Assembly: GCA_031119205.1 (NCBI GenBank)
Contig: JAVHYF010000008.1
Location: 1 to 64,000, forward strand
From: Moraxellaceae bacterium
GTDB taxonomy: Bacteria > Pseudomonadota > Gammaproteobacteria > Burkholderiales > Rhodocyclaceae
Direction of reading: 5' to 3'
Length of the DNA: 64,000 nucleotides
The first letter of the stretch is position 1. The number at the start of each line of letters is the position of its first letter. The notes under the pieces were generated by a model that saw only the letters and a program-made list of their open reading frames with translations, was not told the DNA's origin and did no database searches. The position numbers and the translations under genes are program-made. Positions 1 to 64,000 of this stretch are shown here, one piece after another.

Positions 1-734
1 CCGTCCAGCACTTCCAGATAGATACCCATGTCGGCGTGGCCGAACTCGCGCTTGAGCGCCTTGGGCAGCTCCATGTCGCGCTCGGCGGTGGCGGGGTTCA
101 CGTTCACCGCCAGGCAACGCACGGTGCGCAGCACGCCTTTGACGCGCACGTCGCCGACCATGAACTCACGGTCGATCCAGTCGAACTCGGCCCACGCCTC
201 CGGCCCGTCGATGTAGAGGTTGGCGCGGAAGCGCAGCGGGTCGACCGGCGTGCCCAGCCGCTCGCCGAGCGCGCGCACCGAGGCGAGATTCACCAGCGAC
301 ACCGCGCGCATCATCTCGGGCGAAATGACGCTCACATCGGTGAAGTGATGGCCGGGTGAGGCGACGAGCTGCGGCATGCCGCTGATGAGCTCGCCCATGT
401 AGTCGGCGAAGAAACGCTCCACCTGCTGGCGCCCGGCGGCATCGGTGAGATCCGCCACCACCTGCGTGCCGTCCGGTGCGTCGATGCGCAGTGTCTGCGT
501 GTCGTCGTCGAACTGCGTGCGCAACCGGGCCAGCTTCTCGTATTTCATCAGCATGAGGAACTGGGTCTTGGGTTGCGGCTGGGGGTCGATCGGGTCGAAG
601 CGCCAGCTGCCATTGGTCAGCGCATAGATGCGGTCGCCCGGCACAGCATGGCCGGGCGTCAGCGCCAGCGTGGCGAGCGGTTCGGGCGACAGGCCTTTGA
701 CGGGGTAGCGGTAGAGCTGCTGGAGTGCGTACAT
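1..734 (-). CDS. MOSC-domain protein (3' end beyond the window)
   Basis: The frame is open from an ATG at 734 to the left edge, giving about 244 residues with no stop. The N-terminus (MYALQQLYRYPVKGLSPEPL) is the MOSC N-terminal beta-barrel signature, and a MOSC-like core follows (RFRANLYIDG, then a VRCLAVNVNP segment that contains the usual conserved cysteine). Family members handle molybdenum-cofactor sulfur or reduce N-hydroxylated substrates; the exact substrate cannot be read here. The C-terminus is missing, so completeness is unknown. Confidence 0.85.
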   Translation of the reverse strand, partial: MYALQQLYRYPVKGLSPEPLATLALTPGHAVPGDRIYALTNGSWRFDPIDPQPQPKTQFLMLMKYEKLARLRTQFDDDTQTLRIDAPDGTQVVADLTDAAGRQQVERFFADYMGELISGMPQLVASPGHHFTDVSVISPEMMRAVSLVNLASVRALGERLGTPVDPLRFRANLYIDGPEAWAEFDWIDREFMVGDVRVKGVLRTVRCLAVNVNPATAERDMELPKALKREFGHADMGIYLEVLD

Positions 735-949
735 GGGCGTGCTCTCGTAGCGGGTTCGAGGTGGATTCGTGGCAGGCTTTGGGCGGAAAGTTGCCGGCAG
801 CATGCTGCCGGAAGCCAGCGGCGCAAATACGTCAAACACCGGTCAGACGCCGGATCGCGCATCGCCCGGCGCGCATGCGGCGGAACGACACAGGGACGAA
901 CGGGTCAGAACACCAACCCTGAGGATCCGTCATGGAAAGGAGAAACCAC

Positions 950-1816
950 ATGAGGACATGGCTGGCACTCCCCCTCCTGCTGCTGGCGGCCGGCGCCCAT
1001 GCCCAGTCGCCGGGCACCGCCGCCGATACAACCGCCGACCCCCTGCCTTCGCCGCCCTGCTCGGCGGCCTGGAACCAGGTCATCGACAGGCTGGTGGTGA
1101 CCCGCGACGGGAAGGGCCACGGCCCCGACGTCGGCTCGGACGAATGGCGCTCCACGGTCGAATTCAAGCTGGGCATACGCGGCACCACACCGGTAGTACC
1201 GCGTGGCAGCGACACCTGGTGTCGCCGGGTCGACCAGCTGGTGCGCGCACGCATCGCCACGCCGCTCGCGGCGACGGTGGCCGGCAGCGGGCCGTCCTTC
1301 TCCTGCGTGAAAGTCACACCCGACAGCATCGAGGCACTGGTGTGCGGCGATGCGGAACTGTCCGCGCTGGACCGCAAGCTGGCCGAGGCCTATGCCGCCG
1401 CGACGAAGAAGGCCGTCAACGAGCAGCCACCGCGCCTGCGTGCCGAACAGAGCGGCTGGGTGAAGGGGCGCAATGACTGCTGGAAGGCCACCGACAAACG
1501 CGTCTGTGTGCGGGACGCCTACCAGCAGCGCATCGTCGAACTGCAGGCCGGCTACTGGCTGGTGCCGTCCAATGGCCCGGTGCGCTTCACCTGCGATGGC
1601 GGCGCGAACGACGCACTACAGGTCACCTACTTCCAGACCGACCCGCCGTCACTGCTCGCCGAGCGTGGCGTCAGCAGCTCCTTGATGGTGCTGAGGCGGG
1701 ATGCCAATGGCACGCTCTACCAAGGCCGAAATGAAAGCATGCGTGCCGACGATGGCGAGTTGCGCGTCGCCTGGGGAAATGGCGCGCCGGTCATGCGCTG
1801 CAGGAGGGCTTCCTGA
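950..1816 (+). CDS. Secreted LprI-like plus MliC-like lysozyme inhibitor protein
   Basis: 288 residues. I chose the ATG at 950 over the in-frame ATG at 932 because AAGGAG (937-942) lies 7 bases upstream of it and a clean signal peptide (MRTWLALPLLLLAAGAHAQ) begins there. Residues about 116-205 carry a cysteine-rich LprI/DUF1311 pattern (VCGDAELSALDRKLAEAY, QSGWVKGRNDC). Residues about 205-285 resemble MliC, the inhibitor of C-type lysozyme (YWLVPSNGPVRFTCDGG, YQGRNESM, NGAPVMRC). Inferred role: periplasmic protection against host or competitor lysozyme. Two inhibitor modules in one chain are less common than single-domain versions. Confidence 0.75.
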   Translation: MRTWLALPLLLLAAGAHAQSPGTAADTTADPLPSPPCSAAWNQVIDRLVVTRDGKGHGPDVGSDEWRSTVEFKLGIRGTTPVVPRGSDTWCRRVDQLVRARIATPLAATVAGSGPSFSCVKVTPDSIEALVCGDAELSALDRKLAEAYAAATKKAVNEQPPRLRAEQSGWVKGRNDCWKATDKRVCVRDAYQQRIVELQAGYWLVPSNGPVRFTCDGGANDALQVTYFQTDPPSLLAERGVSSSLMVLRRDANGTLYQGRNESMRADDGELRVAWGNGAPVMRCRRAS

Positions 1817-1840
1817 GGCAGGCCCGGCGCGGTCTCGCAA

Positions 1841-2275
1841 TTACTTGGTTTCAGCGAGCTTGGTTTCCTCGACGCCCTTCTTGCCGACTTCTTCGGTCAC
1901 CAGGTTCAGCTTGGTACGCGCGAACATCACGCCCATCTTCACCTCCTGCCAGATGAAGGTCAGCACGCCCGGCTTGGCATCGATCTCGATGGTGTCCGTG
2001 TTCTCGGCCTTGGAGCTGATGGTGTGCTTGCCCGGTGCGAGTTCCTTGTACAAATAGGTCTTGGCAACGGTCTGGCCGATCGGCTGGCCATCGACAGAGA
2101 CGTCCATCTTTACCGCAGCCCCCATGGATTCGTTGCGATAGATGAACACACCGGCCTTGTCCTTCGGCGCGGTGAAGGTCTTCAGTGCAGCGTCCTGCTT
2201 GGGGTCGCCCATCGGCACGGAGGCGCAGCCCACCAGGCTGGCGGCGATCAAGGACACAGCGATCAGCTTCTTCAT
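1841..2275 (-). CDS. DUF2846-type lipoprotein
   Basis: 144 residues with a lipoprotein signal peptide and lipobox (MKKLIAVSLIAASLVGCASV). The body (GVFIYRNESMGAAVKMDVSVDGQ, YLYKELAPGKHTI) matches the DUF2846 beta-sandwich lipoprotein pattern. AGGGAG lies 6-7 bases before the ATG. Its function is not established for the family. It is convergent with the lysozyme-inhibitor gene, with 24 bases between stops. Confidence 0.75.
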   Translation of the reverse strand: MKKLIAVSLIAASLVGCASVPMGDPKQDAALKTFTAPKDKAGVFIYRNESMGAAVKMDVSVDGQPIGQTVAKTYLYKELAPGKHTISSKAENTDTIEIDAKPGVLTFIWQEVKMGVMFARTKLNLVTEEVGKKGVEETKLAETK

Positions 2276-2669
2276 GTACTACTCCCTTTGTTTTTGGTCG
2301 TTGCGCTTGCGGCGCTCATAGCTGCGGCACCACAGCGCGCGGGAGGATAGCGGGGAAAGGCTCATCGCACAGGCTTGCCCGGAAGGGCGGCGCGTGACGC
2401 ATTTGGCATGTCCGCACACTCATGCGGAACATGGCTTGAATGCTCGGCTTCGCTGCACTCAGCACCGTCTCGCGGGACGTCCGCGCATGAACACCCTCAC
2501 CCGCTGACGCCCCTCTGGATCATCGCTATCGCCGTCTCCTGCGGACCGGTTCCACGCCCTGCCCTTCTCTGCCCGAACAGCCGTCTAGCCCACGCTAGCT
2601 GACGTGCTAGCGTGCCGCCGCTGCGTGGGGCGCAGCGCATTTCATTTCGGACAAACAAGAGAAGAGACG
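2276..2669. other. Intergenic region with a 9-bp inverted repeat
   Basis: I see no credible gene in these 394 bases. The one clear structure is a perfect 9-bp inverted repeat, CACGCTAGC (2591-2599) and GCTAGCGTG (2606-2614), around a 6-base loop. It lies 55-80 bases upstream of the next plus-strand gene. No T-run follows, so it could be an operator as easily as a terminator. Confidence 0.4.
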
Positions 2670-3158
2670 ATGAAGAAGATCCTGTTGCTGATCGTGATAG
2701 CAGTCGCTGCCAAGTTCGGTTGGGAGGCACACAAGAAGAAGGAGAACCCGGTCGTCATCGAGAATCCGGTCTACGGCGAAACGCGCGTGAAACTGGGTGT
2801 GGCTGGCAGGGAGATCGAAGGGGTGATGTTCGTCAAGAACGCCAACGATGCCGAATGCCGGAGCACCATCGGCAAGTTCGACGGCATCATCGACAAGTCA
2901 AGCTGCGAGAAGGTGAACTGCAAGATCGTGTCATCCGAATGCAAACCGGAACTGACGGCCCGCAATGCACGGCTGTTCGACAACGAGCCGACGCACGTCA
3001 GCTACGTGAGCCTCGCCCGTACGCGGCCGGAGCTGCGCGAAATGCGTTTCATCGTATGGGGCGTCAGCGTCGCGGAGAGCGACGACCTGTGCAAACGCAT
3101 CATCAGCGGGAATGCGCTGCAGATCGCCAAGCCCACCTGCATCCACGCCGCGCGCTGA
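2670..3158 (+). CDS. Hypothetical protein with N-terminal signal anchor
   Basis: 162 residues. I chose the ATG at 2670 because GAAGAG lies just upstream and the hydrophobic N-terminus (MKKILLLIVIAVAAKFGW) starts there; the longer reading from 2604 has no support. A small soluble domain with four or more cysteines follows (AECRSTIG, SSCEKVNCKI, SSECKP), suggesting disulfides outside the cytoplasm. No family recognised. It is followed 12 bases later by a small membrane protein and probably shares its transcript. Confidence 0.65.
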   Translation: MKKILLLIVIAVAAKFGWEAHKKKENPVVIENPVYGETRVKLGVAGREIEGVMFVKNANDAECRSTIGKFDGIIDKSSCEKVNCKIVSSECKPELTARNARLFDNEPTHVSYVSLARTRPELREMRFIVWGVSVAESDDLCKRIISGNALQIAKPTCIHAAR

Positions 3159-3170
3159 GGGCGGCCGCCG

Positions 3171-3389
3171 ATGGCCTACGAGGAGTATCGCGACTACGCC
3201 GATGTACCGACGCATCGGCGGCAGTGGTTCTTCTGGCTGAGCTTCCTGCTGCTGACGCCGTTCGCGGTGTGCCTCGTTGTCTTCGGCGACATCTACTACC
3301 GCCAGCGCGGCGTGGTGAAATCCTTCGGGGTCTTCAACCGCGTGCTGGCAGCGGTGATCGGCGGGTTCTGGGGCGGCCTCTGGTACTGA
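3171..3389 (+). CDS. Small two-helix membrane protein
   Basis: 72 residues with two hydrophobic segments (FFWLSFLLLTPFAVCLVVFG and VLAAVIGGFWGGLWY) separated by a short basic stretch (YYRQRGVVKSFG). The close spacing to the upstream secreted protein suggests an operon. It resembles small inner-membrane proteins of unknown function. It is convergent with the methyltransferase gene. Confidence 0.55.
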   Translation: MAYEEYRDYADVPTHRRQWFFWLSFLLLTPFAVCLVVFGDIYYRQRGVVKSFGVFNRVLAAVIGGFWGGLWY

Positions 3390-3404
3390 GGCCACCGCGT
3401 GCTG

Positions 3405-4475
3405 TCACTGGTTGCCGGTAGCTGGAGTCGCCGCGGCACGCCGCGCACGCGGCACCAGCTTCACCACTGCCGGGTCGTGCCGTGCGCGCAACTGCCCGCA
3501 GCCGCCCTCCACGTCCTGCCCGGCCGAGTTGCGCAGCTTGGTGAGCACGCCACGGCGATGCAGCGTGCGGGCGATTTCCGCCGCGCGCTCCGCGTCCGGG
3601 CGCTTGAAGTCGAGGCCTTCGTTCGTGTTGTACGGAATCATGTTCATGATCGCGTACTTGCCGGCCAGCAACCGCACGATGCCGTCGATTTCGGCCTCGC
3701 TGTCGTTGATGCCTTCCAGCAGCGTCCACTGGTACTGGATGGGGTAGCCGGTGTCGCGCGCGTAGCGCTCGCCGAGTTCCACCAGTTCGTCCGGCGTGAT
3801 GCGCGGCGCGCGCGGCAACAGTTGCTCGCGCAATGCGGCGTCCGTGGTGTGCAGCGACAGGGCCAGCGCCGGCTTCACCGGACCGCGCGGCAGGCGCTCG
3901 AACACACGCGGGTCACCCACCGTGGAGAACACCAGGTTCTTGTGGCCGATGTTGCCGTAGAGGCCCAGCAACTCGATGGCCTCCATGACGTTGTCGAGGT
4001 TGTGGGCGGGCTCGCCCATGCCCATGAACACCACCTTCTTTACCGGCCGCATGCGACGCGCCAGCACCACCTGGGCAATGATCTCCGCACTGCCCACCTG
4101 GCGCATCAGGCCGTCGCGGCCAGTCATGCAGAACACGCAGCCGACCGCGCAACCGACCTGCGAGGACACGCACAGGCCATCGCGCAGCAGCTGCACGCTC
4201 TCCACCGTGTTGCCGTCGGCCAGCTCCACCAGCAGGCGGGCGGAGCCGTCTTCGCCGGGGTGCTCGGAGCGCAGGCGCACCAGTCCGTCTAGTTCGGCCG
4301 TGAGCGCCGGCAAGGCGTTGCGCAAGGCCAGTGGCAGGGAATGCTCCGCCGCGCGCGGGCCGTGGTCCAGGGCATGGCCCTGCACCCAGGCGCGCAGCAC
4401 ACGCTGCTCGTGGGCCGGCTTGGCCCCGAGTGCGCGCAGGCGCTGGCGGAGGTCTTCGATGCGGGTGAGCGTCAT
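3405..4475 (-). CDS. RlmN/Cfr-family radical SAM RNA methyltransferase
   Basis: 356 residues. Radical SAM methyltransferase acting on adenine C2 or C8 of RNA in this family. The 4Fe-4S motif CxxxCxxC is C109, C113 and C116. The first catalytic cysteine (family position C118 of E. coli RlmN) is C102 in LCVSSQ, and the second is C326 in GGCGQLR. The GMGEPAHN SAM-binding motif is present. The usual rlmN neighbours (ndk, pilW, ispG) are absent, so this may be a paralogue rather than the housekeeping copy; the rest of the genome would decide. Inferred substrate: 23S rRNA or tRNA. Confidence 0.88.
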   Translation of the reverse strand: MTLTRIEDLRQRLRALGAKPAHEQRVLRAWVQGHALDHGPRAAEHSLPLALRNALPALTAELDGLVRLRSEHPGEDGSARLLVELADGNTVESVQLLRDGLCVSSQVGCAVGCVFCMTGRDGLMRQVGSAEIIAQVVLARRMRPVKKVVFMGMGEPAHNLDNVMEAIELLGLYGNIGHKNLVFSTVGDPRVFERLPRGPVKPALALSLHTTDAALREQLLPRAPRITPDELVELGERYARDTGYPIQYQWTLLEGINDSEAEIDGIVRLLAGKYAIMNMIPYNTNEGLDFKRPDAERAAEIARTLHRRGVLTKLRNSAGQDVEGGCGQLRARHDPAVVKLVPRARRAAATPATGNQ

Positions 4476-4550
4476 GAGGGGGGCGATGCTAGCACCGGGG
4501 CCCGGGCACCGACAGCACCCGCGCCGGCCGTGGCTCTCCGCCCGGGACGC

Positions 4551-4940
4551 TCAGCGCAGATTCAGCTGCCAGGACACACCGAAGCGGTCCTGCACCCACG
4601 CGAAGCGGCGGGCGAAGGGGTATTCCTGCAGGGGCATCTTGATCTCGCCACCTTCGGACAGCGCGGCGAACAGGCGGTCGGTCTCTTCCTCGTCGTCGCA
4701 GGACACGAAGAGCGAGATGGCCGGGTTGAAGCAGAAAGGTTGTTCGACCGGGCTGTCGATGCACATCAGTGCCTCGCCGTTCAGTTCGAAGATGGCGACC
4801 TGCACCGTGCCCTCCTTGCCGGCCTCGCCGGGGCCGTAGCGGCGGATGGAGGCGATGCGCGAGCGTTCGAACAGCGATACGTAGAACGTCATCGCGGCTT
4901 CTGCCTGGCCCTGGAACATCAGGAAGGTGGTGATCTTCAT
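4551..4940 (-). CDS. PhnB-like VOC-family protein
   Basis: 129 residues with the glyoxalase-fold PhnB/3-demethylubiquinone-methyltransferase-like pattern: MKITTFLMFQGQAEAAMTFY at the N-terminus, ISLFVSCDDEEETDRLF in the middle, and FGVSWQLN near the end. Members of this group are mostly uncharacterised despite the legacy name. It starts 31 bases after the DUF1648 protein stop and looks like the last gene of a minus-strand operon with 5474-6061 and 4972-5472. Confidence 0.85.
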   Translation of the reverse strand: MKITTFLMFQGQAEAAMTFYVSLFERSRIASIRRYGPGEAGKEGTVQVAIFELNGEALMCIDSPVEQPFCFNPAISLFVSCDDEEETDRLFAALSEGGEIKMPLQEYPFARRFAWVQDRFGVSWQLNLR

Positions 4941-4971
4941 GGCGATGTACCTCTTTGGGAGCGCTGCGGCT

Positions 4972-5472
4972 TCAGGCCGGGCGGGGGAAACGCCGCAGCA
5001 TGGCGACGACGCCCGCGGTGACGGCCAGCAACAGCACGCCGGCGGCGATCAGCAGGCTGCCGGTGTCCAGCCGTAGTGGCTGCTGTGCGTGCGCCATCAC
5101 GATAAGCCCGTGCACGAAGCACAGGAAGAGCAGCAGCACTGCCGCGAAGTAGCGGCACAGGCCAGCCATGAAGGCGATGGAGGCCGGGCGCCGTTCGGGC
5201 TGCAGCCAGTGCTGGCGATGCGGCAGGTTGAGTAGCCCGTCGGGCAGGCGGCCGAGCAGACCGGCAAGCAGGGTCAGTGCTGCCGGCAGCGCCACCGCGA
5301 GCAGCAGGGCACCCACGGTGTAGGCATGTCGCGAAAGGTAGCCGTCGGGGCTGCCGTCCATGCGGAAGTGGGTGGCGACGACGGCAGGCAGATCCGCCGC
5401 GGTGAGCAGCACGAAGGCGGCCACCGCGATGCATGCCAGGGTGAAGCGGCGGCCCTGCCCGTCGAAGCGCAT
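4972..5472 (-). CDS. DUF1648-like integral membrane protein
   Basis: 166 residues with about four membrane helices. The N-terminal part (LPAVVATHFRMDGSPDGY) is the DUF1648 signature. Function unknown; related proteins include SdpI-type immunity or signalling components, but nothing here shows that role. One base separates its ATG from the stop of the upstream lipoprotein gene, so the two are almost certainly co-transcribed. Confidence 0.7.
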   Translation of the reverse strand: MRFDGQGRRFTLACIAVAAFVLLTAADLPAVVATHFRMDGSPDGYLSRHAYTVGALLLAVALPAALTLLAGLLGRLPDGLLNLPHRQHWLQPERRPASIAFMAGLCRYFAAVLLLFLCFVHGLIVMAHAQQPLRLDTGSLLIAAGVLLLAVTAGVVAMLRRFPRPA

Positions 5473-5473
5473 G

Positions 5474-6061
5474 TCAGGAGCAACCCTCGACGTATTCCAC
5501 CGCCGGACGCACGCCGGCGCGCACGGCGCTGATGTGGCCCTGCTTCTCTTCGAAAACGAACACGCCCTTCTCTTCGGCGAGTACCAGCACGTGCGCCTTC
5601 TCGTCGTACTTGTGCGGCCACACCTCGATGTTGGGATGCTTGGCGATCACGTCGGCCTGGAGCATGCCGTGGTCGATGCCGGTGGTGTTCTTCACGCCGG
5701 CGTCGGCATCGACGCGGGTGATGAGGCCCTTCTCGACCATGAACAGCAGGCCGGGGTAGGCCTTGAAGCGCACCTGCGTGCAGGCAGCGCTCGCCGCGTT
5801 GGCGGGCAGCGCCTCGCCCAGGGCGGTGGCCACCTCGGTGGCGCTGGCGCCGAAGCGGGCCTTGTCGAAACCCTCGGCGGTCAGCATCGGCGTGCTGGGT
5901 GCCGGCTTCTCGCAGGCAGCCAGCAGGGCGACCGCGCCGACCAGCAGCGCACTGCGCCAGGAGCGGGAGGCGGGGAAAGGATTGCGGGAAGTCCGGGAAA
6001 CGCGGGACGTGGCGGGTTGTGAGGCCAGCTGTGCCGCGCCAGTGGTCAGGGTTCTGCGCAT
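5474..6061 (-). CDS. Hypothetical lipoprotein
   Basis: 195 residues from the ATG at 6061; a longer reading from 6151 adds 30 residues of atypical AT-rich sequence. A lipobox (ALLAAC) ends an extended signal region, with cysteine at residue 50. The mature part (RFGASATEVATALGEALP, VRFKAYPGLLFMVEKGLITRVD) resembles periplasmic proteins that hold a repeated beta-strand module, but no family is certain. First gene of the compact operon with the DUF1648 and PhnB-like proteins. Confidence 0.6.
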   Translation of the reverse strand: MRRTLTTGAAQLASQPATSRVSRTSRNPFPASRSWRSALLVGAVALLAACEKPAPSTPMLTAEGFDKARFGASATEVATALGEALPANAASAACTQVRFKAYPGLLFMVEKGLITRVDADAGVKNTTGIDHGMLQADVIAKHPNIEVWPHKYDEKAHVLVLAEEKGVFVFEEKQGHISAVRAGVRPAVEYVEGCS

Positions 6062-6181
6062 GTGGGTTGCCTGTTCTGCGATGTAGTAGAGGGAAGTTCT
6101 TGTTGTCTCTGTCGCATCATGTCCGGTGGCGCTGTTCTTGTTGTTCTTCATTGTTGTTGTTCTTGTGTGCAGCCCCGCTGT

Positions 6182-7234
6182 TCACTGCCGGGGCGGTGGT
6201 ACGGGCTCGCCGCCTGCCCGCTGCCAGATCCAGGCCAGCCCGCGACCGATGTCGGGCCGGCGGCTGATCCACTCGGGTGCGAGCGGCAGCAGGCTGTCGC
6301 CCCGCCGCTGCGCCAGCACGAAGTTAAAGCTGTAAGTGGGCTCCTGCCCCATCCGCAGGTCGCTTACCAGCACGCGGCCGTCGTCTTCACGCATGGCGTA
6401 GAAGCCATGGCTGAACCACACGACGCGGCTCAGGTAGGGGTTGTCGGGCAAAGCGGCACGCAGTACGTCATGCTGCGGGAAGCGGTCGAAGTGGATGGAA
6501 CGACCACCGTCGAGCAGCGAGTAGAAGCCTTCACGATAGCTGTCGTCGCCCATCGCGACCACACGCCACAGCACGGTGTTGAAGGCGGTGGGCGTCACCA
6601 GCACCCGGCCGGCATCCAGACCCTGGGCGCGTAGCGAATCCTCGGCCACGCCACGCACATGCTGCTGGGCGAGCGTGGCCCAGCCGAGGTACAGCGTGCT
6701 GAGCACGAGGCCGGCGGCGTTCCAGCGCAGGCCGCGCGCATTGCGCAGCGACAGCACGGCGACAAGGCCCACCAGCAGTGGCAGGGTGTACAGCGGGTCG
6801 ATGATGAACATGCTGCCGACCGCGTAGGGATGGTCGGTGAACGGCAGGCCCAGCTGGGTGCCGTACACCGTCATCAGGTCGAGCAGCGGATGGGTGATCA
6901 GTGCCAGCCATACCGCCAGCCACCAGCGGCGGAAGAGGGATTCTCCGGGGGACTCCCCGGGAGACGCCCCCTGTGCCGCCCCCGGCTGGCGCCACAGGCG
7001 GTCGGCCAGCCAGGCCAGTGCCGGCGACACGAGGCTGAGGTAGAACAGCGCATGACTCTCGGTCCGGTGCAGCGTCATGTTGCTGACCGGGTCACCGTAG
7101 TCGATGACAACGTCGAGGTCCGGCAGGGTGCCGCACACCGCGCCGACGAGGGCGGCCTTCCACGGCGCTACGCGGCGGCCCATGGTGGCCACGCCGACTG
7201 CCGCGCCCAGCGCGAACTGTGAAACGGAATCCAT
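6182..7234 (-). CDS. YdjM-like membrane-bound metal-dependent hydrolase family protein
   Basis: 350 residues. The N-terminal half carries the family pattern of conserved His/Asp pairs in membrane segments: GTLPDLDVV, HRTESHALFY, ITHPLLDLMTVYGT and FIIDPLYTLPLL. A soluble C-terminal half follows (about residues 190-350). The family is annotated as LexA-regulated, membrane-bound predicted metal-dependent hydrolases; the substrate is unknown. Confidence 0.85.
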   Translation of the reverse strand: MDSVSQFALGAAVGVATMGRRVAPWKAALVGAVCGTLPDLDVVIDYGDPVSNMTLHRTESHALFYLSLVSPALAWLADRLWRQPGAAQGASPGESPGESLFRRWWLAVWLALITHPLLDLMTVYGTQLGLPFTDHPYAVGSMFIIDPLYTLPLLVGLVAVLSLRNARGLRWNAAGLVLSTLYLGWATLAQQHVRGVAEDSLRAQGLDAGRVLVTPTAFNTVLWRVVAMGDDSYREGFYSLLDGGRSIHFDRFPQHDVLRAALPDNPYLSRVVWFSHGFYAMREDDGRVLVSDLRMGQEPTYSFNFVLAQRRGDSLLPLAPEWISRRPDIGRGLAWIWQRAGGEPVPPPRQ

Positions 7235-7270
7235 GTGATCAGGGGGGCTGTTCAGCCGCCCCCGACTGAA

Positions 7271-7522
7271 TTACTGGTGGTAAGCGAGATCCAGGTCTGC
7301 ATCCAGCCCGGACACGCAGTCCAGCACCTGGCCGACGAGTTCCTGATCGTCGTCGCTCCACTCCGCGTCCGGGTCATCCTGTCTGGTGGCCAGCGGCGTG
7401 ATGTCGAAGTCGACGAACTGATCGCCGATCTTCAGCACGGTCATGCCGGAGGCGTGCTCGACGAGCTCCCAGTCATCGGGGATCTGCAGCTCGGCGGTGA
7501 TGCGGACGGTCAGGGTCTTCAT
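7271..7522 (-). CDS. Small acidic hypothetical protein
   Basis: 83 residues, strongly acidic toward the C-terminus (DDPDAEWSDDDQELVG). It starts MKTLTVRITAELQIPDDWEL, an amphipathic beta-like opening. No family recognised. It is followed 36 bases later by the YdjM-like gene on the same strand, so the two may share a transcript. Confidence 0.55.
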   Translation of the reverse strand: MKTLTVRITAELQIPDDWELVEHASGMTVLKIGDQFVDFDITPLATRQDDPDAEWSDDDQELVGQVLDCVSGLDADLDLAYHQ

Positions 7523-7783
7523 GGACTTCGGTTCTCCAGCTTGGGGTAGTGGCAGGGATACGAGGGGTAAGTTATTGAAGGCGATGGATCCGGGGCCACC
7601 GCTGGTGGGCCCGCTGCCAGTGCGCTCACCGCCCTGCCCCGATGGCGCAAGGCGTCAGCTTACTGAAAAACCAGGCTTGCAGGCGTAGGCCGAATCCCAC
7701 GGCCGGTTCAGGCGCGCACCGCTGGCGCGGGCGGCCGCGCGGCAATACGGTGACGCATGGTCAACGCATACAGGAGCGGCACC

Positions 7784-8068
7784 ATGAACGAACAGCACAA
7801 CGCACGCCTCAGGCAGCAGTACGAGCTGTGGAAGATCGCCGTCCAGGCCTATGTCGACGAGATGGACAAGGTGATGGCCGGGCATGCCAGCGGTGGTCGC
7901 CTGATCACCGCCGCCGCCAGCGTGGAGTTCGCCTGGGACATGCTGAAGACCCTGCAGGAGGAGGCAAGAGATGCAGAGGCGAACGATGCCGACAATGCCG
8001 AACCCGCGGGCGGCCGCGCGCCGCGCGCCGGTGGCGACACGGACCTGTACACGCTGGGCCCGCATTGA
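7784..8068 (+). CDS. Hypothetical helical protein
   Basis: 94 residues. The ATG at 7784 is preferred over 7757 because CAGGAG (7771-7776) lies 7 bases before it. The first 60 residues form a continuous amphipathic helix pattern (RLRQQYELWKIAVQAYVDEM, AWDMLKTLQEEARDAE) and the tail is Gly/Pro-rich and probably disordered. No family recognised. It is convergent with the DedA-rhodanese gene. Confidence 0.5.
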   Translation: MNEQHNARLRQQYELWKIAVQAYVDEMDKVMAGHASGGRLITAAASVEFAWDMLKTLQEEARDAEANDADNAEPAGGRAPRAGGDTDLYTLGPH

Positions 8069-8086
8069 GCCGGAGATGGACGCCGC

Positions 8087-9070
8087 TCAGGCCTCCGGCT
8101 TCAGCGTGATGGTGGGGGCCGGCAGGTCGTCGCTGCGACGTGGCGTGCGGCGTCGCTCCACCATCACGTCCCAGGCATCCAGCCCGCCCAGCAGCGGCCG
8201 CACCCGCGTGTAGCCCATGCGCTGCAGGCGCAGCGCGGCGTTGGCGGCGGAAGCCTCGTTGGGGCAGTTGCAGTAGAAGACGATGTCGCGGTCCGGCGGC
8301 ACATGGGCCAGCAGAGTCTGCACCTCGTCCAGTTCGGCCTCCAGCGCGCCGGGAATGCGGCGGGCATCACCCGCCCGCGTGGCGGCGGAACGCACGTCGA
8401 CGATCACCGGTGCCTGGCCCTGTTCCACCATGTCGTGCAGCTCTTCCACGCCGATGCGGTGCGTGCGCACGAAGCGCAGCAGGCGCTGGCGCTCGATCCA
8501 GCGATAGGCGATGTACAGCGCGAACACCGTCAGCAGCACGATCACCGCCCAGCCGCCGATCTCCGACAGCGCGGTGATCACCGCGTCCACCTGCCGGTGC
8601 AGCAGCGCGCCAGCCGCAATTGCGATGCCGGCCCACAGCGTGGTGCCCAGCGTATCGAAGAAGATGAAGCGCCCGGCCTTGAAGCCGAGCGCGCCGGCCA
8701 TCGGCGAGGAAATCGCCGACAGGCCCGGCACGAAGCGCGCGACCAGCAGCGCCCACACCCCCCACTTCGTGAAGGCATTCGAGGTGCGGCGCACGCAGGC
8801 ATCCGGTGACAGGCTGATGCGGCACATCACCCCCAATACACGGGTGCCGTAGCGCTTGCCGGCGAGGTACCAGCCGAAGTTGGCGAGGCTGGAGCCGAGC
8901 ACTGCGAGGATCAGCACCGACTGCCAGGCCACGCGCCCGTCCACCGACAGCGCACCGGCCACCATCAGGGTCGGCACCGCCGGCACCGGCGCGCCCAGCT
9001 GCTCGACGAAGACGTTGAGGAAGACCAGCAGCGGGCCGTGCTGGTCGAAGAGGCGGATCAGGGCATCCAT
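8087..9070 (-). CDS. DedA-family membrane protein fused to a rhodanese domain
   Basis: 327 residues. Residues about 1-200 are a DedA/SNARE-associated membrane domain (FVEQLGAPVPAVPTLMVAGA, VARFVPGLSAISSPMAGALG, FFDTLGTTLWAG). Residues about 215-310 are a rhodanese-like domain (PVIVDVRSAATRAGDARRIP, active-site loop FYCNCPNEASA with the sulfur-accepting cysteine, GLDAWDVM). DedA proteins are proposed flippases for undecaprenyl phosphate or phospholipids. The fusion may couple membrane transport to cytoplasmic sulfur or redox chemistry, but that is inference. Confidence 0.88.
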   Translation of the reverse strand: MDALIRLFDQHGPLLVFLNVFVEQLGAPVPAVPTLMVAGALSVDGRVAWQSVLILAVLGSSLANFGWYLAGKRYGTRVLGVMCRISLSPDACVRRTSNAFTKWGVWALLVARFVPGLSAISSPMAGALGFKAGRFIFFDTLGTTLWAGIAIAAGALLHRQVDAVITALSEIGGWAVIVLLTVFALYIAYRWIERQRLLRFVRTHRIGVEELHDMVEQGQAPVIVDVRSAATRAGDARRIPGALEAELDEVQTLLAHVPPDRDIVFYCNCPNEASAANAALRLQRMGYTRVRPLLGGLDAWDVMVERRRTPRRSDDLPAPTITLKPEA

Positions 9071-9182
9071 GGCATCGGAAAGCGTGGGCGGTTGGGCGCG
9101 GAGGTGTTGGGCGCGAGTGTGGTGAGCCTACCGCATCCGCCGATCGCTTTTGATGATCGCCCCGATCACCGCCTTGGCCGGC

Positions 9183-9614
9183 TCAGGCCACCGTCAGCGT
9201 CACCTTGATGTTGCCGCGCGTCGCGTCCGAGTAAGGACAGACGATGTGCGCCTGCTCCACCAGCTTCTCCACGGTGGCGCGCTCGACGCCAGGCACCGTG
9301 ATGGTCAGCGCCGCCTCGATGCTGAAGCCGGTGCCGTCGTCGCGCGCGCCGATGCTCACCGCTGCGGCGACATTGGCCTCAGGCGGCACGGCCACGCCCG
9401 ACTTGCCGGCCACGAAGCGCAGGGCGCCGAGGAAGCAGGCCGAGTAGCCGCAGGCGAACAACTGCTCCGGGTTGGTGCCCGGTCCGTCGTCGCCTCCCAG
9501 GCCGCGCGGCACCGACAGGGTGAGCGACAGCTTGCCGTCATCGGTGGCGGATTTTCCCTCGCGGCCACCGGTGGACTTCGCGCGGGCGGTGTAGAGGATC
9601 TTCATGGCTTTCAT
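9183..9614 (-). CDS. ohr: Organic hydroperoxide resistance protein Ohr
   Basis: 143 residues, the usual Ohr length. The start at 9614 is set by GGGAG six bases upstream; a longer frame to 9833 has no support. The two family cysteines are present: C60 in FACGYSACF and C126 in CPYSDATRGN. Ohr reduces organic peroxides with these thiols and lipoyl partners. An OhrR repressor gene is not visible next to it. Confidence 0.93.
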   Translation of the reverse strand: MKAMKILYTARAKSTGGREGKSATDDGKLSLTLSVPRGLGGDDGPGTNPEQLFACGYSACFLGALRFVAGKSGVAVPPEANVAAAVSIGARDDGTGFSIEAALTITVPGVERATVEKLVEQAHIVCPYSDATRGNIKVTLTVA

Positions 9615-9912
9615 GGTGTTCTCCCGACTGGAATGAATCTGGCGGACGGCACGATCGCCAGCGCGACATGCCATCCGGATGCGGCCGACAGGGCAGCCGC
9701 TGGCGACTATGCGCCGCTGCGACACCAGCGTCGCCTGCCGGAAGGGATAGACCGGTGACGCACTCCGGAAATGACATCCGGGTTCGGCGCAAGGACGTGG
9801 CATGGCGGACAGTGCGGCCCGCTCTGCTACCATCGCCGCCCGGACACGATCAGACGGTCAGCGCCACCGCCACAAGCGGGCCCGCGCCACACACGCATCA
9901 TCCGCAACACCC

Positions 9913-11151
9913 ATGTCACAGCACACGCCGCCGGCCGGCTTCGCCTCGCGCCGCAACACCCTCGCCTTCCTGCTGGTCGTCAGCGCCACCATGCTGGGCA
10001 TCGCCGGCATCGACCTGGTGCTGCCGGCCGTGCCCAGCCTGCCGGGCGTACTCGGCGGCACGCCTGCGCTGGCGCAGCTCGTCATCGCCGCCTACGTGGC
10101 CGGCACAGCCTGCGGCCTGTTGCTGTTCGGCGAGCTGGGCGCGCGCTTCGATCCGCGCAAGCTGCTGGTGGTGTCGCTGCTTGGCTATGCGCTGTGCTCG
10201 GAGCTCGCCGCGCGTGCGCCGACGATGGAAGTGCTGATCGGGCTGCGCTTCGTGCAGGGGCTGGGCTGTGCCGCCGGTGCGGTATTCGCCCCGGGTTTCA
10301 TCAACCGCCTGTTCTCGCATGACAAGGCGGTCAGCGCGCTGGGCCTGCTGGGCAGCATCGAATCGCTGGCCCCGGCGCTGGCACCGGTCTTCGGTGCGTG
10401 GTTGCTGCTGCACTTCGGCTGGCAGGCCTCGTTCCATCTGGTCACCGTGCTGGCCTTGCTGCTCGCACTGGCCATCGCGGTCTGTCAGCACCTGCTGCCG
10501 GCGGGCAGCGCGCCGCGCCGCAGCGGTGGCTATGCCGTGCTGCTGCGCGACCCGGTGTTCCTGCGCTATGCATTGAGCCAGGCCTTCGTGCTCGGTGGCC
10601 TGCTGGTCTTCGTGTTCGGCGCGCCGGCGGTCATCGTGGTGGCACTGGGTGGCGGGCTGAGCGATTTCATCGTGCTGCAGATCTGCGGCATCAGTTTCTT
10701 CATCCTCGCCGCCAACCTGTCGGGCCGCCTGCTGCCGCGACTCGGCGCGGAACGGCTGATCTGGACCGGCACGCTGCTGGCCGCCTGCGGCGCGGTGCTG
10801 ATCCTGCTGTACGCGCTGCTCGGTGGCCGCAATCCGCTGCTGATCATCGCGCCCTCGGCGGTGCTCAACATCGGGCTGGGCCTGCGCGGCCCCACCGGCT
10901 TCCACCGTGCCGTGGTGGCCGCCCACGGTGACGATTCGCGCGGCTCGGCGCTGGTAGTGCTGGCGGTGCTGTTCACCGCCTCGGCCGGCACCACGCTGGT
11001 CGCGCCTTTCATCACCGCCGGCCTGACACCGCTGGCGGCGATGACCGCCATCATCACGCTCATGGCAGTAATGGTGCTGAAGCTGCTGCCGGCCCTGCCG
11101 GACGACGCGCAACCCGGTGCCGCCGAGGCGGGCCCGGCCGGACCGGGCTGA
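9913..11151 (+). CDS. MFS efflux transporter, Bcr/CflA-like
   Basis: 412 residues with about 12 membrane segments. The start at 9913 (MSQHTPPAGF) is chosen because the upstream extension to 9802 is polar and low-complexity. The motif GELGARFDPRKLL is the loop 2-3 signature of drug/H+ antiporters, and FVQGLGCAAGAVFAPGFI fits Bcr/CflA-type pumps. Substrate unknown. It stands alone on the plus strand, opposite ohr. Confidence 0.85.
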   Translation: MSQHTPPAGFASRRNTLAFLLVVSATMLGIAGIDLVLPAVPSLPGVLGGTPALAQLVIAAYVAGTACGLLLFGELGARFDPRKLLVVSLLGYALCSELAARAPTMEVLIGLRFVQGLGCAAGAVFAPGFINRLFSHDKAVSALGLLGSIESLAPALAPVFGAWLLLHFGWQASFHLVTVLALLLALAIAVCQHLLPAGSAPRRSGGYAVLLRDPVFLRYALSQAFVLGGLLVFVFGAPAVIVVALGGGLSDFIVLQICGISFFILAANLSGRLLPRLGAERLIWTGTLLAACGAVLILLYALLGGRNPLLIIAPSAVLNIGLGLRGPTGFHRAVVAAHGDDSRGSALVVLAVLFTASAGTTLVAPFITAGLTPLAAMTAIITLMAVMVLKLLPALPDDAQPGAAEAGPAGPG

Positions 11152-11536
11152 CCCGGCGCCAGAGCCTGGCACCAGAGCCCGGCACCACAACGGTAAGCGC
11201 TTGACTGGAAACTTGTTTCCAGGTCATCCGACAGGGCGCGTTGTCGTACGACGACTCTGCCGGATTGTTACAGCAGGCTTGCCGGCATTGACACAGCGCG
11301 GCGACCGGACTGTCACGAATTTCTCATATTTAACAATCGTCTGCGTGCCAGCCCGGCTGGCGTGGCGGCGCCGGCGGCCGGTGGCCATCTGTAGGTTGTG
11401 TCTTACAAGACACTTACATTGCGGGTTTCCGGCAGGGCATGTTTAGCATCCCTTAACTGGTGGTTAAGCGTTTTGGCCGCAAAAATATATGAACGCCAAG
11501 CAGCTTCCAGCGCGCCCCCAATCAGAAGGAGTTGCA
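11152..11536 (+). promoter_or_regulatory. Operator-rich region upstream of the LuxR-type regulator
   Basis: No gene is seen in these 385 bases, which are more AT-rich than the surroundings. Palindromes stand out: GTCGTACGAC at 11243-11252, GATTGTTA (11263-11270) facing TAACAATC (11331-11338), and GTGTCTTACAAGACAC at 11398-11413 inside an imperfect TGTA...TACA frame. AAGGAG (11526-11531) is the ribosome site of the next gene. The protein that binds the palindromes is unknown. Confidence 0.45.
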
Positions 11537-12238
11537 ATGCAACCGCCGGCCAGAACAAAGGCTTTTGTCTCGCATCGCGATCCCGTCATGAACGCAGGCC
11601 TCGCCTCCCTGCTGGCGGATCAACCGGGCATCGACGTGCAGCTCACCAGCGGCCCCGCGTTCCTCGCGGACGGCGCTGCCAGGCCTCATGCGCCGGACCT
11701 GCTGCTGACCGACTACTGCTCCGGCATGGAATACCTGGCCAAGCCGCGCGAAGCGCGTCGCCAGATCCATGACGGCATGCGGGTGGTCATCATCAGCAGC
11801 CGCCAGACCGAATACGAGATCCGCATGGCGGTGGAGCGCGGCGTGCATGGCTACCTGCTGCAGGACTGCCGGCCCGCCGAACTGGCCGACGCCGTCCTGA
11901 CGGTCAGCCGCGGCGCGCGCTACATCAGCCCGACGATCGCCCAGCGGCTCGCCGACAGCCTGATCTACGAATCGCTCACCTTGCGTGAAGTGGATGTACT
12001 CCGCCTCATCGCACAAGGCCTGTGCAACAAGTCCATCGCCAAGGAATTCGGCATCGCCGTCGGCACCGTGAAGTCCCACGTGCGCGCCATCCTGGAAAAA
12101 CTCCAGGCCAGCTCGCGCACCGAGGCTGCGTCCATCGCGGTCAAGCGCGGCATGCTGGCAGACACCCAGGCAACGGAAGAACCGCTGCACCGGTTGCCGG
12201 TCCCCGGCGACTTCGAGCTGGCCGGCATCGCGGCATAA
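11537..12238 (+). CDS. LuxR/NarL-type response regulator
   Basis: 233 residues. AAGGAG five bases upstream fixes the start at 11537 rather than 11489. The N-terminal receiver-like domain has LLLTDY with the probable phospho-accepting Asp and VVIISSRQTEYEIR. The C-terminal HTH is LTLREVDVLRLIAQGLCNKS and AVGTVKSHVRAILEKLQ. No histidine kinase lies nearby, so its input is unknown. It precedes three winged-helix/STAND regulators by 422 bases, which suggests one regulatory island. The palindromes in its own upstream region may be autoregulatory sites. Confidence 0.9.
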   Translation: MQPPARTKAFVSHRDPVMNAGLASLLADQPGIDVQLTSGPAFLADGAARPHAPDLLLTDYCSGMEYLAKPREARRQIHDGMRVVIISSRQTEYEIRMAVERGVHGYLLQDCRPAELADAVLTVSRGARYISPTIAQRLADSLIYESLTLREVDVLRLIAQGLCNKSIAKEFGIAVGTVKSHVRAILEKLQASSRTEAASIAVKRGMLADTQATEEPLHRLPVPGDFELAGIAA

Positions 12239-12660
12239 GATACGGCCCGCCCCCAAACCATAAAAAGATCAAGCCCACCAACATGGAAAGCCAAGCATGG
12301 CCCGCGCGACGATCAAGTCCGTCGCACGGGACGCCTTCGTGAGGCGCAGCCACGAGACGACCGCCACGTCACGCGGTGCATTGCGCCCACAGTGCCATCT
12401 GCACGCTTCTGCACCGTTGCCGCCAACGGTCGCGGGCCGTGCACGTCACCACCGGCGCGGACTGCCTCGTCAACCGTCGTCCCCCGCAACGCTGCAGATC
12501 GTCAGGCGCCATGGCCATCATCCGGCCCGGCAGATGGTGCCTGCCTGCGCCGGCGCGGATACTGATACCAAGCGTGATACCGAACGTGACACCGGGCGCG
12601 TCCGGCAAGCTGCAGTCCTGCCGGCGCGACATGACGGTTCTGGCGTGAAAGGTCAGCGCA
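12239..12660 (+). other. Intergenic region before the STAND regulator operon
   Basis: I see no convincing gene in this 422-base stretch. Open frames here lack ribosome sites and family resemblance. Its main feature is the set of three 12-base direct repeats listed separately at 12563-12598, placed where a promoter for the following operon would be expected. Confidence 0.5.
12563..12598 (+). repeat. Three 12-base direct repeats, candidate wHTH operator
   Basis: TGATACCAAGCG (12563-12574), TGATACCGAACG (12575-12586) and TGACACCGGGCG (12587-12598) follow each other without gaps, with consensus TGAyACCnnnCG. They lie 63-98 bases before the GTG of a winged-helix regulator. OmpR- and SARP-type winged helices bind direct repeats of about 10-12 base period, so an autoregulatory operator is plausible; this is inference. 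Confidence 0.45.
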
Positions 12661-14412
12661 GTGCGTGAAGGCGATGACATCCTCGTTTTCGGCCCGTTCG
12701 AGCTACGCCGGACGCAGCGCGAACTCGTCCGCGACGGCCAGCCGCTGCGTGTAGGTGCGCGTGCGCTGGACATCCTCATCACGCTGCTGGACCAGCCCGG
12801 CGAGATCGTCGACCAGCGCAGCCTGATCGCTGCCGTGTGGCCGACCACCGTGGTCGAGGCCAATGCGTTGCGGGTCCACATCTCCTCGCTGCGCAAGATC
12901 CTCGGCGACGGTCAGCACGGCACGCGCTACATCGCCAATGTGGCCGGGCGCGGCTACTGCTTCGTCGCCCCCGTCCTGCGCCAGGCCTCAGTGGCTCCGC
13001 CCCCGGTCCCCGCGCAGCCGGCGGCCATTCCGGTGATGCGCAACGCCATGCGCCAGCCGCCGCTGCGCCTCACCCGCATGATCGGCCGCGACGCCATCGT
13101 GTCCTCGCTGCGCGCCGAGCTGCCGCGCAGCCGGCTGGTCACCGTGGTCGGTCCCGGTGGCATCGGCAAGACCACCGTCGCCCTCGCCGTTGCGGAGTCG
13201 CTCGCCGCCTCGCAACGCGACGGCGTGTGCTTCGTCGACCTCAGCACCGTCGAGGATGCCTCGCAGGTGGTGCTGGCCCTGCAGACGGCACTCGGCCTGC
13301 CCGGTGTCGCATCGTCCGCGCAGCAATGCGTGCTGGACTTCCTGCGCGAGCGCCAGGTGCTGTTGCTGGTCGACAACTGCGAACACGTGGCGGATGCCGC
13401 CGTGATGATGGTGGAGTCCGTGCTGCGGCAGGCACCGGAGGTCAGCGTGCTGGCCACCAGCCGCGAGCCCCTGCACGCAGATGGCGAGCGGGTGCGTCGC
13501 CTACCGGCCATGGACATGCCGCCCGACCTGCCCTTCCTCAGCGCCGACCGCGCGATGGCCTACCCTGCGGTCGAGCTGTTCGTGGAACGGGCCGAGGCCG
13601 TGCTCGGCAACTTCCAGCTCACCGATGCCAATGCACCCGCCGTCGGCGAGCTGTGCCGTCGCCTGGACGGCGTGCCGCTGGCAATCGAACTCGCCGCCGC
13701 GCGTGTGGATGTCTTCGGCGTGCACGAACTGGTCGCCAAGCTGACCGACCGCCTGTTGCTGACCACGCCCAGCGTCCGTACCGCGCAGTCACGCCATCGC
13801 ACCCTGCAGGGTCTGCTCGACTGGAGCTACGACCTGCTGACCCCGCAGGAGCAACTGGTGCTGCTGCGCCTGTCGGTGTTCCGTGGTGACTTCAACATCC
13901 AGGCAGCGGAAGCCGTCGCCGCCGGGCCGCGCGACGGCCTTCACGACATCCTCGGCTGCCTGATGGGGCTGGCTGACAAGTCCCTGCTGATCGCCGAGAC
14001 CAGCGGGCCCGAGGCGCGCTACTACCTGCTCGACATCACCCGCACCTACGCCTCGCACAAGCTCGCCCAGCGCCCCGAGCGCGACCGCGTGATGCGCCGT
14101 TACGTCGAGCATCTCTGCGACCAGCTGAGCATCGCCGGTGACAGCGATGCCGCGGCATCCTGCTGCAACATCGACGACGTGCGCGCCGCGCTGGACTGGG
14201 CCCACTCCCCCGCCGGCCAGCCCGCGCTGGCGGTGCATCTCACCGTCACGGCCCTGCGCCTGGCCAGCCACCATGCGCTGCTCGGCGAGTATCGCCAGTG
14301 GCTGGACCGCGCCAACGCCGCCGCTCCGCGCGGGCAGATCTCCGCTGTCCGCAAGGCGGACGCCGAACTGGCCCTGCTGATCGCACGCAGCAGCTCACCG
14401 CCGCAGGAGTAG
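12661..14412 (+). CDS. Winged-helix STAND ATPase regulator, copy 1 (short)
   Basis: 583 residues from a GTG. Residues about 8-105 are an OmpR/SARP-type winged helix with an intact recognition helix and wing (ALRVHISSLRKILGD, RYIANVAGRGYCF). A STAND/NB-ARC-type ATPase follows: P-loop GPGGIGKTT at about 164-172, Walker B LLLVDNCEH with Asp about 238, and ATSREPL. The chain ends shortly after the AALDW segment that begins the helical-repeat domain of copies 2 and 3, so it lacks the sensor repeats. It is four bases upstream of copy 2. Inferred role: signal-gated transcription factor. Confidence 0.85.
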   Translation: MREGDDILVFGPFELRRTQRELVRDGQPLRVGARALDILITLLDQPGEIVDQRSLIAAVWPTTVVEANALRVHISSLRKILGDGQHGTRYIANVAGRGYCFVAPVLRQASVAPPPVPAQPAAIPVMRNAMRQPPLRLTRMIGRDAIVSSLRAELPRSRLVTVVGPGGIGKTTVALAVAESLAASQRDGVCFVDLSTVEDASQVVLALQTALGLPGVASSAQQCVLDFLRERQVLLLVDNCEHVADAAVMMVESVLRQAPEVSVLATSREPLHADGERVRRLPAMDMPPDLPFLSADRAMAYPAVELFVERAEAVLGNFQLTDANAPAVGELCRRLDGVPLAIELAAARVDVFGVHELVAKLTDRLLLTTPSVRTAQSRHRTLQGLLDWSYDLLTPQEQLVLLRLSVFRGDFNIQAAEAVAAGPRDGLHDILGCLMGLADKSLLIAETSGPEARYYLLDITRTYASHKLAQRPERDRVMRRYVEHLCDQLSIAGDSDAAASCCNIDDVRAALDWAHSPAGQPALAVHLTVTALRLASHHALLGEYRQWLDRANAAAPRGQISAVRKADAELALLIARSSSPPQE

Positions 14413-14416
14413 GCGC

Positions 14417-17218
14417 ATGGAGGCCCGGGCAGAAAGGCTTGGCAACAGCAATGTCGGAGGCCACGTCGAGCTCGGCGCCTTCCGGTTGTTTCCGTACCTG
14501 CGCGCCCTGCACCGGGACGGCCAGCGCCTGCCCCTCAACGGCCGCACCGTGGACCTGCTGATCGCGCTCGTCGAGAGTGCCGGCCAGGCGGTGCCCCGCC
14601 GGCAACTCCTGACGCGGGTATGGAACGACTGCGACCAGTCGGTCGGCGACCAGGTGCTGTCGGACCATCTTGCGGCACTCGACAGCTGCCTGCGTCCGCT
14701 CGATGGCGTATCGTGGATCGAAGCCGATACGGACCATGCGCGCTACGTCGGCCCGGTCCGCTTCGGGACCGCCAACCAGACGCCACCCTGGCGGGCGCAG
14801 CTTCCGGCAGCCCCCGCGAGGGAGCTGATCGGTCGAGACGGCGAGCTGGCCGCGCTGGCCGCCCGCCTCGCCCAGCACCGCCTGCTCACCCTGGTCGGCC
14901 CCGCAGGAATCGGCAAGACCTCGCTGGCACTCGCCGCCGCACAGGCCCGCGGCCCGGCACTGCCGCACGGCGCCTGCCTGGTCGACCTGGCGCCGCTGGA
15001 GAAGCCGGAGCTGATCGCCAGCGCCCTGCTCAGCTCGCTGGGCGTGCCCTACGTGGTGGGCGACGCGCAGAACGGCCTGCTGTCCTTCCTGCGCGACAAG
15101 TCCCTGCTCATCGTGCTCGACAACTGCGAGCACCTCATCAGCGCGGCCGCGCATCTCGCCGAATCGCTGATCCAGGCCGCCCCCGGCCTGACCCTGCTCG
15201 CCACCAGTCGCGAGCCACTGCGCATCCAGGGCGAACAGCAACTGCGCGTACCCGCGCTCGCCCTGCCGGCGGACGTGGAAAGCCTCAGCGCGGCAGGCGC
15301 CCTGCGCTATGACGCGGTGCGCCTGTTCGTGGAGCGCACGCGGGAGGGCGGCCTGCAGACACTGACCGACGAGGATGCACCTGCGGTTGCCGAGATCTGC
15401 CGCCGCCTCGACGGTATTCCGCTGGCCATCGAGCTCGCCGCCGCCCGCCTGAAGGAATTCGGCATGCAGGGCCTGCTGCGGGAAATCCGCGAGCGCGTCC
15501 TGCGGATCACCCGCGCCAGCACCAGCGGCTCGGACCGCAAGCAGGCGCTCAGTGCAGCACTCGACTGGAGCTACCGTCTGCTGTCGGCGGACGAACGCAT
15601 CATGCTCTGCCGGCTTGCCGTGTTCCGCAGCCGCTTCACGCTGGACGCAGCAGCCAGGGTGGCGGGTGACGACAGATTCGACAGCAGCACCGCCCATGGC
15701 CTGGTCGCAAGCCTGGCGGCCAAGTCTCTGCTCAGCGTCGAACTGCGTGACGACGTCGCCCAGTACCGCCTGTTCGAAGCCACGCGCGCCTACGCCTACG
15801 CCAAGCTGCTGCAGGACAACGATTGCCGGCAGGTCTTCCATCGCCACATGGACTACTGCAGGCAGCGCCTGGCGGTAGCGGACCGTGACGCCAGCACCTG
15901 TGCCCTCCCCGACTGGCGCAAACGCTACCTGCCGCTGATGGACGACGTGCGCACCGCGCTCGACTGGGGCTTCTCGCCAACCGGCAATCGGCGTGACGCG
16001 GTGGCGCTGACGATCGCGGCCCGCCTGCTGGCGCAACGCCTCACGCTGCACACCGAGTTCTCCGAGCGCATGGAGACCGCGCTGGACGCGGTGCTCCAGC
16101 TCGATCCGCCCGACCCGCTGATGGAGCTGCAGCTCGCCAGCATGCTGGCCACCGCCGCGCAGCAACTGGGCCGCGCCGATGACCTCGACGCACGTGTCGC
16201 CCGCGCCTGCATGCTCGCCGGCAAGCTTGGGCAGTCTGCCCATTTCTTCGAGCCGCTGCTGTCGCGCTGGGTGGCCTCCTTCAGCACCGCAGACTACCTG
16301 ACCGCCCTGCACACCACGCAGCGCATGTACGCCTTTGGCCGCACGGCACAGCATGAACCGACCGTCGTGTTCGCCAAGCGCATCGAGGCTCAATGCCGCC
16401 ATTTCCTCGGCGAGCATTTCGCCGCCCAGCGGCTTGCCGGCTGGGCGCTCACGATGCGTGAAACGAAAGGGCTGGACCAGCTCGCCGCACCGGTGGACAT
16501 CCGCTGCGCGATGGGTATCGTCCAGGCCCGTTCGGCGTGGATGCAGGGCCACCCCTACCAGGCGCTGCGCCTCGCGGAAGAGGCCGCCGGCTTCGCCAAC
16601 GACGACCGTGCCTACGCCCTGTGCCAGGTCCTCGGCCTGGCGCTGATCCCGATCCTGATCTGGAACGACGACGATGCCGGCGCGCACCACCTGACCAACC
16701 ACCTCGTGGCGCACGCCACGCGCTTCCAGCTCACCTACTGGGTGTCCTGGGGGGAGACGCTGCGCGCCGCCCTGCGCACCCGTGCCGGCGAGATTCCCTA
16801 CGCGGAACCCGAACACCCCTTCCTGCGCGACGCCTTCTTCACCTACTGCGGCCACGCCCCGTCCGCCGAGACGCTGGCGCGCATCGAGCGCGGCAAGGTG
16901 GGCTGGTGTGCACCGGAGGCCTTCCGCCTGCAAGGCGAGGCAGCCCTGCGATCCGCCAGCGATGCACAAGGTGACCCGCAAGCCATTGCCGAACAATGGT
17001 TCCGGCGCGCACTCACCGTCGCCGCCAGACAGTCGGCCAGCACCTGGAGCATTCGCGCGGCCTGCAGCCTGGCCCGCCTGCAAACTGCGCAGGGCAAGGC
17101 CGGCGAGGCACGCGCAACCCTGATGCCGGTGCTGGCACTCTTCCACAGCGATCACGCTGGCCCCGACGTGTTGAACGCGCGCGCGCTGCTCGCCTCGCTC
17201 GCCTCTCCTGCCGCATGA
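14417..17218 (+). CDS. Winged-helix STAND ATPase regulator, copy 2
   Basis: 933 residues. The N-terminus resembles the OmpR-type winged helix (FRLFPYLRALHRDGQRLPLN, TVDLLIALVESAGQAVPRRQ), but the recognition helix and wing are poorly conserved. The ATPase has P-loop GPAGIGKTS near residue 161, IVLDNCEHL and LATSREPLRI. Residues about 500-930 form TPR-like helical repeats, the likely signal-sensing part. It ends in an ATGA overlap with copy 3, so translation is probably coupled. Clearly paralogous to both neighbours. Confidence 0.85.
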   Translation: MEARAERLGNSNVGGHVELGAFRLFPYLRALHRDGQRLPLNGRTVDLLIALVESAGQAVPRRQLLTRVWNDCDQSVGDQVLSDHLAALDSCLRPLDGVSWIEADTDHARYVGPVRFGTANQTPPWRAQLPAAPARELIGRDGELAALAARLAQHRLLTLVGPAGIGKTSLALAAAQARGPALPHGACLVDLAPLEKPELIASALLSSLGVPYVVGDAQNGLLSFLRDKSLLIVLDNCEHLISAAAHLAESLIQAAPGLTLLATSREPLRIQGEQQLRVPALALPADVESLSAAGALRYDAVRLFVERTREGGLQTLTDEDAPAVAEICRRLDGIPLAIELAAARLKEFGMQGLLREIRERVLRITRASTSGSDRKQALSAALDWSYRLLSADERIMLCRLAVFRSRFTLDAAARVAGDDRFDSSTAHGLVASLAAKSLLSVELRDDVAQYRLFEATRAYAYAKLLQDNDCRQVFHRHMDYCRQRLAVADRDASTCALPDWRKRYLPLMDDVRTALDWGFSPTGNRRDAVALTIAARLLAQRLTLHTEFSERMETALDAVLQLDPPDPLMELQLASMLATAAQQLGRADDLDARVARACMLAGKLGQSAHFFEPLLSRWVASFSTADYLTALHTTQRMYAFGRTAQHEPTVVFAKRIEAQCRHFLGEHFAAQRLAGWALTMRETKGLDQLAAPVDIRCAMGIVQARSAWMQGHPYQALRLAEEAAGFANDDRAYALCQVLGLALIPILIWNDDDAGAHHLTNHLVAHATRFQLTYWVSWGETLRAALRTRAGEIPYAEPEHPFLRDAFFTYCGHAPSAETLARIERGKVGWCAPEAFRLQGEAALRSASDAQGDPQAIAEQWFRRALTVAARQSASTWSIRAACSLARLQTAQGKAGEARATLMPVLALFHSDHAGPDVLNARALLASLASPAA

Positions 17219-20049
17219 CCGCCAGCGAGCAGGACCCAGGCAGGGCGGACATGACATCCGCAAACGACGCGGCAGCCGACCGGCCGGTACGCTTCCGTCG
17301 CTTCCGGCTGTTTCCATCGCAACGCCTGTTGCTCGACGAGCAGCGTCCGTTGCATCTGAGCCGTCGCACCATCGATCTGCTGATCCTGCTGGTGCGGCAC
17401 GCCGGACGGCCGGTGGCGGCCGCGACCGCGCTCGCCGAGGTGTGGCCGGACCTGCCCGCCGAACAGGTGCGGATCGACGATCACGTCGCAGCGCTCAACC
17501 AGTGCCTGCAGGAAGATGGCCCGGCCGGCCCCTGCATCGAGACGACCGGAGACGGTAGCTACCGCTTCAGCGCACGGGTGGAAGACGGCGACGCCACGCT
17601 GGCCGACGGCGTGGTCTTCCGCGGCTTTCCGCTGCAGCGCCCCTACCCGCTGATCGGCAGCGAGGAAGCGATCGCCAACCTGACGCTGCGGACCATGGAC
17701 CAGCGCCTGATCACCGTCAGCGGGCCGGCCGGCATCGGCAAGACCTCCATCGCGATCGCAGTCGCCCGCCGCGCGGCGCCGTGTTTTGCGGATGGCATCA
17801 ACTTCGTCGACCTCGCGCCGCTGTCCGACACCACGCTGCTGCCCAGCGCGATTGCCCAGGTGCTGGGCGTCAACGCCGTGAAGGACAATCCACTCGAAAG
17901 CCTGGTGGACTTCCTGCGCGGCAAGCGCGTGCTGATCGTCCTCGACAACTGCGAGCACCTGCTGGCCGCGTCGGCGCGCGCCGCCGCCTTCCTGCTGGAT
18001 GCGGTGGATGGACTGCACCTGCTGGCCACCAGTCGCGCACCGCTGCGCATCAAGGGCGAGTACCTCCACCCGGTAGGGCCGATGGAGTTGCCACCGCCAG
18101 AGTCCGTGCTCACCGCCACGGAGGCCCTGCACTTTCCTGCGGTGCGCCTGTTCGTGGAGCGCGCCAGCGGCAGTGTCGGCAGCTTCGCGCTGACCGATGC
18201 GGACACCACGGCAGTGGTCGACATCTGTCGTCGCCTGGACGGCATCCCGCTCGCCATCGAACTCGCCGCTGCACGCATCGAGCACCTGGGCGTAAACGGC
18301 TTGCTGGAGCAGATCCGCGCGCACCTGCTGCAAGTCACCAGCAGGACGCGCTACAGCCTGGGGCGGCACCAGGCGCTCAGCGCCGCCCTCGACTGGAGCT
18401 ACCGCCTGCTGCCCGCGCAGGAGCAGGCCATGCTGCACCGGCTCGCCGCCTTCCGCGGTCGCTTCACGCTGGAAGCCGCGGCCATCGTGGCCGGCCTGCC
18501 GGTGATGACGCGGCAGGAGACGGACGCGCTGGTGGTCAGCCTGGCGGCGAAGTCCCTGCTCGCCATCGAGGTCCTCGACGATCTCATCCACTACCACCTT
18601 TTCGAGACCACGCGCGAGTACGCGTTCTCCAAACTGGCCGACGACCCCGTCCACGAAGAGACGCTGCAACGCCATGCCCGCCACGTTCACCAGCGCGTGA
18701 TGAACGCCGAGGCAGACTGGGCGAGAATGACGCCTGCATCCTGGCGGGCCACCTACGGGCTGCTGCTCGACGAGATCCGCGCCGCGCTGGACTGGTGCTT
18801 CTCGCCGGACGGCGATGCACGACTTGGCGTGGAGATCAGCGCCGACGCCGCCCCCATCGTCGAGCAGTTCTCGCTGGTCGCGGAGTTCCGCCTGCGGCTG
18901 GAGAAGGCCATCGAAGTCGAGGCCACGCTGGTGCCACGCTCGCCGGTGCTGGAACTACGCCTGAGCGGCCTGCTCGGCGATTTCACGCAGCAGAGCAATG
19001 CCGACCCGCAGGTCTCCATCACCTGGACGCGGCGTGCGCTGGAGCTGGCCTACCAGGTCGGCGATCCACGCCACCTTGTGTTGCCACTGCTCGGCAACTG
19101 GGTTGTCGCGATGGTCGGCGGCGACTATCCGACCGCGCTGCGACTGGGCAATCGCCTGAAGGAATGCGGCGACGTGCTGGGCGACCCGCTGGTGAGCTTC
19201 GTCGGCCTGCGCAGCCTGGCGCAGGCGCATCACTTCCTCGCCCACCACGCCACCTGCCGCTCGATGGTGGCTGCGGTGCTGTCGCACCCGCGCGTGAAGT
19301 ACCCGCTCAGCATGCTGCCCGGCCCCATCGACGTGCGCTGCTCGATGCGCATCCTGCTGGCCCGCACGCAATGGATCGAGGGCTTCCCGGAGCAGGCACG
19401 GCGGACCGCGGAAGAGGCCGTGGAGTACGCCCTGCAGGACCGCAACAGCGCACTGTGCCAGGTGCTCGCGCTGGGCGTCATTCCGGTGGCGATGTGGCGC
19501 GGCGACGACGAATGGGCGGCGCAGAACGTGCGCTGGTTGATTGCCCACTGCACCGAACACCAGCAGGCCTACTGGCTGGGCTGGGGTCATCTCTACGCCG
19601 AGGTCCTCAACATGCGCCAGGGCGGCGCCGGCGGCCTGTCCACTGCAAGGGGCATCCAGCAGGACATGATGTTCACGCTGAGCGAAACCTATCCCGGCGC
19701 CGAGACCCTGTGTCGCGTCGAGGACGGCCTGGTGGCCTGGTGCGGGCCGGAGGCCATGCGGCTGCATGGCGAGGCGGTGCTGGACAACGAACACGGCATC
19801 CTGAGCATGGCGGATGCCGAGGCCACCGCGGAGAGCTGGTTCCAGCGTTCGATGACGATGGCAAGTCAGCAGTCCGCCCGCAGCTGGATGCTGCGCACCG
19901 CCATGAGCCAGGCCCGCCTGCGCCAACGCCAGCAACGCGATGCCGAGGGCGCAGCCCTGCTGGCCCCGGTGCTGGCGGGCTTCAGCGAAGGCTTCGAGAC
20001 GGAAGACCTGCAGCGCGCACGGGCACTGCTGGCGATGCTGGCGCCCTGA
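17215..20049 (+). CDS. Winged-helix STAND ATPase regulator, copy 3
   Basis: 944 residues from the ATG that overlaps the stop of copy 2 (ATGA at 17215-17218); a longer in-frame reading starting inside copy 2 is not credible. N-terminal degenerate winged helix (FRRFRLFPSQRLLLDEQ), ATPase with P-loop GPAGIGKTS near residue 170, VLIVLDNCEHLLAA and LATSRAPLRIKGE, then a long TPR-like region to the end. Lengths and domain order match copy 2 closely. Its inferred partner proteins are the two upstream paralogues. Confidence 0.85.
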   Translation: MTASEQDPGRADMTSANDAAADRPVRFRRFRLFPSQRLLLDEQRPLHLSRRTIDLLILLVRHAGRPVAAATALAEVWPDLPAEQVRIDDHVAALNQCLQEDGPAGPCIETTGDGSYRFSARVEDGDATLADGVVFRGFPLQRPYPLIGSEEAIANLTLRTMDQRLITVSGPAGIGKTSIAIAVARRAAPCFADGINFVDLAPLSDTTLLPSAIAQVLGVNAVKDNPLESLVDFLRGKRVLIVLDNCEHLLAASARAAAFLLDAVDGLHLLATSRAPLRIKGEYLHPVGPMELPPPESVLTATEALHFPAVRLFVERASGSVGSFALTDADTTAVVDICRRLDGIPLAIELAAARIEHLGVNGLLEQIRAHLLQVTSRTRYSLGRHQALSAALDWSYRLLPAQEQAMLHRLAAFRGRFTLEAAAIVAGLPVMTRQETDALVVSLAAKSLLAIEVLDDLIHYHLFETTREYAFSKLADDPVHEETLQRHARHVHQRVMNAEADWARMTPASWRATYGLLLDEIRAALDWCFSPDGDARLGVEISADAAPIVEQFSLVAEFRLRLEKAIEVEATLVPRSPVLELRLSGLLGDFTQQSNADPQVSITWTRRALELAYQVGDPRHLVLPLLGNWVVAMVGGDYPTALRLGNRLKECGDVLGDPLVSFVGLRSLAQAHHFLAHHATCRSMVAAVLSHPRVKYPLSMLPGPIDVRCSMRILLARTQWIEGFPEQARRTAEEAVEYALQDRNSALCQVLALGVIPVAMWRGDDEWAAQNVRWLIAHCTEHQQAYWLGWGHLYAEVLNMRQGGAGGLSTARGIQQDMMFTLSETYPGAETLCRVEDGLVAWCGPEAMRLHGEAVLDNEHGILSMADAEATAESWFQRSMTMASQQSARSWMLRTAMSQARLRQRQQRDAEGAALLAPVLAGFSEGFETEDLQRARALLAMLAP

Positions 20050-20100
20050 GTCGCGGATTGCCGCTCAACGGCACCTGACAACAGGGCAGCGAGTCAGGGT

Positions 20101-21438
20101 TCAGGCAACCGCCTGCCGCGCAGCACCGCGCGGCGCAATGCTGAGCAGGGCCAGGGTAGCGATCAGCGAGGCGGCAATCACCACGAACATCGTCTGCGGC
20201 CCGCTGTTGCGCAGCAGGGGCACCAGCAGCAAGGGCGCGATGGCGGCACCGAGGCGGTTCAGTGCCCAGCAGCCGGCAATCGCCGCGGCGCGCCCCTGGG
20301 TGGGCACCAGCTCGGCACCGTAGACGTTGATCGAAGGCACGTACAGCGCGCCGAACAGCGAGAACAGGATGCTCGCCGCCACCAGCCCGCCCGGGCTGTC
20401 CCAGGTGATGAAGGCCCAGCCGGCGCCGAGCATGGCCACCGCGCAGGCCGCCATGGCGACACGCCGTTCCATGCGGTCCACCACGAAAGCAGCGGCCAGC
20501 GTGCCGACCACCGGCCCGAAGGACGAGAACGCTACGTAGAGCAGGGAGTCCTGCAGGCGGAAGCCCTTGCCGACCAGCAGCGCACCGCTGAGCAGCGGGA
20601 AGGCCACCGTGGACCACGGGCTGAGGAAGAATAAAGCCGCCACCAGCGACAGGCGACTACGCCCGTTTGCCGGCTCCGCGGGCGGCGGCACCAGCCGGGT
20701 GACCGACGCCGCAGCAGCCTGCAGGGGACGCGAGCGCAGGAAACGCTCACCGGCCGCCAGCGCCTCCTGCTCGCGTCCGCGCGCGAGCAACCAACGCGGC
20801 GACTCGGGCAGCTTGCGGAACAGCGCGGCCACCAGCAATGCACCGAGGCCGCCAGCGAACAGGCCCCAGCGCCATGCGTCGACGCCGAGCGGCTGCACCG
20901 GCATGAGGGCGCGCACCATCAGCACCCCCAGCGGTGGCCCCAGCGAGGCGAAGGCCACCACCACGAAGATGAGCTTGCCGCGATTGAGCGGCGGCAGCAG
21001 GTCGGTGAGGTAGGCGATCATCAGCGGCGGAAACGCGCCCAGCGCGATGCCGGAGATGACCCTGCACACCGTCAGCCAGAACACGTCCGGACTCGCGGCG
21101 GCACAGAAGGAGGACACGGCCAGCAACAGCAGCACACCGCTGAGGCACAGGCGGCGGCCGACGCGATCGGCCAGCCGGCCCAGCAAGGGCGCCCCGGCCA
21201 CGGCGCCGATGTACACCGCCGCCAGCAGCCATGAGAGTTGCGTCGCATCCACCGCATGAGGCGGCGCGGAGAACACCGCGGACATCACGCTGCCCAGCGC
21301 GATCTCCATCAGGTCGAAAGCGAAACCCGAGGCACACACCACCATGACCAGCAGGTGCATGCGGGTGAGGGGCAGGCGGTCGAGACGCGCAACGAGTTCG
21401 TTCGTCGCGCCGGTGGCGGGGCCTGCGGTGGCGGGCAT
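20101..21438 (-). CDS. MFS transporter, sugar-acid/aromatic-acid type
   Basis: 445 residues, about 12 membrane helices. The start at 21438 (MPATAGPATG) has AGGAG just upstream; the reading from 21543 does not. GRLADRVGRRLCLSG is the MFS loop 2-3 motif, and FDLMEIALGSVMSAVF plus LPESPRWLLARGR fit the metabolite:H+ symporter group (sugar porter or AAHS-like). Substrate unknown. It is convergent with the STAND operon and lies downstream of rquA on the same strand, separated by 240 bases. Confidence 0.8.
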   Translation of the reverse strand: MPATAGPATGATNELVARLDRLPLTRMHLLVMVVCASGFAFDLMEIALGSVMSAVFSAPPHAVDATQLSWLLAAVYIGAVAGAPLLGRLADRVGRRLCLSGVLLLLAVSSFCAAASPDVFWLTVCRVISGIALGAFPPLMIAYLTDLLPPLNRGKLIFVVVAFASLGPPLGVLMVRALMPVQPLGVDAWRWGLFAGGLGALLVAALFRKLPESPRWLLARGREQEALAAGERFLRSRPLQAAAASVTRLVPPPAEPANGRSRLSLVAALFFLSPWSTVAFPLLSGALLVGKGFRLQDSLLYVAFSSFGPVVGTLAAAFVVDRMERRVAMAACAVAMLGAGWAFITWDSPGGLVAASILFSLFGALYVPSINVYGAELVPTQGRAAAIAGCWALNRLGAAIAPLLLVPLLRNSGPQTMFVVIAASLIATLALLSIAPRGAARQAVA

Positions 21439-21678
21439 GGGGGCTCCTGTAGCCTCCCGCACGTCATCGCGATGTGCGCAGCGCAACCGCGCCGTGCAGG
21501 GTCCTGGTCCGGGAAGGCTAGCGGCTTGCGCGTCGGCCGCCAACAGGTGACTGGCCTAGCCTGCCGCCCGCCACAGGTCGCAGGTCCGCCTGTTCCCTAA
21601 GGCATAGGCACCGGCATGCACGATGGCATCACGGTGACGGCCGGTGCCCCGCACCGTGGCCGTCACGCCGGCTCCGGG

Positions 21679-22461
21679 TCAGGCCTTGCGACGACGCACG
21701 CTGACGATCTGGTAGACGCCACCGAAGACGGTGCGCTTCTCCCAGGTGTAGTCCTGCGGATAGGTCGCGTAGTACGACAGCTCGTTCTTCCACACCGCGT
21801 GGGCGAAGGGTTCCAGCAGGCGGTTCACCACGGCCAGCACCGGCTTGAGCGGATGCCACCAGGCGGGCTTGTGGTAGTCGACGAAGAGCGCCTCGCCGTC
21901 TTCCGGCAGTTGCGCCAGCATGTTGTCGACGATGCGCTGTTTCCAGGCGTCCGGCACTTCGTGCAGCAGGAAGAAGCTGCAGATCAGGTCGCAGCTGCCG
22001 GGCGCGCGGAAGCTGGCGGCGTCCGCCCACTCGGTCTGCGCCCAGGGCATGTCGTCCAGCTTCTTGCGGGCGTGGCGCAGCTGCACCGGCGTCACATCGG
22101 TCAGCACGAAATCGCCATCAGGGCCGACACGCTTCGCCGCACGGCGCACCAGGTCGCCATACACGTGGGCAACCTGCCATACCCGCATGCCGGGGCGGAT
22201 GCGCTCCAGATAGGCGCGCATCAGACGCTGGTCGTTGCCGAACAGCAGGGTCTTCACCACGATGTTGCGATCCAGCCAGCGGACGTTGCGCGGGCTGACG
22301 TATGCCCAGTCGTAAACCTCGTTCATGTAGACGGGCAGGTCCGGATCGTTGGCGGCGTCACGGACCGGGCTGGCAGTACCAGCAAGTGCTCGGGCATGGG
22401 CGATGTCCTGGGCTTCTGTATAGGGCGACTTCATTGTCGCTTCGTTGGCAGCAAACTGCAT
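21679..22461 (-). CDS. rquA: Rhodoquinone biosynthesis protein RquA
   Basis: 260 residues. Methyltransferase-like protein matching RquA, which converts ubiquinone to rhodoquinone for fumarate-based anaerobic respiration. Characteristic segments are VYMNEVYDWAYVSPRNVRWL and FFLLHEVPDAWK. Motif I, which in ordinary SAM methyltransferases is an acidic residue followed by a Gly-rich loop, reads VWQVAHVYGD (residues 94-103); I recall a similar non-acidic motif I in published RquA. AAGGA five bases before the ATG supports the start. Neighbouring hemN and usp and the FNR box fit anaerobic use. Confidence 0.82.
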   Translation of the reverse strand: MQFAANEATMKSPYTEAQDIAHARALAGTASPVRDAANDPDLPVYMNEVYDWAYVSPRNVRWLDRNIVVKTLLFGNDQRLMRAYLERIRPGMRVWQVAHVYGDLVRRAAKRVGPDGDFVLTDVTPVQLRHARKKLDDMPWAQTEWADAASFRAPGSCDLICSFFLLHEVPDAWKQRIVDNMLAQLPEDGEALFVDYHKPAWWHPLKPVLAVVNRLLEPFAHAVWKNELSYYATYPQDYTWEKRTVFGGVYQIVSVRRRKA

Positions 22462-22546
22462 CTTCTTCCTTCAGTCGTTACGGATCCGTTGCGGCGGGCG
22501 TCGTCACCCGCGATACCAATACAAATTCCAATGCCAATGCGTTGGC

Positions 22547-23965
22547 CTACAGCACGCGCGAGAACTTCACCCTGTCCTGCGCATGCTGCAGATGTCTGTC
22601 GAACACCATGGCGATGGCACGCACCACGTACCAGCCCTGCGGCGTCACGGTGATCCACTCCTTGTCGATCTCCACCAGTCCCATGTCGCGATAGGCGCGC
22701 AGCTCGGCCATCTCGTGCGCGAAGTGGCGGTGGAAGTCGACCAGGTGGGCCACCTCGATGGCCTCGAAGGACACGCAGCCCTGGCACATCAGCGCCATGA
22801 TGATGGCGCGGCGCATGAGGTCCTCGCCGTTCAGCTCGATGCCCTTCATCACCGGCAGGCGGCCCTGGCCCAGCAGCTCGCGGTACTCGCTGAGCGTGCG
22901 GGCGTTCTGGGCGTAGGTCGGGCCGATCTTGCCGATGGCCGACACGCCCAGGCCGATGAGGTCGCCATCCGGCTGGTCGGTGTAGCCCTGGAAGTTGCGC
23001 TTCAACAGCCCCTGGCGCTTGGCCTGGGTGAGCGAATCTTCCGGTAGCGCGAAGTGGTCCATGCCGATGTATTCGTAGCCAGCGTCCTGCAGCACGAAGA
23101 TGGCCTGGTGCAGCATCTTCAGCTTGCTCTCCGCGTCGGGCAGTTCGGCGGCGTCGATGCGCCGCTGTGGCTTGAAGCGGGCCGGCAGGTGCGCGTAGCC
23201 GTACAGCGCGATGCGATCCGGCCGCAGCTCGCGCAAGGTGGCAAGCGTCTGTGCGAAAGAGGTGGCGGTCTGCCGGGGCAGGCCGTAGATGAGATCGACG
23301 TTGGTCGAGCGGAAGCCGGCCTCGCGGGCGGCCTGCACCACGGCGAACACCTGCTCGGTGGACTGCACGCGGTGCACGGCCTGCTGCACGTCGGGGTCGA
23401 AGTCCTGCACGCCGAAGCTGACACGGTTGAAGCCCAGCTGTGCCAGCGCACGCACGCGTTCGCGGTCCACGGTGCGCGGGTCTACCTCGATGGAACGCTC
23501 GCCTTCCACGTCCAGGCGGAAGTGCTCGCCCATCATCACCATCAGGCGATGCAGCGATTCGTCATCCAGGAATGTGGGCGAGCCACCTCCCAGATGCAGG
23601 CGCGATACCGACAGGCGGCTACCCAGCAGGCGCTGGTAGATGTCCAGCTCGCGGCGCAGGTCGTCCAGATAGGCGACGCCCTTGCTGTAGTCCCGGGTGA
23701 TGATCTTGTTGCAGGCGCAGTAGTGGCACAGCGATGCGCAGAACGGCACATGCACGTACACACCGGCCGGTGGCGGCGGTGTGCCGAGGCGGCGCGCATG
23801 CAGCCAGCTCTCCAGCGCCTCGCCATCGAAGGCCTCGATGAAACGGTCCGCCGTCGGGTAGGAGGTGTAACGCGGCCCCGGTACGTCGAACTGCCGCAAC
23901 AGCGACAGGGGAAGCTCCGCCACCGGGGCGGACGCCGTCACGGGGACATCCGCCCTGGTTCTCAC
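22547..23965 (-). CDS. hemN: Oxygen-independent coproporphyrinogen III oxidase
   Basis: 472 residues from a GTG at 23965 with GAGGA upstream. Radical SAM enzyme that makes protoporphyrinogen IX without oxygen. The HemN cysteine pattern is C76, C80, C83 and C85 in PFCASLCHYCAC. RYTSYPTADRF near the N-terminus and GMDHFALPEDSL later are family hallmarks. Its start lies 9 bases after the usp stop, so it is probably transcribed from the FNR-type promoter upstream of usp. Confidence 0.95.
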   Translation of the reverse strand: MRTRADVPVTASAPVAELPLSLLRQFDVPGPRYTSYPTADRFIEAFDGEALESWLHARRLGTPPPPAGVYVHVPFCASLCHYCACNKIITRDYSKGVAYLDDLRRELDIYQRLLGSRLSVSRLHLGGGSPTFLDDESLHRLMVMMGEHFRLDVEGERSIEVDPRTVDRERVRALAQLGFNRVSFGVQDFDPDVQQAVHRVQSTEQVFAVVQAAREAGFRSTNVDLIYGLPRQTATSFAQTLATLRELRPDRIALYGYAHLPARFKPQRRIDAAELPDAESKLKMLHQAIFVLQDAGYEYIGMDHFALPEDSLTQAKRQGLLKRNFQGYTDQPDGDLIGLGVSAIGKIGPTYAQNARTLSEYRELLGQGRLPVMKGIELNGEDLMRRAIIMALMCQGCVSFEAIEVAHLVDFHRHFAHEMAELRAYRDMGLVEIDKEWITVTPQGWYVVRAIAMVFDRHLQHAQDRVKFSRVL

Positions 23966-23974
23966 GGCGCGTCC

Positions 23975-24433
23975 TCAGTGGATGGCCGTCTGCGGCCGCA
24001 GGACCAGCACGGGCGTCGCGCAGTGCGTCAGCACCTTCTGCGCCTGCGAGCCGTACAACAGGCCGGCAATGCCGCTGCGACCGTGCGAGGCCATGGCGAT
24101 CAGGTCGCACGCCTCATCACGCGCGGTGGCAATGATGTCCTGCCAGGGCTCGTCGCTGACCGCGGTGCAGACGTCGCATTCGACGCCGGCATTCTCGACC
24201 GCAGCGCGGGCTTCGCTCAGGATGACGTTGGCTTCCGCCGCCGTCTTGCGCAGGAAGTCCTGTTTGTAGATATCGACCATCACGGCTTCGCCACGCGGCA
24301 GCTTCGGCGGGGCCGGCTGTACGTAGAGCAGCGAAACACGTGCGCCGATATTCGCGGCCAGTTGAGCCGCTTCGAGTACGCCCGCATGGGACAATTCAGA
24401 TCCGTCTGTGGGCACCAACAGATGCTTGTACAT
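23975..24433 (-). CDS. Universal stress protein, UspA family
   Basis: 152 residues, typical single-domain length. The N-terminus MYKHLLVPTDGSELSHAG and the ATP-binding motif HGRSGIAGLLYGS (G-x2-G-x9-G-S/T type) are present, so it probably binds ATP. First gene of the set usp, hemN, rquA. A perfect FNR-type box and a matching -10 element lie upstream, so induction at low oxygen is likely. Confidence 0.93.
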   Translation of the reverse strand: MYKHLLVPTDGSELSHAGVLEAAQLAANIGARVSLLYVQPAPPKLPRGEAVMVDIYKQDFLRKTAAEANVILSEARAAVENAGVECDVCTAVSDEPWQDIIATARDEACDLIAMASHGRSGIAGLLYGSQAQKVLTHCATPVLVLRPQTAIH

Positions 24434-24470
24434 GGTGAGCCTCCTTGTTGTGCTCGTTTTCCATGTACGT

Positions 24471-24512
24471 AGCCTAGGCGCCCATTCCGGCCCCCGTGTT
24501 GATACGGATCAA
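24471..24512 (-). promoter_or_regulatory. FNR/Anr-type box and promoter for usp-hemN
   Basis: TTGATACGGATCAA at 24499-24512 is a perfect match to the FNR consensus TTGAT-N4-ATCAA. On the minus strand TAGGCT (24476-24471) is a plausible -10 hexamer. The spacing puts the box centre about 41.5 bases before a start near 24464, the standard class II activation geometry. The usp ATG is at 24433, leaving a leader of about 30 bases. Confidence 0.8.
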
Positions 24513-24607
24513 GCGGCCTCCGGGACCATCATTCATGTTGGTATTACCCGGAGAAACCGCTTTGATGGTGATCGCAGTGCCCGCGCTGCGGGCCCGCGAT
24601 CCAGCGC

Positions 24608-25051
24608 TCAATACTCCGTCACGCTGTTGTTGCCGACGCGCACGCGGTCGCCGACGCTGAGGCCGGTGGCCGAGCGCTGCACCACGGACTGGTAGCCGCC
24701 GTCGTCCATGCGCACGGTGATCTTGTAGGCATCCGACGGCTGGCGACGGCTGTTCTCGATGCGGTTGCCCGCGTAGGCACCGCCGGCCGCGCCCGCGATG
24801 GTGGCGGCGGTGTTGCCACTGCCCTCGCCGATCTGGTTGCCCAGCACGCCACCGATGACGGCGCCGGCCACGGTGCCGAGGCCGATGCCGTTGCGCGAAT
24901 CCTCCTGCACCATCTCGATGGACTGCACCCTGCCCGTGCCGGGACTGGCGGCCACCGCCGGGCCGGTGGGCGTGGCGCAGGCGCCGAAGAGGAAGGCGGA
25001 CGACACGATGATCGCTGCGCCTAGGTGTTTGCCGGGAAGTCTGGTGTTCAT
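24608..25051 (-). CDS. Glycine-zipper outer-membrane lipoprotein, SlyB/Pcp-like
   Basis: 147 residues. The start at 25051 has AGGAG seven bases upstream; a reading to 25207 lacks it. Lipoprotein signal with cysteine in LFGACATP. A glycine-zipper segment (GTVAGAVIGGVLGNQIG, AATIAGAAGGAYAGNRIE) is followed by a short beta domain (YKITVRMDDGGYQSVVQ). The family stabilises the outer membrane in enterobacteria; that role is inferred here. Confidence 0.88.
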   Translation of the reverse strand: MNTRLPGKHLGAAIIVSSAFLFGACATPTGPAVAASPGTGRVQSIEMVQEDSRNGIGLGTVAGAVIGGVLGNQIGEGSGNTAATIAGAAGGAYAGNRIENSRRQPSDAYKITVRMDDGGYQSVVQRSATGLSVGDRVRVGNNSVTEY

Positions 25052-25343
25052 GGCATGTCTCCTGTTTCCGGTTGTCGGTGTGTTTGTGCGGGTTGTGCGC
25101 ACGAGCCCGTGCAGGGGAGCCTCCGGTGAAGGGCGGGGCCCAGCCTCACGGGTCGGCGCACACAGGAGTTGGAGAGGGTGACCGGCAGCGGGTTTCGCCC
25201 GTGGCACAACAAGAGACGGCGCCTACCTCCGGGGGTGAGCCTGTCCTACGTGGTCACGCACCGCACCGGGGGACTGCGCAAGGCATGAAGGCCGTAAATG
25301 GCTGAGCGGGCAGCCAACCTGCCCATAAGGGAAGGGTTGGCGT

Positions 25344-25368
25344 GAAAGCCCGCTGGCAGCGGGCTTTC
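25344..25368. terminator. Terminator-like hairpin in the GGDEF-EAL leader
   Basis: GAAAGCCCGCT (25344-25354) and AGCGGGCTTTC (25358-25368) form a perfect 11-bp stem with a 3-base loop. The stem ends in CTTTC but no long T-run follows on the plus strand. It could end a leader transcript or stop antisense reading. Confidence 0.6.
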
Positions 25369-25461
25369 AGAGGGCAGCCGAGGTCGATGCCTGCGTCATT
25401 GTCGTTCAGACAAGGCGGGCTGCGTCGTTAGACCTGACAGGTGCCGGAAAGGCATGAGCCC

Positions 25462-25505
25462 GCCTGCCGACAGCGTTCCCGGGGCGGCCGGGAACTTCGG
25501 CAGGC
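25462..25505 (+). other. Nested 44-base stem-loop before the GGDEF-EAL gene
   Basis: The outer stem is GCCTGCCGA (25462-25470) with TCGGCAGGC (25497-25505). The inner stem is GTTCCCGG (25475-25482) with CCGGGAAC (25488-25495), and the loop is GGCGG. It ends 51 bases before the start codon, where it could affect translation or RNA stability. Confidence 0.55.
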
Positions 25506-25556
25506 TTGCCATGCCCGACGCATCAGTGGCAGGACGATAAAAACCGGAGGCTCGCA

Positions 25557-27755
25557 ATGAAGTGTCCCCCCACCCTGGCGACCGACAATGAGCGGCTCGC
25601 CGCGCTGTCGCGTTACGGTCTTGGCCCGGACAAACCCCTGCCCAGCCTGGACCCGGTGGTACAGATTGCAGCCCGCATGTTCGGCATGCCGGTGGCGGCG
25701 GTGAACATGATCGGCAACGACCATGTCTTCTTCGCGGCCAGCGTCGGCGTCGGCGAAGTAGACATGAGCCGCGACGTGTCCTTCTGCGCGCACGCCATCA
25801 CCCAGGACGACGTCATGGTCGTGCCCGACGCCCGCCTGGACGACCGTTTCCATGACAACCCCCTGGTCACCGGTGACGCCAACCTGCGCTTCTACGCCGG
25901 CGTGCCGCTGCTGTCGCCGGAGGGCCATGCGCTGGGCGCGCTGTGCGTCATCGACGGCAAGCCACACGAGGACTTCTCCGCGGAAGACCGCCAGCGCCTG
26001 CGCGAACTCGCGAAGATGGCCTCCGACCGCCTCGAACTGCGCCGCGTGGAACTGTCCACCGAGCAGGCGCGCCGGCCCTTCGAGGAGTTCGCGAAGAACT
26101 CCCCGACCGCCGTCGTGTGGTTCAACGAGGCCCGCAACATCGTCGCCTGGAACGACGCAGCAGCCCGCCTGTACGGCCACGACCTGAAGGACAGCGCGGG
26201 CCACAGCGCCGACATGCTGCTGGTGGAGGGCGAGCGCCAGGCCTTCCGTGACCTGGTGGCGCGCGCAGTGGCCGCCGGTTCGGTGGATGGCATCGAGATG
26301 CCGGTGGAAGCGCATGGCGTGCGCAAGGACGGCACGGAATTCCAGCTCGGCCTGTCGCTGTTCTGCTGGCGCGAGAACGGCCGCCTCACCTTCAACGCCC
26401 ATCTGCAGGACGTCACCGCGCGCCGCCGCGAGGAAAACGAACTGCACCGCATGGCCAGCACCGACCTGCTGACCGGGCTGGCCAACCGCGCGCGGTTCTA
26501 CCGGCGCACCGAGCGTGTGCTGACCAGCGCACAACCCGCCGCGGTGGTGATGATCGACCTCGATGGCTTCAAGGACCTCAACGACACGCTGGGCCACGTC
26601 GTCGGCGACGGCATCCTCAGCGAGGTGGGGCAGCGACTGCAGGCGCTGGCCGCCAATCTGGGCCTGGCCGCGCGCATCGGTGGCGACGAATTCGCCCTGC
26701 TGCTCACCGCCGCCGCCGAGCCGGACGAAGCCATGGCGATGGGCATGGCGCAGCAGGTCATCGAGAAGATCGCCGAACCCATTGTCATCGACGGTCACGA
26801 AGTACACGTGGGTGCCAGTTGCGGCGTCGCCGTCGCGCCGCTGCATGCACAGGAGGCGCTGGAGCTGATCGGCAATGCCGACCTCGCTCTGTTCCAGGCC
26901 AAACGACTGGGCGGCGGACAGGCCTTCGGTTTCGTCACCGCCCTGCGCATGGAAGCTGCGGCACGACGCCTGTACAACATGGAGCTGCACCGCGCCGTAG
27001 CCGATGGCGAGTTCGTGCTGTTCTACCAGCCGCAGATCCGCCTGAACGATGGTGCGCTGGTGGGCGCCGAGGCATTGATCCGCTGGCACCACCCGGTGCG
27101 CGGGCTGCTGGCGCCGGCGGCCTTCCTGCCCGCGCTGGACGGCGGGCCGCTGGCCGCCACGGTAGGTGCCTGGATTCTCGACGAGGCCTGCGCGCAGGCC
27201 GCACGCTGGCGGCGCGCTGGTGCGCCGGATTTCCGCATGGGCGTGAACCTGTTCGGCGCACAGTTCCGCGTCAGCCGTCTTGCCGACGAAGTCATCGCCG
27301 CGCTGGACCGCCATGGTCTGCCGCCGCAGGCCCTCGAACTGGAGATCACCGAGAACATCGCGCTGGATCACGATGAACTGGTGGTCGAAGCCTTCCAGCG
27401 CCTGCGCGACTACGGCGTCGGCGTGGCCTTCGACGACTTCGGCACCGGCTATGCGTCGCTCAGCCTGCTGAAGCGCTATCCGCTCACCCGCCTCAAGATG
27501 GATCGCTCCTTCGTGCAGGGCATGCTGGAGTCGGAACGCGATGCGTCGGTGATCCGTGCGGTGCTCGACATGTCACGCGCCTTCAACCTGGAAACGATTG
27601 CCGAAGGCGTGGAGACGGAAGCCCAGCGTCTCGCCCTGCAGGACGCCGGCTGCGACGAGGCACAGGGATACCTGTTCAACCGCCCGCTACCCGCGGCGCA
27701 GTTCGAGGAGGCGTACCGCATCGGCCTGTCGACGCAGAACCGCAACAGCGCCTGA
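25557..27755 (+). CDS. GAF-PAS-GGDEF-EAL cyclic-di-GMP turnover protein
   Basis: 732 residues. The start at 25557 follows GGAGG; the frame to 25506 is not needed. Order: GAF domain (about 1-170), PAS domain (about 180-295), GGDEF (about 305-460) with intact GGDEF at about 375-379, and EAL (about 470-725) with E505-A-L, LEITEN and DDFGTG. Both catalytic motifs look complete, so diguanylate cyclase and phosphodiesterase activities are both possible. I see no RxxD inhibitory site just before GGDEF. No transmembrane segment, so it senses cytoplasmic signals. Confidence 0.92.
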   Translation: MKCPPTLATDNERLAALSRYGLGPDKPLPSLDPVVQIAARMFGMPVAAVNMIGNDHVFFAASVGVGEVDMSRDVSFCAHAITQDDVMVVPDARLDDRFHDNPLVTGDANLRFYAGVPLLSPEGHALGALCVIDGKPHEDFSAEDRQRLRELAKMASDRLELRRVELSTEQARRPFEEFAKNSPTAVVWFNEARNIVAWNDAAARLYGHDLKDSAGHSADMLLVEGERQAFRDLVARAVAAGSVDGIEMPVEAHGVRKDGTEFQLGLSLFCWRENGRLTFNAHLQDVTARRREENELHRMASTDLLTGLANRARFYRRTERVLTSAQPAAVVMIDLDGFKDLNDTLGHVVGDGILSEVGQRLQALAANLGLAARIGGDEFALLLTAAAEPDEAMAMGMAQQVIEKIAEPIVIDGHEVHVGASCGVAVAPLHAQEALELIGNADLALFQAKRLGGGQAFGFVTALRMEAAARRLYNMELHRAVADGEFVLFYQPQIRLNDGALVGAEALIRWHHPVRGLLAPAAFLPALDGGPLAATVGAWILDEACAQAARWRRAGAPDFRMGVNLFGAQFRVSRLADEVIAALDRHGLPPQALELEITENIALDHDELVVEAFQRLRDYGVGVAFDDFGTGYASLSLLKRYPLTRLKMDRSFVQGMLESERDASVIRAVLDMSRAFNLETIAEGVETEAQRLALQDAGCDEAQGYLFNRPLPAAQFEEAYRIGLSTQNRNSA

Positions 27756-27777
27756 TCCAGACACGGGCCGCGCCCAC

Positions 27778-28167
27778 TTACCAGGCGCGCACGCCCCAGG
27801 CGCCGCGCGCCACCAGATAGATCGTGACGAAGCAGGCCAGCGCCGCAACGAACGCGATGGCCTTGCCCGCTGGCGTGCGTGCGCGCTTCAGCGCGAAGCT
27901 GCCGCACACGATGTAGGCCACCAGCAGTCCCAGCTTCACCAGCAGCCAGGGCTGGGTGAACGGGTTGAGATGCAGGATGCCCAGCAGCATCAGCGCCGCC
28001 GCGAGCAGCGCGGTGTCGATGCAGTAGCTGGCGTAGCGCACGCCCGCATGCATCACCCAGCGCAAACCGGACAGCACGGCGAGGCCACGCAGGAAGAACA
28101 GGCTGCCACTGAGCATCACCAGCCCCACATGGGCGGACTTGATCGTGAGGTAGTGCTCGGCCAGCAT
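27778..28167 (-). CDS. SirB2-like membrane protein
   Basis: 129 residues with four membrane helices (YLTIKSAHVGLVMLSGSLFF at the N-terminus, SYCIDTALLAAALMLL, KLGLLVAYIVCGSFALKRAR). This is the SirB2-family pattern; its function is poorly defined and its location after nnrS is common in NO-response operons. The start at 28167 lies one base after the nnrS stop, so it is translationally linked to it. Confidence 0.82.
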   Translation of the reverse strand: MLAEHYLTIKSAHVGLVMLSGSLFFLRGLAVLSGLRWVMHAGVRYASYCIDTALLAAALMLLGILHLNPFTQPWLLVKLGLLVAYIVCGSFALKRARTPAGKAIAFVAALACFVTIYLVARGAWGVRAW

Positions 28168-28168
28168 C

Positions 28169-29398
28169 TCAGGCGCCCTGCCGCGGCGCAGCCGCACTCA
28201 CGGGAATGACCCGCTTGCCGGCATCCGCACGCGGGCTCACCAGCCAGGGAGTGAAGCGCCACAGGTACAGCGCGAAGGCCAGGCCCCACAGCAGCGCCGA
28301 GGCGCGCCACAGTCCGAGCACCCACGCCGAAGGCCACAGCGCCGCCAGGCGCAGCACCAGCGCAAGCGCCACGCAGACGTAGCTCGCCACCATGCTGCGA
28401 TCGGTCTGCAGCGCGCGGCCGGAATGGCCCAGCGCGGTACGCGTCACCATGCCGATGATGAGCAGCGAGAAGCCACCGATACCGATCAGATGCAGCGGCA
28501 GTGCGGCGCGACCCACGCCCAGCGCCTGCACCGCAGCGACGATGAGGCCGACGGCGAGCATCGCGTAGCCGAGATACAACACCCACAGCAGCGGACGCCC
28601 GAGCACCGCGCGCGGCTGCCAGGCCAACACCTGCACCAGGCCGATCACACCGGCGATCAGCAATGCCACCGCCATCGGCCACGACCATTGCAGCAGCGCG
28701 CACAACACTGCAATGCTCGCCACCACCAGTTGCCAGTGGCCCGAGCGCTCGTGCATCGGGATCTGCAGGCCGGGCACGGCGCGGCTGGCGAAGAAGGGAA
28801 TCACGCGGCGCGCGACCAGCAGGGTCAGCACGCTCATGACCAGCATGCCGGTGGCTACATGGCGCATCAGTGCCGCGTAGTCGCCGCCGGCCACGGCCAG
28901 TAGGAACAGCAGGTCGGCTACGCCCAGCGCAGCGAGCAGAACCGGCACGAAGTAGTTGCGGCGACTGCGCGCGAGGATGATCACGCGCGCCACCGCCACC
29001 ACCGCGACGAGGAAGAACAGCAACTCGGCCAGCACACCGAAGCCGAAGGCCTTGGCGCCCGGCAGCAGGAAGGCCACGCGAGCCACCAGCCACACCGCAA
29101 GCAGACCACCGAGCGCCGGGCCTTGCAGTGGATTGCGGTTGGTCCAGTTGGCGCTGGCGGTGAGCAGGAAGCCCACCGCGATGGTGGCGACGAAGCCCCA
29201 CAGCATTTCGTGCGCATGCCAGGCCACGCCACCCAGCGTGCCCACCAGCCAGTGCGGCGCGAAGATCCACACCAGCACCGCGATGGCGGCCCACGCGCAT
29301 CCCGCCAGGTAAAGCGGGCGGAAGCCCATTTCGAGGAAGGCATTCCAGCTCGGCCGGCCGCCTCCCTCCCCGGCATCCTCGATCTGCATCAGCGCCAT
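28169..29398 (-). CDS. nnrS: NnrS-family heme-copper membrane protein
   Basis: 409 residues with about 12 membrane helices. NnrS signatures include FRPLYLAGCAWAAIAVLVW, WHAHEMLWGFVATIAVGFLL, RRVIPFFASRAVPG and GMVTRTALGHSGR. NnrS relieves nitrosative stress in other bacteria and is induced by NO. It starts 20 bases after norB and belongs to the NorR-controlled operon. Confidence 0.93.
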   Translation of the reverse strand: MALMQIEDAGEGGGRPSWNAFLEMGFRPLYLAGCAWAAIAVLVWIFAPHWLVGTLGGVAWHAHEMLWGFVATIAVGFLLTASANWTNRNPLQGPALGGLLAVWLVARVAFLLPGAKAFGFGVLAELLFFLVAVVAVARVIILARSRRNYFVPVLLAALGVADLLFLLAVAGGDYAALMRHVATGMLVMSVLTLLVARRVIPFFASRAVPGLQIPMHERSGHWQLVVASIAVLCALLQWSWPMAVALLIAGVIGLVQVLAWQPRAVLGRPLLWVLYLGYAMLAVGLIVAAVQALGVGRAALPLHLIGIGGFSLLIIGMVTRTALGHSGRALQTDRSMVASYVCVALALVLRLAALWPSAWVLGLWRASALLWGLAFALYLWRFTPWLVSPRADAGKRVIPVSAAAPRQGA

Positions 29399-29418
29399 GT
29401 CATTGCTCCTTCAAAGAC

Positions 29419-31692
29419 TCACGCGTGGCCGGCGGCAGGCACCGTCGCAGCGACACGCGGTGCACGCGACCACAGGGTACGCGTCACTTCCCAGGCCATG
29501 GTCAGCGCACCGGCGATGAACACCAGGTCGCCGAAGGTACGCACCCAGCGCAACGTCACCAGCAGGTCCTGCTGCATGAAGGCCTCGCTGCGGGCGTACC
29601 ACAGGCCCTGGCTCACGCTGGCGTGGAACTGGATGATGCCGATGGGCAGCAGGCTGGTGGCGATCATCAGCACGAGACCGGCGTTCAGCGACCAGAATGC
29701 GAAACGCATGGTCGCCGCATCCACCTCGCGGTCGGGCCGCACGTAACGCAGCACCATCAGCGTAAAGCCCAGCGCAAGGAAACCATACACGCCGAACAGC
29801 GCGGCATGGGCGTGCACCGGCGTGGTGTTGAGGCCCTGGATGTAATACAGCGCGACCGGCGGGTTGATCATGAAACCGAAGACGCCAGCGCCCAGCATGT
29901 TCCAGAAGGCCACCGCCACGAAGCACATCAGCGGCCAGCGCAGCTGCTCCATCCACGGCGCACGCTGGCGCAGGCTCCAGTTCTCCCAGGCTTCGTGGCC
30001 CAGCACGATCAGCGGCACCACTTCCAGCGCCGAGAAACTGGCGCCCACCGCCATCACCGGCGTGGTGGTGCCGGCGAAGTACAGGTGGTGGAAGGTGCCG
30101 GGAATGCCGCCAAGCATGAACAGCGATGCCGAGGCGAGGCTCGCGGTGGTGGCCATGCGACGCGACACCAGACCAAGCGTCGAGAAGATGAAGGCCAGCG
30201 CGGTGGTGGCGAATACTTCGAAGAAGCCCTCCACCCAGAGGTGGACGATCCACCAGCGCCAGTACTCCATCACCGACAGGCTGGTGCGCTCGCCGTAGAA
30301 GAAGCCGGCACCGTAGAACAGGCCGATGGCCACCACCGACGCGGTGAGCAGCGCCAACAGGTTGCGGTCGCTGCCCGGCGTGCGCAGCGCCGGGACGATG
30401 CCGCGCAACATCAGCACCAGCCACAGCAGGATGCCCACGAACTTGCCGATCTGCCAGATGCGGCCGAGGTCCACGTATTCGTAGCCCTGGTGGCCCAGCC
30501 AGAAGTTGAGGCCCTTGGGCATGATCTGCGCGATGGCCAGGTAGTTGCCGACGAACGATCCGACGACCACCAGCACCAGCGCCCAGAACAGCACGTCGAC
30601 ACCCAGCTTCTGGTACTTCGGGTCCTTGCCGCCGTGAATCAGCGGCGCGAGGAACAGGCCGGCGGCGAGGAAGCCGGTGGCGATCCAGAACAATGCTGCC
30701 TGGATGTGCCAGGTGCGCACCAGCGAATACGGCAGCCACTGCGACAGGTCGAGGCCGTAGAACGAACGCTCCACCGTGTAGTGCGCGGTGAAGCCACCCA
30801 CCAGCACCTGGAAGCCGAACAGGGCGACGACGAGGAACAGGTACTTGCCGAGCGCGCGTTGCGAGGGCGTCAGCGCGAAGGTCGTCAGCGGGTCGACCGC
30901 ACCGGGATGCGGCGCCTCTTCCTCCTCGCCACGCAGGAAGGCCCAGGCCCACACCAGGAAGCCGACGCCGGCGAGCAGCAGCACCACGCTGGCGATGGAC
31001 CAGATGATGTTCTCCGCGCTCGGCACGTTGTCGATCAGCGGCTCGTGCGGCCAGTTGTTGGTGTAGGTGACCTCATGTCCCGGGCGCTGGGTGGCAGCGG
31101 CCCATGCGGTCCAGAAGAAGAAGCGCGTCATCTGCTGGCGGCGTTCCGCGCTGGGCAGCGTGTTCTCCTTCATCGCGAAGTGCTCGCGGCTCTTCACCAG
31201 TTCCGGCGCATCGGAGAACAGCGCGTCGTAGTAGGCGGCGGTCTGCGCGATGGCCTGTGCGCGACGCGGCGACAGGACCAACACGTCGTCGGCATTCGTG
31301 TTGTTGGCGCGGTACTCCGCCTTGAGTTGCGCACGCAGCGTCGCCTGCTGGCCGACGTCCAGTTCGGCATAGGGCTTGCCCTGTGCCTCCTGCGCGGCGA
31401 TGTCCAGCCACGCCGTGAGTTCACGGTGCAGCCAGTCGGCCGTCCAGTCCGGCGCCTGGTAGGCACCGTGACCCCAGATCGAGCCGAGCTGCATGCCGCC
31501 CACCGACTGCCAGGCAGTCTGGCCATCGAGGATGTCGGTCTCGGTGAACAGCTTCGTGCCGTCCTGCAGTTGCACCAGGTCCGGAATCGGCGGCGCCTGG
31601 CGGTACACCTCGCGGCCATAGAAGCCGAGCAGTCCGAACATCACTGCGCACACGCCGATCAGCGTGAACCACAGCTTGCGATAAGGTCCCAT
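29419..31692 (-). CDS. norB: Quinol-dependent nitric oxide reductase (qNOR)
   Basis: 757 residues, the length of single-subunit qNOR (also called NorZ). The start at 31692 (MGPYRKLWFTLIGVC) has GGGAG upstream. The N-terminal region (DILDGQTAWQSVGGMQLGSI, ADWLHREL) is the NorC-like fused domain, and the rest is a 12-helix heme-copper core (RTWHIQAALFWIATGF, WWIVHLWVEGFFEVFATT, HHLYFAGTTTPVMAVGA). It reduces NO to N2O using quinol. It follows ric by 64 bases on the same strand. No nitrite reductase is nearby, which suggests detoxification rather than full denitrification. Confidence 0.95.
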   Translation of the reverse strand: MGPYRKLWFTLIGVCAVMFGLLGFYGREVYRQAPPIPDLVQLQDGTKLFTETDILDGQTAWQSVGGMQLGSIWGHGAYQAPDWTADWLHRELTAWLDIAAQEAQGKPYAELDVGQQATLRAQLKAEYRANNTNADDVLVLSPRRAQAIAQTAAYYDALFSDAPELVKSREHFAMKENTLPSAERRQQMTRFFFWTAWAAATQRPGHEVTYTNNWPHEPLIDNVPSAENIIWSIASVVLLLAGVGFLVWAWAFLRGEEEEAPHPGAVDPLTTFALTPSQRALGKYLFLVVALFGFQVLVGGFTAHYTVERSFYGLDLSQWLPYSLVRTWHIQAALFWIATGFLAAGLFLAPLIHGGKDPKYQKLGVDVLFWALVLVVVGSFVGNYLAIAQIMPKGLNFWLGHQGYEYVDLGRIWQIGKFVGILLWLVLMLRGIVPALRTPGSDRNLLALLTASVVAIGLFYGAGFFYGERTSLSVMEYWRWWIVHLWVEGFFEVFATTALAFIFSTLGLVSRRMATTASLASASLFMLGGIPGTFHHLYFAGTTTPVMAVGASFSALEVVPLIVLGHEAWENWSLRQRAPWMEQLRWPLMCFVAVAFWNMLGAGVFGFMINPPVALYYIQGLNTTPVHAHAALFGVYGFLALGFTLMVLRYVRPDREVDAATMRFAFWSLNAGLVLMIATSLLPIGIIQFHASVSQGLWYARSEAFMQQDLLVTLRWVRTFGDLVFIAGALTMAWEVTRTLWSRAPRVAATVPAAGHA

Positions 31693-31756
31693 TGCAAAGT
31701 CTCCCTGTTGCTTTGTCTGTGTGTGCTCTGTCGTATCTGGTCGTGTCACGGGGCGC

Positions 31757-32434
31757 TCAGGCAGTGCGCTCGAACAGCAGGTTGTTTTCGAGATGGATGT
31801 GTTCCATCAGGTCTTCGCGGAAGGCACGCAGGCCGACGTAGAGCGCGCGCCAGGTGTTGCAGGCGCCACGCGGCAGCGTGATGTCATTGGTCAGCAGCGC
31901 CAGCCGCTGCAGGGCCACGCCGTGTTCGTCGTGCTCGTGACGCATCACCGCGATGGGGCCGCCGGCCATCGGGCGCATGCCCCGCAGCAACATGGGGAAC
32001 AGCACCTGTTCCTCCTTCTGCATGTGGCTCTCCATCTCCTGCAGCATGTGCTCCAGGTGATCGGCCAGACCCAGCGGGCACTCCGGCCGGTCCTCGCCAT
32101 GCACGGTCTCGACGCGACGCGCCAGGCGGATCAACTCCGGCAGCTGCTCGCGATGCACGGCATGGAAGCGCGCCATGATGTGGCTGATCAGTTCCTCGTC
32201 GCTGGCCTGCTGCCAGTCCTGCACGTCAGGCTCCGGCTGCAGCGCGGCAAGCTGCTCGGCGATGGCATTGGCATCGAGGCCACGCTCGGCCGCAGCGGCG
32301 CGCAGGCTGTGCTTGCCGCCGCAGCAAAAGTCCAGCGCATGTTCGTTGAAGACGCGCGTAGCGCCCGGAATGCTGCGGGCCAGCGCACCCAGCGACTGGT
32401 CGAGGGTGGCGAGAGGTGCAGTGGTAGTAGTCAT
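31757..32434 (-). CDS. ric: Iron-sulfur cluster repair di-iron protein (RIC/YtfE/DnrN)
   Basis: 225 residues; E. coli YtfE has about 220. The start at 32434 follows AGGAG by seven bases, so the frame to 32551 is too long. The N-terminal ScdA-type segment has DFCCGGKHSL with C37 and C38. The hemerythrin-like remainder carries the His/Glu ligands (HIMARFHAVHREQLPEL, HLEHMLQEMESHMQKEEQ, MRHEHDEHG, HIHLENNLLF). It repairs nitrosatively damaged clusters and donates iron. First gene of the NorR/sigma-54 operon. Confidence 0.93.
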   Translation of the reverse strand: MTTTTAPLATLDQSLGALARSIPGATRVFNEHALDFCCGGKHSLRAAAAERGLDANAIAEQLAALQPEPDVQDWQQASDEELISHIMARFHAVHREQLPELIRLARRVETVHGEDRPECPLGLADHLEHMLQEMESHMQKEEQVLFPMLLRGMRPMAGGPIAVMRHEHDEHGVALQRLALLTNDITLPRGACNTWRALYVGLRAFREDLMEHIHLENNLLFERTA

Positions 32435-32478
32435 GGCGAAGCTCCTGCGGTCGGTGTTCTGGAAAGACACCCCTGTTT

Positions 32479-32494
32479 CGCAAAAGCCGGGCCC
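32479..32494 (-). promoter_or_regulatory. Sigma-54 (-24/-12) promoter for ric-norB-nnrS
   Basis: On the minus strand GGGCCC (32494-32489) and TTGCG (32483-32479) match TGGCAC-N5-TTGCW at 4 of 6 and 4 of 5 positions with the exact GG to GC spacing of 10 bases. The start site would lie near 32467, about 33 bases before the ric ATG. NorR is a sigma-54 activator and its gene is divergent, which makes the match credible. Confidence 0.7.
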
Positions 32495-32536
32495 GGCGCG
32501 ACAGCCCAGAAACATCAAGGGTTTGCGCCAGATCAG

Positions 32537-32593
32537 GGTAAAACGGACCATCGCAAGCTATGGTTAATCGAACCCTTAACGGTTGTATTCACC
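32537..32593. promoter_or_regulatory. Three NorR boxes GGT-N7-ACC
   Basis: Perfect GGT-N7-ACC sites are present at 32537-32549 (spacer AAAACGG), 32562-32574 (TAATCGA) and 32581-32593 (TGTATTC). The GGT-N7-ACC box, in triplicate, is the known NorR target in Ralstonia. The third site ends one base before the norR ATG, so NorR bound there could also repress its own gene. Confidence 0.82.
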
Positions 32594-34189
32594 ATGCTTG
32601 AGAACCTGCTCCTGCCCGACCTCGTGGCCGACCTGCCGCAGCGCATGCGCCTGCAACGACTCGTCGCCACCCTGCGCGGCCACTTCGGCTGTGGCGCCGT
32701 CGCCCTGTTGCGCCTGGAGGACGCCGGCCACGACCCGGTGCTGCGGCCACTGGCGGTGGACGGACTGGTGCGCGAAGCACTCGGCCGCCGCTTCGTGGTG
32801 AGCCAGCACCCGCGCCTGGCGGCTATCCTCGCCGCGCGTGGCATCACCCGCTTCGAGCACGATAGCCCCCTGCCCGACCCCTACGACGGCCTCGTCGAAA
32901 CCCTGGGACACGAAGCCCTGCCGGTGCACGACTGCGTCGGCGTCAGGCTGGAGATAGAGGGGCGCAGCTGGGGCGTGCTGACCCTGGACGCGCTGCAACC
33001 CGGCACCTTCGGCCCCGATGCGCTGGAAGCCCTGCAGCGCGGCACCACCGCCGTGGCAGCCAGCGTGCGCGTCAGCCTGCTGGAGCAGGAGCTGCAGGCC
33101 CTAAGGCTGGCGCGCGTCAGCGCCCCGGCTAGCGACGATGCGCCGACACGGCTGGATGACGAAATCATCGGCCACAGCGAAGCCATCGCCGGCCTTCTCA
33201 ATGAGCTCGACGTGGTGGCGGACTCCGGCCTGCCTGTGCTGCTGCTCGGCGAAACCGGCGTCGGCAAGGAGCTGTTCGCGCACCGCCTGCACCGCCAGTC
33301 ACGGCGACGCGACAAACCGCTGGTGCACGTGAACTGCGCGGCACTCCCGGAATCGCTGGCGGAGAGCGAACTCTTCGGCCACACGCGCGGCGCCTTCTCC
33401 GGCGCCACCACCGATCGCACCGGCCGCATCGAGGCAGCTGAAGGCGGCACCCTGTTCCTCGACGAAGTCGGCGAGCTGCCACTATCGGTGCAGGCCAAGC
33501 TGCTGCGCACCTTGCAGAACGGCGAGGTGCAGCGCCTCGGCGCAGACCGCCCACGTCATGTAGACGTGCGCATCGTCGCCGCCACCAACCGGCAGTTGCG
33601 CGAGCTGGTACGCGAAGGCAGCTTCCGCGCCGATCTCTTCCATCGCCTGTCGGTGTACCCGGTGCCGATTCCGCCGCTGCGCGAGCGCGGCAACGACGTG
33701 TTGCTGCTGGCCGGCCGCTTCCTCGAACTCAACCGTGCCCGCCTGGGCTTGCGCAGCCTGCGCCTGTCGCCGGATGCGCAGGACGCCCTGCGCCGCTACG
33801 CCTGGCCCGGCAACGTGCGCGAGCTGGAGCACGTCATCAGCCGCGCCGCGCTGAAGGCGATCAGCCGCGGCGCCAGCCGCGAGCAGATCGTCACGCTGGA
33901 AGCCGGCCTGCTCGACCTCGATGACGCGCGCCTGCTCTCAACCCCCTCACCCGGCTTTGGTGATGACACCTCCATGCAGCCACCCACCACCGACGCAACG
34001 GGCATCACGCACACTGCCGGCACCACGCTGCGCGAGGCGGTGGACGCCTGTCAGCGCACCGCGATCCAGCGCGCTCTGGCTGGGCACGGCGGCAACTGGG
34101 CACAGGCCGCGCGAGCGCTCGGCGTGGACGCCAGCAACCTGCACAAGCTGGCCCGCCGCCTGGAGCTCAAGCCTCACTCCGGCAGGTAG
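32594..34189 (+). CDS. norR: NO-responsive sigma-54 activator NorR
   Basis: 531 residues (E. coli NorR has 504). GAF domain about 1-170 for NO sensing by non-heme iron. AAA+ domain about 190-420 with Walker A GETGVGKE from G219, Walker B GGTLFLDEVGE, and the sigma-54 contact loop as GAFSGA from G266 (usual form GAFTGA). Fis-type HTH at the C-terminus (GNWAQAARALGVDASNLHKL). The ATG at 32594 overlaps no other gene. It activates the divergent ric-norB-nnrS operon. Its last codons overlap the convergent beta-lactamase gene by 16 bases. Confidence 0.93.
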   Translation: MLENLLLPDLVADLPQRMRLQRLVATLRGHFGCGAVALLRLEDAGHDPVLRPLAVDGLVREALGRRFVVSQHPRLAAILAARGITRFEHDSPLPDPYDGLVETLGHEALPVHDCVGVRLEIEGRSWGVLTLDALQPGTFGPDALEALQRGTTAVAASVRVSLLEQELQALRLARVSAPASDDAPTRLDDEIIGHSEAIAGLLNELDVVADSGLPVLLLGETGVGKELFAHRLHRQSRRRDKPLVHVNCAALPESLAESELFGHTRGAFSGATTDRTGRIEAAEGGTLFLDEVGELPLSVQAKLLRTLQNGEVQRLGADRPRHVDVRIVAATNRQLRELVREGSFRADLFHRLSVYPVPIPPLRERGNDVLLLAGRFLELNRARLGLRSLRLSPDAQDALRRYAWPGNVRELEHVISRAALKAISRGASREQIVTLEAGLLDLDDARLLSTPSPGFGDDTSMQPPTTDATGITHTAGTTLREAVDACQRTAIQRALAGHGGNWAQAARALGVDASNLHKLARRLELKPHSGR

Positions 34190-35022
34190 CCTAGGTCCTT
34201 CAGCAGCTGGCGCGCCAGTTGCTCGCGCCGGGGCGCCATCTCCACCGACGTCATGTCGACGTTGAGCGCGAACCAGGTGCGCCGCTCGCCACGTTCCACC
34301 CAACCTACATACCAGCCGATAGCCGGCTTTTCGTTGTCCCAGCCTGTCTTCGCGAACAGGCGGTAGCCATTCTTCTCCTCGCGCAGCATCACGCGCCGTC
34401 CGATCTCCAGCGTGCGTGCAGACACCGGCAGACGGCCCTCGTCGAGACGACGCAGGAACTCCACCTGTTCCACCGGCGAGATGCGCAGGTCACCGTCCAG
34501 CCAGAAGTTGTCCACCTTTGGTGTGATGGCTGCATTGCCGTAGCGGAAATCGCGCAGCGCCTGCTGCATGCGCGCATTGCCGACGCCACGCGCGATCTCC
34601 TGGTACGCCCACACCGCTGAGATGCGGAAGGCCTCGGTCAGGTCGAGGTCGCGGTTCCAGTCCTCCACCCAGCGCTTCTGGCCGTCCCACTTGTAGGCCT
34701 GCTTCTCGTCGCGCGCCACGCCGGTCTCCAGCGCGATCAGCGTGTTCGGGATCTTGAAGGTGGACGCCGGGCGGAAGCGCTGGAAGGCGCGCTTCGAATC
34801 CGCCGCTATCCAGCGACGGTCCTGGCTGTCCAGCACGACGAAGGTACCGCGCATGCCGCGCTCCTCGAAGCGCTTCAGCAAGGCGGGCTGGTCCTGCCAG
34901 GACTCGCTGCGGGCGGTACCCGCACCGGCGGACGCGATGGCGGGAGCAAGGGCAAGGTAGGTGCCGGATGTCGCCAGGAAAGCGGCGATGGCCAGTGAAC
35001 GGAACATCGGTGTGTGGAACAT
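34174..35022 (-). CDS. Class D (OXA-type) beta-lactamase
   Basis: 282 residues with a signal peptide (SLAIAAFLATSGTYLALAPA). Class D motifs are intact: S87-T-F-K90, SAV at 135-137, YGN at 161-163 and K225-T-G. K90 would be the carboxylated lysine. The enzyme should hydrolyse beta-lactams in the periplasm, but the spectrum cannot be read. Its 3' end overlaps norR. AAGGAG lies 11 bases before the ATG at 35022; a second ATG at 35007 is possible. No mobile element adjoins it, so it looks chromosomal and intrinsic. Confidence 0.9.
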   Translation of the reverse strand: MFHTPMFRSLAIAAFLATSGTYLALAPAIASAGAGTARSESWQDQPALLKRFEERGMRGTFVVLDSQDRRWIAADSKRAFQRFRPASTFKIPNTLIALETGVARDEKQAYKWDGQKRWVEDWNRDLDLTEAFRISAVWAYQEIARGVGNARMQQALRDFRYGNAAITPKVDNFWLDGDLRISPVEQVEFLRRLDEGRLPVSARTLEIGRRVMLREEKNGYRLFAKTGWDNEKPAIGWYVGWVERGERRTWFALNVDMTSVEMAPRREQLARQLLKDLGYLPE

Positions 35023-35134
35023 CGGGGGAGTTTCTCCTTGGCTGCGGCATCAGTACGCGGTCCGACATGGGCCACGCCCGACGCCATGCCGGCAGTATCG
35101 ACAGCCGCGCCGAACGGCGCGCCGCGAACTCGCG

Positions 35135-36703
35135 TTACAGGCGTTTCGCCACGCGCATCGCCTTGCGTCCTGCCGTCGCGCCGCGCGCGGGTGCTGGCAC
35201 GGTGGTCAGCATGGCGCGCAGGCGCTGCACCTCGTCCTCGTAACGGCTGCGCGCCATCGCGTCGCGCAACTTGCGTTTCTCGCGCAGCACGCGGCTGCAG
35301 AGTTCGAGCGCACTCACGCGATCCTGCTCGCGGGCGGCGTGCGTCGCCCACATCAGAAAGAAGGCGCAACGCTGCTCCACCGGGATCTGCGAATGCACCC
35401 GCTCCCGCGTCGTCCAGGTGTCGGCCGCCAGTGCCGCGAAGCTGCGCGCGTGCAGCGTCTGTCCCTGCGCGCGCGCGGCGGCACTCACGCGCGCGAAGTC
35501 GAGGTCATGCGCGGCGGCGAGGCGCAGCAGGAACACCATGTTCAGCAGCGAGCTGCGACCGATGGACCACTGCGCGCACACGGCTTCGCTGAGCAGCAAC
35601 CAGTCCACTGCGGTGCCGGCCTGCTGCTGCGGTAGCAGCCCTGCCTCGTGCAGGGCCGACAGGCTGTTGGCGAGATTCGCCGCGGCGATCTGCAAGGCGT
35701 CCGGCAAGCCGGCCAGTGCCGCGCTGCGCACCGCCTCACCGAGGCAGGCGGTGGCCTGCGCTGCGCGCGTGGAATCGCCTTCCGACAGGGCCAGCTCGCG
35801 CAGCAGGATGCCGCCCAGGTTGCAGCAGTCGCTGCACAGGTGGAGGTCCGCCGTCTGTGCCGCAGCATCCACCTGTTGCAGGCGGGCGAGCGCGGCCGCC
35901 GTATTGCCGAGGCTGCCGTACAGGTGCCAGGCCGCCAGCAGGTGCTGGCGTGCATCCAGTTGCCGGCGTGCGGCCGGCGACAGACGGGCGCGCTGCGCGA
36001 TCACCGCCAGTTCACGTAGCTCCGCCTGCACGCCCGCCCAGTCGCCGAGGCGACGCGCGACACGTGCGCGCCGCATCGACAGCGCGGCCGCCTCCAGCGC
36101 GTCATCGGTACGCAGATGTGCCTGCGCGTCCTGCAAGGCCTGCCGTGCCGGGTACAACTCGCCGCGGTCGATGAGCATGTCGGCACGCGCCAAAGCGGCG
36201 ACGTAGCCGAGTGAGGGCAGGCTGCTCGCCGTGCCGCGCGCGGTCGCCCGTCGCGGCGATGGCAACGACAGCACCGGCAGTGCGCCTGCCGCATCGCGTC
36301 GCTGGCCAAGGAATCCGGCGAGCGCCGTTGCCGTCAGCCGCTTGCCCTGCACCGTGATGCGACAGCGCTGCAGCTCTTCGTCATCCAGCCAGAATGGCCC
36401 GGCGCTGCGGCCGGCGCATTGCACCAGCCCGCGCAGCGGGGAATCGTCGAGGCACTGCAAGGCGCGCCATAGCTGCGTGCGGTGCAGTTCCGGCAAACCG
36501 GCCATGCGGTCACGCAAGGCCGCACGCGTACTCGGCGCCTCTGCGCGGGCCAGGCCCTCACCGTGCGCCTGCAACAGCGCAGCGAGCAGACGCGAAAGCA
36601 GGCGCTGGGTCAGGCGTTCGTCATCGACGACGAGGCCGTCGCTACGCATGTCGATGGAGATCAGTGGCGCGCGCGGCGCCTTGCGGGCAGGCATGGCGCG
36701 CAT
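35135..36703 (-). CDS. TPR-like helical-repeat protein of unknown function
   Basis: 522 residues (519 if it starts at the ATG at 36694). The N-terminal third is not recognised. Residues about 155-480 are Ala/Leu-rich helical pairs of TPR type (DRGELYPARQALQDAQAHLR, RRLGDWAGVQAELRELAVIA). The C-terminus is basic (GRKAMRVAKRL). No signal peptide or membrane segment, so probably a cytoplasmic scaffold or regulator. Confidence 0.6.
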   Translation of the reverse strand: MRAMPARKAPRAPLISIDMRSDGLVVDDERLTQRLLSRLLAALLQAHGEGLARAEAPSTRAALRDRMAGLPELHRTQLWRALQCLDDSPLRGLVQCAGRSAGPFWLDDEELQRCRITVQGKRLTATALAGFLGQRRDAAGALPVLSLPSPRRATARGTASSLPSLGYVAALARADMLIDRGELYPARQALQDAQAHLRTDDALEAAALSMRRARVARRLGDWAGVQAELRELAVIAQRARLSPAARRQLDARQHLLAAWHLYGSLGNTAAALARLQQVDAAAQTADLHLCSDCCNLGGILLRELALSEGDSTRAAQATACLGEAVRSAALAGLPDALQIAAANLANSLSALHEAGLLPQQQAGTAVDWLLLSEAVCAQWSIGRSSLLNMVFLLRLAAAHDLDFARVSAAARAQGQTLHARSFAALAADTWTTRERVHSQIPVEQRCAFFLMWATHAAREQDRVSALELCSRVLREKRKLRDAMARSRYEDEVQRLRAMLTTVPAPARGATAGRKAMRVAKRL

Positions 36704-36790
36704 TGTCGGCGCTGGCGCTGGGAAGCACCAGCGCGAATGTCGTTACAGGTGTTACAGATACTGCAGATGCCACAAGAGCGGAGAGGCAGG

Positions 36791-37426
36791 TCAGACGCCT
36801 ACCGCGGCAAGCAGCGCCGGGCGGGTTGCACGCAGGCCCTGAAGCACCATGAAGGCCGCATAGGCGTCGTTGGCCGCGTACAGCAACTGCGGCGGCGACA
36901 GCTCGCGCAGTCCCCAGTTGGAGGTCGTGACCTGCTTGGACTTGTGGAAGCGCTGGCACAGCACCAGCCCCACCGCCGCACGCACACCCATGTCGCCGCT
37001 GTAGCCGTCCTTGCGGAACACGATGTCGAGGTCCAGCAGCGCGGCCGGTTGCACGCCAAGCCGCGCCTGGATCTGGCCGCGGTCGGAGTGCAGGCCGAAG
37101 CCGGCCTTCAGCAGTGCCGGCGATTTCAGCAAGGCCACCAGCGCCTCATGCCCTTCACTGCGATGCACCTGGAACAGGAAGGCCTTGCCGGCGCCCGCCT
37201 TGTCCGCGATCGCGAACTGCACCAGGTGCGGCCCGTCGCTCACCTCGCCCACCTTGAAGGTCGGCCGCGCCTCGGTGTCGAAACCGGCCGCGCCCGCCGC
37301 GAGGATCTCCGCTGCTGCGGCGGCAAACTCGTCTGCCGTGCGTGGCACGACGATCTGCGCCAGCGCGAGCGCGGGAAACGGGTCGAGCAATGCAGTCTCG
37401 GTTTTCGTGGGGCCTTTTTTCTTCAT
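36791..37426 (-). CDS. 3'-5' exonuclease, DEDD family
   Basis: 211 residues from the ATG at 37426 (MKKKGPTKTE). The ribonuclease D/Werner-type exonuclease motifs are present: Exo I FDTEARP with D50 and E52, a central LLDLDIVFR, and Exo III YAANDAYAA of the YxxxD type. These coordinate two metal ions for hydrolysis of DNA or RNA ends. There is no HRDC domain, so it is closer to the short stand-alone exonucleases than to full RNase D. Confidence 0.85.
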   Translation of the reverse strand: MKKKGPTKTETALLDPFPALALAQIVVPRTADEFAAAAAEILAAGAAGFDTEARPTFKVGEVSDGPHLVQFAIADKAGAGKAFLFQVHRSEGHEALVALLKSPALLKAGFGLHSDRGQIQARLGVQPAALLDLDIVFRKDGYSGDMGVRAAVGLVLCQRFHKSKQVTTSNWGLRELSPPQLLYAANDAYAAFMVLQGLRATRPALLAAVGV

Positions 37427-37749
37427 GAAGTAGCGCTTTTCATCTCTTGAATGCCGCGAGTGGACACGCTGATCGGTGCGCACTCCACCTCGCAATTTAC
37501 TGAATACCTGTCATGACGCTCTTGCTGCCATACCAAGAGGCCGCCTGACGGGTTTACTACTTTAGTTGTATTTGAAATTTGCATCCGACGAACGTCATGC
37601 GTCAGGCCCGAAATCAGCCCGAAAGTCTGTTGTAGCAAAACACCTGCGACTCTATATTCCGGCGCTGTCACCGGTCACAAGAATGAAATCGCGGAATCCG
37701 GAATGTCATTTGTCATTTCCGGAAGCGCCATCCTCCGTACCCTGATCCC
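37427..37749. other. AT-richer intergenic region, no gene seen
   Basis: 323 bases between the exonuclease and VOC genes. A minus-strand frame at 37423-37671 overlaps the exonuclease start and has no family resemblance or ribosome site. The base composition is lower in GC than the flanks. A 7-bp inverted repeat at 37697-37723 is listed separately. Confidence 0.5.
37697..37723 (-). terminator. Weak hairpin after the VOC gene
   Basis: TCCGGAA (37697-37703) and TTCCGGA (37717-37723) pair around a 13-base loop, 27 bases after the VOC stop. Downstream on the minus strand the sequence is only moderately T-rich, so the terminator role is tentative. Confidence 0.35.
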
Positions 37750-38142
37750 TCAGCTTGTCTCCAGCAATTCGACGATGCCGGTTCCGGTCTTGAAGAGGAA
37801 AGCGACACGCCGGATTTCGATGGCCGGCGCTTCGGCAGGCTCGGCGAGCACGATGAAGCCGCGCCCTTTCAAGCGGTCGATGCTGGCCACCAGATCCGGT
37901 GTCTCGTAGCAGAAGTGATAGGGCGTATTGCCCACCTTCTTGAGCAGGTTGCCGACGGGTGAGCGCTCATTCGCTGGCGCAACGAGTTCGATGACGTAGT
38001 CATCATTGCGCATGAACTGGATGTGGATATGGCGATGCTCGTCCAGGCAGCGTTCGCCGACCGGCGAGAAACCCAGGTCGAGGAAATCCGACAGGGCGAT
38101 GTCAATGTCGGCGACGGCATAGCCGACGTGGTGGACCTTCAT
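37750..38142 (-). CDS. VOC-family (glyoxalase/methylmalonyl-CoA epimerase-like) protein
   Basis: 130 residues. The N-terminus MKVHHVGYAVADIDIALSDF and the ending FKTGTGIVELLE are typical of the methylmalonyl-CoA epimerase-like VOC group, with metal-ligand candidates in HHVGYAV, the central HIHIQF and the final Glu. AAGGA seven bases upstream supports the start at 38142; the long frame above it is an antisense artefact. It diverges from the biosynthetic operon and shares its 237-base upstream region, so it may act in the same pathway. Confidence 0.85.
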   Translation of the reverse strand: MKVHHVGYAVADIDIALSDFLDLGFSPVGERCLDEHRHIHIQFMRNDDYVIELVAPANERSPVGNLLKKVGNTPYHFCYETPDLVASIDRLKGRGFIVLAEPAEAPAIEIRRVAFLFKTGTGIVELLETS

Positions 38143-38379
38143 GGCGAGTCCTTCGTTGTGGAGTGGGAGGGTGACACGCAAGGTGCCACGCGTACCGGCA
38201 GCACAGCATAACTGTTCCATGCCACGGGGTAACGGCGCCCCGTGGTTCCGGACGGGTCGGGGCGGCAACCCCGGCTCATCACTCCGCGGACATGGCGACC
38301 CGGTGAGCACACCGGGCGCTCGCTTCCGTGGTGTTCCGACATGAAATCGAGCCGCTACGCGCGGCCTGTGGGAGACGAC

Positions 38380-40566
38380 ATGCAGCACGATCAATCGCGA
38401 TTCACCATCACCCTCACCGCGACCTTCACCGCCGGCCCGCTGCGCGAGCCGCTCGGCTTCTGGATGCATACGCTGGGCTTGCCCGCCGGCATCCAGGTGT
38501 CGCCGCTCAACCAGGTCTTCCAGCAACTGCTGGACCCGGCCAGTCCGGTCCGTCGCAACACGGGCGCGAATGTCGTGCTCGTAAGGCTCGACGACTGGTG
38601 TCGCATCGAAGAGGGCTTCGAGCAGGAAACCGGCGGCGGCACACGCGTCCGCGACAAGATCGCACGCAACGTCGACGAACTGGTCGACGCCGTGCGCAAG
38701 GCCGCCACGGCCAGCGCCGCGCCGTACATCGTGTGCTTCTGCCCGCAGTCGCCGGTGTTCACCGTCGACCCGGCGCACGACTTCGGCGACATCGTGCAAG
38801 GCGCGGTCGCCGCGTTGTCGGCGGTGGATGGCGTGCAGGTGCTGACCGCAGCGGACATCGCGCAGCAGTACCCGGTGGAAGACATCCACGACTTCCACGC
38901 CGACCGCCTCGGCCACATTCCCTACAAGCAGCCCTGGTTCGACGCACTCGCCACGATGCTGATGCGCCGCATCCGCGCACTGCGCGAAGCGCCGCGCAAG
39001 CTGGTGGTCCTGGATTGCGACAACACCCTGTGGCGCGGCGTACTCGCCGAAGACGACGCACTGGCGGTGGACGCCGCCCATGCGTACCTGCAGGAATTCA
39101 TGTTGCGCCAGCACGCCGACGGCACGCTGCTGGCGCTGTCCAGCAAGAACGAGGAGGCCGATGTGTGGCGCGTCTTCGACACGCTGCCCGGCATGCGCCT
39201 GACCCGCCAGCACATCGTCGCCCATCGCATCGGCTGGACCGACAAGGCCAGCGGCGTGCGTGCCCTGGCCAGCGAACTGGGACTGGGTCTGGACGCGGTG
39301 GTCTTCGTCGATGACAACCCGGTGGAGTGCGCGGCCGTCAGCGCCGGCTGCCCAGGCGTAGTCACGCTGTGTCTGCCGGCGCAGGCCGATGCGATCCCCG
39401 CCTTCCTGGACAACGCCTGGGTGTTCGACCGCGGCCCCGTGACGCAGGAAGATGCGCGCCGCAACGACATGTATCGCGAAGCCGCGCAGCGCACGCAGTA
39501 CCAGCAGCAGAGCGAGAGCTTCGAGACTTTCCTGCGCGGCCTCGACATGGTGGTGGATATCCGTCCGCTGGAAGCCGCCACACTGACCCGCGCCGCCCAG
39601 CTCGGCCAGCGCGTGAACCAGTTCAACCTCACCGGGCTGCGTCTGGACGAGGCGGCGCTGCAGGCACTTGCCGGCGAACCCCGCGGCCAGGTGCTGACGG
39701 TGGCCGTGCGTGACCGCTTCGGCGACTACGGCCTGGTCGGCCTGATGCTGTGTCGCGCCGACGGGCAGACCCTGGACGTGCTGAACCTGCTGCTGAGCTG
39801 CCGAGCGCTGGGCAAGGGTGTCGAGCACCGCATGCTGGCCGAGCTGGGACGGCGCGCGAGCGCCGCCGGCCTGTCCGGCGTGCACCTGAGCCTGCAGCCC
39901 AGCGAGCGCAACCAGCCGGCGCGGGACTTCCTGCACCAGGTGGCTGCACAGGTGGAACGCATCGATGGGGGCACGCACCACTACGACCTGACGGCCGCGA
40001 GCGCCGCCGCTGTGGACTTCCTCAACTTCATACAACAGGCGGCGCAGCCGCGCACTGCTGCCGCGACCGAAGTCGCCGCCAGCCCGGTCGCCACACCCAC
40101 CGCCGATGTGAGCAGCGATGCAGACCTGCACCAGCGCATCGCCACCGAGCTGGACAGCGCCCGCCGCATCCACGCTGCCGTGCTGGCGCACTGGCAGACA
40201 CGCCTCACCGGCGGTGCCGCACCACGCGCACGCGTCGCGCCGCGCACCGACACCGAGGCCGCGATCGCCACCATCTGGCGTGAGCTGCTCGACCTGGAGG
40301 ACCTCGGCGTCACCGACGACTTCTTCAGCCTCGGCGGCGAGTCCATCAAGGCGGTGCAGATCCTCGCGCGCATCCGCGAGCACTTCGGTGTCGAGCTGCC
40401 GATGACCGTGCTGTTCGCCGACAGCATCACCGTCGCGCGCCTCGCCGAGAAGGTCGACACCACCCTGCTCGAACAGGTGGACGCCAGCGCACTCGCGGCC
40501 GAGCTGGCCGCCATCGAGAACCTGTCGGAAGAAGAAATCGAGCGCCTGCTCGGCCAGGCCAGCTGA
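38380..40566 (+). CDS. FkbH-type HAD protein fused to an acyl/peptidyl carrier domain
   Basis: 728 residues; the start at 38380 follows GGGAG. Order: N-terminal FkbH-associated domain (about 1-190), HAD domain with D212-C-D-N-T (LVVLDCDNTLWRG), a GNAT-like C-terminal half of FkbH (VAVRDRFGDYGLVGLM), and a carrier domain with phosphopantetheine Ser655 in SLGGESIKAV. FkbH proteins load glyceryl units from 1,3-bisphosphoglycerate onto a carrier. Here the carrier is on the same chain, so it can charge itself. It starts the operon. No FkbG/FkbI-type modification genes are visible. Confidence 0.88.
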   Translation: MQHDQSRFTITLTATFTAGPLREPLGFWMHTLGLPAGIQVSPLNQVFQQLLDPASPVRRNTGANVVLVRLDDWCRIEEGFEQETGGGTRVRDKIARNVDELVDAVRKAATASAAPYIVCFCPQSPVFTVDPAHDFGDIVQGAVAALSAVDGVQVLTAADIAQQYPVEDIHDFHADRLGHIPYKQPWFDALATMLMRRIRALREAPRKLVVLDCDNTLWRGVLAEDDALAVDAAHAYLQEFMLRQHADGTLLALSSKNEEADVWRVFDTLPGMRLTRQHIVAHRIGWTDKASGVRALASELGLGLDAVVFVDDNPVECAAVSAGCPGVVTLCLPAQADAIPAFLDNAWVFDRGPVTQEDARRNDMYREAAQRTQYQQQSESFETFLRGLDMVVDIRPLEAATLTRAAQLGQRVNQFNLTGLRLDEAALQALAGEPRGQVLTVAVRDRFGDYGLVGLMLCRADGQTLDVLNLLLSCRALGKGVEHRMLAELGRRASAAGLSGVHLSLQPSERNQPARDFLHQVAAQVERIDGGTHHYDLTAASAAAVDFLNFIQQAAQPRTAAATEVAASPVATPTADVSSDADLHQRIATELDSARRIHAAVLAHWQTRLTGGAAPRARVAPRTDTEAAIATIWRELLDLEDLGVTDDFFSLGGESIKAVQILARIREHFGVELPMTVLFADSITVARLAEKVDTTLLEQVDASALAAELAAIENLSEEEIERLLGQAS

Positions 40567-40581
40567 CGCGGGGACCACGCC

Positions 40582-41931
40582 ATGAAGATCCTGCTCGCGC
40601 AGAACGCGTCCTATTGTCCGGCGCTGGGTGGCGCCAACCGCTCCAACCGCACGCTGCTGGAGTCACTGGCCCGCCTCGGCCATCACTGCGAGGTGGTCGC
40701 CACCGCCGTGCCCGGTGCGGAATCTGCACCGGGTGCCGGTTTCAGCGTGCTCGCCGACGACGGCGAGACACAGCTGATCGACTGCCAGGGCATCGCCGTG
40801 CACGCCGTTCGGGTGCGTGCCACACTGGACAGCGCGCGCCTGCGCAAGGTGTTGCTGGCGCGCATCGCCGCCTTCCAGCCGGACCGCGTGCTGGTGTCCA
40901 CCGAAGACGTCGGCCAGGTGCTGCTGGAGGCCGCCGTATCGCAGGACGCTGCACGCGTGGTCTATCTGGCGCGGACGACGCTGTACCTGCCCTTCGGCCC
41001 CGACTGCTTCGCACCCGCGCCGGAGCGCACCGCACTGCTGCACAAGGTGGGCGGCATCGCGGTGGTCGGCGACTACCTCAAGGACTACTTCCGCCAGCAC
41101 GCCGGACTGGACGCCGATGTGCTGCCGATCTCCCTGTTCGGCGAAGGTCCCTTCCCGGATTTCGGCAACTTCGAAGACGGCTTCGTCACGCTGGTGAACC
41201 CCTGCGCCTACAAGGGGCTGCCGATCTTCCTCGCGCTGGCGGACGCCTTCCCCACCGTGCGCTTCGCGGCCGTGCCCACCTGGGGCACCACCTCGGACGA
41301 TCTGCTCGCGATGAAGGCACGCCCCAACATCAGCGTGCTGGAACCGGTGGAAGACATGGACCGCCTGTTCGCCCGCAGCCGCGTGATGCTGGTGCCCTCA
41401 CTATGGGCGGAGGCCAAGTCGCGCACCATCGTCGAAGCCATGCTGCGCGGCATCCCGGTGATGGCCAGCGACGTCGGCGGCAACCCCGAAGCGAAGCTCG
41501 GCGTGGACTACGTGCTGCCGGTGAATCCGCTGCGCGGTTACCACGCTGCCTGCGACGAACGCAGCCTGCCGGTCGCCGACGTTCCGCCGCAGGATGTCGG
41601 CCCCTGGCGCGATGCACTCGCCCGGCTGCTCGGCGACCGCGCGCACTACGAGGAGGTATCGGCACGTTCGCGCCGCGCCGCGCACGACTACCTGGCCAGC
41701 CGCGGCGGCAGCGAACGCGTCGCAGCCTGGCTGGCGACGCTGCCGACGCGTGGCGTCCCGTCGGCAGTGCACACAGCCGGCGCGGCAGATCTGTCGCTGA
41801 CACCCCCACCCGGCAGCAGCGCCGCCTCTGTCTCCTCCCTCGCACAACTGAGCCCGGCACAACGTGCCCTGCTCGCCCAGCGACTGCGCCAGCGCAGCGC
41901 CGCCACACCGGACACCCCGAAAGATGAGTGA
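40582..41931 (+). CDS. GT4-like glycosyltransferase with C-terminal helix tag
   Basis: 449 residues. The GT-B-type glycosyltransferase body starts MKILLAQNASYCPALGGANR and has the family segment EAKSRTIVEAMLRGIPVMAS with the E-x7-E pattern. After the catalytic part (about 1-395) comes a Ser/Pro-rich linker, then residues 420-438 (LAQLSPAQRALLAQRLRQR), a short helix also seen in the NRPS and in the GT-A-like protein. It overlaps the NRPS gene by 8 bases and follows the FkbH gene by 15. Inferred role: adds a sugar to a carrier-bound intermediate or the product. Confidence 0.82.
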   Translation: MKILLAQNASYCPALGGANRSNRTLLESLARLGHHCEVVATAVPGAESAPGAGFSVLADDGETQLIDCQGIAVHAVRVRATLDSARLRKVLLARIAAFQPDRVLVSTEDVGQVLLEAAVSQDAARVVYLARTTLYLPFGPDCFAPAPERTALLHKVGGIAVVGDYLKDYFRQHAGLDADVLPISLFGEGPFPDFGNFEDGFVTLVNPCAYKGLPIFLALADAFPTVRFAAVPTWGTTSDDLLAMKARPNISVLEPVEDMDRLFARSRVMLVPSLWAEAKSRTIVEAMLRGIPVMASDVGGNPEAKLGVDYVLPVNPLRGYHAACDERSLPVADVPPQDVGPWRDALARLLGDRAHYEEVSARSRRAAHDYLASRGGSERVAAWLATLPTRGVPSAVHTAGAADLSLTPPPGSSAASVSSLAQLSPAQRALLAQRLRQRSAATPDTPKDE

Positions 41932-44900
41932 CGCCGCCGATCCGGCAACTGCGGCGGCCCGCCTGCAAGCCCTGACGCCACAACAGCGCGCCCTGCTCGC
42001 GCGCCGCCTCCAGCAATCACGCAGCGCCGGTAGCAGTGGCGACGGCGGCAATAGCGATAGCGCCAGCAATGCCATCGTCGCCCGCGACCGCAGCGCGACG
42101 CAGCGCTTCGCCACCTCGGCCGCACAGCGACGCTTCTGGCTCCTCGACCAGTGGAACCCCGGCTCGGCCACCTACAACCTGCATCTCGTCTCGCACCTTG
42201 CAGGCCCGCTGGACCAGGGTGCGCTGCAGGCGGCCTTCGACGCGATCCTGCGGCGGCACGAAGTGCTGCAGATGACCTATGCCCCCGCAGCCGGCACCGA
42301 CGATGGCGACGTTGTCTGCGTCCGGCATCCAGCGCCCGCCATCCCGATCGCGCATCGCACGCTCGACACGCCTGCGGGCACGGACACGGGTGCAGCAGTC
42401 GAAGCCTTCGTCCAGGCGGAGATCCGCCGGCCTTTCGACCTCGCCGCTGGCCTGCCCTGGCGTGTGACCTTGCTGGCGCTGTCGCCGACCGAGCACTACC
42501 TGATCGTGGTGATGCACCACATCGTCGGTGACATGTGGTCGCTGCGCATCCTCACGCGCGAGCTGGAAGCGCTCTACAACGCAGCCGTATCCGGCGTCGC
42601 ACATGAAGCACTGAGCAGCGCACTGCCGCCGTTGCCTGTGCAGTACATGGACTACGCCGACTGGCAGCGCGAACCCGCACAGCAGGCGCGCCTGTCCGCC
42701 CAGCTCGACTACTGGCGCGATACCCTGAACGGCGCTCCACCGCGACTCACACTGACCAGCGATTACCCGCGCCCCGTCGAACAAGGTTACCGCGGCGACA
42801 CGCTGGAGTTCGAGCTGCCCGCCTCGCTCAACGACGCCGTGCGCAGCGCTGCAGCCAGCGCGGCCACCACGCCCTTCGTCATCATGCTGTCGGCCTTCGC
42901 GCTGCTGATGGGCCGTCATGCGCGCAGCGAGGACGTGGTGATCGGCTCGCCGGTCGCCGGCCGCACGCAACGCGCGGTGGAAGACCTGATCGGCCTGTTC
43001 ATCAACACGCTGGCGCTGCGCGTGGACCTGTCCGGCGACCCGGACGTAGCGACGCTGTGGCAACGCGTGCGCGAGCGCGTTGCCGGCGCCATGGCCCACC
43101 AGGAGCTGCCCTTCGAGCGCGTCATCGAGGCCCTGCAGGTGGAGCGCGACCTGTCGTGCTCGCCCGTCTTCCAGGTGATGTTCAACTACCAGAGCATCAC
43201 CAAGACACCGTCGGCCTTGAAGGGACTGGAGGTCACGCCCTTCATGCGCCACAACGGCAGCACCAAGTTCGACCTCAACGTATCGGTCAAACAATTGCCG
43301 GACCGCCTGCTGTGCGCCATCACCTGGGACACCGCCCTGTTCCGGCCGGAGAGCATCGCGCGCATGGTGGATCACTTCCGCAATCTGCTGACGCAGATGA
43401 CCGCGCAACCGCAGGCCTCGCTGTCGTCGCTGGACATGCTGAGCGCCACCGAGCGCAGCGTGCTGCTCGATGACTGGTCCTGCGCGGAACGCCGCAGCCA
43501 CCCCGCAGGCAAGGCGCTGCATCACCTCTTCGAGGCACAGACGCGGGCACACCCCGGACGCACAGCGGTCGTCGCACAGGGGCGCCGGCTGCGCTACGAC
43601 GAACTGGACGCACGCGCCAACCAGCTTGCACACGCGCTCATCGCAGCAGGCGTGCAACGGGGTGATCGCGTCGGGCTGTTCATGTCCCGCTCCGCCGAAC
43701 TGCTGGTCGGCCTGCTCGGCATCCTGAAGGCGGGCGCCGCCTACGTGCCGCTGGACCCGCTGTTCCCGGCGGAACGCATCGGCCTGATCGTGGAGGATGC
43801 CGGCATCGCGCTGATGCTCACCGAGGTCGCGTTGCGTGATCGCGTCCCCGCCGGGCCGGACTGCCTGCTGCTGGACGAAGCAGGCAGCCGCGCACGCCTC
43901 GATGCGATGCCGTCCAGCGCGCCAGAGATTGCCTGCGCACCGGATGACCTGCTCTACATCCTCTACACCTCCGGCTCCACCGGGCGCCCCAAGGGCGTCG
44001 CCGTCGAACACGGTCACTACCTGCACTACTACCACGGCATCATGGCGCGCATGGCGCTGCCGGAGGGTCTGCGCTACGCCATCGCGTCCACCTTCGCCGC
44101 CGACCTCGCCACCATCAACGTGTGGGCCGCGCTCAGTACCGGCGGCGAGATCCACGTACTGAGCCATGACGAGGCGGTAGACCCGCTGCGCTACGCGACG
44201 TATTTCCGTACGCATGGCATCGACGTCATCAAGATGGTGCCGAGCCACTTCAAGGCGCTGATGGATGGCGCACCACTGGCCGACATCGTGCCGCGCCGCC
44301 TGCTGGTGCTGGCTGGCGAAGCCAGCGACTGGCCGCTGATTGAAACGATCCGCAGCGCCTGCCCGGACACCGCGCTGCAGATCCACTACGGCCCCACCGA
44401 AACCACCGTGTCGATGCTGGCCTACGCCGTGCCCGCCACGCGCCCGGTGCAGCACACCTCCACCCTGCCGCTCGGTCGCCCCATCGCCAACACCCGTATC
44501 TACGTGCTGGACGAGCGCCTGCAACCGGTGCCGGCCGGCGTGCCGGGCGAGCTGTGCATCGCCGGGCCGGGCGTCGCGCGCGGCTACCTCGGGCAGGCGG
44601 AGCTCACCGCGACGAAGTTCGTGGAGCTGCGTCTGCAGGGACGGGAGCCGGATCGCGTCTATCGCAGCGGCGACCTGGTGCGCTACCTGGACGACGGCGT
44701 CATCGAGTTCCTCGGGCGCGTGGACGAGCAGGTGAAGATCCGCGGCTTCCGTATCGAACCGGGCGAGATCGCCGCCACGCTGAAGAACCTGGCCAGCGTG
44801 CATGACGCCTTCGTGATGGCGCGGCCGGGCGACGATGGCCAGCTGCGGCTTATCGCGTGGGTGGTGCCGATGGCAGACAACGCATTCGACGCCGCGATGT

Positions 44901-47683
44901 TGCGCGCAGCGCTGGGCGAGCGCCTGCCGCCGTACATGCTGCCGTCCGCCTTCGTCGCGCTCGACGCCCTGCCACTCAACGCCAACGGCAAGGTGGACCG
45001 CGCCGCCCTGCCGGCACCGACGGACGCAGCACCCGCCGCCGGCTCGGCTCCGCCCGAAGGTGAAGCCGAGCAGCGGGTGGCCGCAGTGTGGGCCGAGGTG
45101 CTGGGGATCGGCGACCTCAGCGACATAGGCCGCGACGACGATTTCTTCTCCTTGGGGGGCGACTCCTTCAAGGCGGTGCGCGTGGTGCGCGGGCTGGGCC
45201 ACACGCTGAGCATCCTCGACGTGTTCCGCCACCCGACGGTGCGCGGACTCGCGAGCCTGCTGGCGGAGAGCCGCAGCGAAGCACGCGTGCTGCACCACCT
45301 GCCGCGTCGGGCGCCGGAGCATGCAGCAGGAGATGAGCCAGCTTCTCCACCGCTATCCGTCATCGCAGTGCCCTTCGCCGGCGGCTCCGCCATCGCCTAC
45401 CAGCCGCTGGCAGATGCGCTGCCGGCGCAGCACCGGCTGTACGCCGTACAGATTCCCGGCCACGACTTCAGCCGGCCGGACGACGCGCCGCAATCCATCG
45501 AGACGGTGGCGGAACGCTGCGTGCAGGAGTTCCTCGCCGACGCATCCGCGGCCGCAGGCAAGGTGGTGGTGTACGGTCACTGCCTGGGTGGCGCACTGGC
45601 GCTGGAGATCGCCACGCAACTGGAAGCCGCAGGCGTCGCACTCGTGGGCGTGTGCATGGGCGGCAACTTCCCGGTGCCGCAACTACCCGGCAAGCTCTTC
45701 CAGTGGTGGCAGCGCGTGTTTCCGCGCGACCGTCGCCTGTCCAACCGCGCCTACATGGACCTGCTGCGTTCGCTCGGCGGCTTCCAGGAAGACCTCGATC
45801 CGCGCGAGCGCGACTTCATCATCGAGAGCCTGCGCCACGACCGTCGCGAGAGCGAGCGCTACTTCGCCGCACGTTACGACGAAGCGCAGCCACGTCAGCT
45901 CCGCGCGCCGATCTTCTGCGTGGTCGGCGAGCTGGACCGCACCACCGAGTTCCACGGCGAGCAGGTGGACGACTGGCGCGCCTTCTCGCCGCAGGTGGAG
46001 CTGGCGGTGATCCCGAACGCCGGCCACTACTTCTTCAAGCACCAGGCGCGCGAACTGGCGGAACTGCTGCGGGACAAGACCGCAGCCTGGCTGGCCAGCC
46101 CATCGCCGGCCGGTGAGCTGAGGATGGCAGGCGCCACGCCGGCCACGGCAGCCGTGACGCTCGCGCCCGACGCATCACGCAAGCCAAGCCTGAACACCTT
46201 CTTCCTGTTCGTGCTCGGCCAGTTCATGTCGATGATGGGCTCGAACCTCAGCGGCTTCGCGATGGGCTTGTGGGTGTACAACCAGTCCGGCGCGTTCATG
46301 GACTTCGCGATGACGCTGGTCTTCCACCGCCTGCCCGGCATCCTGGTGCTGCCCTTCGCCGGTGCACTGGCGGACCGCGTGGACCGGCGCCAGATCCTGA
46401 TCTGGACCAACGTGTGCTCCGCCGTCGCCATGGCCGCGGTGGCCGCCACTTTCTGGCTGGCCACGCTGCACACCTGGCACATCTACCTGGTGGTCGCCAT
46501 CAGCTCGGTGGCCGCCGGCTTCCAGCGACCGGCAGTGCTGGCAGCGGTGGCGCAGATCGCCCCCAAGCGCTACCTCGGCCAGGCCAACGGCATCCTGCAA
46601 CTGGCGACGTCGTCCGGCAACGTGCTGGCACCGCTGCTCGGCGGCGTGCTGGTCACCATGGTGGACCTGGCCGGCATCATCCTGATCGACTTCCTGTCCT
46701 TCACGTTCTGCCTGCTCACGCTGCTGGCGATCCGCTTTCCGGCGGCCGCCTTCCGCCGTGCCGAGGAGCCTTTCTTCACCGAGATGGCCGGCGGCTGGCG
46801 CTTCATCGCCAAGCGCCGCAGCTTCGTCGCTCTGGTGGCGTTCTTCGTCGCCTCCAACCTGCTGCTGGGCATGGCCAACGTGCTCATCACGCCGCTTGTG
46901 CTGAGCTTCGATTCCACCGTGGTGCTCGGCATGGTGACGTCCGCCAACGGCATCGGCGGACTCATCGGCGGCATCGCGATGGGCCTGTGGGGCGGTACGC
47001 GGCGGCGCGCGGAAGGAATGGTCGGCTTCGGCGTGGTGATGGGCCTGTCCTACGTGGTGATGGGCCTGCAGCCGTCCGCCACGCTGGTCATGAGTGGCAT
47101 GTTCGCCTACGGCGTGTCGCTGGCGCTGGTGAACGCACACTGGCAGACGCTGATCCAGGCCAAGGTGCGCGCCGAGCTGCTGGGGCGTGTGTTCTCCATC
47201 AACCAGCTGTTCGCGCTGCCCAGCATTCCGCTCGGCTACTTCATCGGCGGCTGGTTGTCGGACCACGTCTTCAAGACGCTCTTCGTCGATCACCCCGCGC
47301 TGCAGTCAGCGCTGGGCTGGCTGGTCGGCAGCGGTGCGGACCGCGGCATCGGCCTGCTGTTCGTGCTGGTGGGGCTGGCCATGACCGCATGGAGCCTGCT
47401 CGGCATGCAGTACCGCCCGCTGCGCTACATGGACGACATCATCCCCGACGCCGTGCCCGGCCCGGTCTTCGTGCGTGACCGCGCGCAAATCCAGGCCAAC
47501 GAGGACCGCGAGCTGGCGCGCATCCGCGAGCGCACGCAGCACGTGCTGGACGGGCACGCCGCGACACGCAAACGAACAGGACAGGATGCATCCGGCAAAA
47601 GCGCAACGACGCGCACACCGGAAGCGTCATTCGACGACGAGCTGGAAGAAATACTGGAAGAAGGACTGGAGGCCACCCGATGA
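41924..47683 (+). CDS. NRPS (C-A-PCP-TE) fused to an MFS exporter
   Basis: 1919 residues. Order: helix tag (14-31); condensation domain about 55-490 with H198-H199-IVGD; adenylation domain about 530-1010 with YTSGSTGRPKG from Y681 and YGPTETT; carrier domain with Ser1081 in LGGDSFKAV; thioesterase about 1130-1370 with GHC1220LGG, so Cys replaces the usual Ser; then a 12-helix MFS domain from about 1420 to 1835, EntS-like in its opening (LGQFMSMMGSNLSGFAMGLW). The tail is acidic (DDELEEILEEGLEATR). A one-module NRPS carrying its own exporter is unusual. It overlaps genes on both sides, so translation is coupled. Confidence 0.92.
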   Translation: MSDAADPATAAARLQALTPQQRALLARRLQQSRSAGSSGDGGNSDSASNAIVARDRSATQRFATSAAQRRFWLLDQWNPGSATYNLHLVSHLAGPLDQGALQAAFDAILRRHEVLQMTYAPAAGTDDGDVVCVRHPAPAIPIAHRTLDTPAGTDTGAAVEAFVQAEIRRPFDLAAGLPWRVTLLALSPTEHYLIVVMHHIVGDMWSLRILTRELEALYNAAVSGVAHEALSSALPPLPVQYMDYADWQREPAQQARLSAQLDYWRDTLNGAPPRLTLTSDYPRPVEQGYRGDTLEFELPASLNDAVRSAAASAATTPFVIMLSAFALLMGRHARSEDVVIGSPVAGRTQRAVEDLIGLFINTLALRVDLSGDPDVATLWQRVRERVAGAMAHQELPFERVIEALQVERDLSCSPVFQVMFNYQSITKTPSALKGLEVTPFMRHNGSTKFDLNVSVKQLPDRLLCAITWDTALFRPESIARMVDHFRNLLTQMTAQPQASLSSLDMLSATERSVLLDDWSCAERRSHPAGKALHHLFEAQTRAHPGRTAVVAQGRRLRYDELDARANQLAHALIAAGVQRGDRVGLFMSRSAELLVGLLGILKAGAAYVPLDPLFPAERIGLIVEDAGIALMLTEVALRDRVPAGPDCLLLDEAGSRARLDAMPSSAPEIACAPDDLLYILYTSGSTGRPKGVAVEHGHYLHYYHGIMARMALPEGLRYAIASTFAADLATINVWAALSTGGEIHVLSHDEAVDPLRYATYFRTHGIDVIKMVPSHFKALMDGAPLADIVPRRLLVLAGEASDWPLIETIRSACPDTALQIHYGPTETTVSMLAYAVPATRPVQHTSTLPLGRPIANTRIYVLDERLQPVPAGVPGELCIAGPGVARGYLGQAELTATKFVELRLQGREPDRVYRSGDLVRYLDDGVIEFLGRVDEQVKIRGFRIEPGEIAATLKNLASVHDAFVMARPGDDGQLRLIAWVVPMADNAFDAAMLRAALGERLPPYMLPSAFVALDALPLNANGKVDRAALPAPTDAAPAAGSAPPEGEAEQRVAAVWAEVLGIGDLSDIGRDDDFFSLGGDSFKAVRVVRGLGHTLSILDVFRHPTVRGLASLLAESRSEARVLHHLPRRAPEHAAGDEPASPPLSVIAVPFAGGSAIAYQPLADALPAQHRLYAVQIPGHDFSRPDDAPQSIETVAERCVQEFLADASAAAGKVVVYGHCLGGALALEIATQLEAAGVALVGVCMGGNFPVPQLPGKLFQWWQRVFPRDRRLSNRAYMDLLRSLGGFQEDLDPRERDFIIESLRHDRRESERYFAARYDEAQPRQLRAPIFCVVGELDRTTEFHGEQVDDWRAFSPQVELAVIPNAGHYFFKHQARELAELLRDKTAAWLASPSPAGELRMAGATPATAAVTLAPDASRKPSLNTFFLFVLGQFMSMMGSNLSGFAMGLWVYNQSGAFMDFAMTLVFHRLPGILVLPFAGALADRVDRRQILIWTNVCSAVAMAAVAATFWLATLHTWHIYLVVAISSVAAGFQRPAVLAAVAQIAPKRYLGQANGILQLATSSGNVLAPLLGGVLVTMVDLAGIILIDFLSFTFCLLTLLAIRFPAAAFRRAEEPFFTEMAGGWRFIAKRRSFVALVAFFVASNLLLGMANVLITPLVLSFDSTVVLGMVTSANGIGGLIGGIAMGLWGGTRRRAEGMVGFGVVMGLSYVVMGLQPSATLVMSGMFAYGVSLALVNAHWQTLIQAKVRAELLGRVFSINQLFALPSIPLGYFIGGWLSDHVFKTLFVDHPALQSALGWLVGSGADRGIGLLFVLVGLAMTAWSLLGMQYRPLRYMDDIIPDAVPGPVFVRDRAQIQANEDRELARIRERTQHVLDGHAATRKRTGQDASGKSATTRTPEASFDDELEEILEEGLEATR

Positions 47684-48588
47684 GCGCGCACGACAAGACC
47701 CGCTTCAACCTGATGACCGTGCTGAACGGCGACTACTTCGACTTCGGCAAGGTGTTCGTCAATTCCTTCTACGACAACATCGACCGCTCGCGGGTGAACA
47801 AGCTCTACGTGTACGACACCGGGCTGGACGACGCGGCGCGCCGCTTCCTGTCCGCCTTCCCCGACCTGGAAGTGGTGGGCACGCATCTCAACACCCGCCA
47901 CCTGATGCTGCACGACGAGGACTGGCGCCGGAACGTCTACTCCAAGACCGCCTTCCTGCAGCAGGTGGTGGACCGCGACCGCCTGCCTACCATCATGGTC
48001 GACTCCGACTGCCTGTTCCTGCGGGACTTCTTCGACCTCATTCCGACCGACCGCGATTTCGTGGCCTGCCGCCGGCGCGACGTGGATGCCTTCAGCGAGT
48101 ACATCGCCTCCTTCTTCGTCATCAACGCGGTGGACCGCGCCGCCGCGATGATCCAGGAATGGCGTGACGAGATGCTCTACGGCACCGAGAACCACAAGGA
48201 AAGCCCCGCACTGACCCGCGTCATCGCACGCGGCGCGCACGACTTCGCCGACATGGACGAGGACGTCATCTCCTACACCGGCACGCAGATCGACGACAGC
48301 GTGAAGATCGTGCACATGAAATCCAGCGCCACGCTGCGCACCGTCGCGCAACGCATCCATCAGCCCTGCCTGGCGGAATACAACGCGCGCTATTTCAGCG
48401 ATGTGCCCATCGTCGTGCGCGGCACCGAACGGGAAGCCGCGTTCATCGACGCCGGTCTGGCACTGCCACACGCCGCCGCGCAGGCTCCGGTCCTGTCTGC
48501 CGCCGAACGTCTGGCCGATCAACTCAGCAAGGTCACGCCGCAACAACGCGCCCTGCTGCTCAAGCGCCTGGGCCGCAGCAGCGACTGA
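47680..48588 (+). CDS. GT-A-like nucleotide-sugar transferase with C-terminal helix tag
   Basis: 302 residues, starting in an ATGA overlap with the NRPS stop. It resembles GT8/GT77-type transferases: N-terminal FNLMTVLNGDYFDFGKVFVN and a D108-S-D110 metal motif in MVDSDCLFLRDF. The C-terminal residues 278-298 (LADQLSKVTPQQRALLLKRL) repeat the helix tag of the NRPS N-terminus and the GT4-like protein. The donor and acceptor cannot be read. Position and tag imply action on the assembly-line product. Confidence 0.75.
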   Translation: MSAHDKTRFNLMTVLNGDYFDFGKVFVNSFYDNIDRSRVNKLYVYDTGLDDAARRFLSAFPDLEVVGTHLNTRHLMLHDEDWRRNVYSKTAFLQQVVDRDRLPTIMVDSDCLFLRDFFDLIPTDRDFVACRRRDVDAFSEYIASFFVINAVDRAAAMIQEWRDEMLYGTENHKESPALTRVIARGAHDFADMDEDVISYTGTQIDDSVKIVHMKSSATLRTVAQRIHQPCLAEYNARYFSDVPIVVRGTEREAAFIDAGLALPHAAAQAPVLSAAERLADQLSKVTPQQRALLLKRLGRSSD

Positions 48589-48598
48589 TGTCGGACTG

Positions 48599-49435
48599 AT
48601 GTCGTTAAGCCCGGCCATGCCAGTCAGCCTTGCGGACCGCAGGGAGATGGCAACAGACACATCTGCGGTGCACGACGCGGTCCACGTCTGGTTCTTCGAG
48701 GTACCGCAGGCTGGCGGCGACGGTGACGCAGCATTGCACGAATGGTCCGCGCTGCTGGATGCCGACGAGCGCCAGCACGCGGAAAGGCTGCGTCGTCCGG
48801 CTGACCGCTGCCTGTACATCGCTGCGCACGGCCTGTTGCGCCAGCTACTCGGCCACTTTTCGGGCGAGCCGCCGGCTTCGCTGCGCTTCAGTCGCTGTGC
48901 CAACGGCAAACCACGCCCGGTACAGACGCAACAGCCGTACAGGGAGCCGGCGCTGCATTTCAACCTGTCGCATTCCCATCGCGGCGTGGCCGTGGCGCTG
49001 TCCGCAGCTGGCGAGGTCGGCGTGGATATCGAGCGCATCCAGCCCGGGCTGGACATCGACAGCCTGGCACCACTGACGCTCCACCGTGATGAACAGCGTC
49101 AGCTCGGGATGCTGGACCCCACCGCCCGCAGCACAGCCTTCTTCCGCGCGTGGACCTGCAAGGAGGCGTGGTTGAAGGCACAGGGCGTCGGGTTGTCGGG
49201 TTCGCTCACCAGCCTGTCAGTGGTAGCGGTAGCGCCCGGCATCTCCGATAACGCCAACGCCTCGCGCACCACAATCCTGCGGGATGCGGCAGGCAACCAC
49301 TGGCCGATCGCTACGCACAGGATCGTGCTGGCCGGCGAGCCCTATGCGCTGGCAGTGGCAGCACCCGCCCTGCCCCATCTCCCTGTTGTCTGGCACTCGA
49401 CGCTACCGGCCGCCATCTCCGCCACGCCTGCCTGA
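48599..49435 (+). CDS. 4'-phosphopantetheinyl transferase, Sfp type
   Basis: 278 residues from 48599; 48617 is also possible, as neither start has a strong ribosome site. Key motifs: FNLSHSHRGVAVAL, GVDIERI and FFRAWTCKEAWLKAQGVGL. It would transfer phosphopantetheine to Ser655 of the FkbH-carrier protein and Ser1081 of the NRPS, completing the operon. It begins 10 bases after the preceding stop. Confidence 0.9.
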   Translation: MSLSPAMPVSLADRREMATDTSAVHDAVHVWFFEVPQAGGDGDAALHEWSALLDADERQHAERLRRPADRCLYIAAHGLLRQLLGHFSGEPPASLRFSRCANGKPRPVQTQQPYREPALHFNLSHSHRGVAVALSAAGEVGVDIERIQPGLDIDSLAPLTLHRDEQRQLGMLDPTARSTAFFRAWTCKEAWLKAQGVGLSGSLTSLSVVAVAPGISDNANASRTTILRDAAGNHWPIATHRIVLAGEPYALAVAAPALPHLPVVWHSTLPAAISATPA

Positions 49436-49598
49436 CTGCCTGAGCTCCTGCCCCTGGCCTGCCAGCGGCCCATCGCCGCCGACAAGTATTCGTGCGTGCC
49501 ACGACAAGCGTCCCGCCGCGGCCGAAACCAATAATCGCTTCGTGCCCACGGCGTATCCACGTCGGCCGGGCCTCCCCTGACAAGCGAGAGGAAGCGAC

Positions 49599-51050
49599 AT
49601 GGACGGACATATCTGCGGCCCCGGCTGCACGCACGGCGTCACCCCGGAGAACGAAGGCGAGATCAAGGAGGAGTTCCACACCGCGCGGCGCAGCTTCCTG
49701 CGCGACGCGATGGTGATGGGTGGCAGCGCCATGTCCATCGGCGCGCTGGGCGTGTCGATGTCGCCCGCCGCTTTCGCGCAGAGCGCGCAGCCCGGTTCCG
49801 GCATGACCAAGCACTTCTACATTCCGGCCCACGCCAACACCGTGCTGTGGGGCTACTTCAGCAAGTCGGCCAAGCCGGTGGTGGAGGTGGACTCCGGCGA
49901 CTACGTCACCATCGAGACCCTGACCCACCATGCCAACGACGACGCCGAGCGCATGGTGAAGGGCGATGCCGGTGCAGAGAGCGTCTTCTACTGGGACAAG
50001 CAGAAGAAGAACGTGAACCGTCGGGGCGCAGGCCCGATGGATGCCAAGGTGGGCGCCGGGGGCGGCGAGGGCGTGCACGTGTGCACCGGCCCGGTGTTCA
50101 TCAAGGGTGCGGAACCCGGCGACATCCTGGAAGTGCGCATCATCGACGTGGTGCCCCGCCCCAGCGGCAACCCGGCATACAAGGGCAAGTCCTTCGGCAG
50201 CAATGCCGCCGCCAACTGGGGCTTCCACTACGGCGACACGCTGACCGAGCCGAAGAAGCGCGAAGTCATCACCATCTACGAGGTGGACGCCACCGGCGAG
50301 CGCAACTGGGCACGCGCGCTGTACAACTACCGCTGGACGCCGCAGACCGACCCCTTCGGCATCGTGCACCCCACCATCGACTATCCCGGCGTGCCGGTGG
50401 ACCACAGGACCATCACCAAGAACGAGAACGTGCTGAAGAACATCCGCATCCCTGTGCGGCCGCACTTCGGCACCATGGGCGTGGCGCCGGCGGAAGCCGA
50501 GTTCGTCACCTCCATTCCGCCCAACTACACCGGCGGCAACATCGACAACTGGCGCATCGGCAAGGGCGCCACGCTGTACTACCCGGTGGCGGTGAAGGGC
50601 GCGATGTTCTCGGTGGGCGATCCGCACGCCTCGCAAGGCGACTCCGAGCTTTGTGGCACCGCCATCGAGTGCTCGCTGACCGGCACCTTCCAGCTCATCC
50701 TGCACAAGAAGAACAGCCTGCCCGGCACGCCGCTGGCCGACCTGCAGTACCCGCTGCTGGAAACGCAGGACGAATGGCTGCTGCACGGCTTCAGCTACGC
50801 CAACTACCTGGCCGAGCTGGGCCCCAAGGCGCAGAGCGAGATCTACAGCAAGTCCTCGGTCGACAAGGCGCTGCGCGACGCGTACCACAAGATGCGCCAC
50901 TTCCTGATGACCACCCAGGGCCTCAGCGAGGACGAGGCGATCTCGCTGATGTCCATCGCGGTGGACTTCGGCATCACGCAGGTGGTGGATGGCAACTGGG
51001 GTGTTCATGCGGTGGTGAAGAAGAGCATCTTCCCGGCGCGGGGGGCCTGA
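49599..51050 (+). CDS. Tat-exported acetamidase/formamidase family protein
   Basis: 483 residues, preceded by GAGAGGAAGCGAC. An unusual Cys-containing N-terminus (MDGHICGPGCTHGVTPENEG) is followed by a twin-arginine signal (ARRSFLRDAMVMGG, ending AAFA). The FmdA-type catalytic body follows (ANTVLWGYFSKSAKPV, VDSGDYVTIETLTHHA, NRRGAGPMDAK, YRWTPQTDPFG, HASQGDSELCGTAIEC). The family hydrolyses short amides to acid and ammonia. Most homologues are cytoplasmic, so export is notable. Closely similar to the enzyme half of the next gene. Confidence 0.88.
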   Translation: MDGHICGPGCTHGVTPENEGEIKEEFHTARRSFLRDAMVMGGSAMSIGALGVSMSPAAFAQSAQPGSGMTKHFYIPAHANTVLWGYFSKSAKPVVEVDSGDYVTIETLTHHANDDAERMVKGDAGAESVFYWDKQKKNVNRRGAGPMDAKVGAGGGEGVHVCTGPVFIKGAEPGDILEVRIIDVVPRPSGNPAYKGKSFGSNAAANWGFHYGDTLTEPKKREVITIYEVDATGERNWARALYNYRWTPQTDPFGIVHPTIDYPGVPVDHRTITKNENVLKNIRIPVRPHFGTMGVAPAEAEFVTSIPPNYTGGNIDNWRIGKGATLYYPVAVKGAMFSVGDPHASQGDSELCGTAIECSLTGTFQLILHKKNSLPGTPLADLQYPLLETQDEWLLHGFSYANYLAELGPKAQSEIYSKSSVDKALRDAYHKMRHFLMTTQGLSEDEAISLMSIAVDFGITQVVDGNWGVHAVVKKSIFPARGA

Positions 51051-51392
51051 GCCGGACGATGGGGCGCCCTGCGGGCTTTCGCATGTGCGATGGGTGCGGC
51101 AGTTTGCGGTCCGGAAGGTGCAGGGAAATGCGATGGCCACCCACCGCGTTTCCCTCGCGAACCGCAGAGCAGATTGCGTGACGCCGACGGTGGGTTGCTT
51201 CGCGAACCCACCCTACGCCCTCCGGACAGGCCGCAGACGTGCGTACGGCGAGGCCCGTAGGGTGGGTTCGGACGAGGTTGGCAAGTACAGCGACAACCCA
51301 CCGCCGCCCTCTCGCGAACCGCAAATGAAACCGCGATACGAAGACTCCAGCCCGCACACCACCCCTGGCACGGCACTGGCTTGTCTCACGCC
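51051..51392. other. Intergenic region with a GTAGGGTGGGTT-type inverted repeat
   Basis: No gene seen in 342 bases. GAACCCACCCTACG (51204-51217) and its exact complement CGTAGGGTGGGTTC (51256-51269) form a 14-bp inverted repeat 38 bases apart. More half-copies surround it (GGTGGGTTG at about 51189, CAACCCACCG at about 51295). This looks like a dispersed intergenic repeat, not a terminator. Confidence 0.55.
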
Positions 51393-53909
51393 ATGATCCT
51401 CAACGACATCCGCCGCTTCTCCACCAGCGCCTATCCGGAAGAACTGCGCCAGTCCGCGTGGTCGGAGGTGCTGGCGCGGCTGCTGCTCGCCAACGAGCCG
51501 GCACCGCGTGGCCAGGCGGCGCTGAGCGGCCACGTGTCAGCCTGCAGCTCCGCCTTCGACTCGGTGTTCGCGCAGCTCGCCTCGTCGCCACAGGTACTGT
51601 TGCCGCTGGCCGATGGTGCCCACGACCATGCACGCAGCAAGCACGCCGGCACGGTCCTGGTGCTGGCACTGCAGGCCGGCCACGGCACGCTGACCGACAC
51701 CCAGCAGGCGGACGCCAGCCCGGTGAGCATCCATGCCGGCGACATCATGCTGCTGGACCCGGCGCAGGCCTGGCGCATCGAGCTGCACACCGACTTCCGC
51801 GCCATGCTGGTCAAGCTGGAGTCCGCCAGCTTCGTGCTGCGCCTGGTGCGCACCGGCGCGCAGGAGCTCAACCGTATCTCCACCCGCGTCGGCGTCGGCG
51901 CGGTGTGCCTCAGCCTCATCCAGTCGGTGGCCGACGAGCTGGCCTACATCGGCCGCGACGAACTGCCACCCATCGAGGCCACGCTGATCGAGCTACTGGT
52001 CACCTGCCTGTCGCACAAGAGCCAGGACGCGCAGGAACAGGCCGAGCCCGAGGACACCAACCCGGACACCACCTCGGTGCAGCTCGCCCACCTGCGCCGC
52101 GTGTGCCGCACGCTGGAGTCCCGACTCGGCGACGCCGAACTGCAGATCGACGAGATCGCACGGCTGGAGGGCCTGTCCACCCGGTACATCCAGAAGCTGT
52201 TCAAGGCGGGCGCCACCAGCTTCACCGAGTACCTCAAGTCGCGCCGCCTGGAGCGCTGCCGGCTGGACCTCGGCAACCCGGCGCTGGCGCACTTCAGCAT
52301 TTCCGAGCTGTGCTACCGCTGGGGCTTCAGCGATGCCGCCAACTTCAGCCGCGCCTTCTCGGCACGCTTCGGCCAGTCGCCCAAGGCTTATCGCGCCGCA
52401 CCGCCGAAGGACATCGAGGAACAATTGCGTCGCGGCCGCCCGGCGCAGACCAGCAGCACGACCGCCACGCCGGTGGACAGGTCGGCCCCTGCGCCCGACG
52501 ACACCCGCCGCCAGTTCCAGAACCTGCTGAGCGACCACGCCCGCTATGCCATCGCACTGGCGCTGTCGCCCAAGCGCGCCGCGCCGCCTTCACACGCCAC
52601 ACAGCATCCGGCCACCGAAGAACACCAGCCACCACCCGGCCACTACTACCTGCCGGTGTCGGCGAAGACGGTGCACTGGGGCTACTTCAGTCGCAGCATC
52701 AAACCTGTGCTGGCCGTGCATTCCGGCGACATCGTCACCATCGAGACGCTGACCCAGCACGCCACCGACGACTGCGAGCGCATGATCGCCGGCGACCCCG
52801 GCGCCGAGAGCGTGTTCCACTGGACCGCCGACAAGAAGGCGGTGGACCGGCGCGGTGCCGGGCCGATGGATGCCTCCATCTACGGTCGCGGTGCCGGCGA
52901 AGGCTTCGGCGTGCACATCTGCACCGGCCCGGTGTATGTGCAGGGCGCGGAGCCCGGCGACGTGCTGGAGGTGCGCATCCTCGACATCCAGCCACGACCC
53001 AGCCGCCACCCCGAACATGAAGGCCGGCTGTACGGCAGCAACGCCGCCGCGTGGTGGGGCTTCCAGTACAACGACCTGCTGACCGAGCCGAAGAAGCGCG
53101 AGGTCATCACCGTGTACGAGATCCACCACGGCCACGACCACCCGCACGCCAAGGCCGTCTACAACTACCGCTGGACGCCGCAGACCGACCCCTTCGGCAT
53201 CCGCCACGACACCATCGACTACCCCGGCGTGCCGGTGGACCACACCACCATCGCCAAGCAGTTCGGCGTGCTGGAAAAAGCCGTGGTGCCGGTGCGCCCG
53301 CACTTCGGCGTGCTGGCCGTGGCACCGCGCGAGAAAGGCATGGTGGACTCCATTCCGCCGAGCTACTTCGGCGGCAACCTCGACAACTGGCGTGCCACCA
53401 AGGGTGCACGCCTGTTCCTGCCGGTGGCGGTGGACGGCGCGCTGTTCTCGGTGGGCGACCCGCACGCCTCGCAAGGCGACGCCGAGGCCTGCGGCACCGC
53501 CATCGAATGCTCGCTCACCGGTGTGTTCCAGCTGGTGCTGCACAAGAAGGCCGCGCTCGCCGACAGCTTCCTGTCCGAGCTGGACTACCCCTTCCTCGAC
53601 ACGCCGGACGAGTGGGTGCTGCAAGGCCTCAGCTACCCCGACTACCTAGCCGAACTCGGCCCGCACGCACAGACGCAGGTGTACAAGAAGTCCTCGCTGG
53701 AAGCCGCCATGCGCGACGCCTTCCACAAGGCCCGCCACTTCCTGATGAAGGCCCACCAGTTGAGCGAGGACGAAGCCATCTCGCTCATCTCGGTGGCGGT
53801 GGACTTCGGCATCACCCAGGTGGTGGACGGCAACCTCGGCGTGCACGCGGTGATCCGCAAGGCGGTGTTCCCGGAACACAGCGGGGAGCTGACGCCGGGG
53901 GCGGGTTGA
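51393..53909 (+). CDS. AraC-type regulator fused to an acetamidase/formamidase
   Basis: 838 residues from the ATG at 51393 (a TTG at 51381 would add four). N-terminal part about 1-215 is the AraC-binding-like ligand region (LLDPAQAWRIELHTDFRAML). Residues about 230-335 are the AraC double HTH (IDEIARLEGLSTRYIQKLFK, ISELCYRWGFSDAANFSRAF). A linker follows, then a complete FmdA-like enzyme from about 415 (VHWGYFSRSIKPVLAVHSGD, DRRGAGPMDAS, RWTPQTDPFG). The frame is uninterrupted. It may be a trigger enzyme that senses amides by binding or hydrolysing them and regulates the exported paralogue upstream. Confidence 0.9.
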   Translation: MILNDIRRFSTSAYPEELRQSAWSEVLARLLLANEPAPRGQAALSGHVSACSSAFDSVFAQLASSPQVLLPLADGAHDHARSKHAGTVLVLALQAGHGTLTDTQQADASPVSIHAGDIMLLDPAQAWRIELHTDFRAMLVKLESASFVLRLVRTGAQELNRISTRVGVGAVCLSLIQSVADELAYIGRDELPPIEATLIELLVTCLSHKSQDAQEQAEPEDTNPDTTSVQLAHLRRVCRTLESRLGDAELQIDEIARLEGLSTRYIQKLFKAGATSFTEYLKSRRLERCRLDLGNPALAHFSISELCYRWGFSDAANFSRAFSARFGQSPKAYRAAPPKDIEEQLRRGRPAQTSSTTATPVDRSAPAPDDTRRQFQNLLSDHARYAIALALSPKRAAPPSHATQHPATEEHQPPPGHYYLPVSAKTVHWGYFSRSIKPVLAVHSGDIVTIETLTQHATDDCERMIAGDPGAESVFHWTADKKAVDRRGAGPMDASIYGRGAGEGFGVHICTGPVYVQGAEPGDVLEVRILDIQPRPSRHPEHEGRLYGSNAAAWWGFQYNDLLTEPKKREVITVYEIHHGHDHPHAKAVYNYRWTPQTDPFGIRHDTIDYPGVPVDHTTIAKQFGVLEKAVVPVRPHFGVLAVAPREKGMVDSIPPSYFGGNLDNWRATKGARLFLPVAVDGALFSVGDPHASQGDAEACGTAIECSLTGVFQLVLHKKAALADSFLSELDYPFLDTPDEWVLQGLSYPDYLAELGPHAQTQVYKKSSLEAAMRDAFHKARHFLMKAHQLSEDEAISLISVAVDFGITQVVDGNLGVHAVIRKAVFPEHSGELTPGAG

Positions 53910-53926
53910 GGCAGGACGACGGCCGT

Positions 53927-53951
53927 AATCGCTTCATCCGGTGAAGCGATT
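53927..53951 (+). terminator. 10-bp perfect hairpin after the AraC-formamidase gene
   Basis: AATCGCTTCA (53927-53936) pairs with TGAAGCGATT (53942-53951) around TCCGG, 17 bases after the stop codon. There is no T-run, so it may be a factor-assisted terminator or an RNA-stabilising element. Confidence 0.5.
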
Positions 53952-54037
53952 AGCGCTTGTAAACGCTTCACGGCTACCAGGAATCGCCGGCCAGCGAGTC
54001 CAGGCGTCCGGGAAAGGCGGACAGGCAAAGTCACTGG

Positions 54038-54057
54038 ATTCCCGCGTCCGCGGGAAT
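54038..54057. repeat. dRS3-like 20-base repeat
   Basis: ATTCCCGCGTCCGCGGGAAT fits the neisserial dRS3 form ATTCCC-N8-GGGAAT exactly, and here nine bases on each side are fully complementary. Such elements are scattered in many betaproteobacterial genomes and serve as integration sites for filamentous phages in Neisseria. Confidence 0.7.
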
Positions 54058-54252
54058 GACGGAGGAGGATGTGCGATGGTCATCCACCGATGCATCCATC
54101 CAACCTGCGCAGCCTCCGAAGAACCTCGCGGTTCCAGCGGAAGCGCACTGCCGTGGTACAAGTGACAGACGCCGCCAGGGGACAGCCTGCAAGCTTGCCT
54201 TCCTCCACCGGCGCCCTCATCTTCCCCATAGCACCAGCCACTCCGGACCACC

Positions 54253-56382
<2,130 letters not shown>

Positions 56383-56558
56383 TCAGCACTAGTAGATATT
56401 TGCCAGCACCTGTGGGACGGAACACAAGGACATGCAAGCAATACGATTCCATGCATAGATTTGGCAGTACGTGCCAAGCAGGAAAAGGTGTACGCAACGA
56501 GCAGAACGGCAAGGGCTACTCAGAAGCGTAATTCAGCCATACCAACCATTGCTCCCAA

Positions 56559-56825
56559 TCAGTCGCGACTCTTCCCGCCATACACTTCGCTTAGGGTGAA
56601 CAGCCACATGACAATCGCCAAAACGAACGAAGACGCCAGTACGGCCTTGAGCAGCGACATGAGATAAGGCGCCGCGATGAGTCGGCTGAGGTCTCCACCC
56701 TTTACAAGAACAACCACCGGACCAACAACAAGGTTGGCCGCAAAAGCCAGGGCAAGAAAGAAAACGAGGTAGAACAGCCAAAGTACGACAAGTGCCTTTA
56801 TGGCATCCAGGAACCGGGGCTCCAC
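56559..56825 (-). CDS. Small two-helix membrane protein
   Basis: 88 residues from a GTG at 56825 with AGAGG six bases upstream. Two strong hydrophobic segments (ALVVLWLFYLVFFLALAFAA, LKAVLASSFVLAIVMWLFTL). A short frame just upstream (ending TKGKR at the TAA next to this start) could be the tail of a lost gene, in which case this might be an immunity or partner protein. No family recognised. Confidence 0.5.
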   Translation of the reverse strand: MEPRFLDAIKALVVLWLFYLVFFLALAFAANLVVGPVVVLVKGGDLSRLIAAPYLMSLLKAVLASSFVLAIVMWLFTLSEVYGGKSRD

Positions 56826-56879
56826 GTTTACCTCTTTCCTTTGGTTAGTCCGTCAGCCAAGCGGGTCTTGCCTTTTTCC

Positions 56880-56935
56880 CCGCCACTCGCTCCCATCATC
56901 CACTGACCATATTGATAGCCAACCCAAGCGCCATC
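56880..56935 (-). pseudogene. Copy of the VapC-like toxin gene 3' end
   Basis: TCATCCACTGACCA-T-ATTGATAGCCAA and the bases after it (56898-56933) match 58158-58193, the 3' end of the vapC-like gene, at 33 of 36 positions, and similarity continues outward. In the toxin frame it reads GLAINMVSG-stop against GLAINVVSG-stop. An alternative frame reads AWVGYQYGQWMMGAS and could be a toxin C-terminus; the two readings cannot be separated here. Confidence 0.5.
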
Positions 56936-56944
56936 ACGTCCCTT

Positions 56945-57395
56945 AAAAGACAAGACCTGACCCCAAAACCTTGCACCTCAGCGAGATAGGTGCCTCCTGC
57001 ACGAGAATGGCCTTGAAGCGCCCTTGGAACAGATGCCCGACCTTGCTGCGATTGTGGCGCTGGGTGTAGACCCCATTCACATGCCGCATCAGCCACGACA
57101 GATGCCCTAGCGGGTGTGCAGCACGAAGTGATAGTGATTGTCCGATCAGACACCAGGCGAGCAGACAGGCATCGAAGCGGCGCATTGCATCTCCCACGAT
57201 TTCCATCAAGGCCTCACGGTCCGCATAGCCTTCGAAGATCGGCTCCCGCCGATCCCAGCGCGAGGTCACGCGGTACAGCGCACCGGGGAATTCGAGACGG
57301 AGGGGGCGGGACATAAGGCGCTTCGCACGCGAAGCCAGCGGCAGTAGAGATGAAAGGAAGATTGATGGGGAGGGGAAAAGGCAAGACCTAACCCC
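56945..57395 (-). mobile_element. RAYT-type element remnant flanked by 20-base direct repeats
   Basis: AAAAGACAAGACCTGACCCC (56945-56964) and AAAAGGCAAGACCTAACCCC (57376-57395) are direct repeats differing at two positions. They bracket a decayed REP-associated tyrosine transposase. The element probably moved as a unit before decay. Confidence 0.55.
56980..57314 (-). pseudogene. Decayed REP-associated tyrosine transposase
   Basis: Starts MSRPLRLEFPGALYRVTSRW at 57314 and keeps LSWLMRHVNGVYTQRHNRSK and GHLFQGRFKAILV. The catalytic HUH motif is lost: the frame reads CLIGQSLSLRAAHPLG, whereas one base less gives NHYHFVLHTR, so an insertion shifted the frame and a second change restored it. Another shift near 57000 hides a TYLAEV segment, after which the gene is truncated. 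It cannot encode an active transposase. Confidence 0.75.
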
Positions 57396-57473
57396 TAAGC
57401 CCCCTACTAAGCCCTATAAGCATGGGGACCCGAAGCCCGACCCCCGAGGCCTCGGCATCTTCATCTACAAGCC

Positions 57474-58079
57474 TTATAGCCGAACATTCTGATATTCCGC
57501 CAACGGAATAAATCTCAGCCCTTCAAATCCTGCATCTAGAATTGACTGGCAAATATCATTGCGAAAGCAAACCAAAGCCAACTCATCAAGCACAAATGCA
57601 GGGCTGCCAAAAATCCTCGAACCGTCGAGCACCAGTTTTTCTACGCGATTTATCCCGCCACCTTCGTGCGGCAAGTATTCGGCAAAGACACTTCTTCCCA
57701 AATCCATTGCCGCGCAGCGGTCAAGAAAATGCACGATGTAAAACTGCCTATCATGATACGGCCTGCCTCTGTGCATCCCCTGTATTGGTAAGAACTCCGC
57801 ATGAATCTTTGTCCTTAAAAACTCCACGAGATCTGCTGACACGGCATCAATCAATCCAGAGGACAAGTAATCGAACTTTAGTTTTTTCAACTCCGCATAT
57901 TCGACCACTAATGGCTCCAAGCAACCAGCCACCGGAAGGCTTCTCACCAAATGAAAATTATTCCTTCTTCTCCAAGCCTGGTCGACCAACAACATGGCGT
58001 CACTCTGCCAATCATCTTTAAATGCCAACTTCGCATATTCCAGAGTTATTTCATTGTCGATTTCGTCGCCCCTCTTCAT
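57474..58079 (-). CDS. Imm11-family (DUF1629-like) orphan immunity protein candidate
   Basis: 201 residues in markedly lower-GC DNA than its neighbours. The C-terminal half (FGSPAFVLDELALVCFRNDI, ILDAGFEGLRFIPLAEYQN) resembles imm11-family immunity proteins of polymorphic toxin systems. No toxin gene is present alongside, so it looks like an orphan acquired by transfer. It sits between the RAYT remnant and the VapBC-like pair. The family call rests on pattern recognition only. Confidence 0.55.
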   Translation of the reverse strand: MKRGDEIDNEITLEYAKLAFKDDWQSDAMLLVDQAWRRRNNFHLVRSLPVAGCLEPLVVEYAELKKLKFDYLSSGLIDAVSADLVEFLRTKIHAEFLPIQGMHRGRPYHDRQFYIVHFLDRCAAMDLGRSVFAEYLPHEGGGINRVEKLVLDGSRIFGSPAFVLDELALVCFRNDICQSILDAGFEGLRFIPLAEYQNVRL

Positions 58080-58155
58080 CTAAGCTCCCCCGCATCTTCC
58101 GTACCTGCTTCCTAATGTGGTCAGGTTTTTTCTGCCCCGCCGTTCGCTCACATCC

Positions 58156-58554
58156 TCATCCACTGACCACATTGATAGCCAAGCCATGCGCAGCCTGCGC
58201 CAGCCGTTCGTCATTGGTCCAAAGCGCTTCGCACCCATGGTGCTGAGCTGCAGCCAGGTGCAAAGCGTCCGGCGTCTTCAGGCCAAAGCGTGCGCGCAGT
58301 TGTGCGCCCTGGATGAACACCGCTTCCGATATCGGTAACTGCACGAAGTGCTGCAGGCCTTCTTCGTAGTAGCGCTGCAGCACCAGGTTTCCCTGCTTCA
58401 TCGGCGCGACCAGGCATTCGAATTTCACCAGCGGCGAGATCGCCAGTCGGTCGGGTGACACGCTACCCAGAACTTCGCGCGTACGCGCGCCGAAAACCGC
58501 ATCGTCCTCGAAGGCGTAGATCACCAGGCAGGTATCGACGTAGATCAGTCCCAC
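58156..58554 (-). CDS. PIN-domain VapC-like ribonuclease toxin
   Basis: 132 residues from a GTG. PIN acidic residues are visible: D7 in YVDTCLVIYAF, Glu in KFECLVAPM, and two Asp residues in KTPDALHLAAA and TNDERLAQAA. It would cleave RNA, often tRNA, when free of its antitoxin. The start overlaps the antitoxin gene by 10 bases, the usual arrangement. Its 3' end has a partial copy at 56880-56935. Confidence 0.88.
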   Translation of the reverse strand: MGLIYVDTCLVIYAFEDDAVFGARTREVLGSVSPDRLAISPLVKFECLVAPMKQGNLVLQRYYEEGLQHFVQLPISEAVFIQGAQLRARFGLKTPDALHLAAAQHHGCEALWTNDERLAQAAHGLAINVVSG

Positions 58555-58808
58555 CCGGCACGCTCCTCGTTCAGGGCGGCCTCGATGGCTTCGTGACTGC
58601 GGCGTGCATGGGCAGGCAAGGGGTGCTGGTTCAGCCAGTGAAGGATGCCCGTGCCAGTGGCGGTGTTCAGCGCCGTCTTGCTCGCACGCGCCGCCACCAG
58701 GCGCGCGACGGGCACCCCACGATTAGCGATGATGACTTCCTCACCCGCCTGTGCCGACTTCACCAATTGGGAAAGGCGATTTTTGGCATCCAGAATGTTG
58801 ACCTGCAT
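58545..58808 (-). CDS. Phd/YefM-family antitoxin
   Basis: 87 residues from the ATG at 58808 with GGAGG upstream; a reading to 58847 is longer than the family. MQVNILDAKNRLSQLVKSAQ and GEEVIIANRGVPVARLV are the Phd/YefM fold and dimer motif. The C-terminal tail (HEAIEAALNEERAGWD) would block the toxin. It probably represses its own promoter with the toxin. Confidence 0.88.
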   Translation of the reverse strand: MQVNILDAKNRLSQLVKSAQAGEEVIIANRGVPVARLVAARASKTALNTATGTGILHWLNQHPLPAHARRSHEAIEAALNEERAGWD

Positions 58809-58915
58809 GTCGGCCTCCGCGACAAAGTTCCGCCTCAAGGCTAGCACACCTGGCCAACTTGGCCAACAAAGCCAGATTTATTGCGTTGTCCCTTGGAAGC
58901 AAGCTCACTGATGAA

Positions 58916-59875
58916 ATGAGTGCAGACCGCCAACCCTCCCACATCGCTGCCCTCGAAGCCGGCGGCACCAAGTGCATCTGCGCGGTGGGGCGCACACCGG
59001 ACGAACTGCGCCTGCTGGCCAACCGCCTGGAAGTGCCCAGCGATAGCGGGCCGCAGCAGGTGCTGGCGCGCATCACGGCGTGGCTGTCCACGCAGCATGC
59101 ACGCGAGCCGCTGCAGGCCATCGGCATTGCGTCCTTCGGGCCGCTGGACCTGGACCCGGCTTCGCCCAGTTACGGCTCCATCACGTCCACGCCCAAGCCG
59201 GGCTGGCGCAATACGGACTGGCTGGGGGAGTTTGCGCGGACCTTGCCGGGGGTGCCGGTGGCGATCGACACCGACGTGAATGGCGCGGCGCTGGGTGAGT
59301 GGCAGTGGGGTGCGGCGCAGGGGCTGGATGACTTCGTGTACCTGACGATGGGCACCGGCATCGGTGGCGGTGCGATGGTAGGCGGGCGGCTGGTGCATGG
59401 CTTGCTGCATCCGGAGATGGGCCACATGCGGGTGCCGCGCATCGCGGGCGACGACTTCGCGGGCGTGTGTCCCTTCCATGGCGATTGCTGGGAGGGGCTG
59501 TGTTCTGGCCCGGCGCTGCAGGCGCGCACGGGGACGGCGGCGCACGGCATCGCGGCGGACGATCCGGCCTGGGGTTACCTGCTGCGTTACACGGCGCATG
59601 CCATCGGCAACATCGTATGCACGCTGTCGCCACGGCGGATCATTCTCGGTGGCAGTGTGCGCAAGGCGGGCGCGCTGGGTGAGGCGGCGTACTTCGCGGG
59701 GCTGCGGCGCGAACTGCAGCGCAGCCTGAACGGCTACGTGACGTCGGCGGCGCTGCGCGGCAACGACGAAGGCGGTGGCATCGACGATTACATCGTGCCG
59801 CCGGCGCTGGGTGACGAGGCCGGCGTGTGTGGCGCAATGGCGCTGGCGCAGCGGCGGGTGGCGCTGCAACCATGA
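58916..59875 (+). CDS. ROK-family fructokinase
   Basis: 319 residues from the ATG at 58916 (MSADRQPSHI). ATP-binding motif ALEAGGTKCICA, catalytic Asp region VAIDTDVNGAALGE, LTMGTGIGGG, and the ROK zinc site in HPEMGHM...CPFHGDCWEGLCSG, followed by GIDDYIVPPALGDEAGV. It phosphorylates fructose to fructose-6-phosphate. It stands alone between the VapBC-like pair and a convergent chemoreceptor gene. Confidence 0.92.
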   Translation: MSADRQPSHIAALEAGGTKCICAVGRTPDELRLLANRLEVPSDSGPQQVLARITAWLSTQHAREPLQAIGIASFGPLDLDPASPSYGSITSTPKPGWRNTDWLGEFARTLPGVPVAIDTDVNGAALGEWQWGAAQGLDDFVYLTMGTGIGGGAMVGGRLVHGLLHPEMGHMRVPRIAGDDFAGVCPFHGDCWEGLCSGPALQARTGTAAHGIAADDPAWGYLLRYTAHAIGNIVCTLSPRRIILGGSVRKAGALGEAAYFAGLRRELQRSLNGYVTSAALRGNDEGGGIDDYIVPPALGDEAGVCGAMALAQRRVALQP

Positions 59876-59970
59876 GGCGTTGAATCGTCGGAGGTTGGAC
59901 CGGCCCGTCTGCAACGCGCGGCATGCAAGGAAAACGGCAGCGCGCGAAGAAAGGCAGCCCGGAAAATGCA

Positions 59971-59999
59971 AAGGCCGCGCAAGCTGATTGCGCGGCCTT
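59971..59999. terminator. Bidirectional terminator hairpin
   Basis: AAGGCCGCGCAA (59971-59982) and TTGCGCGGCCTT (59988-59999) form a perfect 12-bp stem with loop GCTGA. It lies between the convergent fructokinase and chemoreceptor genes, where a two-way terminator is expected. Confidence 0.85.
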
Positions 60000-60047
60000 C
60001 GTCATCACGGGAACAGCCTCGCATGTGACACGCGAGGCCGGGAACGC

Positions 60048-61364
60048 TCAGGTCGACAGCTGGTTGGCAAACTGCCCCACCGCATCCACCACGCGTTGCG
60101 CGCCGTCCTGGATCTCGACGATCTTGGCGCTGGCCTGGCGGGACAGGTCAAGGCTGCGTTCGGTCTGTTGCTTGCCGCGGTCGATGGTGGCGACGGCGTC
60201 GCCGGCGAGTTGCTGGTTCTTCAGCACGACCTGGGTGATTTCCTCGGTGGCCTGGCTGGTGCGGGCGGCGAGCTGGCGCACTTCGTCGGCTACCACGGCG
60301 AAGCCGCGGCCCTGCTCGCCGGCACGGGCGGCCTCGATGGCGGCGTTGAGTGCCAGCAGGTTGGTCTGGTCGGCGATGCCACGGATGGCGCTGACGATGG
60401 ACCCGATGGCCTGCGATTGCTGGTCCAGCGCCTGGATGCCCTGCACCGCTTCCTGCATGTGGCGGGCCAGTTCGTGCATGACGTCCACCGTCTGCTGCAA
60501 CACGGCGGCGCCCTGCTTGGCGCTGGCGTCGGTGGAGCGCGAGGTGTCGTAGGCGATGCTGGCGGCGGTGGCGACGGCGGCTTCGCGTTCCACCTGCTCG
60601 GTAATCACCGTGGCGAACTTGACCACTTTGTACAGGCGGTCGTGCGCGTCGATGATGGGGTTGTAGGAGGCCTCCAGCCACACCACCTTGCCGTGGCTGT
60701 CCACGCGCTTGAAGCGGTCGCTCACGAACTCGCCGCGCCGCAGCTTGGCCCAGAAGGCTTCGTAGCGCGGCGAGTTGTATTCCTCCGGCTCGCAGAACAG
60801 GCGGTGATGCTTCCCCTGGATCTGCGCCAGCGTGTAGCCCATGCCTTCGAGGAAGCGGTCGTTGGCGGTCAGCACCTCGCCCTGCAGGTTGAACTCGATG
60901 ACGGCCATGGAGCGCTGCAGCGCCAGGATGAGGTTCTCGTGCTCGCGCGAGTTCTCGATGGTGCGGGTGAGGTCGCTGGCGTACAGCGAGAAGCGCACCA
61001 GCTTGCCAGCGCCGTCCAGCACCGGTTGCAGGATGCTGCGCAGCCAGGCTTCCTCGCCGTTGGCACGCAGCAGCCGGATGACGCCCGCGAAGTGCTCGCG
61101 CCGTTCCAGCGCGTGCTTCACGCGCTGGTGGAAGTCGGAGCCACGCACATGCTCGGGAATGAGATCGAGCAGGGGGCGGCCGATCAGGGCGTCGCCACGG
61201 TGGAGCATCTCCTTCTCGAAGTTGCTGTTCGCGCTCTCGAAACGGCCCTGGGTGTCGAGCTCGATGAAGATCATTTCCTCGTCGAGGCTGGCGCGCACCT
61301 GTTCGACGGAGGACAGCTGTTCGCGCAGGTCGGCGATCTCGTTCTTCAAGCGGGTGTTGAACAT
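60048..61364 (-). CDS. Soluble PAS-PAS methyl-accepting chemotaxis protein
   Basis: 438 residues. An N-terminal coil ([20 protein letters not shown]) leads to two PAS domains (about 25-140 and 145-260; [38 protein letters not shown]) and a short MCP signalling domain with the hairpin tip [20 protein letters not shown]. No membrane segment and no HAMP domain. The layout is like Aer-type or BdlA-like cytoplasmic receptors, which sense redox or light cofactors. No che genes are nearby. Confidence 0.9.
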
Positions 61365-61805
61365 GGCGTCAGCATCTCGGCGAGGTGGGTCAGCTATTCA
61401 CGGCATGGCCGGAAGCGGGCTTGACCCCGGCATCCGTGAGATTCCGTTTCACGGAACAAGCCGATGTGCCCCTGGCTGCCGGGCGGGTCAGGTGGAACCC
61501 TGAGGAAAATCCGGGTCAGGCACATCGTCGAAGCGGTGCCATCACTGCCGGTGATGAAATATCGGACCGAGTCGCGGGCGTCCGGGCACGTCATGCCGGC
61601 AAGCACGGAGGACTCGGCAACGCCGCGAATCGCCCCCGGGGCGCCGGGCCGCAGGCCCCCGCCAGCGCGTGGCTGCGGTTCGCCACGCAGCCGGAGACAC
61701 CGGTCCCGCAACGCACGACGCGGCGTTGTCCTACACGGCAGGCCACAGCCGTCAGGCAGACTCGACCGCCGACCGCTGTTGTTTTCCCATACTAAAAACT
61801 ACGCC
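61365..61805. other. Intergenic region upstream of the phytochrome gene
   Basis: No gene seen in 441 bases. Small inverted repeats occur: TTCCGT (61442-61447) with ACGGAA (61451-61456), and CATCAC (61540-61545) with GTGATG (61551-61556). Their role is unknown; the divergent chemoreceptor and phytochrome genes both need promoters here. Confidence 0.45.
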
Positions 61806-64000
61806 ATGTCCGTCGACCTGACGACCTGCGACAAGGAGCCGATACGCACCCCCGGTGCCGTGCAGCCGCACGGGCACCTGCTGGTACTGGATGCCGCCAG
61901 CGACAGGCTGGTAGCCTATGGCGGCAGCCAGCCTCTGGCACAGGCGCAGGCCATGGCCGCAGCCGTCGAGGTTCCGCAGGGTCTGGTGGTGGGTGGCTCG
62001 TCGGTCTCGGCCGGCCGGGTGCGGATCGACGACCGGCAATGGGACGTGTCCGCCCACCGCAGCGCGCGCCACACGGTGCTGGAGCTGGAGCCGGCCACCA
62101 GCGAGACGGGCAACCTGGCGCCCATCTATTCACTGGCGCGCACCTTCCTGCCCGAATTGCAGAACGCCGGCACGGTGCTGCAGCTGGCACGGCTGGCCAC
62201 ACTGGAGCTGAAGCGGCTGACCGGCTTCGGCCGCTGCCTGCTGTACCGCTTCGACGACGAAGGTCACGGCGAGGTGCTGGCCGAGAGCGCCGACGAGGGC
62301 TACGACCGCTACCTGGGGCACCGCTTCCCTGCCGCGGACATTCCGCAGCAGGCGCGCGCCCTGTACCTGCTGAACCGCTTCCGCCTGATTCCCGACGCCA
62401 ACTACGAGCCGGTGCCGCTGATGTCGCTGGACCCGGCGCTGGGGCCGGCCGACGTCGACCTGTCGCAGGCCTTCCTGCGCAGCGTGTCGCCGGTGCACCT
62501 GGAGTACATGCGCAACATGGGCACGCTGGCGTCGATGTCGGTGTCCATCGTCGTCGACGGCAAGCTGTGGGGGCTGATCTCCTGCCATGACCATGCGCCG
62601 CGCAGCCTGACGCCGGAGTGCCGCAATGCCTGCGACCACCTCGGCCAGCTGGTGTCGCTGCAGATCGCCGCCAAGGAGGCGAATGCCGACGTGGCCGAGC
62701 GACTGGAGCTGCGCAAGCTGACGCTGGAGATCGTTGCCCGGCTGGGCGACAGCGACGCCACCCTGCAGCGCATCGTCGGCGAATCCGCCCCGCTGCTGCG
62801 GCTGGCAGGCGCCGCCGGGGCAGCCATCGTGCTGGACGACCAGGTGTGGTCGGTCGGCGAGGTGCCAGCGGACGAGCACATCCTGGAACTGGCGGGCTGG
62901 ATCGTCGGGCTGGGGCAGGACGTGTACGAGAGCCACGAACTGGCGGCGCATTTCTCGCCGGCCGCGCAGTTCGGCAGCACACCGTCGGGCAAGCACATCG
63001 CCGGCGTGCTAGCGCTGTCCATCTCGCAGGTGCACCGCCACGCCATCCTGTGGTTCCGCCCGGAGATCGTGCAGACCGTGCGCTGGGCCGGCGACCCGCG
63101 CGCCAAGATCATCGACAACGGGCGCATCCAGCCGCGCCGCAGCTTCGACAGCTGGGCGGAACAGATCAAGGGGCGCAGCGAGCCGTGGAGCGTCGCGGAG
63201 ATTGCCGCCGCGCGCGAGCTGCGCGAGGCGCTGATCGGCATCGTGCTGCGCCGCGCGGAGGAAATGGCCGTGGTGGCGCAGGAGCTGGGGCGGCTGAACA
63301 AGGAACTGGAAGCCTTCTCCTACACCGTGTCGCACGACCTGCGCGCGCCGATGCGCCACATCACCGGCTACGTGGACCTCGTGCTGGACACCGACGAAGG
63401 CGCGCTGAGCGAACGCTCGCTGCGCTACCTCGGCCACGTGAAGGACGCGGCGCTCTTCGCCGGGCAGCTGGTGGACGCGCTGCTGGACTTCTCGCGCATG
63501 GGCCGCGCCGCCCTGAAGCGACGCAACGTGAACACCCAGCTGCTGGTGGACGACCTGGTGCGCGAAATCTCCCGCCAGGAGCGCGACCATCACATCGAAT
63601 GGGCCGTGGCCCGCGACCTGCCGGACATCGACGCCGACCCGCTGCTGCTGCAGATGGCGGTGCGCAACCTGGTGTCCAACGCGGTGAAGTACAGCCGCGG
63701 CGAGGACCGGAGCCGGATTGCCGTGACCGCTATGTCAAATGAGGAAGGCGACGGGCTGGAGGTCCGCGACAATGGCGTCGGTTTCGACATGAAGTATGTC
63801 GACAAGCTGTTCGGTGTGTTCCAGCGCCTGCACAAGTCCGAGGAATTCGAAGGCACGGGCATCGGCCTGGCCAACACCAAACGCATCATCGAACGCCATG
63901 GCGGCCAGGTCTGGGCGTACGGCGAACCGGGCAAGGGTGCCCGTTTCGGCTTCACCGTACCCCGGCGCACGACGGACGCCTTGGCATCTTCCGGAGTCCC
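61806..64000 (+). CDS. Bacteriophytochrome histidine kinase (3' end beyond the window)
   Basis: Open from the ATG at 61806 to the right edge, about 731 residues with no stop. The biliverdin-binding cysteine is C8 in the TCDKEPIRTPGAVQPHG segment. PAS, GAF (YRFDDEGHGEVLAES, FPAADIPQQAR) and PHY (FRPE, PRRSFDSW) domains are followed by a histidine kinase with H-box SHDLRAP at about 509-515 (phospho-His H510) and ATPase motifs NAVKYSR, DNGVGF and GTGIGLA. It should be a red/far-red light sensor. A heme oxygenase and response regulator may lie just beyond the window. Divergent from the chemoreceptor. Confidence 0.93.
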   Translation, partial: MSVDLTTCDKEPIRTPGAVQPHGHLLVLDAASDRLVAYGGSQPLAQAQAMAAAVEVPQGLVVGGSSVSAGRVRIDDRQWDVSAHRSARHTVLELEPATSETGNLAPIYSLARTFLPELQNAGTVLQLARLATLELKRLTGFGRCLLYRFDDEGHGEVLAESADEGYDRYLGHRFPAADIPQQARALYLLNRFRLIPDANYEPVPLMSLDPALGPADVDLSQAFLRSVSPVHLEYMRNMGTLASMSVSIVVDGKLWGLISCHDHAPRSLTPECRNACDHLGQLVSLQIAAKEANADVAERLELRKLTLEIVARLGDSDATLQRIVGESAPLLRLAGAAGAAIVLDDQVWSVGEVPADEHILELAGWIVGLGQDVYESHELAAHFSPAAQFGSTPSGKHIAGVLALSISQVHRHAILWFRPEIVQTVRWAGDPRAKIIDNGRIQPRRSFDSWAEQIKGRSEPWSVAEIAAARELREALIGIVLRRAEEMAVVAQELGRLNKELEAFSYTVSHDLRAPMRHITGYVDLVLDTDEGALSERSLRYLGHVKDAALFAGQLVDALLDFSRMGRAALKRRNVNTQLLVDDLVREISRQERDHHIEWAVARDLPDIDADPLLLQMAVRNLVSNAVKYSRGEDRSRIAVTAMSNEEGDGLEVRDNGVGFDMKYVDKLFGVFQRLHKSEEFEGTGIGLANTKRIIERHGGQVWAYGEPGKGARFGFTVPRRTTDALASSGV

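Follow-up and report, generated by a model that had tools for sequence, protein, structure and literature searches.

Gene organization of the operon

Five genes lie on the plus strand at positions 38380–49435 of the window (the whole stretch of 64,000 nucleotides analysed), as a sequence-only reading had described: an FkbH-carrier loader, a GT4-family glycosyltransferase, a nonribosomal peptide synthetase (NRPS) with the domain order C-A-PCP-TE-MFS, a GT-A-like transferase, and an Sfp-type transferase. From the coordinates, 15 bp separate the loader and GT4 genes, the GT4 gene overlaps the NRPS gene by 8 bp, and the NRPS gene overlaps the GT-A-like gene by 4 bp; with a start at 48599 for the Sfp-type gene, the next gap is 10 bp. 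A divergent gene on the minus strand (37750..38142), which encodes a VOC/glyoxalase-family protein of 130 aa (PF13669, 64.6 bits), also belongs with the operon; its counterpart, 55–59% identical, occupies the same place in four of four related Paenibacillus operons. Assignment of this protein as a methylmalonyl-CoA epimerase was rejected (TIGR03081, only 47.5 against a cut-off of 114.95). The VOC gene, the cysteine type of the thioesterase, and the matching terminal helices described below had been overlooked in the sequence-only reading.

The loader (38380..40566; 728 aa) consists of an FkbH domain (38995–39954; TIGR01686, 278.9 bits against a cut-off of 146.65), a PCP (40261–40449; PF00550, 59.3 bits), and an acidic C-terminal tail (about 40474–40563). 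The FkbH motifs DCDNT, SSKN, DDNP, and SCRALGKG are present, presumably in their usual catalytic roles. Glyceryl loading, aminoacyl activation, and phosphopantetheinylation are likewise presumed here from family knowledge. The Sfp/HetI-type 4'-phosphopantetheinyl transferase gene ends at 49435 and starts at 48599, 48617, or 48647; its product matches PF01648 (56.9 bits; cut-off 25) and PF22624, and scores 111.8 with the HetI model, under the cut-off of 370.

The NRPS (41924..47683; 1919 aa) is encoded by one uninterrupted frame in which PF00668, PF00501/PF13193, PF00550, PF00975, and PF07690 all score above cut-off; it is a single module, with C, A, PCP, and TE in order and active-site motifs present. 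The condensation domain (42110..43465; PF00668, 328 bits) retains HHxxxD, aligned as HHIVGDM, with the final Gly of HHxxxDG changed to Met. The adenylation domain (43529..44992; PF00501, PF13193, and TIGR01733), which would choose the amino acid, has the pocket code DLIKVAHVSK, hand-mapped by alignment and presumably nearest Asp-type codes. A peptidyl carrier domain (45071..45262; PF00550, 45.4 bits), the thioesterase (45359..46075), and the MFS domain (46190..47410) complete the protein. The glyceryl-aminoacyl, possibly glycosylated, product proposed in the sequence-only reading gains support and is sharpened by the FkbH motifs and the GT4 gene beside the carrier, and further by the genes for a galactokinase-like GHMP kinase and a sugar nucleotidyltransferase that lie behind the shared genes in the Paenibacillus operons.

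The thioesterase-exporter fusion

The synthetase-exporter fusion, originally noticed as one open frame, is borne out by that frame and its Pfam domains and is neither an error nor unique to this operon but widespread: all 86 of the related loci examined, mostly from actinomycetes, have TE and MFS in a shared open frame. Because both domains are in one frame throughout, a frameshift joining two genes, named earlier as what would overturn the fusion, is excluded; no evidence was found in favour of a sequencing or assembly error, and its probability is negligible. The 86 loci were fetched with TE-MFS or MFS queries, and they show that the fusion is real while saying nothing on how frequently an MFS domain of this kind is fused. 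Across 84,980 scanned species genomes, 331 stretches code for a relative of the TE-MFS query, and the best 80 of these 331, which were kept, are fused in 80 of 80 cases; the rarity implied earlier is thus not supported. The search for NRPS proteins with a C-terminal MFS domain, proposed as a check, finds many (at least 86 loci). As for characterised homologues, the same layout is common, and none with a known product was found in the open-access literature; nor was any description of the TE-MFS architecture, which is weak evidence of absence since only open-access papers were covered. A Cys-type TE fused to an MFS domain thus offers a search handle for at least 86 NRPS loci with an architecture not found described.

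In the AlphaFold2 model of TE-MFS (mean pLDDT 89.2), twelve transmembrane helices were counted by eye in the helix list, in agreement with the full 12-helix domain claimed from sequence. The MFS domain (PF07690 above cut-off) has the traits of DHA1 drug:H+ antiporters in its helix number, its motif A (GALADRVDRR), and its fold, the nearest folds including MdfA and NorA (Foldseek). The single frame, the twelve helices, and these folds support a fused exporter, presumably proton-driven as in its family, and very probably a glyceryl-NRPS product is exported by it. It is improbable that the MFS domain is mainly a membrane anchor of the synthetase or a substrate importer, with another pump exporting the product: transport direction is unreadable from sequence and stand-alone MFS relatives are present in the family and phylum, but the domain matches the H+ antiporter-type model TIGR00900 (191.8 bits, under the cut-off of 319.6) and PF05977 as well as the MdfA and NorA folds, it is the best-conserved piece between the window and Paenibacillus (73%, versus 43–44% for FkbH), and no other transporter gene was seen inside the operon.

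The thioesterase is classed from its sequence as obafluorin (ObiF1) type. Among solved structures it matches ObiF1 (6n8e) at E 8.8e-41 to 5.9e-40, the next solved relative standing at 3e-12, and in Foldseek its model finds ObiF1 as top match and SulM within the top 50. The triad is Cys1220/Asp1338/His1368, with GHCLG as the GxCxG nucleophile motif. Across 47 aligned TE rows the nucleophile is Cys in 46, position II (the Asp1338 column) is Asp in all, and position I (Gly1247) is never Asp (Gly in 30, Ala in 17); the catalytic His is found in 47 of 47, partly by construction because the retrieval pattern included it. ObiF1 uses a Cys/Asp/His triad for beta-lactone closure (PMC6668435), and the SulM TE uses the same type of triad for beta-lactam closure (PMC11298585). 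By likeness to these two enzymes, the TE might release its product by intramolecular ring closure, a tentative reading with slightly less than an even chance. In ObiF1, a change of Cys to Ser reportedly turns cyclisation into hydrolysis. The code DLIKVAHVSK points to no definite amino acid and does not fix the ring-closing nucleophile, which counts against closure; the nearest codes are presumably Asp-type, and since a beta-nucleophile is lacking in Asp, the glyceryl unit might have to serve for closure.

Alternatively, the Cys-TE would only hydrolyse, giving a linear glycosyl-glyceryl-amino acid that the MFS domain simply exports, and the likeness to ObiF would reflect descent from type-II-like TEs; this is a substantial possibility, although distinctly below even. 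The type II thioesterases RedJ, RifR, TesA, and YbtT are also structural neighbours of the TE, and RifR and RedJ share the Asp at position II (PMC11298585). No beta-hydroxylase or diaminopropionate genes were recognised in the operon, and no dedicated precursor genes, these included, beside four related loci inspected by eye from ORF starts only. TE-MFS tails moreover accompany many differing A-domain codes, some of them presumably Ser-, Orn-, and Lys-type, which means that product type may vary within the family. Hydrolysis is opposed by the ObiF1 sequence score, which is far above that of any type II enzyme, and by the retention of Cys in all but one of the aligned rows, whereas Ser is the rule as nucleophile in type II thioesterases.

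Glycosyltransferases and terminal helices

The GT4-family protein (40582..41931; 449 aa) matches PF13692 (43.4; cut-off 27) and PF00534 above cut-off, and has no relative among solved structures at E 0.01. The putative GT-A-fold (GT8-like) transferase (47680..48588; 302 aa) is barely at cut-off for PF03407 (22.2 versus 22); its DxD (48001–48009) is invariant in four of four aligned copies, LgtC and glycogenin come first in Foldseek from a low-confidence model (mean pLDDT 55.9), and its one sequence match to a solved structure (E 0.75) carries no weight.

The GT4 protein ends in a basic helix, LAQLSPAQRALLAQRLRQ (41839..41892), similar to the N-terminal basic helix of the NRPS, LQALTPQQRALLARRLQQ (41963..42016), for which helicity is assumed from sequence; 12 of 18 positions are identical and none of 200 shuffles reaches the score. 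In 10 of 11 loci this comparison scores above all 200 shuffles; in locus L073 six of 200 reach the score. In all 11 loci the loader tails are negative in net charge, and the NRPS heads and GT4 tails positive. The GT-A-like transferase has a C-terminal basic helix of its own, VTPQQRALLLKRL (48514..48570), with the motif RALLLKRL. Matching of tails to heads by lineage was rejected as a general rule, since the window tail scores 69 with a Herpetosiphon head and 55 with its own.

Only 12 of the 86 TE-MFS loci were found to contain GT4, and a TE-MFS tail therefore does not by itself go with glycosylation. Where present beside a carrier, it occurs with three kinds of loader: FkbH-PCP (the window and four Paenibacillus loci), A-PCP (seven loci, with the code DASTVAAVCK, which we take to be Tyr-type; one position is unmapped in five of the seven), and a discrete PCP with E1a/E1b/E2 (L115). 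A GT4 relative in Niveispirillum has no carrier match within the 25 kb scanned. Among plasmids, three records have GT4 at E 1e-25 (two inspected, the third by its listing a near copy of one), and none has the GT-A-like gene at E 1e-5.

The similarity and opposite charge of the tails suggest that both glycosyltransferases may dock through them, in the manner of COM-type partners, and that glycosylation could precede release; that these enzymes act on a carrier-bound substrate is about evenly balanced between true and false. They might instead act on the free product or another acceptor, the tails being relics of gene splitting or duplication with no docking role. A copied 5' end is easily imagined for a GT4 gene directly before the NRPS gene, the tails are not lineage-specific, and two GT4 relatives with no TE-MFS-type NRPS nearby end without a basic tail, a finding that also counts in favour of docking. 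This account is nevertheless rather unlikely, as the GT-A-like gene follows the NRPS gene and yet RALLLKRL is kept at its end in four of four copies behind a variable linker, and the carrier-GT4 pair of L115, with its acidic and related basic tails, sits behind the NRPS, not before it. A C-terminal helix pattern further finds 15 matches in 951 ORFs, every one of them a GT4 or GT-A protein from these operons, the pattern having been written from the tails that it matched. If the docking model is true, the helix would be a short portable tag to recruit glycosyltransferases to carrier-bound intermediates.

Inheritance, proposed pathway, and known systems

By gene order and sequence the operon is conserved across phyla. 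Among 51 genomes of the genus to which Paenibacillus algorifonticola belongs, four have the order VOC|FkbH-PCP-GT4-[C-A-PCP-TE-MFS]-GT-A, in operons where the Sfp-type gene has no match. Their TE-MFS is 65% identical to that of the window and is its sister with support of 100/100; GT4 identity to the window is 59–60% in these operons and 38–39% in Herpetosiphon. The GHMP sugar kinase has no match in the window's own genome, in a search run without a positive control. Vertical inheritance was rejected, and the operon was probably acquired horizontally: among the matches listed for 150 relatives the long frame (1943 aa) is present only in the own genome, as it is in 395 family genomes and in 398 phylum genomes, each with four matching genomes at E 1e-30, the own included. 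These three sets overlap, and the other matches at E 1e-30 are frames of 445–577 aa.

In the proposed pathway, FkbH would dephosphorylate 1,3-bisphosphoglycerate and place a glyceryl unit on its own PCP. GT4 and the GT-A-like transferase would dock on the loader carrier or the NRPS line by means of C-terminal helices resembling the one at the NRPS N-terminus, which they would mimic, and would add sugar to a hydroxyl while the acyl group is carrier-bound. The C domain would couple one amino acid, picked by the A domain, to the (glycosyl-)glyceryl unit, the Cys-TE of ObiF1 type would free the product, probably via intramolecular ring closure, and the fused antiporter-like domain would expel it at once, perhaps by direct hand-over from TE to MFS. 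Whether this full scheme, with a small glycosylated glyceryl-amino acid as the compound that the operon produces and exports, is correct could go either way. The broadest version, a make-cyclise-export machine whose glycosyltransferases carry a copied NRPS acceptor helix as a tag for three loaders (glyceryl, Tyr-type, and 2-oxoacid-dehydrogenase-type acyl), is considerably less likely than not. If making, cyclising, and exporting are indeed coupled, a reactive lactone- or lactam-like product would never be free in the cytosol; the resemblance of the TE to a maker of reactive rings could explain why synthesis is tied to export, and self-protection is suggested as the reason for the fusion.

Among known systems, the obafluorin synthetase ObiF/ObiF1 likewise has a Cys-TE at the end of a condensing module, with position II occupied by Asp and position I by Gly, but it uses 2,3-DHB where glyceryl would be used here, its amino acid is beta-OH-p-NO2-homoPhe, it has an MLP domain, and the available part of its description mentions no MFS or transporter (PMC6668435). 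The SulM TE of sulfazecin is alike in its Cys-TE, Asp at position II, and fold, and, by the available part of its source, closes a strained ring; it differs in its Gln-Cys-Asn motif (here His-Cys-Leu) and its two-module protein, and the same part mentions no MFS or transporter (PMC11298585).

Actinomycete TE-MFS NRPSs (for example those of the pSCL4 locus of Streptomyces clavuligerus and of an Embleya locus) share the C-A-PCP-TE-MFS tail in one frame but lie in larger NRPS clusters; in three actinomycete plasmid loci scanned, neither FkbH nor a glycosyltransferase was matched. The Herpetosiphon and Paenibacillus A-PCP/GT4/C-A-PCP-TE-MFS operons (L046–L050 and L058) share the layout, the GT4 tails, and the TE-MFS protein, but have the A-PCP loader, with its presumed Tyr-type code, instead of FkbH; no GT-A-like gene was matched in the three of their genomes that were searched. 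FkbH-type glyceryl loading is known from the zwittermicin, FK520, and oocydin pathways. The window shares with such systems an FkbH domain that scores above the NCBIfam cut-off and in this case is fused to a PCP; it differs in that a single NRPS module would accept the glyceryl unit through its C domain, and in having glycosyltransferases beside the carrier.

Gene content and neighbourhood of the operon

The operon on the forward strand comprises the FkbH–PCP gene (38380–40566), a GT4 gene (40582–41931; PF13692 and PF00534 in Pfam), the NRPS gene with C-A-PCP-TE-MFS layout (41924–47683), a GT-A-like gene starting at 47680 and an Sfp-type gene, which may start at 48599. All five genes proposed in the sequence-only reading are present, and they are tightly coupled: the NRPS gene starts 8 bp inside the end of the GT4 gene, the GT-A-like gene overlaps the NRPS end by 4 bp and, given a start at 48599, the Sfp-type gene follows 10 bp after the GT-A-like gene. 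Pfam and NCBIfam name FkbH (TIGR01686, 278.9 bits versus 146.65), PCP, GT4, C, A, PCP, TE, MFS and, in the Sfp-type protein, ACPS domains; the GT-A-like protein matches PF03407 with a score just at threshold.

A VOC gene (37750–38142), absent from the earlier description, is divergent from the operon. It is counted as part of the unit because a divergent relative, 55–59% identical, keeps the same position in 4 of 4 Paenibacillus operons. Some VOC proteins are antibiotic-binding resistance proteins; self-protection is one guess at its role. In these four Paenibacillus-group operons (L129–L132) another gene adjoins the VOC gene; the copy scanned (L045) belongs to the pectate lyase family PF06917, and the window contains no such match.

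Other features lie nearby. A 282-aa class D beta-lactamase-like ORF (34174–35022, reverse strand; PF00905, class assigned by eye) is about 3 kb from the operon and gives no sign of belonging to it. An 842-aa frame (51381–53909, forward strand) joins an AraC-type regulator to an acetamidase/formamidase domain and adjoins a stand-alone FmdA_AmdA protein (49599–51050). G+C falls to 0.557 at 56001–58000, versus 0.637–0.707 in the other 2-kb steps; a short ORF (56943–57314, reverse strand) looks, by eye, like a REP-type transposase fragment.

Distribution of the TE–MFS fusion

Searching 84,980 named species genomes with an alignment of TE–MFS sequences returned 331 stretches encoding a relative. 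The best 80 of these 331, three plasmid records and three further Paenibacillus-group genomes make up a set of 86 loci, in all of which TE and MFS share one open frame. Because the searches started from TE–MFS or MFS sequences (from GT-A in the case of the three added genomes), 86/86 is not a fusion rate. The fusion read from the window as one frame is thus real, and it is not rare. Judged by record title, actinomycetes supply 66 of the best 80 loci, and the other 14 come from Paenibacillus, Herpetosiphon, other Chloroflexota, one Clostridia MAG and one Spirochaetes MAG. Among 395 family and 398 phylum genomes, an MFS match at E 1e-30 occurs in four of each (the window's own genome included in both), and the long frame only in the window's own genome. 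In a tree of 47 TE–MFS rows the window is sister to Paenibacillus algorifonticola (100/100 support); this grouping across phyla points to horizontal transfer.

Within the P. algorifonticola genus the GT-A-like gene is found in 4 of 51 genomes (that species included; 57–58% identical). All four carry the divergent VOC gene, then FkbH–PCP, GT4, C-A-PCP-TE-MFS and GT-A. Genes for a GHMP kinase and a sugar nucleotidyltransferase follow, and these operons gave no Sfp-type match. By NCBIfam the kinase is nearest to galactokinases, below their cut-offs, and the nucleotidyltransferase falls among sugar nucleotidyltransferases, below all cut-offs shown. Since such a pair can make an NDP-sugar, its presence supports glycosylation. 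Identity between window and Paenibacillus is highest in the exporter (MFS 73%, TE 60–62%, GT4 59–60%, A 54–56%, C 48–49%, FkbH 43–44%).

In a second operon type, A–PCP replaces FkbH–PCP ahead of GT4 and the same C-A-PCP-TE-MFS; its members come from Herpetosiphon (four), Paenibacillus (two) and one Anaerolineales MAG, in which the frames are broken. GT4 was matched in 12 of the 86 loci (9 of 80 plus three more); within the flanks covered, most TE–MFS clusters therefore lack it.

Loaders, glycosyltransferases and their tails

Both glycosyltransferases end in putative helical tails (GT4, LSPAQRALLAQRL; GT-A-like, VTPQQRALLLKRL), the NRPS begins with a putative helix, LTPQQRALLARRL, and the loader ends in an acidic tail, LSEEEIERLL. 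In 11/11 loci the loader tail carries a net negative charge, whereas the NRPS head and GT4 tail are net positive; the GT-A tail is likewise net positive in 4/4. The GT4 tail scored against the NRPS head above all 200 shuffles in 10 of these 11 loci, which represent about five lineages; one locus, L073, fails, its score being reached by 6 of 200. The tails show no lineage specificity, an argument against strict co-evolution. A C-terminal pattern, written from these GT4 and GT-A tails and missing some of them, has 15 matches in 951 non-overlapping ORFs (87 sequences), every one of them in a glycosyltransferase (GT4 or GT-A) from these operons. Two relatives of GT4, one from an FkbH/ACP cluster of Streptomyces and one from Niveispirillum, lack the tail; around the latter, no carrier match was found in the 25 kb scanned.

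Behind the TE–MFS NRPS of Micromonospora sp. NBRC 107566 (L115), the segment 12615–17391 encodes a discrete PCP whose tail is acidic, a GT4 ending in a related, basic tail, and E1-alpha, E1-beta and E2. The E1/E2 set is reminiscent of glycolyl-ACP formation, and the segment is a possible route to a glycosylated hydroxyacyl unit. The A–PCP loader has the code DASTVAAVCK, presumably Tyr-type. Each of the three loader kinds would thus plausibly yield an acyl group with a free hydroxyl (glyceryl, Tyr-type or glycolyl-like); because GT4 adjoins a carrier with one of them in all 13 loci having both GT4 and a TE–MFS protein (the window and 12 others), glycosylation on the carrier is proposed. A Streptomyces sp. 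NBC_00441 plasmid (L134, 12560–18261) encodes an ACP, two glycosyltransferases, a thioesterase, FkbH–PCP and sugar-nucleotide genes, with no TE–MFS NRPS match.

Release, export and comparison with known systems

The best solved relative of the TE by sequence is the obafluorin synthetase ObiF1 (E 5.9e-40; next 3e-12). Foldseek also ranks ObiF1 first, with the sulfazecin synthetase SulM in the top 50. The alignment with ObiF1 sets YGHC opposite YGHC and pairs the triad Asp and His. Over 47 aligned rows the nucleophile is Cys in 46 and is preceded by His in 46; position I is Gly (30) or Ala (17), never Asp, and position II is Asp in all. The catalytic His, also 47/47, lies within one of two locus-finding patterns, which makes that count in part a product of the search; neither pattern includes the Cys or the Asp. 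The same arrangement serves beta-lactone and beta-lactam closure in ObiF1 and SulM (PMC6668435, PMC11298585), and the type II enzymes RifR and RedJ have the same Asp position (PMC11298585). Because RifR and RedJ share this position and are also among the Foldseek neighbours, ring closure by the window TE is suggested by analogy rather than established.

The hand-mapped A-domain pocket reads DLIKVAHVSK, and DL(T/I/L)K(I/V)A(H/N)V(S/A)K is found in 50 of 85 TE–MFS rows (two only partly mapped, the rest of other types). We take the window code to be near Asp-type codes and some others to be Ser-like. The one Ser-for-Cys row of the 47, L121, also has an A-domain code that is presumably Lys-like.

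The AlphaFold2 model of TE–MFS (47 sequences; mean pLDDT 89.2) has twelve membrane-length helices after the TE, counted by eye. Foldseek ranks MdfA, NorA and VMATs as fold matches of the MFS part, which carries motif A, GALADRVDRR; the family would predict transport direction and substrate.

What the data show is gene anatomy and conservation; in the proposed chemistry FkbH–PCP would load glyceryl, the glycosyltransferases would glycosylate it on the carrier, the NRPS would add an amino acid, the TE would release the product and the MFS domain would export it. No NCBIfam model for a TE–MFS fusion was among 25 of 124 families listed, and the whole arrangement was not found among the matches listed from open-access literature, most subscription journals being outside coverage. 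Each part of the operon has known kin, and the TE resembles those of ObiF1 and SulM in its Cys nucleophile and position II Asp; what appears to be new here is the combination of an FkbH loader, tailed glycosyltransferases and an exporter-fused Cys-TE.
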